Shown: one piece after another, positions 1 through 29,918 of the stretch
Layout of the letters: every line of letters starts with the position of its first letter
Position numbering within the stretch: position 1 is the first letter of the stretch
Virus record (IMG/VR): IMGVR_UViG_3300021963_000471
Span: 1 to 29,918 of that record
DNA from: a virus
Direction: 5' to 3' (one strand)
DNA length: 29,918 nucleotides
The notes under the pieces: model-generated
Database searches by the model: none
What the model was told of the DNA's origin: nothing
What the model saw: the letters and a program-made list of their open reading frames with translations, nothing else
Position numbers and translations under genes: made by a program

Positions 1-1
1 C

Positions 2-271
2 GACGATCCTGCAGCAGACACCGTCTTCATGCCACTGAACATGAACCCAGTTGGCATCGCACCACTCTCCGACGCGCCAATCGAAGGCGACCCAGGAGGA
101 ACACCAGAACAAGGTCAGACCGACGCGCAGCTGCTCGTCAACGCGCTGACCGCATCAATCTCTTCTCTCCCAGCACCAGTCGTTCACGTCAACGTGCCAG
201 CCGAGAAGCCTAAGAACAAGTCTGTCGAGCGCGATGCGAACGGCAACATCACACGGATCGTGGAGGAATAA
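2..271 (+). CDS. Phage portal protein, C-terminal end (5' truncated by window)
   Basis: The reading frame is open from base 2 and ends at TAA 269-271; the start lies outside the window. About 89 residues remain. The visible DTVFMPLNMNPVG segment followed by a Pro/Gly-rich linker, and a charged tail ending DANGNITRIVEE, look like the C-terminal end of HK97/SPP1-type portals. Portals form the dodecameric ring through which DNA enters the capsid. The position just before the protease and capsid genes supports this. The family call rests on a short tail segment plus gene order, so it is good but not certain. A downstream ATG at 29 exists but is internal. Confidence 0.72.
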   Translation, partial: DDPAADTVFMPLNMNPVGIAPLSDAPIEGDPGGTPEQGQTDAQLLVNALTASISSLPAPVVHVNVPAEKPKNKSVERDANGNITRIVEE

Positions 272-274
272 CGA

Positions 275-637
275 ATGGCAGGTCTAGTCAACGCAGGCAA
301 GCACGCGATGCTCGATGGCTTCGCTTCATCAGCAGGGTTCGTCTCACTTCACACCGCTGACCCATCAACTGGTGGAACCAACGAAGTCACTGGTGGCTCA
401 CCTTCTTACGCACGCAAGGCCATAACATGGGCTGCTTCTGCATCAGGCTCTAAGTCTTCAGCTACGAACATCGTCTTCGACGTTCCTGGTTCAACGACGA
501 TCACTCACCTTGGCTACTGGAGTCTCGCTACTGGCGGCACCTACCTCGGTTCACGTGCTCTCGATGCTTCTCAGACGTTCGCCACACAAGGCACCTACAC
601 CATCGCCTCTGGCAACCTCACAGAGACCATCTCCTAG
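275..637 (+). CDS. Putative phage tail fibre-like / minor structural protein
   Basis: A 120-residue protein starting 3 nt after the portal stop. It carries the pattern LHTADPSTGGTNEVTGG...YARKAITW followed by alternating Ser/Thr-rich beta-strand sequence. I recognise this pattern from small actinophage proteins usually annotated as tail fibre or minor tail protein (Gp80-like family). No signal peptide or membrane segment is seen. Its place between portal and prohead protease is unusual for a tail component and leaves open a role on the head surface or at the head-tail junction. The fold is probably a small beta-sandwich (inference). Confidence 0.55.
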   Translation: MAGLVNAGKHAMLDGFASSAGFVSLHTADPSTGGTNEVTGGSPSYARKAITWAASASGSKSSATNIVFDVPGSTTITHLGYWSLATGGTYLGSRALDASQTFATQGTYTIASGNLTETIS

Positions 638-646
638 TAGGTCATC

Positions 647-1570
647 GTGGCGCTCAATCAGCGTCTGACATACACAGAGCTCGCAGCACTCTTCGCTTCG
701 TACTCTGCCGCATCAGCACGACCTAACTACACCAACCTTGCAGGTCTACGCGCCTACTCAGACATCTCGAGCAAGTACGCGACCTACTCCCTCGCTGCAT
801 CTCAGAACACTTCCTACGCTGCGCTCGCAACCTTCGCCGATCCGAAGTCAGGCACCGTCTCTGGCAGTTCTTCGACCTCCTTTGCTCTTGCTGGTAAAGC
901 CGGCAAGCAAGGAAGCAGCAGCGCAAGCTCGTCAACGAGTGGAAGCGTCACAGGTGCTGAAGGCAATCTTGGTCTCATCAACGCGACGACCTTCTCTGTC
1001 GGCACCATCAGCGGTTCACCAGCCCTTCGCGGCATCTCATCCGGCATCACTTCAACCTCTTCGGTCGTCATCGGTATCGAAGGCGACCTCGGCAACATCG
1101 TCGGTGCGAACGTCACATCGGCTTCGGTCATCGGTCGCGCTACACGTTTCGGATCAGTCACTGCTTGGTCGATCAGCACAGGCAACGTCGCAGGCGTCCT
1201 TGCTCTCAACATCCAAGAGCTCTCAGGCTCCGTTCAAGGCTTCAGCGCATCTGTAGGCACCGTTCGCGGAGCTCTGGACAGACCAGACAGCGGTGGCAAG
1301 CGCAAGCACATCATGGAGCCAGCCAAGTACGTCCCTCTTCGCACAGGTGGCGCATTCGGTATCAGCTTCAGCGAGCGCGAGGTCTTCGGCACGCTTGGCT
1401 ATCCAGGACAAGCAGAAGGAACCAACGAGTCAGAGGCAGTGATCTACGGCGCTCTGGCGACTATCGGACGCGTCAACGCAAGATCAAAGAACCACGCATA
1501 CATCGAAGGCAAGTCAGTTCTGCGACGCCACGTCGACGAAGAACTCCTACTTGCAGTCGTTGGCTTGTAG
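647..1570 (+). CDS. Repetitive Ser/Gly/Ala-rich structural protein of unknown function
   Basis: A 307-residue protein with a GTG start 9 nt after the previous stop. Three zones are visible. Residues about 7-65 carry several short units of the type YxxLAxxxAxY (for example TYTELAALFASY and NYTNLAGLRAY). Residues about 68-215 are low-complexity Ser/Gly/Thr sequence in short strands of the form G-x-V-x-G, suggesting a repetitive beta fold. Residues about 220-307 are more ordinary (PAKYVPLRTGGAFGI onward). The Tyr/Ala units recur in the tail protein at 11616-12995. I do not recognise a named family. By position it is a virion protein, perhaps a capsid decoration or a fibre shaft. Confidence 0.6.
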   Translation: MALNQRLTYTELAALFASYSAASARPNYTNLAGLRAYSDISSKYATYSLAASQNTSYAALATFADPKSGTVSGSSSTSFALAGKAGKQGSSSASSSTSGSVTGAEGNLGLINATTFSVGTISGSPALRGISSGITSTSSVVIGIEGDLGNIVGANVTSASVIGRATRFGSVTAWSISTGNVAGVLALNIQELSGSVQGFSASVGTVRGALDRPDSGGKRKHIMEPAKYVPLRTGGAFGISFSEREVFGTLGYPGQAEGTNESEAVIYGALATIGRVNARSKNHAYIEGKSVLRRHVDEELLLAVVGL

Positions 1571-1571
1571 T

Positions 1572-1595
1572 GCGTGACAGAGAGGACACCCTAAC
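1572..1595 (+). repeat. 24-bp intergenic repeat, copy 1
   Basis: A 24-bp sequence beginning GCGTGACAGAGAGGACACCC and ending three bases before the ATG of the protease gene. A perfect second copy lies at 5585-5608, also three bases before an ATG. The AGAGGA within it is a plausible Shine-Dalgarno sequence, though set rather far from the start. Confidence 0.85.
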
Positions 1596-1598
1596 GAC

Positions 1599-2678
1599 AT
1601 GAACCACTTGGAAGTGAAGTCGTACAGCGCTGAGTTCAAGGCAACAAAGGACGGTGCCAAGGGCATCGTCACAGCTCTCGTCTCAGTCTTCAACAACATC
1701 GATCTCGGCGGAGACCGCATGCTGCCTGGCTCATTCACTAAGACCATCCAGGACTGGCAAGCCAAGGGCGACCCACTTCCTGTCATCTGGTCTCACGAAT
1801 GGGACAACCCAAGCGCGCACATCGGCTTCGTCAACCCTGCCGACATGAAGGAGACCGACCAAGGTCTCGAGGTCAAGATGCAGTTCGATCTCGACCGTCC
1901 ATTCGCAGAGCAGGTATTCCACCTTCAGAAGACTCGTCGCGTGACGCAGTTCTCATTCGGCTACTACGTGACTGACTCAGAGGTTGTGAAGGAAGGCCCA
2001 GACACCATCCGCAACATCAAGGCAGTCGACCTCTTCGAAGTTGGCCCAACACTTCTTGGCATGAACCCTGCAACTCAGCTTCTCGAAGCTGCGAGCGCTC
2101 TCAACGGAGCGAAGGCAGGACGCGTACTCAACGCATCGAACGAAGAAGCTCTCAAGGGCGCTCGCGATCTCATCGACGGCGTACTCAAGAGCGTTCCACA
2201 AGCAGATGACCGCACTTCATCAGTGACTGGCAAGTCAGCAGAGGACATCGAGAAGAAGGACGGAATGGAAGAGGGCAACGACCTCTACCCAACGACTCCA
2301 CGTCAGACTTTTATGCAAGACGCTACAGAGAACGTCGTCGAGGTCTTCGGCAAGTTCGATCAGAGCGCAGGTCCAGAAGGTGCGCACTACGCACCAGCTG
2401 ACGCCAACCCATTCAAAGCAGAAGGTCTCATGTGCCAGAACTGCGTCTTCTTCCAAGGCCCACGTGGTTGCGAAGTTGTCGCTGGTGACATCGATCCAGA
2501 AGCAGTCTGCAAGCTCTGGGTCATCCCAGGCAACTTGCTCCCAGGTGCAGCCGCAGCAGATATGCCGGCAGATGGCACCAAATCAGAATCCGCTGACACC
2601 ACGCGTGACAGCGGTAGCACCATCAACCAAGAGCACGTGATCGCGTTGCTCTCCAAACCCCGACACACGGAGGACTAA
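1599..2678 (+). CDS. HK97-family prohead protease with C-terminal cysteine module
   Basis: A 359-residue protein whose first ~150 residues match the HK97 prohead protease family (peptidase U35), which cleaves scaffold and capsid N-termini during head maturation. Seen directly: VFNNIDLGGDRMLPGSF near residue 30, His66 in WSHEWDNP, and Ser119 in QFSFGY, the expected catalytic His and Ser. The family core is usually about 160-220 residues, so this protein has a long extension. The extension includes Cys279, Cys282, Cys291 and Cys304 in the arrangement C-x2-C-x8-C-x12-C followed by KLW, resembling HiPIP-like iron-sulfur modules seen in some phage head proteins. Its stop directly abuts the capsid gene ATG, so the two are probably translationally coupled. 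The extension may serve as scaffold (inference). Confidence 0.88.
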   Translation: MNHLEVKSYSAEFKATKDGAKGIVTALVSVFNNIDLGGDRMLPGSFTKTIQDWQAKGDPLPVIWSHEWDNPSAHIGFVNPADMKETDQGLEVKMQFDLDRPFAEQVFHLQKTRRVTQFSFGYYVTDSEVVKEGPDTIRNIKAVDLFEVGPTLLGMNPATQLLEAASALNGAKAGRVLNASNEEALKGARDLIDGVLKSVPQADDRTSSVTGKSAEDIEKKDGMEEGNDLYPTTPRQTFMQDATENVVEVFGKFDQSAGPEGAHYAPADANPFKAEGLMCQNCVFFQGPRGCEVVAGDIDPEAVCKLWVIPGNLLPGAAAADMPADGTKSESADTTRDSGSTINQEHVIALLSKPRHTED

Positions 2679-3935
2679 ATGGCCGACCTAAAGCCGCAAG
2701 TCCGCGAGCTGGCATCCGCTATCGACGCTAAAAAGGCTGAGGCGGCAAAGGCATTCGCGGAGTTCGACTCACTTCGAAAGAGTGCAGTCACAGAAGGTGT
2801 TGACTTCTCAAAGGATGCTTCTGCATTCGAGAAGCTCGACGAAGCAGGAAAGAGCTACGACGCGATCCGCGACGAAGTTTCTTCTATGGAATCTAAGCGC
2901 GCTCGCTTGCTCGAGCTCGCTGGAGAAAAGGCTGTCGAAATGGCAGCAAAGCGTGGAGACGATGCTGTCGCTGCAACCTACGGAGAGGCATTCGTAAAGT
3001 CTGCTGCATTCCAGGCTGCAAAGGAGCGCATCGCTTCATCTGACAACATCCCAATGGGAACTACTGAAGGCGTAAAGGTCGCTGATCGTGCTGAGTTCAA
3101 GACTCTCTTGACTTCAGCTGGTGCAGTCTCACCTCTTGCTGACCGTCAGGGACTCATCGTTCCAGCTCCACTCAAGGGTCTCGACTTCCTCTCAATGATC
3201 GCTACAGGTAACACTGACAGCGACGTCGTTGAGTACCTCGAAGAGACTACTTACACCAACGCAGCTGCTGAAGTTGCTGAAGGTACAGGAGCTGCTGAAT
3301 CAGCACTCGCATTCACAAAGCGCACTGCTAACGTGAAGGAGATCGCACACTTCCTTCCTGTTACTCGTCGCGCTCTCAACGACCAGGCATTCATCGAGGG
3401 TTGGATCAACAACCGCCTCATCGATGGCGTCCGTCGTCGCTTGCAGGATCAGGTTCTCAACGGTGACGGAACAGGTGAAAACCTCTCTGGCATCTACGGC
3501 AACTCTGGCATCGGATCAGTTGACCGCTCAGTGACAGGCACTTCAATGCTTGACTCACTTCACAAGGCGATCACTACAATCCGTACAAACGCATTCCAGG
3601 AGCCTGACTTCATCGGAATCAACCCAGCTGACTGGGAGACAATCCGTACGTCTAAGGCTTCTACAGCTGGTTCATACCTCTTCGGAGACCCAGCTTCAAA
3701 CGGTCCAGCAACTGTCTGGGGCGTTCCAGTGGTCATCCACGCTGCATTCACTTCAGGCTCACCACTCGTTGGTGTCGCTCGCGAAGCGAACCTCTTCATC
3801 CGCGAGGGTGTATCAGTTGCAGCGTCAGACTCACACAGCGACTACTTCACAAAGCGTCAGGTGGCTCTTCTTGCATCTGCTCGCGTTGCATTCGCTGTTA
3901 CTCAGCCAAAGGCATTCTGCCTCTCAGTTGCGTAA
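2679..3935 (+). CDS. Major capsid protein, HK97 fold
   Basis: A 418-residue protein. Residues about 1-95 are charged and helical (a coiled coil rich in Lys, Glu and Ala), like the delta/scaffold domain removed by the prohead protease. From about residue 130 the sequence follows HK97-type capsid proteins: LTSAGAVSPLADRQGL, then VTRRALNDQAFIEGWINNRL (E-loop to spine region) and a C-terminal REANLFIREGVSVAASDSH segment. The length suits the HK97 precursor class. The ATG follows the protease stop with no gap, and GGAGG just upstream of it is the ribosome site. Codon choice is more uniform than in neighbouring genes, as expected for the most abundant protein. A strong hairpin terminator follows at 3957-3986. 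Confidence 0.95.
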   Translation: MADLKPQVRELASAIDAKKAEAAKAFAEFDSLRKSAVTEGVDFSKDASAFEKLDEAGKSYDAIRDEVSSMESKRARLLELAGEKAVEMAAKRGDDAVAATYGEAFVKSAAFQAAKERIASSDNIPMGTTEGVKVADRAEFKTLLTSAGAVSPLADRQGLIVPAPLKGLDFLSMIATGNTDSDVVEYLEETTYTNAAAEVAEGTGAAESALAFTKRTANVKEIAHFLPVTRRALNDQAFIEGWINNRLIDGVRRRLQDQVLNGDGTGENLSGIYGNSGIGSVDRSVTGTSMLDSLHKAITTIRTNAFQEPDFIGINPADWETIRTSKASTAGSYLFGDPASNGPATVWGVPVVIHAAFTSGSPLVGVAREANLFIREGVSVAASDSHSDYFTKRQVALLASARVAFAVTQPKAFCLSVA

Positions 3936-3956
3936 TCACTCGATCTTCGGATCAAA

Positions 3957-3986
3957 GGAAGGGCGAGGCTTCGGCCTCGCCCTTCT
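3957..3986 (+). terminator. Hairpin terminator after the capsid gene
   Basis: An inverted repeat pairs GGGCGAGGC (3961-3969) with GCCTCGCCC (3974-3982) around a TTCG tetraloop, and the stem extends about three further base pairs outward. The uridine tract after it is weak (TTCTGCATT), so it may attenuate or stabilise the capsid mRNA 3' end as much as terminate. Confidence 0.8.
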
Positions 3987-4052
3987 GCATTCCATCGTGA
4001 CCTACGAGGCACTCTAGGCATATCAAACCCCCCCGACAGAAGGAGTCATGTC

Positions 4053-4283
4053 ATGACCGAAAAGATGTACACCTGCACTGAGCACGTCTACGACCGTCGC
4101 GATCCGAACCGTCCAGCAGTCTTCATCGCTGCTAAGGGCGAAGAGATTCCGTACTCATCAGCCGTCAAGCTCGGACTCGTTAAGGAAGCACCAGCAGTCA
4201 AGAAGGTTGCTGAATCCATGGTTGAAGACAAGGCCATCAAGCCTGCTGAGACCAAGGTAGCTCCGCGCAAGAGCAAGGCGTAA
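4053..4283 (+). CDS. Small Lys/Ala-rich protein in the head-tail region
   Basis: A 76-residue protein with a clear AGGAG site at 4041-4045 upstream of ATG 4053; an earlier ATG at 4048 meets a stop after two codons. The N-terminal half (YTCTEHVYDRRDPNRPAVF, then KGEEIPYSSAVKLGLV) looks compact. The C-terminal third is a Lys/Ala/Pro-rich tail. Small proteins of this kind commonly sit just after the capsid gene in actinophages, and the 77-residue protein at 5612 has a similar plan. I do not recognise a family; a head-associated role is inferred from position only. Confidence 0.7.
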   Translation: MTEKMYTCTEHVYDRRDPNRPAVFIAAKGEEIPYSSAVKLGLVKEAPAVKKVAESMVEDKAIKPAETKVAPRKSKA

Positions 4284-4286
4284 GCC

Positions 4287-5153
4287 ATGGAGAGACTGCT
4301 AGCTGGTCAACCAGGCACCGTCACTCTCAAGGTCTATAACGAGGACGGCGTCCTCACTGACGCCACAGGCTCTGTCAGTGTTCTCGTAGAGGACTCTGCC
4401 GGCACCGACGTCAGCACTGGCACAGCGACCAAGACTCCGACGACTACAGGCACCTACACCTACACAGTCCCAAAGACTGTGACAGAGAACCTCGACGCGT
4501 ACTCAGTCTCATGGACATATACCGTCGCTGGCGTCTCACGTACTGCGAAGACCTACTTCGAGGCTGTGGGAGGGCATCTCTTCGAGATCGCCGACTTCCG
4601 CGCTCGCGATACAGCTCTTGCAGACGCCACCATCTACCCTTCAGACAAGGTTCGCGCTGCTCGCGTAGCAGCTGAACAGCGCTTCGAGAAGCACGCCAAG
4701 GTTGCGTTCGTTCCTCGAGCTCGCACCGTCGTACTCAATGGCGATAACACCACACGCATCGTCGTGCCAGACGCAGAACTCCGCGTCGTCTACTCAGCTT
4801 CCATCGATGGAGTCGATCTCACAGAAGAAGAGATGGACTACCTCGAGGTCGACCCTTCAGGCATCATCCGTCGCAACGACGAGAAGCACTGGACTGCTGG
4901 CTTCAAGAACGTCGTGATTACCTACGAGCATGGCTACGACTCTCCACCAGAGCCAGTCAAGAACGCAGTCATGATGCTCGCCTTCGAAGAGCTCGTCCCT
5001 TCATCACTCAACCCACGTGCGACTTCACAGTCGACCGACCTTGGTGAGTTCCGTATCTCTGTCGCCAACGTCGATGCAGGGCGCTTCACAGGCATCCCAG
5101 ACGTCGACGCTGTGATCCAGACATTCGGTCGCAACCGTCCATCGGTGGGCTGA
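4287..5153 (+). CDS. Head-tail connector (adaptor) with N-terminal Ig-like domain
   Basis: A 288-residue protein starting 3 nt after the previous gene. Residues about 1-95 form an Ig/FN3-like beta domain (AGQPGTVTLKVYNEDG, then TGTYTYTVPKTVTENL and a closing TYFEAVGG). From about residue 100, LFEIADFRARD...YPSDKVRAARVAAEQRFEK resembles the helical head-tail adaptor family (HK97 gp6-like) that docks under the portal. A C-terminal GRFTGIPDVDAVIQTFGR segment is also typical. Such connectors are often 100-200 residues, so the N-terminal beta domain is an added module. The stop overlaps the next start (TGATG). Confidence 0.75.
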   Translation: MERLLAGQPGTVTLKVYNEDGVLTDATGSVSVLVEDSAGTDVSTGTATKTPTTTGTYTYTVPKTVTENLDAYSVSWTYTVAGVSRTAKTYFEAVGGHLFEIADFRARDTALADATIYPSDKVRAARVAAEQRFEKHAKVAFVPRARTVVLNGDNTTRIVVPDAELRVVYSASIDGVDLTEEEMDYLEVDPSGIIRRNDEKHWTAGFKNVVITYEHGYDSPPEPVKNAVMMLAFEELVPSSLNPRATSQSTDLGEFRISVANVDAGRFTGIPDVDAVIQTFGRNRPSVG

Positions 5154-5590
5154 TGAATAGCAAGCTCTACGACGCACAGGATGCTCTCAAGGCAATCCTC
5201 GATGACGCTGAAGGACTTGCCGGCATCACTAAGAGTCTTGGAACTCCACTCAAGCTCAGCGACCTCAAGGATGTCGTCTGGGTCTCTGGCGAGGTCGAAG
5301 ACTGGAACCAGGACTACCGCGTTACTTCACTTCTTGCAAAGGACGAGACCTTCGTCTTGCGCGTTCACTGCCTCACCAGCATCACAGGCGACTACAGAGC
5401 TGCGCGCAATCGCGTGAAGAGCTTCGCGGAAGCGGTCGAAGCTGTCGTGAGCGAGAACTACACACTCAACGGCACCGTGGAACTCGCACAGATTCGCTCA
5501 GGAGCCATGGAAGAGGCTCGTCTTGATGAGCGTCGCCACCAAGCATTGATCACCTTGTACATATCTTGCCGCGCCTGGCTTACGGCGTGA
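5153..5590 (+). CDS. Putative tail terminator / tail completion protein
   Basis: A 145-residue alpha/beta protein starting in a TGATG overlap with the connector gene. It has the size and layout of tail terminator proteins (lambda gpU-like or SPP1 gp17-like), which cap the tail tube at the neck. N-terminal helix (YDAQDALKAILDDAEGL), a strand pair VVWVSGEVEDWNQDY and DETFVLRVHC, and an RLDERRHQALITLYISCRA strand near the end. Order connector, terminator, major tail protein fits. Its stop codon lies inside the second copy of the 24-bp repeat. Confidence 0.6.
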   Translation: MNSKLYDAQDALKAILDDAEGLAGITKSLGTPLKLSDLKDVVWVSGEVEDWNQDYRVTSLLAKDETFVLRVHCLTSITGDYRAARNRVKSFAEAVEAVVSENYTLNGTVELAQIRSGAMEEARLDERRHQALITLYISCRAWLTA

Positions 5591-5608
5591 CAGAGAGGAC
5601 ACCCTAAC
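5585..5608 (+). repeat. 24-bp intergenic repeat, copy 2
   Basis: Identical over 24 bp to 1572-1595 and at the same three-base distance from the following ATG. Here the TGA inside the repeat is the stop codon of the preceding gene, whereas at copy 1 the preceding gene has already ended. Confidence 0.85.
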
Positions 5609-5611
5609 TCC

Positions 5612-5845
5612 ATGAGCAACTACCGCTTACCTTCTGACGTCCACACCGAGACCAACTTCGCTGGTGTCGGCATCATCGAGCATGACTTCAAGGCTGGAGT
5701 CGTAACTCCGAAGGACGATGCAGAGCAGATCGCACTCGACCGCTTGGTCGAATTAGGAATTGCCACCGTCGAAGACGCTGGCAGCAAGAAGCAATCCACC
5801 AAAGTCGTCGAGCCATCGATGACTGACCTACCTTCGGAGGAATGA
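5612..5845 (+). CDS. Small hypothetical protein before the major tail gene
   Basis: A 77-residue protein. The N-terminal part (SNYRLPSDVHTETNFAGVG, then HDFKAGVVTPKDDAEQIAL) is followed by a short helix LDRLVELGIATVEDA and a Lys/Ser-rich tail. The plan of a compact head, the words GLV or GIA after a Leu-rich helix, and a charged tail resembles the 76-residue protein at 4053, so the two may be distant relatives (inference). No family recognised. It is preceded by the 24-bp repeat and followed one base later by the major tail protein gene. Confidence 0.65.
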   Translation: MSNYRLPSDVHTETNFAGVGIIEHDFKAGVVTPKDDAEQIALDRLVELGIATVEDAGSKKQSTKVVEPSMTDLPSEE

Positions 5846-5846
5846 C

Positions 5847-6821
5847 ATGGCAATTCAATCAGCACTAGCACAGGTTGGCGTTGCCAAGCAGTCCGCTAAG
5901 GGTTCTGCAGCATCCAACCCAACTTTCGGACATGGCGTCACTAACGGCACCGTCCTCACTGTAGACGTCTCTCAGGCGCTCGCAGATCAGACTTCAGGCG
6001 CTCGCGTCTCTCCAGGCGTTGACCGCACTGGCGTGATGCCAGGCATGGACTTCTCATGCCGCGCACACTCAAAGACTCTCGGCTTGTACCTCTATGGCGT
6101 GCTCGGCTCACTCGCTACCACAGGCGCTGGCCCATACACCCACACAATCACTTCAGGTGCAGACCTTCCATACTTGACCTCTTTCGGCAAGCTCGGAAGC
6201 AACATCTACGCAGTCCAGGACATGAAGCTCGACTCAGTTGGCATCAACTTCAACGGCACAGAGCCTGTCGAAGTAGCTGTCTCAGGCATGGGTACTGTCG
6301 CGAACTACGCAGCGACCTTCACTGCTGGAACTGACGACACTCTCGCTTCATACTTCGCAGCTCACACAGGAACCTTCTCAGTCGACGTCGACGGTGGAAG
6401 CGGAACTGCTGCTACAGCGAAGATTGCATCAGGTTCTATCACTATCAACAACAACCTCGAGACCATCATGATCTCAGGTTCAATCAGCCCAGACGACGTC
6501 TTCGTCGGTCGCCAGGAAGTCGAAGTCTCATTCGACATCATCCCTGATGACCTCGCGATGTGGCGCACAATCGTGACTGGTACTTCAACAGGCACAAGCG
6601 CTGCTGCGACTCCTGTCTACGGCTCATTCTCAATCGCCTTCACCAACGGTTCAGACACTGTGACTTTGGCTGGTACACGCGTTGCGTTCACCGCTGACTT
6701 CCCAGACGTCGATCCTGCTGGCGGTCCTGTGACCATCTCTCTTGCTGGTCTTGCAGTCCAGCCTGCGAACGGTGGAACTCCAGTCACAGCGACTCTCGTC
6801 AACTCACAGGCGAGCTACTAA
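5847..6821 (+). CDS. Major tail (tube) protein
   Basis: A 324-residue protein rich in Thr, Ser, Gly and beta strands, starting one base after the previous stop with GGAGG just upstream. The N-terminus (AIQSALAQVGVAKQSAKG), a central LGSNIYAVQDMKLDSVGI strand and LETIMISGSISPDDVFVGRQ agree with siphovirus tail tube proteins of the kind that stack as hexamers. Position before the chaperone frames and the tape measure supports it. A C-terminal part (FSIAFTNGSDTVTLAGTRV onward) may be an added Ig-like surface domain. A long hairpin follows immediately. Confidence 0.88.
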   Translation: MAIQSALAQVGVAKQSAKGSAASNPTFGHGVTNGTVLTVDVSQALADQTSGARVSPGVDRTGVMPGMDFSCRAHSKTLGLYLYGVLGSLATTGAGPYTHTITSGADLPYLTSFGKLGSNIYAVQDMKLDSVGINFNGTEPVEVAVSGMGTVANYAATFTAGTDDTLASYFAAHTGTFSVDVDGGSGTAATAKIASGSITINNNLETIMISGSISPDDVFVGRQEVEVSFDIIPDDLAMWRTIVTGTSTGTSAAATPVYGSFSIAFTNGSDTVTLAGTRVAFTADFPDVDPAGGPVTISLAGLAVQPANGGTPVTATLVNSQASY

Positions 6822-6826
6822 TCGAC

Positions 6827-6870
6827 TTGGTCAGAGCGGTTGCAACGGGGGAGTGCGCCGCTCTGACCAA
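6827..6870 (+). terminator. 13-bp perfect hairpin after the major tail gene
   Basis: TTGGTCAGAGCGG (6827-6839) pairs perfectly with CCGCTCTGACCAA (6858-6870) around an 18-base loop that holds GGGGG at 6847-6851. A CCCCC run at 6873-6877 just outside the stem could pair with the loop to form a pseudoknot. There is no clear uridine tract, so it may reduce read-through or protect the tail mRNA rather than terminate fully. Confidence 0.7.
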
Positions 6871-6915
6871 TACCCCCTCACTCACCCCACTCCACCATAG
6901 AAAGCAGGGCTAGAA

Positions 6916-7167
6916 ATGCAGATCAACTTCAGCGTCAGAGCAGAAGGCAAGACACAGGACGTCAGTACCACTTACGCGGATGTCATCGCGCTCGAACAGA
7001 AGTTCGACATCGATGCTTCAGAGCTCGCGAAGCGTCAGCGCGCTTCATGGCTCGCGTACATGGCATGGCACGCACTCAAGCGCACAGCGCAGACCACACT
7101 CTCATTCGAAGACTGGTCAAACACTCTTGAAGACCTCGATCCGAAGGACGAATCCCCAAACGCATAA
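6916..7167 (+). CDS. Tail assembly chaperone, upstream frame (gpG-like)
   Basis: An 83-residue acidic protein between the major tail and tape-measure genes, the place where siphoviruses encode chaperones that bind the tape measure during tail assembly. Starts at ATG 6916, with the weak upstream context AGCAGGGCTAGAA. N-terminal strands (INFSVRAEGKTQDVSTTY) and a Trp-rich helix (SWLAYMAWHALKR) are typical. Two codons before its TAA the frame crosses a C CCA AAC heptamer (7155-7161), a canonical -1 slippery site, so a fraction of ribosomes should continue into the next frame to give a fusion of 142 residues. Confidence 0.88.
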   Translation: MQINFSVRAEGKTQDVSTTYADVIALEQKFDIDASELAKRQRASWLAYMAWHALKRTAQTTLSFEDWSNTLEDLDPKDESPNA

Positions 7168-7205
7168 CGGCGATGGCTCGCCTGATTGCTCAGGTAGCTA
7201 TCGCC
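7155..7205 (+). promoter_or_regulatory. Programmed -1 ribosomal frameshift signal
   Basis: The heptamer C CCA AAC at 7155-7161 is in the right phase: CCA and AAC can re-pair as CCC and AAA. After a 7-base spacer, bases 7169-7178 pair with 7196-7205 (ten pairs, one G-U), and inside it CCTGA (7181-7185) pairs with TCAGG (7190-7194) around TTGC. The stem also covers the ATG at 7173. Frame 3 is open from 7131 onward, so the shifted product reads through to 7343. Confidence 0.88.
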
Positions 7206-7343
7206 ACCAGTATCGGTCCAAACGACTTGATCTCTGCACCCCCACAGGTGTTCGACGCCATCGTCGAGCAACTGGACAAGCAGCGCAAGGAGCAGGAGAT
7301 GGAAGAGCGTAGACAAAAGCTACGCTCACGACTGAAGAGCTAG
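7161..7343 (+). CDS. Tail assembly chaperone, downstream (T) frame, expressed by -1 frameshift
   Basis: After the slip the frame reads from 7161 to TAG 7341-7343 and adds 60 residues to the gpG-like protein (joined product 6916..7161 plus 7161..7343). The segment contains ARLIAQVAIATSIGPNDLIS, a PPQVFDAIVEQL helix and a highly charged Lys/Arg/Glu end, the usual look of the GT extension that contacts the tail tube protein. An internal ATG at 7173 could give a 56-residue free form, but it is buried in the predicted hairpin and has no good ribosome site. Confidence 0.85.
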   Translation, partial: RITAMARLIAQVAIATSIGPNDLISAPPQVFDAIVEQLDKQRKEQEMEERRQKLRSRLKS

Positions 7344-7352
7344 GAGAAACTC

Positions 7353-7925
7353 ATGCCAAACGAGGGACTCCAATACAACGTCACCATCTCTGGGCTTGAT
7401 CAACTCAAGAAAGAGCTCGGTGTTCTCGCACCCGATCTCAAGAACCAACTCACCAAGGTCTTCCGCAACGCCGCCAAAGAAATCCGCGACGACGCACGTA
7501 GACTCGTATCAGATGAGCCACCCATGCGTGGATGGCGCACCGTTAAAGCAATCAGCGGCACTTCACGTGGTGGTGCTGGTTGGCCTGAGTACGACGCCTC
7601 TCGCATCCGCGCCGGCATCGAATACAAGGCAGGTGTGACAGCTCCAGGGTTTTCATCTAAGGGTTCGACGAAGTTCTTCGGCTATCGCGTCTACAACGCA
7701 TCGCCGCAAGGAAACATCATGGAAGTTGCAGGTCGCAAGTCGGCTGGCAGCGGTACTGGTGTTCAGTTCATCCAGAACCTCAATAGCAAGAACGGTACTG
7801 CAGGTCGCCTGATCTACAGAGCCTTCGATGCTAAGGAGTCGTCGATCAACTTGAAGCTCAACCGTGAGGTCGAGCGCATAACTAACGAGTACGAACGACG
7901 TCTTAACGACAACGCGAGGGAGTAA
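7353..7925 (+). CDS. HK97 gp10-like / minor tail-associated protein
   Basis: A 190-residue basic protein with a good AGGAG site (7342-7346). The opening (NVTISGLDQLKKELGVLAPD) and the helix with KNAA-like sequence (KVFRNAAKEIRDDARRLV) resemble HK97 gp10-like tail completion proteins, with SKGSTKFFGYRVYNASP giving the later beta part. Those genes normally lie before the major tail gene, whereas here it lies between the chaperones and the tape measure, an order seen in some actinophages. A C-terminal coiled helix (NREVERITNEYERRLND) ends the protein. The role in joining head and tail is inferred from the family likeness. Confidence 0.55.
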   Translation: MPNEGLQYNVTISGLDQLKKELGVLAPDLKNQLTKVFRNAAKEIRDDARRLVSDEPPMRGWRTVKAISGTSRGGAGWPEYDASRIRAGIEYKAGVTAPGFSSKGSTKFFGYRVYNASPQGNIMEVAGRKSAGSGTGVQFIQNLNSKNGTAGRLIYRAFDAKESSINLKLNREVERITNEYERRLNDNARE

Positions 7926-7928
7926 CAG

Positions 7929-10073
7929 GTGGCAGGCGCAGTCATTCGAGTCAGCGGTGAGTTTGACGACGCCGCACTCAAGAAAGCCTCTGCCGCTCTA
8001 GGCAAGTTCGGCATGAAGGTCGAGTCCACAGGCAAGTCCTCTGGCAAGTCCTTCGATGGCCTCAAGACAAAGACCGTCGCACTCGGCGCAGCCATCGCTC
8101 GCATCGGTACAGACCTTCTCTACGCCTTCGGACGTCAGGCAACGAATCTCATCAAGGGTTCGATCACTGCTGCATCCGACCTCAACGAGACCCTCTCCAA
8201 GACCAAGGTCGTCTTCGGAGACGCGAGCTCATCAATCATCAAGTTCTCTGAGACGGCTGCAACCCAATTCGGTCTCACACAGCAGCAGGTACTCGACTCA
8301 GCTTCTACCTTCGGCATCTTTGGCAAGTCAGCAGGACTCGGCGGCAAAGACCTCTCAGCCTTCTCGCTCAAGCTGACTGGCCTCGCATCAGACCTCGCAT
8401 CTTTCAACAACACCACGACAGACGAAGCAATCACCGCTCTTGCTGCAGGTCTTCGTGGAGAATCAGAGCCTCTCCGCAAGTACGGCGTCCTCTTGGACGA
8501 CGCATCACTTCGTCAAGAAGCGCTCGCTCTCGGCATCGTCAAGACGACCAAGAAGGCTCTGACACCACAGCAACGCGTTCTCGCTGCACAGTCGATGATC
8601 CTCAAGCAGACCAAGCTCCAGCAAGGCGACTTCGCTCGTACATCTGGCGGTCTCGCCAACCAGCAGCGCATCCTCACTGCACAGTTCGAGAACCTCAAAG
8701 CACAGCTCGGTCAGTTCTTGCTACCTGTCGTCACAAAGATCGTCACCTTCTTCACTTCTCGATTCATGCCATCACTCGACGGCATGGCAGCAAAACTCAA
8801 GGACACTCTCGGCCCAGCAATCAAGGCGCTCGAGCCGCTCTTCAAAGGCATCGCGAAAGTCTTCAAGGAGAGCGGTGACGTCATCCTCGCTGTCGTCGGA
8901 GCTCTTGCAGCCGCCTTCGCAGCAATCCAGGTCGGCGCGCTCATCACAGCCATCGCTGAAGCAGGTGGTGCATTCGCATTCTTCGCAGGTGAAGGAACGG
9001 CTCTAGGAGCGGTCATCGCAGCTCTCACGGGGCCAATCGGTCTTACCGTCATCGCTATCGCAGCAATCGTCGGCGTCATGATCTATGCCTACCGCACCAG
9101 CGAGTCGTTCCGCGACAAGGTCAACGAAGCCTTCGCAGCTGTCGGTGACGCAATCGGATCAGCAGTTCGTATCTTCAACACACTTGCAGAAATCATCGCC
9201 GCATTCGTCAAGCCGGCACTCGAAGGTCTCTATGCGCTCGCCCTTGGCATTGCGAACTTCTTCATCAACGTCTTCCGTCTAGCGGCTCAAGGAGTCGCCT
9301 TCGCCTTCGGTTTCATCGCTGACGCTCTCGAGCGCAACAAGGAGCCACTGCAAGCACTCATGAACTTCTTCGGTCGCATCGTGGAGATCGTCGGCAAAGT
9401 ACTTGGCCCACTTCTTGGCTTCCTCGGCAACGTCGTCGGCATCATCCTCAAAGCTGCATTCATGGCACTCGGTATCGCTATCGGACTCACCATCGACATC
9501 ATCGGTGCCATCATCAACGTCGCTCGCGAGTTCGGTGAAGCTCTCATCGCACTTAAGGATGGAGCGATGATTGTCTTCGATGCCATCGGTGGCTTCGTCG
9601 GCGCTCTGTGGGACAAGCTCGTTGGCTTCAAGGATCAGCTCGTCGGTCTTGCCAAGACAATCTTCAGTCCGCTCTTGAGTGGCTTCAAGTCAATCGTCAA
9701 CAGCATCATCGGCATCTGGAACGGACTCGACTTCGGCTTCCATGTGACCGTTCCTGACATCCCTGGACTCCCGCACCGTGGCGAGTCATTCGGTGTCGAC
9801 GACATCTTCCCTGACATCCCTTATCTCGCGAAGGGCGGCATCGTTAACTCACCGACTCTCGCGATGATCGGTGAAGCTGGGCCAGAAGCGGTAGTGCCAC
9901 TCTCACGTGCTGGCGGTGCCGGCATCGGTGGCGTCACCGTTCAGGCTGGAGCAATCCAGATTAGCATTGGCTCACTTGATGGCATGGGCCGTACAGACAT
10001 TCAAGCAATCGTCGACCAAGCGTTCCAGAAGTCGATGACACAGCTCGCTCGAGACATTAGGACGCGGAGGTAA
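7929..10073 (+). CDS. Tape measure protein
   Basis: A 714-residue protein, the longest in the window, with a GTG start 3 nt after the previous stop and an AGGGAGTAACAG ribosome region. Residues 1-270 are helical with the typical FGLTQQQVLDSASTFGIFG and GLRGESEPLRKYGVLLDD motifs of phage tail tape measures. Hydrophobic segments lie at about 317-350, 360-388 and 490-532 and may form the membrane-penetrating part during DNA ejection. Near residue 635 the KGGIVNSPTLAMIGEAGPEA motif is a common tape-measure C-terminal signature. By the usual rule of about 1.5 angstrom per residue the tail would be roughly 105 nm long (inference). Confidence 0.95.
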   Translation: MAGAVIRVSGEFDDAALKKASAALGKFGMKVESTGKSSGKSFDGLKTKTVALGAAIARIGTDLLYAFGRQATNLIKGSITAASDLNETLSKTKVVFGDASSSIIKFSETAATQFGLTQQQVLDSASTFGIFGKSAGLGGKDLSAFSLKLTGLASDLASFNNTTTDEAITALAAGLRGESEPLRKYGVLLDDASLRQEALALGIVKTTKKALTPQQRVLAAQSMILKQTKLQQGDFARTSGGLANQQRILTAQFENLKAQLGQFLLPVVTKIVTFFTSRFMPSLDGMAAKLKDTLGPAIKALEPLFKGIAKVFKESGDVILAVVGALAAAFAAIQVGALITAIAEAGGAFAFFAGEGTALGAVIAALTGPIGLTVIAIAAIVGVMIYAYRTSESFRDKVNEAFAAVGDAIGSAVRIFNTLAEIIAAFVKPALEGLYALALGIANFFINVFRLAAQGVAFAFGFIADALERNKEPLQALMNFFGRIVEIVGKVLGPLLGFLGNVVGIILKAAFMALGIAIGLTIDIIGAIINVAREFGEALIALKDGAMIVFDAIGGFVGALWDKLVGFKDQLVGLAKTIFSPLLSGFKSIVNSIIGIWNGLDFGFHVTVPDIPGLPHRGESFGVDDIFPDIPYLAKGGIVNSPTLAMIGEAGPEAVVPLSRAGGAGIGGVTVQAGAIQISIGSLDGMGRTDIQAIVDQAFQKSMTQLARDIRTRR

Positions 10074-10078
10074 CGACG

Positions 10079-11614
10079 GTGGCAGTAACGATTCTTCGTC
10101 CCGATGAGGTCACATCAGGTGTCAGCAACTTCACCGCAACAGGTGGAAGCAGCATCCAAGTGTCCATGGCGGACAACACCGACACGACCTACATCCGCAA
10201 GAGCACTTCGGTCGCTGGTACCGCATCAATCATCTTCGGTATGGGAACCACTGCCCTATCTACTGGTCAGCGCATCCGCCAGGTACGTATCCGCGCTCGC
10301 ATCGACACTCCAAGTGCTGACGCACGTTGCAACATCTACCTCGGCACACGCGTCAACAATACGAACTACTTCGCATCTCCAATCCGCATCGCATCGACCA
10401 ACTACTCGACGATCACTGAGCTCACTTCTCCATACCTCACCGCAGCACCCGATGGTGAAGCATGGGATCAGAACCGCCTCGACGCGCTTCGTATGCAAAT
10501 CACGGAGTACAAGGACAGCCCTGATCGCACAAGCGTCTACGCGCTCTACGCGGATGTCGACATCGCGACTCGTCCAACCCTCACCGTCTCTTCGCCAACC
10601 GGCACCATCACCACGCCAGCAGGACTCGAAGTCAACTGGTCTTACTCCGACACCGATGGAGATGCACAGCGCTATTACCAAGTCCGCGTCATCGCTTCTT
10701 CCGTCTACGGAGTAGGATCGTTCGACGCTGCCACTTCAGACGCTGTCTGGGACTCAGGCGAGACCATCTCTCCTGACACTACAGCTGCCATCGGTAGCTA
10801 CCTTGCAGATGGCACCTATCGTGCCTACGTCCGCGTCGCAAAGACCATCAACGGCCTTCCGTTCTGGTCTCTGTGGGGCTACAGCACCTTCACGGTGTCT
10901 CTCGGCCCTATGCCGGCTCCGACCCTCACTGGCACCTACAGCACATCGTCAAATAGCGTCTCAATGGCTCTCGCAGGCACAAACCCAGTGCTCAAGTCCT
11001 TCGTCAACGCGGTCTTCCAAGTCCAGCGCTCCGACGATGGTGGAACCACATGGGCTGACGTCCGCGAAGGCGATGCCATCGCTCAAGACGGCACCTATCA
11101 CGGCTTCCTAGTCGACTACGAAGCCAAGCGCACCAACACGGCTCGCTACCGCGCTCGTCAGATCGGCTACACAGGAGCAATCGGGAGCTCGACGTCTGTT
11201 GCTGGCCCATGGTCAACAGCTCTCGTCCTCAACATCACCAACGACGGTGCATGGTGGATCAAGTCAATGCTCGATCCGAACCTCAACGTCGGTGGCGTTC
11301 GCGTCCTCGGCCCATCACTCGACTTCACTCAGGAAGAGAGCCTCGGCGTCTTCCGTCCTCTCGGTCGTACTCGTCCAATCGTCATCAGCGGCTATCTCTA
11401 CGGTCAAGACTCAGAGCTCGAAATCGCAACTCAGGGCGCAGCAGAGTGGAGCACCATCTCCGCGCTCGCTCAGCGTCAGGACACACTCTTCGTGCAAGAC
11501 CCATTCGGAGAGCAGCGCTACATCCGCGTCACTGGTCGTTCACATCGACTCGAAGGCCATGCGTCTAACCCACGTCGCTATCTGAAGCTGAGCTACGTCG
11601 AAGTAGAGGGCTAG
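10079..11614 (+). CDS. Minor tail protein with FN3/Ig-like domains
   Basis: A 511-residue protein with a GTG start and GGAGG upstream (10066-10070). The N-terminal ~170 residues form a beta-sandwich (ILRPDEVTSGVSNF, RIRQVRIRARID). Two FN3/Ig-like domains follow (RPTLTVSSPTGTITTPAGLEV, and MPAPTLTGTYSTSSNS). The last ~120 residues (NDGAWWIKSMLDPNLNVGGV, later RTRPIVISGYLYGQDSELEI) resemble the distal-tail-like C-terminal domain common in actinophage minor tail proteins. It directly follows the tape measure, where distal tail proteins are encoded, so a ring or collar at the tail tip is likely. Confidence 0.75.
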   Translation: MAVTILRPDEVTSGVSNFTATGGSSIQVSMADNTDTTYIRKSTSVAGTASIIFGMGTTALSTGQRIRQVRIRARIDTPSADARCNIYLGTRVNNTNYFASPIRIASTNYSTITELTSPYLTAAPDGEAWDQNRLDALRMQITEYKDSPDRTSVYALYADVDIATRPTLTVSSPTGTITTPAGLEVNWSYSDTDGDAQRYYQVRVIASSVYGVGSFDAATSDAVWDSGETISPDTTAAIGSYLADGTYRAYVRVAKTINGLPFWSLWGYSTFTVSLGPMPAPTLTGTYSTSSNSVSMALAGTNPVLKSFVNAVFQVQRSDDGGTTWADVREGDAIAQDGTYHGFLVDYEAKRTNTARYRARQIGYTGAIGSSTSVAGPWSTALVLNITNDGAWWIKSMLDPNLNVGGVRVLGPSLDFTQEESLGVFRPLGRTRPIVISGYLYGQDSELEIATQGAAEWSTISALAQRQDTLFVQDPFGEQRYIRVTGRSHRLEGHASNPRRYLKLSYVEVEG

Positions 11615-11615
11615 C

Positions 11616-12995
11616 GTGTATCCAGTCACCCCTACGTTCCGCGCAGCCGTTCGAAGTAATCACAAGGCTGTCGTCAAGGCGACCATCTTCCGTTCAGGTC
11701 AGGAAGTTCTCACGATCTATCCGACCTCTGGCGACGTCACTGTCGATGCGCAGTCAGGTGTACGCCGTTCGGTCAAGCTCGCTGTCGCTGCAGACGATGC
11801 GCGCGCTCAAGCTGTCACGCTGACCAACTACGCGACCTACGCAGACATCGCAGCTGTCTCAGCGACCTATGCGGCGCTCGCATCCCTCTTTGCAACCTAC
11901 GAGAACATGGTCTACGTCAAGTCTGAAGTGATCACACGTCTCAAGTCTGACCTCATCCCCATCACCGCACAAGACCCACTGGCTCCATACGGCAACGAAG
12001 TGCGCGTCTGGCGAGGCATCGAGACGACGACCGTCAGCTTCGAAGGCGACAACTATCAGGAGCTCGCTGCAGCTCATGCGAACTACTCAGCGCTCGCGAC
12101 ATCATTCTTGTTCTACTCCGACATGGACGATCAGCGCCGTGTCGAGACCGTCAGCGACGAGCTCGTACCGCTTGGCGTCTTCCAGATCACCGACGTACAG
12201 ATTCAAGACACCGATGCCGGCGTAGAGCTTTCCATCGACGGCTTCGACCGCTCCTACAAGGTTGCTCGCAACAAGTGGCAGAAGCCGAAGACCGTCGCTT
12301 CTGGCGACGTCGGCACACGCATGGCAAGCCTTCTCGCAGACCGCTACGACGATGTCCAGGTGGGCTTCTCTACCCTTGGACGCAACACAGCGAAGATCGT
12401 CCTCGGTCAAGACCAGTCCTCTGACCCATGGGGCGACATGATCGAGATTGCAGACGCTGCTGGACTCGACCTCTTCTTCGACGTCGATGGCGTCGCACAG
12501 ATGGTTCCGTATCCAACACCAGATGCGAACTCCGTCGTGGAGTCCTACACCCTCGATGAAGACGGACTCCTTCTCAGCCTTGATCGTCGTGTCAGCAACG
12601 AGCAGACCTATAACGGCGTAATCGTCATCGTTGACAACTCTAAGCTCGACACACCTATCCGCGCAGAAGCGTGGGACGAGGAAGTTGACTCCCCTACCTA
12701 CCGCTACGGTGCCTACGGCGAAGTGCCATTCTTCTTCGAGACGCCTCACATCTTGACCGCAAAGGAAGCACAGGAAACTGCTCAGCGCCTACTTGGTAAG
12801 AAGCAAGGTCTCCAAGAAGAGATCAGCTGGACTCAGATTCCGAACCCTGCTCTCGACGTGAACGACGTCGTCGAAGTACTCGACACCACCGCTGGTGTTC
12901 GTCGTGTGCTGATCGTCGACGCTATGACCATCCCACTCCTGATCGATGCGCCGATGTCAGTCCGCGCTCGAACCATCCGAACCCTGAAGGCGTAA
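11616..12995 (+). CDS. Minor tail protein, tail-tip hub-like (DUF5047-like)
   Basis: A 459-residue protein, GTG start one base after the previous TAG. The opening (PTFRAAVRSNHKAVVKATIF) and blocks such as APYGNEVRVWRG, VPLGVFQITDVQIQD and LSIDGFDRSYKVARNKW match actinophage hub-like minor tail proteins, which I associate with DUF5047. The later region (ISWTQIPNPALDVNDVVEVL) resembles tail-hub beta domains. Two insertions near residues 69-97 and 145-168 carry Tyr/Ala-rich units (NYATYADIAAVSATYAAL; NYQELAAAHANYSALA) like those in the protein at 647-1570. The tail-hub role is inferred from family and gene order. Confidence 0.78.
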   Translation: MYPVTPTFRAAVRSNHKAVVKATIFRSGQEVLTIYPTSGDVTVDAQSGVRRSVKLAVAADDARAQAVTLTNYATYADIAAVSATYAALASLFATYENMVYVKSEVITRLKSDLIPITAQDPLAPYGNEVRVWRGIETTTVSFEGDNYQELAAAHANYSALATSFLFYSDMDDQRRVETVSDELVPLGVFQITDVQIQDTDAGVELSIDGFDRSYKVARNKWQKPKTVASGDVGTRMASLLADRYDDVQVGFSTLGRNTAKIVLGQDQSSDPWGDMIEIADAAGLDLFFDVDGVAQMVPYPTPDANSVVESYTLDEDGLLLSLDRRVSNEQTYNGVIVIVDNSKLDTPIRAEAWDEEVDSPTYRYGAYGEVPFFFETPHILTAKEAQETAQRLLGKKQGLQEEISWTQIPNPALDVNDVVEVLDTTAGVRRVLIVDAMTIPLLIDAPMSVRARTIRTLKA

Positions 12996-12997
12996 CC

Positions 12998-13675
12998 ATG
13001 GCATCTACTGACTACCGCATCGTCGACGCTATCGCTGGCGAACAGAACCGACTCCGCGCTCGCATCGCCAAGGTCGTCTCCGTCCAGGCAGACCGCACCA
13101 TGACCGTTCAGCTCGCTGGTACGACCGAGAGCATCGATGGCGTCAACTACATGGACTCAGTCCCACCGAAGCCAGGCTCAGGCATCTGGGTTCTCAGCGA
13201 CGGACGCGACATCTTCGGCTTCGGAGCAATCGCAGCTGACGGACGCACCCTCAGCCCACGCGCAAGCCGATCCACGAATCAGGCAATCAGCAACGGCGCA
13301 GACGAAGCCATCACCTTCGATGGCGTGCAGTCTGACGGTTGGGGTTGCTGGAGCGCAGGATCACCCACACGACTCACAGCTCCAGTCACAGGTCGCTACA
13401 TGGCTGTGGCGAATCTTCAGTTCGAATCCAACGGCACAGGCTGGCGCGCTGGCTGGATCGAGAAGACAGGCTCATCAGTCCTTGCTCGTACTCAGATCAT
13501 CTCAGCAGCTGCTGGGTCTCCTACCTACTTCCAGGTCATGACCCCACCGTTCGACATGACAGCCGGCACCGATTACATCCGACTCTTGGTACGACAGAAC
13601 TCAGGCGGCAACCTCGCCTGTGTCAACTCAAGCACCTTCTCGCCAAGCCTCAGCCTGATCTACTTGGGCTCTTGA
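12998..13675 (+). CDS. Tail-tip protein: OB-like base plus C1q-like jelly-roll domain
   Basis: A 225-residue protein with ATG 2 nt after the hub stop. Residues about 15-75 (RARIAKVVSVQADRTMTVQL, then MDSVPPKPGSGIWVLSDG and IFGFGAI) look like the small OB-fold of baseplate spike proteins. Residues about 85-225 (QAISNGADEAITFDG, then LTAPVTGRYMAVANLQFES) match the C1q/TNF-like trimeric jelly-roll often found at phage receptor-binding tips, ending LSLIYLGS. It probably sits at the tail tip and touches the cell surface or glycans (inference). Confidence 0.75.
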   Translation: MASTDYRIVDAIAGEQNRLRARIAKVVSVQADRTMTVQLAGTTESIDGVNYMDSVPPKPGSGIWVLSDGRDIFGFGAIAADGRTLSPRASRSTNQAISNGADEAITFDGVQSDGWGCWSAGSPTRLTAPVTGRYMAVANLQFESNGTGWRAGWIEKTGSSVLARTQIISAAAGSPTYFQVMTPPFDMTAGTDYIRLLVRQNSGGNLACVNSSTFSPSLSLIYLGS

Positions 13676-13731
13676 GCGTGACTAAACCGCGACGATAAGA
13701 CCTGTTCCAGCAGGGCCTCAAAGGAGAACAC

Positions 13732-14166
13732 ATGCCAACGACCACAAAGGGATTCCGTTACCCAGCTAGCACTGACGCGGTTAACGTCCCAGGCGACATT
13801 CAGAACCTCGCGTCAGATGTAGACACATGGCTCTCAAGTAACACGCCTCCACTCAACCTCTCGACCAACGCACAGACCGGCACCGCCTACACCTTGGTGC
13901 TATCAGACTCTGCAAAGAACGTCGAGATGAATAACGCATCAGCCAACACTTTGACTGTTCCACCGAACTCGAGCGTGGCGTTCCCTGTAGGCACTTCAAT
14001 CTTGGTCACCCAGACTGGCGCAGGACAGACCACTGTCGCGGCAGGTGCTGGAGTGACTATCAACAGCAACGGCGCGAAGCTGAAGCTTTCAGGTCAATGG
14101 GCTCAGGCAACTTTACTCAAGCGCGCCACCGACACCTGGGTTATCTCAGGCAACCTCTCTGCGTAG
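13732..14166 (+). CDS. Short tail fibre protein
   Basis: A 144-residue protein with AAAGGAGAA just upstream. The start (TTKGFRYPASTDAVNVPGDI, then QNLASDVDTWL) is a frequent N-terminal attachment motif of actinophage tail fibres. The rest is a Thr/Ala/Gly-rich beta region (AYTLVLSDSAKNVEMNNASA, GAGQTTVAAGAGVTIN, WAQATLLKRATDTWVI) of the sort found at fibre ends. Together with its two neighbours it forms the host-recognition block. No enzyme motif is visible. Confidence 0.75.
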   Translation: MPTTTKGFRYPASTDAVNVPGDIQNLASDVDTWLSSNTPPLNLSTNAQTGTAYTLVLSDSAKNVEMNNASANTLTVPPNSSVAFPVGTSILVTQTGAGQTTVAAGAGVTINSNGAKLKLSGQWAQATLLKRATDTWVISGNLSA

Positions 14167-14173
14167 GTGATTC

Positions 14174-15055
14174 ATGCTTCTACAAAGTATTGGAATCTTG
14201 GCATCTGCTTCTAGCGGCCCTCTAGTCGACTATCTGGTTCTCGCAGGTGGCGGCGGTGCTGGTGCAAACCACGGTGGTGGTGGCGGTGCTGGTGGCTACC
14301 TATCAGGTAGCTCTGATATGGCACTCGGTTCGATATTCACAATCACTGTTGGCGCTGGCGGTACTGGTGGAACATTCAATTCCTCACCTGTCGGCTCTAG
14401 CGGATCTAACTCCATCTTCGGAAGCCTGACTTCATATGGCGGAGGTCGCGGCGGAGACTTCTCATCTAACTATGACGCAGCGGATGGTGGATCAGGCGGT
14501 GGTGCCTATTCATCAACGGCGAACTACAACGGAAAAGGCATTGCAGGTCCACCACGTCAAGGCTATGACGGCGGACTAAAGAACCCTAACTATGGACTCT
14601 GTGGCGGCGGCGGCGGTGGAGCTGGAGCTGTTGGACAGACCGCGACAAACGCGAACTCTGGCGCAGGTGGAGATGGGTTAGCTTCTTCAATCACAGGATC
14701 GTCAGTTACCCGTGGTGGTGGCGGCGCTGGTGGTGGCTGGAATGGTTCAATACCCGTCGGAACGTTTGCCCTTGGTGGATCAGGCGGTGGAGGAAACTCT
14801 GGAGCAGTCGTCGGAAGCGGTGCTTCAAACGGCTCTGCTGGCGCAGCAAATTTCGGTGGCGGTGGAGGTTGCGGCGGTGGTGGCAGCTCTGCTGGCGGCA
14901 ACGGTGGAAGTGGCGTTGTAATCCTCGCATACCCAAGCTCATTCCCAGCGCTCACATCAGTCGGTGCTGGCCTCACGTATAGCGTGAGCACAGTTTCACG
15001 AAGCGGATACCGCGTCTACACCTTCACCGCTGGAACAGGATCGGTGACTCTCTAA
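14174..15055 (+). CDS. Glycine-rich tail adhesin
   Basis: A 293-residue protein with long Gly runs (for example AGGGGAGANHGGGGGAGGY and GGGGGCGGGGSSAGGNGGSG) between conserved strand words VDYLVLAG near residue 20 and SGVVILAYPSS near 250. This is the common glycine-rich adhesin family at phage tail tips, recalling the polyglycine sandwich receptor-binding tips of T-even gp38. A short C-terminal strand domain follows (GLTYSVSTVSRSGYRVYTF). Gly-rich loops are expected to evolve fast and set host range. Its TAA overlaps the next ATG (TAATG). DNA here is rich in GGT/GGC repeats, which may recombine or slip. Confidence 0.82.
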   Translation: MLLQSIGILASASSGPLVDYLVLAGGGGAGANHGGGGGAGGYLSGSSDMALGSIFTITVGAGGTGGTFNSSPVGSSGSNSIFGSLTSYGGGRGGDFSSNYDAADGGSGGGAYSSTANYNGKGIAGPPRQGYDGGLKNPNYGLCGGGGGGAGAVGQTATNANSGAGGDGLASSITGSSVTRGGGGAGGGWNGSIPVGTFALGGSGGGGNSGAVVGSGASNGSAGAANFGGGGGCGGGGSSAGGNGGSGVVILAYPSSFPALTSVGAGLTYSVSTVSRSGYRVYTFTAGTGSVTL

Positions 15056-15417
15056 TGGCCCACTACGCGTTCTTAAATGAGTCCAACATCGTCACAGAAG
15101 TTATTACTGGCAAGGACGAGACCGAAGTCCTTGATGGTATGACACCTGAAGAATGGTACGGAAACTTTCGCGGCCAAAAGTGTGTACGCACGTCGTTCAA
15201 TGCTGCCACGAATGGCTTTCGGAAGAACTTTGCTGGCATCGGCTTTACATATGACGAAGCTCGAGATGCCTTCATCTCACCTCAACCATTCCCGTCATGG
15301 ATTCTCAACGAAGAGACATGTGAATGGGAAGCGCCTGTGCCGTATCCATCAGACGGCATCGTCTCTGTATGGAATGAAGAAACTCAACAGTGGGACGCAG
15401 TATCCACTGACTCATAG
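15055..15417 (+). CDS. Small tail-associated protein of the type found in aquatic phages
   Basis: A 120-residue protein in a one-base overlap with the adhesin gene. It has the layout HYAFLNESNIVTEVITGKDE, then a region around the words RTSFN, RKNFAGIGFTYDEARDAFI and PSWILNEETCEWEAPVPYP, and a Trp-containing end. I recognise this plan from small proteins next to fibre genes in cyanophages and other marine and freshwater phages. The function in that family is not established, to my knowledge. Translational coupling suggests it works with the glycine-rich adhesin, perhaps as a fibre chaperone or cap (inference). Confidence 0.7.
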   Translation: MAHYAFLNESNIVTEVITGKDETEVLDGMTPEEWYGNFRGQKCVRTSFNAATNGFRKNFAGIGFTYDEARDAFISPQPFPSWILNEETCEWEAPVPYPSDGIVSVWNEETQQWDAVSTDS

Positions 15418-15471
15418 CGTGACCCTCCCCTGACCATAGACACATAAGCACCGACACAAGGGGAGAGACCC

Positions 15472-15699
15472 ATGCTTGACAAAGTTCCTGCACCACTACG
15501 CCACGCCTTGATCGCGTCTGCCGGCATCTTGCTGACCTATGCGACCTCTAAGGTGACTGCGCTTCCTGCACCGCTTCCTGAGCTCGCTGGAGTCGTCCTC
15601 GCGATGGCTGCCATGTACCTCACCAAGCTCACCAAGCAGTACGGCATCGGCTCCAACGACTTCGTCGACGTCGAAGACCTAGAAGACGCTGAGAAGTAA
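15472..15699 (+). CDS. Holin-like membrane protein
   Basis: A 75-residue protein with a strong GGGGAGAG ribosome site. Two hydrophobic segments are visible (about residues 11-30, ALIASAGILLTYATSKV, and 38-53, ELAGVVLAMAAMYL), followed by an acidic tail ending DVEDLEDAEK. Size, two membrane spans, a charged C-terminus and the place after the tail genes fit a phage holin that permeabilises the membrane to release lytic enzymes. The endolysin itself is about 7.5 kb away at 23171. Assignment is from topology and position, not a specific family match. Confidence 0.7.
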   Translation: MLDKVPAPLRHALIASAGILLTYATSKVTALPAPLPELAGVVLAMAAMYLTKLTKQYGIGSNDFVDVEDLEDAEK

Positions 15700-15702
15700 G
15701 CC

Positions 15703-15966
15703 ATGCAGCACGAACCTACACTTGGCGAGATCATGCGCCGACTAGATGAGCTCTCCTTAGAAGTCAAGTCCATCCCAATGCGCTTCGAAGAGTCGTTCCT
15801 TCGTCGTGACGTCTACCGCGCCGATCTCGAGCGCGTCCAGACCAACCTCGAAGCCATCACTAGCCGTCTCGAGAAGCAAGAGTCTCGCTCAGAGTGGTTC
15901 GTCCGCACTGTCGTCGGTCTCGTCATCGCAGGCATCATCGCCTTCGGCTTCATGGTCCGAACCTAA
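15703..15966 (+). CDS. Coiled-coil protein with C-terminal membrane segment (second holin-like protein)
   Basis: An 87-residue protein starting 3 nt after the first holin-like gene. Residues about 5-63 form an amphipathic coiled coil (LGEIMRRLDELSLEVKSI, then RRDVYRADLERVQTNLEAI). Residues about 66-84 (FVRTVVGLVIAGIIAFGFMV) form one membrane span. This plan is common for a small actinophage protein near the lysis genes, often described as a holin or membrane protein. It may be a holin partner or antiholin (inference). The late-gene terminator follows 20 bases later. Confidence 0.7.
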   Translation: MQHEPTLGEIMRRLDELSLEVKSIPMRFEESFLRRDVYRADLERVQTNLEAITSRLEKQESRSEWFVRTVVGLVIAGIIAFGFMVRT

Positions 15967-15985
15967 GCACTCCCGAACTTAGAAT

Positions 15986-16025
15986 CCACAGCCCTTAGAG
16001 CCTCCCTGCGCTCTGGGGGCTGTGG
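15986..16025 (+). terminator. Late-operon terminator
   Basis: CCACAGCCC (15986-15994) pairs with GGGCTGTGG (16017-16025), and AGAGC (15997-16001) with GCTCT (16010-16014); the two T-G wobbles between them make one stem of about 16 pairs with an 8-base loop. It is followed by TCTTT. It closes the rightward structural operon just before the minus-strand tRNA gene. Confidence 0.88.
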
Positions 16026-16031
16026 TCTTTG

Positions 16032-16124
16032 CGGAAGGGGAGGGGATCGAACCCTCAAGGCGGCTCATCACCGCTCGCTCGATTTCAAGTCGAGTGCCGT
16101 CGCCAACCATCGGCTAGCCCTTCC
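16032..16124 (-). tRNA. tRNA-Ser (anticodon UGA)
   Basis: On the minus strand the acceptor arms GGAAGGG and CCCTTCC pair perfectly. The anticodon arm is CTCGA-CTTGAAA-TCGAG with anticodon TGA at 16085-16087, the T arm is GAGGG-TTCGATC-CCCTC, and a long variable arm with a GCGG/CCGC stem marks a class II tRNA. The D stem is GCC(G)/(C)GGC. Three bases rather than two separate the acceptor and D stems, an oddity. CCA is not encoded. It decodes UCA serine codons and is only three bases from attachment-like element A. It has the same anticodon as the tRNA fragment in element B. Confidence 0.88.
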
Positions 16125-16126
16125 AA

Positions 16127-16323
16127 GATGGCGCGAGATGGCGCGAGCCAACCTCGCAGAAACACCTAAACACGCAGGTCAAAGCCCTATTTCGACCACA
16201 CCCCCTACGGTTTTCAAGTCCGCCCCAATCACGCTTATCTCTTGCGTTGCAACAACCCTCGAGTACCACCTCTACACACGAAATCCCACCCCGTACCAGC
16301 CAGTTGGCGCGAGATGGCGCGCA
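16127..16323 (+). other. Attachment-site-like element A
   Basis: It begins with a tandem pair of 10-bp units (GATGGCGCGA, 16127-16147), contains GGTTTTCAAGTCCG at 16209-16222, and ends with another tandem pair (16304-16323). From 16209 to 16323 it aligns without gaps to 18469-18583 of element B with 14 differences in 115. The stretch 16148-16208 does not resemble a tRNA T arm, unlike B. By analogy with tyrosine-integrase sites, the tandem units would be arm-type binding sites and TTTCAAGTC the core. A hybrid or duplicated att site is the inferred origin. Confidence 0.6.
16209..16323 (+). repeat. 115-bp long direct repeat, left copy
   Basis: Matches 18469-18583 at 101 of 115 positions by eye with no gaps, in the same orientation and 2260 bp apart. 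Most differences are transitions or scattered single changes, which suggests an old duplication or two separately acquired related sites. Confidence 0.85.
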
Positions 16324-16389
16324 AGATCATGCACAAGTTCTCGGCGTGTCGAAGTAGCGGTTCGTTCATGTAGCGATAGCGTTTGCCAC

Positions 16390-16407
16390 GTGGACACCCC
16401 CGTCCAC
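16390..16407 (+). promoter_or_regulatory. Small hairpin upstream of the cassette genes
   Basis: GTGGAC (16390-16395) and GTCCAC (16402-16407) pair perfectly around ACCCCC, 22 bases before the ATG at 16429. It could be an operator half-site pair or an mRNA leader hairpin. I see no convincing promoter beside it. The rest of 16324-16428 shows nothing else I can name. Confidence 0.4.
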
Positions 16408-16428
16408 TTGAACGTTAGGAACACCCCC

Positions 16429-16743
16429 ATGCAAGACATCCACACCTCTCCCATGATCTGGGTAGACATGCTGACTGGCACCCGTCACGTCGACCGACAT
16501 GGCAATCACAAGCCATGCTTCGACTGTGACAAGGAGAAGGTCGAACTGAAGCAACAGATTTTAAAGGAAGCGACGGAACGCACTGAGCTGTACTGGCGTG
16601 CCAAGTTTTCAATGGATCGTAGAAGTGCCCTTGAAGAAGCAGCACAACTTGTCGAGGCCGAATGTGGTCTTACACGGCTTGGCCACGAGGCGCTTCCCTG
16701 TGTTCACTGCACACTCGCCGCAAAGATTCGGGCGCAGAAGTGA
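16429..16743 (+). CDS. Small protein with two CxxC pairs, first gene of the cassette
   Basis: A 104-residue protein. I chose ATG 16429 because TAGGA lies 8 bases upstream; the longer frame back to 16138 runs through the att-like element and gives low-quality sequence. CFDC near residue 30 and CVHC near residue 94 could together bind zinc, separated by a charged helix (KEKVELKQQILKEATERTEL). I do not recognise a family. It is the first of three overlapping genes between elements A and B. A DNA-binding or regulatory role is possible but unsupported. Confidence 0.6.
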   Translation: MQDIHTSPMIWVDMLTGTRHVDRHGNHKPCFDCDKEKVELKQQILKEATERTELYWRAKFSMDRRSALEEAAQLVEAECGLTRLGHEALPCVHCTLAAKIRAQK

Positions 16744-17036
16744 GCTACGAGATCAAGGCGACCGCCGAAGGCGGCATGACCATCACTGAGTCGCACTACA
16801 AATTGACAGAGGATCTGGTCAACGTCTTTCCTCGTTGCCACAGCTGCGACACGGAGCGGAGTTACCAGTCGCGCATTGACATGGTCGATGCTGTCATCCG
16901 CGATTTGGAGGCTCATCTTCGCGAGCAGATTGCGCAGGAAATCAAGGCTCTAAACGATGAAGGCCTAGATAAGCAACTATGGCTTCTCGTCGACGTTCTG
17001 AATGCCTGCGCTGCAATCGCTAGGGGGAATAAGTGA
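16740..17036 (+). CDS. Small hypothetical protein ending in the IARG motif
   Basis: A 98-residue protein. GTG 16740 is preferred because it overlaps the previous stop by four bases (GTGA), like most genes here; an upstream in-frame ATG at 16662 would overlap far more. CHSC sits near residue 34. The segment LREQIAQEIKA and the end AAIARGNK are shared in style with the 52-residue protein at 28176 (LREQIAKEIEA ... EIARGVND). Such short proteins with a terminal IARG are frequent in actinophages with no known function. The AGGGGG that encodes part of this end is also the ribosome site of the next gene. Confidence 0.65.
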   Translation: MSYEIKATAEGGMTITESHYKLTEDLVNVFPRCHSCDTERSYQSRIDMVDAVIRDLEAHLREQIAQEIKALNDEGLDKQLWLLVDVLNACAAIARGNK

Positions 17037-17218
17037 ACGACCTAAAGTGCGACTGCGGTCAACCCGCGAAATACAAGTGTCAAACAACCGACAAGTTCTT
17101 TGGAATCTTTTATCAGTATCTACGGTGCGAAGAACATCAAGAGTGGGGACCGATGGGGATGTTGAGTAGCTACCGCCGTGAAGAAATGCAGCGGTTGGCC
17201 GCTATTGCTAAAAGATAG
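17033..17218 (+). CDS. Small zinc-ribbon-like protein
   Basis: A 61-residue protein, GTG start in a four-base overlap, with AGGGGG seven bases upstream. It has CDCGQPAKYKC near the N-terminus and a later Cys/His pair (LRCEEHQEWG), a layout that could bind one zinc ion. It ends with a charged helix (YRREEMQRLAAIAKR). The gene runs convergently into the methyltransferase gene and overlaps its 3' end by 11 bases, which could give antisense interference between them. No family recognised. Confidence 0.65.
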   Translation: MNDLKCDCGQPAKYKCQTTDKFFGIFYQYLRCEEHQEWGPMGMLSSYRREEMQRLAAIAKR

Positions 17219-18245
17219 AAGTAGTCGCGTACTTGATGCGCGCCTTGGCTATCTCGACGTACTCAGGTGACTGATCAATCCCGATGAACTGAAAGCCCTC
17301 AAGGACGCATGCCTTGCCGGTTGACCCGCTACCCATGAATGGGTCGAGGACGGTGCCTGTCGGTGGCGTCACCAGCTTGACTAGGTAGCGCATGAGATTG
17401 GTTGGCTTGACGGTTGGATGAAAGTTCTTCAACTCGTTACCGCTGCGACCAGCGCCAGCGAAGGGAGTGTCACCTCCTTTGGCATCTAGGTTTTCACGGT
17501 AAGACTCATAAGGTGGCCGCTTATCCTCGAAATCCTCAAGCCCTTCGTTGCGATCTTTCTTGCTTGCCTTGGCGCAGTAGAAGAACTTTGCCCACTCGGT
17601 CTCAAGACCGTCGTGGATGAGGTTGGCAGGCCAGCGGCCCCCAGGCTCTGTCTGTGTTCCTGCGCCTAACCCCAAACCAAAGATGCCGTTGTCGTGTCGA
17701 TGAATCTCAGGACGAACTAAGGCGTCATCGCTTGATACGCGACTCGCGTCGATGTTGAGACCGCCAGTGCCGTGAGCGAGCACGTTGGCCGCGACGGTTC
17801 CAATCAGCGGCTTGCGAGCGAGGACCATTGGCTCATGCGCTGGCTTAAGTGCGGTACCCCAACCTTGCCAGTCATCAAGCGTCTTGCCGATGTTCATAGA
17901 CTTCGGAAAGCCTGAGCCATAAAGCCACATGATCTGATCGCGTATCTCGAAGCCTGCGTCCTCGATGGCAACAGCCATGCGGTGATAGGTGCGAGAGCCA
18001 GAGAAAGCGATGAGGTGTCCTCCTGGCTTGAGCACACGGAGCGCTTCACGCCAGACATCGACGTTGAAGGCGATGCCGCTGGCATCCCACGACTTGCCCA
18101 TGAAGCCAAGCTCGTATGGAGGATCGGTAACGACAGAGTCGACCGAGTTGTCTGGCATCGCTTTCATAGCTGCGATGCAGTCGCTGTTGATGATGGTCGT
18201 GCGCGATGGCGCAGAGGTTGATTCAGTATCTAGTGGGAGGGTCAC
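17208..18245 (-). CDS. DNA adenine/cytosine-N4 methyltransferase (DPPY type)
   Basis: A 345-residue protein encoded leftward. It has DPPY at residues 41-44 (catalytic motif IV) and DPFMGSG at 301-307 (motif I, SAM binding) followed by GFQFIGIDQSPEYVEIA. The order motif IV then motif I marks the beta class of amino-methyltransferases. HPTVKPTNLMRYLV before motif I is typical of the family. No restriction endonuclease partner is visible, so it is probably an orphan enzyme protecting phage DNA or altering host expression. It is the only structural or early-region gene besides the integrase and repressor on the minus strand and lies between the two att-like elements, consistent with acquisition as a cassette. 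Target sequence unknown. Confidence 0.92.
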   Translation of the reverse strand: MTLPLDTESTSAPSRTTIINSDCIAAMKAMPDNSVDSVVTDPPYELGFMGKSWDASGIAFNVDVWREALRVLKPGGHLIAFSGSRTYHRMAVAIEDAGFEIRDQIMWLYGSGFPKSMNIGKTLDDWQGWGTALKPAHEPMVLARKPLIGTVAANVLAHGTGGLNIDASRVSSDDALVRPEIHRHDNGIFGLGLGAGTQTEPGGRWPANLIHDGLETEWAKFFYCAKASKKDRNEGLEDFEDKRPPYESYRENLDAKGGDTPFAGAGRSGNELKNFHPTVKPTNLMRYLVKLVTPPTGTVLDPFMGSGSTGKACVLEGFQFIGIDQSPEYVEIAKARIKYATTSIF

Positions 18246-18392
18246 AAGCCGATGCTTGTGGTTGCGTCACGATTTCTTCCTCACATCGCTGCGTGACGCT
18301 AGTCCAGCTCATACACGCTCTGACCTGCACGTTCTCGACACTTCGAAAGATGGCGCGAGATGGCGCGCGAGCAGGTCTGAAAAACCGTAGCG

Positions 18393-18418
18393 CAGCGCAA
18401 GCGAGATGCCTTGCGCTG
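18393..18418 (-). terminator. tRNA-type terminator inside element B
   Basis: CAGCGCAAG and CTTGCGCTG form a perfect 9-bp stem with an 8-base loop. On the minus strand it lies just after the tRNA-Ser 3' end and is followed about eight bases on by TTTTT. It would terminate a host tRNA transcript rebuilt by integration. Confidence 0.72.
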
Positions 18419-18468
18419 TAGCGGGAGGAGTGGGATTCGAACCCACGGAAGACATCCCTGCCTTCACC

Positions 18469-18583
18469 GGCTTTCAAGTCCGCGCCAATCACGCGTATCC
18501 CTTGCGGCGCAATAACCCTCGAGTACCACCGTTACACACGAAATCCCATCTAGTCCCTGCCAGTTGGCGCGAGATGGCGCGCA
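18469..18583 (+). repeat. 115-bp long direct repeat, right copy
   Basis: Partner of 16209-16323. Homology starts exactly at the TTTCAAG anticodon-loop core and runs rightward to the end of the arm units. To the left of the core the two elements share only the outer GATGGCGCGA pairs. Confidence 0.85.
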
Positions 18584-18657
18584 GTTCGGCGTGTCGTACA
18601 TGCGATCAGATGAGAGTGCGCTAGCGTCTGCATCGCACCTTCCTTGTAGCAGATGAG

Positions 18658-18687
18658 AGACCTCACACGCCGTTCCGTGTGGGGTCT
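18658..18687 (-). terminator. Integrase-operon terminator
   Basis: Bases 18658-18669 pair with 18676-18687 in a 12-bp stem with one G-U and a 6-base loop. GCAGA and TCTGC further out extend it. It lies 9 bases past the integrase stop on the minus strand. The remaining 18584-18657 shows no further feature I can name. Confidence 0.75.
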
Positions 18688-18696
18688 TCTGCTTGT

Positions 18697-19836
18697 CTAG
18701 GCGTAGTCCTCGAGGTTCACGACGTTATCTGGTGGCGGTGGAGTGTAGGAGCCGAGTCGGTTCAGCTTCGCAGCTGCTGACTGGTCTGCCTCTTGTCCTG
18801 GACGGACGTAGAACTTGTCGGTGATGCCAGTGCCTGAGTGACCAAGGCGACGGCTCACGATGGTGACGTCCACACCCTCTTCGATGAGAACCGTGGCGTG
18901 GCTGTGGCGTAGATCGCGCAGAGGGATGAAGGGCAGCTCGTACTTCGCACACTTCTGCTTGAACTTGGTGCTGACAAGGTCTGGGTGAATGAAGCCACCG
19001 TCCTTATCTCGGATCACTGGGCCAGTACCCATGCGGTCGATGAGGCGCTCGCGAGCCCAGTCAGGAAGGCTGATGGTACGGAGCGAGCGCTTGGACTTCG
19101 GAGGCTCGAGGTAGAGACCACGACCAGTCGCTGAGTGAAGACCTTGGACGACTCGGAGCTCACCCTTCTCGAGATCGACGTTGTCCCAAGTGAGTCCGCA
19201 TATCTCGGAGCGACGCATGCCGCACCCAAGAGCGAGGACAACGACGAGCTCAATCTCATCGCCTCGGAAGGCGTCAAGAGCCCTGCTGATGATCTCCGCA
19301 TTCCAGACCGTCAAGTCGCGTTCTGAGACCTGTGGACGGTCGGTGCCACTCATTGGGTCGAGTGCTAGGTAGTTCCACTTCACAGCCTGTCTGAGAGCCG
19401 TATGGAGGGCTGTGTAGGCATGAGCCATGGTGCGCTCGCTGAGTTCAGCCTTCTCGTACTCGAGCCTCGCCAGCCAGTTGTCGATGATCTGAGAGTCAAG
19501 GTCTGCAAGCTGCACCTGTCCGATGTACGGCGTCACGTAGAGACGGAGCTTCTCTTCATAGCCCTGAACGGTGCGAGTGCGTCGCTTCTTCTCCTTGAAG
19601 GGGAGATAGACGTCTGAGATGTAGCTGGCGAGCGTCATGGACTGCTTGAGCTTCTTGCCCTTGCCGTACTCCAGGGCCAGTCGTGCGAGCTCCTGAGCGG
19701 CTTCCTGCTTGGAGCCACGAACCGTGGCTGTCGGACGGACGCGCTTGCCAGTCTCTGAGTCTCTGCCGGCACTGACCTCGACTCGCCAGATGCCCTTGCC
19801 GATGGATCGGATGGTTCCCAGGTCACGTCTAGTCAT
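18697..19836 (-). CDS. int: Tyrosine-type integrase
   Basis: A 379-residue site-specific recombinase. The N-terminal ~65 residues (GTIRSIGKGIWRVEVSAGRD) match the arm-binding domain, residues about 67-165 the core-binding SAM-like domain, and the rest the catalytic domain. Visible catalytic residues are Arg208 in GMRRSE, a Lys in PKSKRS, Arg310 in DLRHS, His333 in RLGHSG and Tyr343 in ITDKFY. The usual His of the H-x-x-R box is Arg307 here. The start overlaps the repressor stop (ATGA), so the two are co-transcribed leftward. Its gene ends about 110 bp from element B, the probable attP. Confidence 0.95.
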   Translation of the reverse strand: MTRRDLGTIRSIGKGIWRVEVSAGRDSETGKRVRPTATVRGSKQEAAQELARLALEYGKGKKLKQSMTLASYISDVYLPFKEKKRRTRTVQGYEEKLRLYVTPYIGQVQLADLDSQIIDNWLARLEYEKAELSERTMAHAYTALHTALRQAVKWNYLALDPMSGTDRPQVSERDLTVWNAEIISRALDAFRGDEIELVVVLALGCGMRRSEICGLTWDNVDLEKGELRVVQGLHSATGRGLYLEPPKSKRSLRTISLPDWARERLIDRMGTGPVIRDKDGGFIHPDLVSTKFKQKCAKYELPFIPLRDLRHSHATVLIEEGVDVTIVSRRLGHSGTGITDKFYVRPGQEADQSAAAKLNRLGSYTPPPPDNVVNLEDYA

Positions 19837-20150
19837 GGTGTCTCATCTCGCTTGCGTGTCAGGTACTCGACGACGTCCTGTCGATAGGCAGGCATCAGGT
19901 AAGCCCATCCCCCAGGTGGATCGAGAGCCATGACGATGGCGGTTAATTGCTCAAGCGTGGGGAGTTGCTCGCCTCGCTCGATGGCGTAAAGAGTGCGCTC
20001 CGAAAGTGAGACGCCAGTCGTCAAAGTGACTGCCTTGCAAGCGTCCGCGACGCGGTCATAGCCAGCGACAATCCTGGCACCGCGAAGGCGTCGACCCACC
20101 ACTTCTGCGTCGATGAGTGGCTTTCCATTGTTAGGCATAAACCTATGCAC
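19833..20150 (-). CDS. HTH repressor-like protein (candidate immunity repressor)
   Basis: A 105-residue protein transcribed leftward ahead of the integrase with an ATGA overlap. Residues about 17-77 form an XRE-type helix-turn-helix: GRRLRGARIVAGYDRVADAC, SERTLYAIERGEQLPTLEQL. The ending with PAYRQDVVEYLTRKRD is helical. Divergent orientation to the Cro-like gene at 20358 and co-transcription with int suggest that it maintains lysogeny. It is short for a repressor and lacks a self-cleavage domain, so induction would have to work in another way. A second ATG at 20138 is possible. Confidence 0.78.
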   Translation of the reverse strand: MHRFMPNNGKPLIDAEVVGRRLRGARIVAGYDRVADACKAVTLTTGVSLSERTLYAIERGEQLPTLEQLTAIVMALDPPGGWAYLMPAYRQDVVEYLTRKRDETP

Positions 20151-20357
20151 TCCATTCGGTTGCGATAATTGTCACTATACGCCAGTGGTACGCCTGTGAC
20201 CATTCTATGACCGTAAATCATGTCGAAATTGTGTCTATGAGGCGGCGTGTCGCCCCTCTGATTCTGTGTCGTTCGCATATCGTTTACGCACAGCGACATT
20301 GACGACGAATCACATCGCCGTAACTATGCCGCAACACCAACGAAGCAAGGAGATCAA
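20151..20357. promoter_or_regulatory. Divergent control region between repressor and Cro-like genes
   Basis: No gene fits here. For the rightward genes TTGACG (20299-20304), a 16-base spacer and TAACTA (20321-20326) make a sigma-70-like promoter. For the repressor, TATAGT on the minus strand (20174-20179) is a plausible -10 with a poor -35. GTCAC (20171-20175) and GTGAC (20196-20200) form an inverted repeat over that -10, and TCTATGA occurs twice (20204-20210 and 20234-20240); both are operator candidates. Confidence 0.65.
20299..20326 (+). promoter_or_regulatory. Probable early rightward promoter
   Basis: TTGACG and TAACTA separated by 16 bases, about 32 bases before the GTG start of the Cro-like gene, with AAGGAG just upstream of that start. 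It would drive the long early operon. Confidence 0.6.
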
Positions 20358-20576
20358 GTGACCGCTCCAAGAGCGCTACAGCCCAACCCAGAGAGGTTGC
20401 GTGAGTTGCGGATTGAGAAGGCGCTATCGCAGCGCGAGCTCGCTCGTATCTCAGGCATCCGTCCTGGCACCGTCAACAGAGTCGAACAGGGTCATCCGAC
20501 GCGTCTTTCCACCATCGCAGCCCTCGCGCTCGCTCTTGGTGTGGAGCCGCTCGACATCGCTCGAGTGGATGTCTGA
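20358..20576 (+). CDS. Cro-like HTH protein
   Basis: A 72-residue XRE-family protein with a GTG start after AAGGAG. The helix-turn-helix fills most of it: RLRELRIEKALSQRELARIS, GIRPGTVNRVEQGHPTR, STIAALALALGVEPLDI. It is the first gene of the rightward early operon and faces the repressor across a 207-bp control region, as Cro does in lambda-like switches. It probably binds the same operators (inference). It overlaps the next gene by eight bases. Confidence 0.85.
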   Translation: MTAPRALQPNPERLRELRIEKALSQRELARISGIRPGTVNRVEQGHPTRLSTIAALALALGVEPLDIARVDV

Positions 20577-20754
20577 GCGACTGACGATGACAGTGCAGGA
20601 AACCGCCGAGGCTCTCGGCATCAGCCGGAACACGGCCTACGAGCTCGTACACCAGGGACACATCCCATCGGTGCGACTCGGTCGGCGGCTACTCGTACCC
20701 AAGCAAGCACTACACGCCTGGCTTGAAGGACAGGCAGAACGGAAGCACCCATGA
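20569..20754 (+). CDS. Excisionase-like / MerR-type HTH protein
   Basis: A 61-residue protein; ATG 20569 (or the internal ATG 20587) is preferred to a longer frame that would cover most of the Cro-like gene. The fold is the small winged HTH of excisionase/helix-turn-helix family 17: MTVQETAEALGISRNTAYEL, then GHIPSVRLGRRLLVPKQAL. Such proteins bend DNA at att sites and direct excision, or act as small regulators. With an integrase nearby, excisionase is the leading guess. It overlaps the next gene by four bases (ATGA). Confidence 0.8.
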   Translation: MSERLTMTVQETAEALGISRNTAYELVHQGHIPSVRLGRRLLVPKQALHAWLEGQAERKHP

Positions 20755-21059
20755 ACGCAATATCAGAACGACGCAGGAAGGCAGCGGACAACCTCGTCCG
20801 ACTCTCGGCACTCAACAACGTGCCAGAAGCTGCTCGCATCTATAACCACGACACACATCAGATTGATCTCGACCGAGTTGCAGACTGGACATGGTCATCA
20901 GGCGAAGAGGTCTTGGTCAACACCTTGCTCTTCTGCCTCGACATCGGACAGAACGCTCCATCGCTTCGCGACATCTTCTACCGCCTCGACGATGACAACC
21001 GCAACGTCGTCATCGAGACACTGCGCATCCTCAACGGACACGAACCACTCGTCTCATGA
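20751..21059 (+). CDS. Hypothetical early protein
   Basis: A 102-residue acidic, mainly helical protein in ATGA overlaps with both neighbours. Segments: ERRRKAADNLVRLSALNNVP, WTWSSGEEVLVNTLLFCLDI and LRDIFYRLDDDNRNVVIETL. No cysteine pairs, signal or membrane span. I do not recognise a family. Tight coupling to an HTH gene on either side suggests a role in early regulation, but nothing in the sequence proves it. Confidence 0.7.
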   Translation: MNAISERRRKAADNLVRLSALNNVPEAARIYNHDTHQIDLDRVADWTWSSGEEVLVNTLLFCLDIGQNAPSLRDIFYRLDDDNRNVVIETLRILNGHEPLVS

Positions 21060-21439
21060 CCGAAGACTCCCCCTCACTCTTTGACGTCGAGTACGAGACT
21101 CGCACCGATCCACTGCAGCCAGTCCGCATGAGGGCTGTAGCGCGTACCTCTGACCCAATCACAAGTCACCAGGCAGCTGCATCAGTCAGAGACATCACCA
21201 AGACCCATGAGCGTGTTCTCGAGGTTCTGGACCGATATGGGCCAGCGACCGATGAAGAGATCGAGCGCTACTACTTCAACCTCGCACAGCTCTTCGATTG
21301 GCCTCCAGCGTCTCCTTCAGGACTTCGCTCACGACGTGCCGAACTCGTTGCACTAGGCAAGGTCTATGACACAGGACAACGCGGAAAGACCGCATCAGGT
21401 CGTGCAACAGCGATCTGGGAACTGAAGGAACATCTATGA
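21056..21439 (+). CDS. Winged-helix-like early regulatory protein
   Basis: A 127-residue protein. The pattern TSDPITSHQAAASVRDITKT, ERVLEVLDRYGPATDEEIE, and SPSGLRSRRAELVALGKVYD with SGRATAIWEL is a frequent phage and mobile-element wHTH layout, where SGLRSRRAELV is the recognition helix. It is likely to bind DNA. It has often been annotated as a hypothetical protein near replication genes. It overlaps its neighbours by four bases at each end. Confidence 0.72.
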   Translation: MTEDSPSLFDVEYETRTDPLQPVRMRAVARTSDPITSHQAAASVRDITKTHERVLEVLDRYGPATDEEIERYYFNLAQLFDWPPASPSGLRSRRAELVALGKVYDTGQRGKTASGRATAIWELKEHL

Positions 21440-21948
21440 GCCGAGTCTCCCCTCGCACCTATCTCCCTCTGGACTGCCGAGTCTTCGAGGACGACAAGAT
21501 CATCAAGGCCGGCGAGCGAGCCGCCTTCCTCTACCTCAACATCCTCTGCGCCATAAAGCTCGACGGCGCTGATGGCACGATCACCGAACGCAAGATCAGT
21601 AGATTGCATGTGGATAAGTGGCGTCAACGTGTGGATAAGTTGATTGCAGCTGAGCTTCTACTCGTCATAAATGGGCCTTCTGACGACGACCCAGACGCCG
21701 AAATCGAGTACTTGGTACCTGCCTGGTCGCGTTGGAACATGCTCACTGCCGACATCGAGCGGAAGCGTTCTCAGGCTCGTATCGCAGCAGAAACGAGATG
21801 GAATCGTCATGCGTCCGCATCTGCGCCTCGCACTGCATCCGCATATACAAAGATAAGAGAAGATAAGAAAAGAAGCGATTCAGACATCACTACTCTTGGC
21901 TCTTCTGTGGATAACGTCATGCAGAGGCTCGAGAGAGGTCAGGGATGA
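21436..21948 (+). CDS. Putative replisome-organizer / replication-initiator-like protein
   Basis: A 170-residue protein. The N-terminal ~110 residues (YLPLDCRVFEDDKIIKAGE, FLYLNILCAIKLDGADGTIT, ERKISRLHVDKWRQRVDKLI) form a wHTH layout known from phage replication-organizer N-terminal domains, which bind the origin and recruit host helicase. The C-terminal part is a basic Ser/Arg linker with AYTKIREDKKRSD. Gene order, before the primase-polymerase, agrees. The family match is by pattern only and could equally be a regulatory protein. Confidence 0.5.
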   Translation: MSRVSPRTYLPLDCRVFEDDKIIKAGERAAFLYLNILCAIKLDGADGTITERKISRLHVDKWRQRVDKLIAAELLLVINGPSDDDPDAEIEYLVPAWSRWNMLTADIERKRSQARIAAETRWNRHASASAPRTASAYTKIREDKKRSDSDITTLGSSVDNVMQRLERGQG

Positions 21949-22160
21949 AGAAGGTCTCTACCTGCTCTCGATGCAAAAAGCCGACAAGAGTCTTCAGAAT
22001 AGAAGTGACTGAGGATGAGTACTCAGTCGTCTGTGATGCCATGCCAACACTTCAAGGCATCTTCAAGCTCGTCGATCTAGTAACCAACACCGTCGAGGTC
22101 TGTGACGTCGCTCCGTACCAGTACCAAGCGCACCACTGTACGGAGGCAGACAGACAATGA
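21945..22160 (+). CDS. Small zinc-ribbon protein
   Basis: A 71-residue protein in ATGA overlaps. CSRCKKPTRVF near the N-terminus supplies one CxxC pair; further Cys and His residues appear at VVCD, EVCD and AHHC, enough to complete a metal site. No known family. It may be a DNA- or protein-binding adaptor in the early operon. Confidence 0.65.
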   Translation: MKKVSTCSRCKKPTRVFRIEVTEDEYSVVCDAMPTLQGIFKLVDLVTNTVEVCDVAPYQYQAHHCTEADRQ

Positions 22161-22711
22161 CAGACACTAACCAGCCGACACTAAACCTTCCTAATGCTCA
22201 GAAACCTTGGACATCGACCGAGTTCGCATACCTCAAGGCGAATGCCGGCAAAGGAGTCCAGGAGATTGCAGAAGCTCTTGGGAGGACGACCGAGTCCGTC
22301 AAGCAGATGGCTCGACGCAACCGCATCAGCCTTCGCAAGACTGGCGAGCGCAGAGGTCTTCTCCTAGGTCAGCCAAGGGGAATGTCGTGGCTCGACCTGC
22401 GTCAACAGGGCATCACGTCCGAACGTCTGGCAGCTATCAAGCAAGACGCTCTCGAAGGTCTCATCGATCTAGGAGATCTCGAGCAACAGATTGCAGACAT
22501 CGGCAAAGGCAAGCAGCCTGAGCTCTGTCCTCAGTGTGCGACTCGCTACATCCAGAGAGCCTCAACAGGTCTGTGCGCTCCATGCCACCTGAAGATTCTG
22601 GCTCGTCTCCATCAGGATCAGGTCGATATCCGCAACGCAGAGCGCTCGCTCTGGGCTGCACGTCAAGAGAACTCACGCAACCGTCGCAAAGAACCTAGCG
22701 AGGAAGTGTGA
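22157..22711 (+). CDS. SANT/Myb-like HTH protein with zinc-ribbon C-terminus
   Basis: A 184-residue protein. Residues about 16-60 (KPWTSTEFAYLKANAGKGVQ, EIAEALGRTTESVKQMARRN) form a SANT/Myb- or GcrA-like three-helix DNA-binding unit. Around residues 123-145 CPQCATRYIQRASTGLCAPC gives two CxxC pairs of a zinc ribbon, followed by a charged helix. Similar proteins are common in early operons of actinophages, usually without known function; DNA binding is likely. It sits between a zinc-ribbon gene and an HNH gene in one overlapping string. Confidence 0.7.
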   Translation: MTDTNQPTLNLPNAQKPWTSTEFAYLKANAGKGVQEIAEALGRTTESVKQMARRNRISLRKTGERRGLLLGQPRGMSWLDLRQQGITSERLAAIKQDALEGLIDLGDLEQQIADIGKGKQPELCPQCATRYIQRASTGLCAPCHLKILARLHQDQVDIRNAERSLWAARQENSRNRRKEPSEEV

Positions 22712-23127
22712 TGGCGCTCGCTGTCCCTTGCTTGATCTGTGGTCGTCGCGTCGTCGGTGGTAAGTCTCGATGCCCTGAGCATGAGAACCAGAAGAACCGA
22801 CTCCAGACCGCTTGTGTGACGTGCGGTCGTCCTTCATCGAACGGCTACTGCGATGAGCATGAGCCAACGAATGAAGCGAACCGCTTGAAGGCTCAACCGT
22901 TCAGAGCTGCTTACCGCGATCCGAACTACCACCGCAACCGTCAAGCCGCCAAGACACGTGCTGGCGGTCAGTGCGAACGCTGTGGACGTGGAGACATGCC
23001 TCTCGAGTGCGATCACATCGTGGCGCTTCGAGATGGCGGAACCAATGACAGGACGAACCTGATCATGCTCTGCCGTCCTTGCCACCTATCTAAGACCACT
23101 GCTGACCGACGTCGTCGGAAGCCGTGA
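22711..23127 (+). CDS. HNH endonuclease with N-terminal zinc ribbons
   Basis: A 138-residue protein; ATG 22711 overlaps the previous TGA (TGATG) and has AGGAA at good distance, so I prefer it to GTG 22708. Two N-terminal Cys clusters (CLICGRRVVGGKSRCPEH and CVTCGRPSSNGYCDEH) precede the HNH core near residues 90-130: CERCGRGDMPLECDHI, ALRDGGTNDRTNLIMLCRPC and H at HLSKTT. HNH nucleases of this form cut double-stranded DNA. In this place it could be a free-standing homing-type enzyme or a recombination/repair nuclease; I cannot tell which. Confidence 0.85.
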   Translation: MALAVPCLICGRRVVGGKSRCPEHENQKNRLQTACVTCGRPSSNGYCDEHEPTNEANRLKAQPFRAAYRDPNYHRNRQAAKTRAGGQCERCGRGDMPLECDHIVALRDGGTNDRTNLIMLCRPCHLSKTTADRRRRKP

Positions 23128-23170
23128 CCCAACTCTCAAAGTCCAACCCAACCTAAGAAGGAGAACCAAC

Positions 23171-23641
23171 ATGCCAAGCGTCATCGAGATGCAACGACTC
23201 GGATGGGGAAACCCAGACGACGCTGACTTCGTCAGCAAGCACATCATCACCATCAAGCCAGTCAAGGGAATGAGCCTTCGCGTACATCGCGCAGCTGCTC
23301 CGATCTTCACCGAACTCTGCAAGGGCATCGATGCTCTCGGCGCAAAGCTGCCAGCGAAGTTCGATGACTGGGGCTATGCAAACCGCGACATCAGAGGCTA
23401 CCCAGGAAGCAAGTCGTACCACGCGTGGGGTCTAGCAATCGACCTCGACGCGACTGAGAACGTCCTCGGATCAAAGCGGACGACGTTCCCTATCAACAAG
23501 ACTCGCGAGCTCGTCGCAGGGCTGAAGTTCATCACGTGGGGCTACGAGTGGCAGGACAGCCGACCAGACCCGATGCACTTCGAGATTCACGGCACCAAGG
23601 ACGCTGTCAAGGCGTACTCAGCCAAGCTCAAGAAGGCGTAA
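23171..23641 (+). CDS. Endolysin, M15-family peptidase
   Basis: A 156-residue protein with a strong AAGGAG site. The zinc ligands of the VanY-type M15 family are visible: His84 and Asp91 in SYHAWGLAIDLD and His136 in DPMHFEIHG. The enzyme cuts peptide cross-links of peptidoglycan (D-Ala-D-Ala or L-Ala-D-Glu type). It has no signal peptide and no cell-wall-binding domain, so release should depend on a holin; the holin-like genes are about 7.5 kb upstream in the late operon. An endolysin in the early operon, between HNH and primase genes, is unusual. Confidence 0.88.
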   Translation: MPSVIEMQRLGWGNPDDADFVSKHIITIKPVKGMSLRVHRAAAPIFTELCKGIDALGAKLPAKFDDWGYANRDIRGYPGSKSYHAWGLAIDLDATENVLGSKRTTFPINKTRELVAGLKFITWGYEWQDSRPDPMHFEIHGTKDAVKAYSAKLKKA

Positions 23642-23679
23642 ATCGTTATCAAAACGTTACCAAGTTATGCGTCGGATGT

Positions 23680-23694
23680 CCTTGCGCTGCAAGG
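23680..23694 (+). terminator. Small hairpin after the endolysin gene
   Basis: CCTTGC and GCAAGG pair perfectly around GCT, within the 113-bp gap between endolysin and primase genes. There is no uridine tract, so termination is doubtful. I see no convincing promoter in the gap. Confidence 0.4.
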
Positions 23695-23754
23695 CATCAG
23701 GCGCGTACCTTCTGACATGTAAGACCCCCCTACTACAAGAAAGAAGCTCCCCCC

Positions 23755-24249
23755 ATGGAGACATTGAAGGCGCAAGCAATCTCATACGCGAAGCAAGGCT
23801 GGGCTGTCATGCCACTGCTTCCTAATAGCAAAGAACCACACTTCGATCTCATCAAGGCAGCACACCTATCTGCGACCACTGACATCTCACAGATCGAGAA
23901 GTGGTTCGAGTACGACCGCAACATCAACATCGGCGTCTCATGTGCCATGTCTGATCTCATCGTCCTCGACGTCGACTTCCGCAACGGTGGACAGCGCTTG
24001 CCAGAGATGGTCGACACCTACACCGTCCAGACAGGCGACGGACTCCATCTCTACTACCGCGCTCCGATGGACATGCGCTTCAAGGGTCAGCTGAACAAGG
24101 GCATCGACATCAAGCACCGTGGCTACGTCGTAGCTGCGAACTCAATCCATCCGAACGGCAAGAAGTACACCGTCATCAACGAGATGGCTCCAGTCCTCTT
24201 GCCTGCATCACTAATCTCACTCGCACTCAAGGAGCGTGTCGCAGCATGA
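23755..24249 (+). CDS. Primase-polymerase (PrimPol, archaeo-eukaryotic primase type)
   Basis: A 164-residue protein matching the bifunctional DNA primase/polymerase N-terminal domain. Seen: a GWAVMPLLPNSKEP opening, Asp72 and Asp74 in VLDVDFRNGG (metal-binding DxD), His98 in GDGLHLYYR, and GIDIKHRGYVVAANSIHPNG. The family makes primers and can extend them. Only this domain is present; no fused helicase or C-terminal part is seen, and none is found elsewhere in the window. Host helicase and polymerase are probably recruited. AAGAAAGAAG upstream is a fair ribosome site. Confidence 0.85.
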   Translation: METLKAQAISYAKQGWAVMPLLPNSKEPHFDLIKAAHLSATTDISQIEKWFEYDRNINIGVSCAMSDLIVLDVDFRNGGQRLPEMVDTYTVQTGDGLHLYYRAPMDMRFKGQLNKGIDIKHRGYVVAANSIHPNGKKYTVINEMAPVLLPASLISLALKERVAA

Positions 24250-24542
24250 TCGAGCCACGCATCGTCGGCAACGACATCCTCTTGCCTATCTCCAACGAGA
24301 TGCGCTGGTCTCTCATCGAGTCTCTATGCCTCGCACTATCAGAGGACGACGACGTCGCTCTGATGATGCTTCAGATCGCTGGTGCCGTTAAGAGCGGTCA
24401 GCGCGCCACCTATCCCCTCATGAAGCTTGAGGCGAAGGCCGGCATCACTCACTCAGCGATCAAATTGTCACCTGTCGAGGGCAGAATCCTCGCTGACGAC
24501 CTCGACTACATCACTCCCTCTGTAAAGGAAGCACAAGCATGA
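24246..24542 (+). CDS. Hypothetical early protein
   Basis: A 98-residue acidic protein in ATGA overlaps with the primase and the next gene. Helical segments: LIESLCLALSEDDDVALMML, GAVKSGQRATYPLMKLEAKA. No recognised motif. Translational coupling to the primase suggests that it assists replication, for example as a helicase loader or primase partner, but nothing in the sequence shows this. Confidence 0.65.
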   Translation: MIEPRIVGNDILLPISNEMRWSLIESLCLALSEDDDVALMMLQIAGAVKSGQRATYPLMKLEAKAGITHSAIKLSPVEGRILADDLDYITPSVKEAQA

Positions 24543-24784
24543 ACAGCATCATCAACTTTTTCACCCAACCAACAGAAGCCATCCCAGTCTGGTTCTTCTT
24601 TGCACTGCTCGGAACGCTCTGTCACTTCATCTGGAAGTCACAGACCCTCGAAGAGAAGTACGACCAACTTCAGTCAAACGTCCGTCGCACCATCAAGCGC
24701 GAGACCACTCACATCAGCAGTGACTCAGAGCTCGAGTTGATCCTCAGCAAGTACGACGGCATCTGGGAAGGACTCAACAAGTGA
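24539..24784 (+). CDS. Small membrane protein with cytoplasmic coiled coil
   Basis: An 81-residue protein. Residues about 15-32 (AIPVWFFFALLGTLCHFIW) form one membrane span; the rest is charged and helical (SQTLEEKYDQLQSNVRRTIK). No signal-peptide cleavage site. Early phage membrane proteins of this kind can block superinfection or affect the host envelope, but the family is not recognised. It is overlapped at both ends by four bases. Confidence 0.65.
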   Translation: MNSIINFFTQPTEAIPVWFFFALLGTLCHFIWKSQTLEEKYDQLQSNVRRTIKRETTHISSDSELELILSKYDGIWEGLNK

Positions 24785-25278
24785 GCCTTCGCGATCTAGC
24801 AACTCAACTCGCTGTCCTGACCGTCGTCGAAGACGCAGTCAAGGAGCGCAAGGACGCACTCCGCGCAGCTGTTCGCGACGCACTCGATGAAGCTGGAGCA
24901 GACGCAACCAGAGCAGAGCTCAACGACGAGCGCATCGCCAAGGTCTCTCTCGTATCCCCACAGCTCAAGGCCATCGTCGGCAACGAAGCCGACTTCCTTG
25001 CATGGGTCGAAGAGAACTACCCACACGAAGTCGTCACGACTAAGACAGTCCGCTCATCTTTCAAAGAAGCCATCTTGAAGAAGTTCTTACTCAACGGTGA
25101 AGACGTGATCCACTTCGAGACCGGCGAACTTGTGCCAGGCATGAAGACGGCACGCGGAAGCGCTTATGTCTCCACACGCTTCGAGAGCGAAGGCCGAGAG
25201 AAGGTGCTCGATGCACTCCGCTCAGGAAGCCTTCAACTCGACATCAGTCAGCCACTCGCACTGCCAGGCGCTGAGTGA
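24781..25278 (+). CDS. Conserved actinophage protein near recombination genes
   Basis: A 165-residue protein, GTG start in a four-base overlap. The layout LRDLATQLAVLTVVEDAVKE, RKDALRAAVRDALDEAGAD, then VTTKTVRSSFKEAILKKFL and GELVPGMKTARGSAYVSTRF with a final EKVLDALRSGSL is one I know from actinophages, usually next to RecT, ERF or Cas4-like genes, with no proven function. The N-terminal coiled coil suggests oligomerisation. Its neighbour here is ERF, as expected. A role in recombination is inferred only from context. Confidence 0.7.
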   Translation: MSLRDLATQLAVLTVVEDAVKERKDALRAAVRDALDEAGADATRAELNDERIAKVSLVSPQLKAIVGNEADFLAWVEENYPHEVVTTKTVRSSFKEAILKKFLLNGEDVIHFETGELVPGMKTARGSAYVSTRFESEGREKVLDALRSGSLQLDISQPLALPGAE

Positions 25279-25523
25279 TTGACCCACGTATCGAGATCGT
25301 GCGCCAAGCGATGCTCGCCCGCCACGAAGAGTCAATGAAAGAAGACCTCACACCAGGACTCGATGAGTACGCAGCCATCGCTATCGCAGCTCTGGACACG
25401 TGGCTCATCAAGCAGTTCTACGAAGGCAGAGCGAAGGGCTATGACACACCACGACTGTGGGGTCTCAAGTTCTGCGACTGCACCCAACTTGTCAACGAGA
25501 TTATGAAGAGAGATACGAAATGA
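25275..25523 (+). CDS. Hypothetical early protein before erf
   Basis: An 82-residue protein, GTG start in a GTGA overlap with the preceding stop and ATGA overlap with erf. Helical: DPRIEIVRQAMLARHEESM, LDEYAAIAIAALDTWLIK, LKFCDCTQLVNEIMKRD. One CDC pair. No family recognised. By coupling it may be co-expressed with ERF as a small partner. Confidence 0.6.
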   Translation: MIDPRIEIVRQAMLARHEESMKEDLTPGLDEYAAIAIAALDTWLIKQFYEGRAKGYDTPRLWGLKFCDCTQLVNEIMKRDTK

Positions 25524-26143
25524 CCCAAGCAACAACCATTCAGGCAGCACTCGCCCTCGTCATGGCTGACGTCCGCGAAGTCGCCAAGAAGGATCGCAAC
25601 GAATCACAGCGCTTCAACTTCCGAGGCATCGATGCAGTCGTCAACGCAGTTGGGCCAGCACTTCGCGCTCACAACGTCGTCGTGATGCCTCATGTCGAAG
25701 ACTTCAACTACGGCACCGTCACATCAAGTGGCGGCAAGGCCATGGGACACGTCACCATCAAGGTGCGCTACCGCTTCACTGGCCCTGCTGGTGACTACCT
25801 CGATTCTGTCGTCATGGGTGAAGCCATGGACATCGGAGACAAGGCGACACCCAAGGCGATGAGCGTCGCGTTCCGTACCGCACTTCTTCAGGCACTAGCT
25901 CTACCGACTGACGACATCGATCCAGATGCTGAGTCATACGAGCGCAGCGCGGCTCCAGCACCTGTTGCGAAGGCAGCACTCAGCGACACCATCTGGAACG
26001 GACTGCTCGGTGCGATGAACCATGCACCAGACATCGACGGACTCGACACTGCAGCGAAGCACGCAGCGACATTCGAACTCCCTGAAGACAAGCGCAACCA
26101 GCTGAAGGCCATCTACCTCGAGCGCAAGGCACTTCTCGCATGA
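25520..26143 (+). CDS. erf: ERF-family single-strand annealing protein
   Basis: A 207-residue protein. I chose ATG 25520 (ATGA overlap) over a longer frame starting at 25457 inside the previous gene. Segments typical of the ERF superfamily are ESQRFNFRGIDAVVNAVGPA, LRAHNVVVMPHVEDF, VTIKVRYRFTGPAGDYL, GDKATPKAMSVAFRTALLQA and LALPTDDIDPD. These proteins bind single strands and anneal complementary ends, serving phage recombination and circularisation. The C-terminal region has a small helical domain. RusA and SSB follow within 1.4 kb and complete a recombination set. Confidence 0.92.
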   Translation: MTQATTIQAALALVMADVREVAKKDRNESQRFNFRGIDAVVNAVGPALRAHNVVVMPHVEDFNYGTVTSSGGKAMGHVTIKVRYRFTGPAGDYLDSVVMGEAMDIGDKATPKAMSVAFRTALLQALALPTDDIDPDAESYERSAAPAPVAKAALSDTIWNGLLGAMNHAPDIDGLDTAAKHAATFELPEDKRNQLKAIYLERKALLA

Positions 26144-26325
26144 TTGCGAAGGCAGCATGGCTCGCGCTCTGGGCGCTCATCGGATACGGCGTCGGCTTCC
26201 TTGCCGGCATGGTGATTGGAATGGTCGGCGGCTACATGCGAGCAGAGAAGGAAGCCAGAGAAGAGATTGCACTCGATCATCTTGACGACACGACCGATTG
26301 GAACATGGGTCCATGGAACGACTAA
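26140..26325 (+). CDS. Small membrane protein
   Basis: A 61-residue protein in an ATGA overlap. Residues about 5-32 are a long hydrophobic, Gly-rich span (WLALWALIGYGVGFLAGMVI), followed by an acidic tail (KEAREEIALDHLDDTTDWN). No signal cleavage site seen. Function unknown; an early membrane modifier is possible. Its end overlaps the RusA-like gene by 13 bases. Confidence 0.65.
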   Translation: MIAKAAWLALWALIGYGVGFLAGMVIGMVGGYMRAEKEAREEIALDHLDDTTDWNMGPWND

Positions 26326-26726
26326 TCATCGACGTGGTTGGTCTTCCTGCACCACAGGGTTCCAAGAAGGCATTCGTGCGTGGCACAAAAGCAGTTCTCG
26401 TAGAGAGTAGCGATAAGGTAAAGCCATGGCGCAGCGCCGTCGCCTGGACAGCACGACAAGCATCAAAGCAAACAGGCTGGGAAATGACGGCGGCTGCTGT
26501 GACCATCACTATCGACTTCACGCTTCCGCGTCCTAAGTCGCTACCTAAGCGCTTCGTCGATCACGTCAAGAAGCCAGACATCGACAAGCTCATCCGCTCC
26601 ACACTTGATGGCATCGGTGATGCCGGCACTATCTGGGGCGACGACTCACAGGTCGTCAAGGTCGAAGCATCCAAGGTCTACGGCGAAGAGCTCGGTGCGC
26701 GCATCTCAATCGAGGTCGCCTCATGA
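26313..26726 (+). CDS. rusA: RusA-like Holliday-junction resolvase
   Basis: A 137-residue protein from ATG 26313; an alternative ATG at 26298 would overlap more with the upstream gene. It opens with IIDVVGLPAPQGSKKAFVRG, as RusA-like endonucleases do, and carries the acidic residues Asp89 and Asp91 in KKPDIDKLIRSTLDGI and Asp110-Asp111 in IWGDDSQVV. The family cuts four-way junctions, which helps resolve recombination and concatemers before packaging. It is flanked by ERF and SSB. Confidence 0.9.
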   Translation: MERLIIDVVGLPAPQGSKKAFVRGTKAVLVESSDKVKPWRSAVAWTARQASKQTGWEMTAAAVTITIDFTLPRPKSLPKRFVDHVKKPDIDKLIRSTLDGIGDAGTIWGDDSQVVKVEASKVYGEELGARISIEVAS

Positions 26727-27112
26727 ATCACAGAGTCAAGCTCGAGCGCCTCTATGCAGAAGCAACATGCCGAGACAGCGATCCGAAGTACTTCGATGCC
26801 ATACAGCATGAGTTCTCCAGCGTGGCCTTGCGCATGTGCCAGCGATGTCCTGTCCGCGATCTATGCACCGACGTCATCCAGCCACAGCGCAACTCCTATG
26901 ACGGCGTAGTCGGCGGACGCGTGTACCAACACGGTCGAGACATCACACTGAACGTCTCCATCAAGGACTTCTCAAAGCTTCCAGTCGACCTCATCGACGA
27001 AGAAGCACCGGCTCGCAACGAGCAACTCATCGAACAAGACGAACTACTAGCCAAGTGCGGTGGATGCGGAGCCTGGACATTCGGCTCTGACCTCTGCGCA
27101 CTCTGCGCTTAG
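26723..27112 (+). CDS. WhiB-like protein fused to a zinc ribbon
   Basis: A 129-residue protein, ATGA overlap with rusA. The first 70 residues match the WhiB family: Cys in ATCRDSD, the pair in MCQRCPVRDLC, and GVVGGRVY where most WhiB proteins have GVWGG. The four Cys should hold a 4Fe-4S cluster; family members bind the host sigma factor and change transcription. Unlike ordinary WhiB proteins, the C-terminus has CGGCGAWTFGSDLCALCA, a CxxC...CxxC zinc ribbon. Regulatory role is inferred from the family. Confidence 0.85.
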   Translation: MNHRVKLERLYAEATCRDSDPKYFDAIQHEFSSVALRMCQRCPVRDLCTDVIQPQRNSYDGVVGGRVYQHGRDITLNVSIKDFSKLPVDLIDEEAPARNEQLIEQDELLAKCGGCGAWTFGSDLCALCA

Positions 27113-27126
27113 AAACGGACTCCCTC

Positions 27127-27471
27127 ATGAAGCTACCGAACTTCGACGGCTCACAGCTGTGTGCTCAAGTCGATCCAGAACTCTTCTTTCCAGAACGCGG
27201 AGACAACACCATCAGCAAGGTCGCGAAAGCAATCTGCGCTGAGTGTCCCTTCAAGAAGCCATGTGCCGAATACGCACTGCACTTCGAGATACGTGGCATC
27301 TGGGGAGGAACTAGCGAGCAAGACCGAAACGTGCTCGCGAGGAAGAGAGGCATCACACGCAGAGTCGTGGTGTCTCTCGACATGATCAAGGAACCATCAG
27401 AAACACCAGCGGCGCAAGCAAAGCGTCGCGCACGAGCACGAAAGCAGAGCAGCGCACAAGGCGCTGCCTGA
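27127..27471 (+). CDS. WhiB-family transcription factor
   Basis: A 114-residue protein 14 bases after the first WhiB gene. The full signature is present: LCAQVDPELFFPERGDN, AICAECPFKKPCAEYAL (four Cys in total), GIWGGTSEQDRNVLARKRGI, and a Lys/Arg/Ala-rich C-terminus that could bind DNA. In actinobacteria these iron-sulfur proteins attach to the main sigma factor; phage copies are known to shut down host WhiB2 and to alter division and superinfection (family knowledge). Its presence fixes the host as an actinobacterium with high confidence. Confidence 0.95.
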   Translation: MKLPNFDGSQLCAQVDPELFFPERGDNTISKVAKAICAECPFKKPCAEYALHFEIRGIWGGTSEQDRNVLARKRGITRRVVVSLDMIKEPSETPAAQAKRRARARKQSSAQGAA

Positions 27472-27492
27472 GTAACAGAGAAGAGAAGCAAC

Positions 27493-27927
27493 ATGGCACT
27501 CCCAAACATCACAATCATCGGCAACGTCGTCGCTGATCCAGAGCTCCGCTTCACCAACAGCAGCGTGGCTTATGCAACCTTCCGCATGGCGGCAAGCGAG
27601 CGCAAGAAGGACGACCAAGGCAACTGGGTCGATGGAGACACGACCTTCCTCAAGGTCACAGCATGGCGTCAGACAGCAGAGAACATCGCTGAGTCTGTAG
27701 CCAAGGGAACAGCAGTGATCGTCACTGGTCGCTTGAAGTCTCGCACCGTCGACCAACCAGATGGCACCAAGCAGACCTACTTCGATGTGGACGCAGACGC
27801 AGTCGGTATCGACCTGTCTCGCGCATCAGCCAAGGTCACACGCACCACACGCACACCGATGAGTGGCGCAATCGTCGAGGACGACCCATGGGCTTCACCG
27901 ATTCAGAGTGACGGAGTGCCGTTCTAA
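27493..27927 (+). CDS. ssb: Single-stranded DNA-binding protein
   Basis: A 144-residue protein. The OB-fold runs from residue 3 to about 105: PNITIIGNVVADPELRF, VAYATFRMAASERKKDD, DTTFLKVTAWRQTAENIAES, KGTAVIVTGRLKSRTV, TYFDVDADAVGIDL. The C-terminal tip SDGVPF resembles the DDDIPF tip that recruits partners in bacterial SSBs. Serves phage replication and recombination with ERF. AGAGAAGAGAAG upstream is the ribosome site. Its TAA overlaps the next start (TAATG). Confidence 0.95.
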   Translation: MALPNITIIGNVVADPELRFTNSSVAYATFRMAASERKKDDQGNWVDGDTTFLKVTAWRQTAENIAESVAKGTAVIVTGRLKSRTVDQPDGTKQTYFDVDADAVGIDLSRASAKVTRTTRTPMSGAIVEDDPWASPIQSDGVPF

Positions 27928-28175
27928 TGACCGAGACACTCAAGCACTACGCAACCGCATCAGCTCGACTCACCGTCAAGCTCACCGTCGCATCAGTCCA
28001 GTACACATGGAAAACGACTCTCTGGGTCGCTGCACTTTTATGGAGGATCACCAAGTTCGCTGGACGCGTCACTCTCTGGATCGTCTTCTGGCCTGCTGGC
28101 CTCTTTCGCTCATGGAAGCGCTCAAGCAAGAAGCAGAACGAAGCGCTCATCCAGGCACTCAAGGAGCGTGGCTAG
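27927..28175 (+). CDS. Small basic membrane protein
   Basis: An 82-residue protein in a one-base overlap with ssb. Hydrophobic and aromatic segments at about 27-42 (YTWKTTLWVAALLWRIT) and 45-60 (AGRVTLWIVFWPAGLF), then a basic C-terminus (RSWKRSSKKQNEALIQAL). Two spans are possible. No family recognised; another of several tiny early membrane proteins in this operon. Confidence 0.65.
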   Translation: MTETLKHYATASARLTVKLTVASVQYTWKTTLWVAALLWRITKFAGRVTLWIVFWPAGLFRSWKRSSKKQNEALIQALKERG

Positions 28176-28334
28176 ATGGAGAAGACACTCGACATCCACC
28201 TGGCAGAGCTCCGCGAACAGATCGCGAAAGAGATTGAGGCTCAAGCAGCCGACATCGCTGAGACACCCTTCAACACTGGCTTCGCTCACGCTGTCTTCAC
28301 GTCAGCTGAGATTGCGAGGGGCGTGAATGATTAG
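28176..28334 (+). CDS. Very short IARG-ending protein (52 residues)
   Basis: ATG directly follows the previous TAG. The protein reads EKTLDIHLAELREQIAKEIE, then a middle with FNTGFAHAVFT, and ends SAEIARGVND. LREQIAKEIEA and the terminal IARG are like the 98-residue protein at 16740 and place it in a widespread class of short actinophage proteins of unknown function. GCGAGGGG within the IARG codons is also the ribosome site of the next gene, whose ATG lies inside this gene's end. Confidence 0.7.
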   Translation: MEKTLDIHLAELREQIAKEIEAQAADIAETPFNTGFAHAVFTSAEIARGVND

Positions 28335-28512
28335 ACGACTCTCGGCATACCTCGAGCTCAAGAGAGCAGAACGAGTGCTCAAGACCACGCAAAGTCCATA
28401 TGCGATGGCTCTTGCTATGGGCGTTCCTGAAGACGCTCTGGCAATCGATCTCGAAGACATCTTGGCGGTTCGCCTCAGTGATCTACACGCGATTGCGAGG
28501 GGTCAAAAATGA
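28327..28512 (+). CDS. Short IARG-ending protein (61 residues)
   Basis: Overlaps the previous gene by eight bases. Sequence features: a helical RRLSAYLELKRAERVLKT opening, MALAMGVPEDALAIDLEDI in the middle, and LHAIARGQK at the end. The codons for IARG again carry GCGAGGGG, placed to act as ribosome site for the ATG at 28509. No function known. Confidence 0.65.
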   Translation: MIRRLSAYLELKRAERVLKTTQSPYAMALAMGVPEDALAIDLEDILAVRLSDLHAIARGQK

Positions 28513-28655
28513 ACCTCACGTCGCCAATCCTCATGGCAGTTGCCATCGTCATCGCTGCAGGAATCCTCTGGGCGATCTACACCATCGAGGAACGCGTCCT
28601 GCGTCAGCAGACCAAGCAGCGTCACCCCTCGAACTCCAAGCGTGGTGACTCCTGA
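28509..28655 (+). CDS. Very small membrane protein (48 residues)
   Basis: ATGA overlap with the previous gene and TGATG overlap with the next. One hydrophobic span at about residues 6-24 (PILMAVAIVIAAGILWAIYT) and a basic tail with EERVLRQQTKQRHPSNSKRG. The GAGGGG of the preceding gene is its ribosome site. Strong coupling argues that it is real despite its size. Confidence 0.65.
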   Translation: MNLTSPILMAVAIVIAAGILWAIYTIEERVLRQQTKQRHPSNSKRGDS

Positions 28656-28828
28656 TGGCGCTCTACCAGTACGCCTGTCCAGAGCACGAAGCCTTCGACC
28701 TGTCTTATCCCATGGGTACAGCCCCAGAGCAGGCTCTATGCCCCTCCTGTGGCGTCTGGAGCAACCGTCAGATCGTGGCGGCTCCAGTCCACTTCAGGGC
28801 CAAGGGCTTCTACAAGACAGGCGGATAG
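28655..28828 (+). CDS. FmdB-like small zinc-ribbon protein (57 residues)
   Basis: A 57-residue protein starting at TGATG. The opening ALYQYACPEHEAFDLSYPM, the pair CPSCGVWSNRQI, and the end FRAKGFYKTGG match the FmdB-type putative regulatory zinc ribbons, whose C-terminal F-x-G-x-G-[FW]-Y is characteristic. A first Cys/His pair (CPEH) and CPSC supply four ligands. Common in actinophages; thought to bind nucleic acid or act as a regulator. A strong hairpin follows. Confidence 0.82.
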   Translation: MALYQYACPEHEAFDLSYPMGTAPEQALCPSCGVWSNRQIVAAPVHFRAKGFYKTGG

Positions 28829-28856
28829 CGAGACAGGCAAGGAACCCTAGAGATGT

Positions 28857-28891
28857 CTCGAGGTAGGCGTAGCACGTGCGCCTACCTCGAG
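28857..28891 (+). terminator. 13-bp perfect hairpin after the FmdB-like gene
   Basis: CTCGAGGTAGGCG (28857-28869) pairs perfectly with CGCCTACCTCGAG (28879-28891) around a 9-base loop. It lies in the gap before the secreted protein gene. The following bases are not T-rich, so it may act as a processing or stability element as well as a terminator. Confidence 0.7.
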
Positions 28892-28938
28892 CACTATCTA
28901 CCTCGGCAGGGAACCCCCCACCACCGAACGGAGAAGCT

Positions 28939-29370
28939 ATGAACCGCAAGATCGTGCTCAGCATCATGCTGGGCGCAGGCATCGCCATCACACCAGCACA
29001 GGCAGCTTCAGCGCCAGTGCTCAGCCAGTCAGTACAGATCAGCCAGTCCTTCACGCCATTGATGAGCAAGGCGTACGCCAAGACCCTTCTGAAGTCCGAG
29101 GGATACAGCCCTCGCGAATACGTCTGCTTACGCTCACTCTGGACGAAGGAATCAAACTGGCGACACAAAGCACGCAACACTATTCCCGTGTATCAGAAGG
29201 GAAAGAAGCTCTACGCCTTCGGTATAGCTCAGCGATTAGGCGAGCGCTCCATTGATCCACGCGTCCAGATTCGGTACGGCCTCAAGTACATCAAGCACCG
29301 CTACGACACACCCTGCAAAGCATGGGCCAAGTGGCAGGCACGCGACCATCGCGGCACAGGCTGGTACTAG
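28939..29370 (+). CDS. Secreted lytic-transglycosylase-like protein
   Basis: A 143-residue protein from ATG 28939, with GGAG just upstream; the longer frame from 28876 would begin in the hairpin. A signal peptide is clear: MNRKIVLSIMLGAGIAITP then AQA-A near residue 24. The mature part has YSPREYVCLRSLWTKESNWR with Glu71 as the candidate catalytic acid, AFGIAQRLGERSIDPRVQI, and GLKYIKHRYDTPCKAWAKW. This is the layout of the actinobacterial transglycosylase-like / aggregation-promoting-factor C-terminal domain, which acts on peptidoglycan. Being secreted and in an early gene position, it may remodel the wall, assist exit or alter lysogens (inference). Confidence 0.82.
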   Translation: MNRKIVLSIMLGAGIAITPAQAASAPVLSQSVQISQSFTPLMSKAYAKTLLKSEGYSPREYVCLRSLWTKESNWRHKARNTIPVYQKGKKLYAFGIAQRLGERSIDPRVQIRYGLKYIKHRYDTPCKAWAKWQARDHRGTGWY

Positions 29371-29423
29371 ACCGACACCGCTACCCTTAGACCACATCCT
29401 CAGTCGCTTCGGTGGCTGACCGC

Positions 29424-29457
29424 GAGACCCTGCTTCCTTAACTGGTGGCAGGGTCTC
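29424..29457 (+). terminator. Terminator of the early operon
   Basis: GAGACCCTGC (29424-29433) pairs perfectly with GCAGGGTCTC (29448-29457) around a 14-base loop, followed by TGTCTTTG. It separates the early operon from the HNH gene. Confidence 0.82.
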
Positions 29458-29492
29458 TGTCTTTGCTGTGACCACGCTTCGACTCTTAGGCC

Positions 29493-29765
29493 ATGGCAAT
29501 CAAGCACCGATCCAACAAGCGCTCCCAGCTCTACAAGAACGAGCGCATCCCACTGGTCATCGCCATCCTCGAGGGTCGACCTGTCTGCGAGCGCTGTACA
29601 CAGGCGCGCTCTACCGATGTGCATGAGCTGAAGAGCAGAGCACGCGGTGGCTCCATCACTGACATCGAGAACCTTGTCGCGCTCTGTCGACCTTGCCACT
29701 CATGGATCACGACTCACCCCAAGGAAGCCACAGCTGAGGGCTGGCTCAAGAACTCATGGGACTGA
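29493..29765 (+). CDS. HNH protein (terminase-associated type)
   Basis: A 90-residue protein. KNERIPLVIAILEGRPVCE, CERCTQARSTDVHELKSRAR, GGSITDIENLVALCRPCHSW and ITTHPKEATAEGWLKNSW match small HNH endonucleases often encoded immediately before the terminase genes, where they take part in DNA packaging or cutting at the site of packaging start. CERC and CRPC form the zinc site. The position just before the missing terminase-portal block agrees. There is no strong ribosome site close to the ATG. Confidence 0.85.
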   Translation: MAIKHRSNKRSQLYKNERIPLVIAILEGRPVCERCTQARSTDVHELKSRARGGSITDIENLVALCRPCHSWITTHPKEATAEGWLKNSWD

Positions 29766-29872
29766 AGGCATGGGATGACGGCGACTGCCAGGCTGAGCCG
29801 AGCAAAAGTATTGACGACATGGTTGATCCAGAAGCAGGCACGCTCATCGCGATCTTCTTCGGCTCGAACTAG
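29756..29872 (+). CDS. Possible very small hypothetical protein (38 residues)
   Basis: A 38-residue frame from ATG 29756, which overlaps the end of the HNH gene, to TAG 29870-29872. It is acidic (AWDDGDCQAEPSKSIDDMVD) with a hydrophobic end (GTLIAIFFGSN). Overlapping starts are the rule in this genome, and the gap would otherwise be empty, but the frame is short and has no recognised family. Confidence 0.4.
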   Translation: MGLKAWDDGDCQAEPSKSIDDMVDPEAGTLIAIFFGSN

Positions 29873-29889
29873 CTCAGAGGGTAGGGGGG

Positions 29890-29909
29890 TTCGAACATGC
29901 GTTCGAAAA
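29890..29909 (+). repeat. Short inverted repeat at the 3' end
   Basis: TTCGAAC and GTTCGAA flank ATGC and cover the ATG at 29896. It could hide the start codon in a small hairpin. Confidence 0.5.
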
Positions 29910-29918
29910 ACCTTCAAC
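29896..29918 (+). CDS. Probable start of the next gene (3' truncated, terminase candidate)
   Basis: ATG 29896 is preceded by AGGGGGG (29883-29889), a strong ribosome site, and is open to the window end (codons for MRSKNLQ). The gene after a terminase-associated HNH is usually the small terminase subunit, but only seven codons are visible. Confidence 0.4.

Follow-up and report, generated by a model that had tools for sequence, protein, structure and literature searches.

Tyrosine integrases of actinophages typically act at cores that are the 30-45-bp 3' halves of tRNA genes (PMC10865867). In a conventional attP of this kind, as in the phages Boilgate and Omega, a long segment of identity to the tRNA 3' half lies between arm sites beside the integrase gene (int), and the tRNA gene split by integration is rebuilt (PMC10865867). 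A second system, tRNA-dependent lysogeny, was described by Guerrero-Bustamante and Hatfull and experimentally confirmed in Gaia, which integrates through an 8-bp core in tRNA-Leu(CAA) (PMC10865867); the modules of Gaia and Fionnbharth comprise a tyrosine integrase, an attP with paired arms and no tRNA half, and a phage tRNA whose anticodon is that of the targeted tRNA. The phages tabled in that study either rebuild the tRNA or supply it, each having one system, and how the two modes of integration are related in evolution is unclear according to the describers of the second (PMC10865867). In the Gaia genome we found, in this order, int, a doubled arm site at 8875-8892, a candidate core at 9002, another doubled arm site at 9092-9109 and, 11 bp past the arm, tRNA-Leu(CAA) at 9121 on the strand of int. 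Integration would place the promoter of the host tRNA upstream of this tRNA-Leu (Gaia locus L099, 8834-9204), and promoter capture may apply there.

In contrast to those phages, the virus examined in this study appears to have both types of sites, which are 2.26 kb apart and share a single integrase. The window, namely the whole stretch of DNA that was analysed, consists of the 29,918 nucleotides of the IMG/VR record IMGVR_UViG_3300021963_000471 and is an incomplete genome, because positions 6065-11559 of another contig (L006; IMGVR_UViG_3300021962_001766) are identical to its first 5495 positions (1-5495) and extend the same virus by about 6 kb upstream. The integrase (18697-19836, minus strand) belongs to the tyrosine family (PF00589), and its catalytic residues could be aligned, with R208, K247, R310, H333 and Y343 being conserved; the first His in the HxxR box is replaced with Arg (LRDLRH), as is also the case in the relative L015 described below and in Bifidobacterium phage PMBT6. 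An HTH_17/excisionase-like protein encoded at 20401-20754 on the plus strand is a candidate recombination directionality factor. The nearest capsid proteins, which are about 35% identical, are those of mycobacteriophages such as Butters, and it is only for this reason that the host is suggested to be, probably, an actinobacterium. Over the aligned part, the integrase is only 25% identical to that of Gaia, so that the likeness to Gaia described below is one of architecture and not of close descent.

An earlier note on this DNA had pointed to a repeat of 115 positions around a methyltransferase cassette, and the repeat was found again: 16209-16323 and 18469-18583 align with no gap at 101 of 115 positions in the same orientation with an offset of 2260 (102 of 116 when counted from 16208). 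The window contains exactly three copies of TTTCAAGTC, the anticodon-loop sequence that the note had proposed as the core: one at 16212 in the first element (A), one at 18472 in the second (B) and one at 16083 inside a tRNA-Ser gene. In shuffled sequences, the mean is 0.14 copies. The tandem units that it had reported on both sides of each element were located as four doubled sets of GATGGCGCGA-type decamers (16127-16146, 16303-16322, 18349-18368 and 18563-18582). Element A as a whole spans 16125-16323 and element B 18347-18583, and both have the same order of a doubled arm site, a core and a doubled arm site. In A, these are the distal (left) arm site with its two tandem decamers (16125-16146, plus strand), 21 bp of which match 18347-18367 of B; a segment between the distal arm and the core (16147-16208, plus strand) with no tRNA sequence and no relation to its counterpart in B; the core (16209-16224, plus strand); and the proximal half (16225-16323, plus strand) with the doubled arm site at 16303-16322. 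In B, the distal arm site lies at 18347-18368 and the core and proximal half, with the doubled arm site at 18563-18582, at 18469-18583, all given on the plus strand. The cores of A and B are identical over 12 contiguous bp (GCGGACTTGAAA, minus strand), and A has retained in its core the CGG...CCG half-sites that surround the anticodon loop. By this layout, both elements have the anatomy of a lambda-type attP.

The homology of the two elements goes beyond the right arm. After an indel of 15 bp, 16341-16386 (plus strand) matches 18586-18631 at 31 of 46 positions, a value reached in none of 300 shuffles (maximum, 26), and is what remains in A of the stretch by which attP and int are separated in B. 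The site sequences are 88% identical between A and B as compared with 67% in this adjoining flank (Fisher P = 0.005), and the core and right arm of A carry no substitutions (P = 0.013, post hoc). Since the copies differ by 12%, an assembly artefact was rejected as the source of the pair.

The same arm motif was also found in one relative. L015, which covers 17 kb of a viral contig of 38.5 kb, is syntenic with the window and contains in the same order homologues of the tail genes, the integrase (42% identical), a putative repressor, the HTH protein and further genes. Just after its integrase, the 16-bp arm motif, GGCGCGAGATGGCGCG, occurs three times around a core from the anticodon loop of tRNA-Leu, and this shared motif strengthens the earlier proposal of two attachment-site-like elements around a methyltransferase cassette beside int. 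Among 2.9 million viral contigs, L015 alone has multiple copies of the motif in its 18-bp form; three other contigs (L096-L098) have one copy each, in no case close to an integrase match, and these copies appear to be fortuitous occurrences within coding sequence. L015 has one attP, with neither a methyltransferase near it nor a second site. It is therefore a relative that lacks the cassette, though a distant one, and the version of the phage with no cassette for which the earlier note had asked is hence represented only at the distance of an integrase of 42% identity.

Element B adjoins int, and the segment between its two doubled arm sites includes a complete tRNA-Ser 3' half (18421-18478, minus strand), which starts with the anticodon loop (CTTGAAA), continues with a variable arm that is paired and with the T arm, and ends with the acceptor 3' strand and the discriminator; it constitutes the identity segment of attP. 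Directly 3' of it, a hairpin at 18382-18415 (fold z = -2.1) is a candidate terminator for the rebuilt tRNA. B is thus organized in the manner of Boilgate and Omega and is very probably a conventional attP, able to rebuild its target tRNA gene. As B has a distal arm site of its own, we rejected the notion that it represents a host-phage junction. In 84,980 genomes, neither an exact 39-mer of the tRNA half nor a relaxed tRNA pattern had a match for a host attB, and the target and the length of the core are therefore read from B alone. Unlike in Boilgate and Omega, however, a second site that would not rebuild the tRNA stands 2.26 kb away (PMC10865867).

This second site, element A, has no tRNA half and shares 12 bp of its short core with B. 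What lies beside it is an intact phage tRNA-Ser(UGA) gene (16031-16124, minus strand), which was found with ARAGORN and whose acceptor and T stems fold intact; it is on the strand of the integrase and is separated at its 5' end by 2 bp from the distal arm site and by 92 bp from the core of A. Directly 3' of this gene and before the genes of the lysis region, a strong hairpin formed by an inverted repeat (15986-16025; fold z = -4.7) is a candidate terminator. Besides this tRNA-Ser(UGA), no tRNA gene is present in the window or in the 6 kb of upstream sequence covered by L006. The anticodon of tRNA-Ser(UGA) is that of the target of B, insofar as the target is deduced from B. The gene differs in sequence from the tRNA half of B, with the anticodon and the CTTGAAA anticodon loop being the same. 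Element A and its tRNA are arranged as in Gaia, with a doubled arm, the core, a doubled arm and then the tRNA on the int strand, but the targets listed for the described phages do not include tRNA-Ser(UGA) (PMC10865867). We think that A and B differ in kind, namely that A is a non-rebuilding site beside a replacement tRNA and B a tRNA-rebuilding site, a point absent from the earlier note. It is fairly likely that A is, or formerly was, a functional attP with a short core. Nonetheless, A may work poorly, because the spacing between the distal arm and the core is about 69 bp in A and about 107 bp in B, a difference that is not an integral number of helical turns.

Alternatively, A might be a relic, a copy of attP left by recombination of two related phages, with B as the only working site and tRNA-Ser as ordinary cargo. 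Indeed, B alone adjoins int and alone contains a tRNA half, phage mosaicism duplicates sites easily, L015 manages with a single attP, and the distal spacing of A is the shorter one. On the other hand, the core and both arm sites of A have stayed intact while the spacer and flank diverged, and the sole tRNA of the phage has the target anticodon and, in a layout like that of Gaia, is separated from A by 2 bp, so we regard a mere relic as possible but doubtful.

The explanation toward which we lean, with modest confidence in its full combined form, is that one tyrosine integrase serves two kinds of attP, the tRNA-rebuilding B and the tRNA-complemented A, with an integrase-less cargo in between. 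The same order of arms and core and the same core sequence in A and B, together with the tRNA half in B alone, argue for this explanation. In such a temperate phage, both sites would be aimed at the anticodon loop of the host tRNA-Ser(UGA) gene. After integration at B, the tRNA would be rebuilt, because the phage would supply the 3' half that the split host gene had lost. Integration at A, in contrast, would split the host gene and rebuild nothing, and we infer that this could be tolerated by virtue of the adjoining phage tRNA-Ser(UGA), as in tRNA-dependent lysogeny. One junction formed at A would consist, all in the same orientation, of the host promoter, the host 5' half, the core, the distal segment of A and the phage tRNA-Ser, an arrangement in which the replacement tRNA could be transcribed from the host promoter. 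Against the explanation, the phage tRNA-Ser would be redundant if B rebuilds the tRNA, and it could serve lytic translation instead. A promoter scan recognised none in the region and, likewise, none upstream of the tRNA of Gaia.

The position of A directly upstream of an operon of small reading frames (start of the first, 16429) and of the divergent tRNA gene might also mean that this copy is regulatory, with the integrase or a host factor bound there controlling the operon or the tRNA. A regulator would not need the crossover sequence that is present in the core of A, and the promoter scan was negative, as noted above; such a role is therefore considered highly improbable.

Returning to the two kinds of attP, we consider that the presence of both for one integrase in one genome would offer a concrete route between the two systems, by accretion or crossover and subsequent deletion between the sites. 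A single genome would in this way bring together, around a small methyltransferase cassette, two strategies that different phages are known to use, and the arrangement suggests how cargo such as a methyltransferase can get trapped between att sites and can afterwards be deleted or mobilized by the integrase of the phage itself. A bolder version, which we rate as unlikely, is that the sites provide alternative modes of lysogeny with one integrase: B would rebuild the tRNA, A would replace it by using the captured host promoter, and A x B recombination would switch between the modes with loss or regain of the cassette. If true, a phage that switches in this way would represent a living link from one of the known systems to the other.

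The cassette between the sites is composed, as the earlier note had described, of three overlapping small genes and a convergent methyltransferase. The small reading frames, all on the plus strand, encode 104 amino acids with two CxxC motifs (16429-16743), 98 amino acids with one CxxC (16740-17036; its start overlaps the stop of the first) and 61 Cys-rich amino acids (17033-17218; its start overlaps the stop of the second), and none of the three (16429-17218) has a convincing family match. The methyltransferase (17208-18245, minus strand) is of the DNA N6/N4 type (PF01555) with a DPPY motif; its family matches are type II and orphan methyltransferases, and it is an orphan, with no restriction partner seen in the cassette. 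As the 12-bp cores are identical and directly oriented, deletion of the 2,260-bp cassette by the integrase is mechanistically possible. Under the favoured model of two kinds of attP, A x B recombination would yield a phage that keeps the tRNA together with a short-core attP and could still establish lysogeny, and would release a 2,260-bp circle that carries a conventional attP and no integrase.

The same features raise the question of whether the cassette is a self-contained mobile unit, either a mini-satellite or a cis-mobilizable element, that has no integrase of its own and is moved by the phage integrase at A and B; the circle would then owe its conventional attP to the distal half of B and the proximal half of A. 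Direct orientation, the identical 12-bp core, complete arms at both ends and the absence of an integrase inside are all in keeping with this idea, and accreted elements that keep att sites and lack an integrase are documented (PMC5704250; PMC3146451). Like cis-mobilizable elements and accreted islands (PMC5704250), the latter including the Dehalococcoides ssrA islands (PMC3146451), the cassette is an integrase-less cargo between att sites beside an element with a matching integrase, whereas those elements are known from chromosomal islands and the present cargo lies inside a phage genome and measures only 2.26 kb. Helper-embedded phage satellites (PICIs) resemble it in being satellites inside a phage and in an attP whose two sides each bear a doubled, co-oriented arm motif, but they differ from the present phage in an integrase clade of their own and in late-gene targets (PMC10111431). 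Indeed, the cassette holds only the three small reading frames and the methyltransferase, and the own integrase and the regulatory and replication genes of the PICI type are absent. The composition of the cassette is similar to that of the rest of the phage, and the cassette, like the arrangement as a whole, was found in this one genome and in no second phage or contig. Furthermore, recombination of attP with attP is usually poor in lambda-type systems, and an independently mobile cassette is accordingly held to be improbable.

As regards the origin of the two sites, the earlier note had suggested that a satellite or second phage once integrated in tandem and left its gene load. Its general idea of a second element is plausible in the light of the unequal conservation of sites and flank, a pattern to be expected if the copies had evolved apart in two lineages, both functional, before they came together. 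Simple tandem integration into a tRNA gene was rejected as the whole story, because every site would then carry a tRNA half and A has none. The likely origin is one of two, namely accretion, in which a pair of related elements came to occupy the same tRNA gene and later left it together, or a crossover that involved two related phages. By the former route, a non-rebuilding phage would have integrated beside a decayed conventional element in the same tRNA gene and both would have been excised together through the outer sites, and on this account each end of the cargo should have one mixed site and no more; such accretion is documented for genomic islands (PMC5704250). By the latter route, a single crossover would have linked the left portion of a first phage, with A in it, to the portion of a second that contained the cargo, B and int. 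Tandem prophages at a single tRNA gene in Mycobacterium abscessus T36 likewise involve two related elements and one tRNA site, and the phage tRNA has been suggested there to complement an impaired host tRNA; those are two whole prophages, however, in contrast to one integrase and a small cassette in the present case (PMC9934374).

Searches for close relatives with the integrase, the capsid protein and the first small reading frame gave only L006, which ends short of the cassette, and a pattern for the right half of the sites had no further matches. Duplicated sites resembling A and B were found near int in none of 85 loci (L010-L094), only about 25 of which extend at least 2.5 kb past int; a 62-bp pair in one of them (L076) was dismissed as a short unrelated repeat.

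Some minor observations may be added. The distal segment of A has a weak match to L015 (P = 0.009), to which we give no weight. In L015 itself (9050-9230), the reading frame of the integrase runs at its 3' end into the integrase-proximal arm sites, and the attP has an apparent 5' half of tRNA-Leu, not a 3' half; a small Cys-rich reading frame lies beside this attP as well. In the present phage, a palindrome (GTGGAC-ACCCCC-GTCCAC, 16389-16406) is located upstream of the first small reading frame and is possibly an operator or a leader hairpin.
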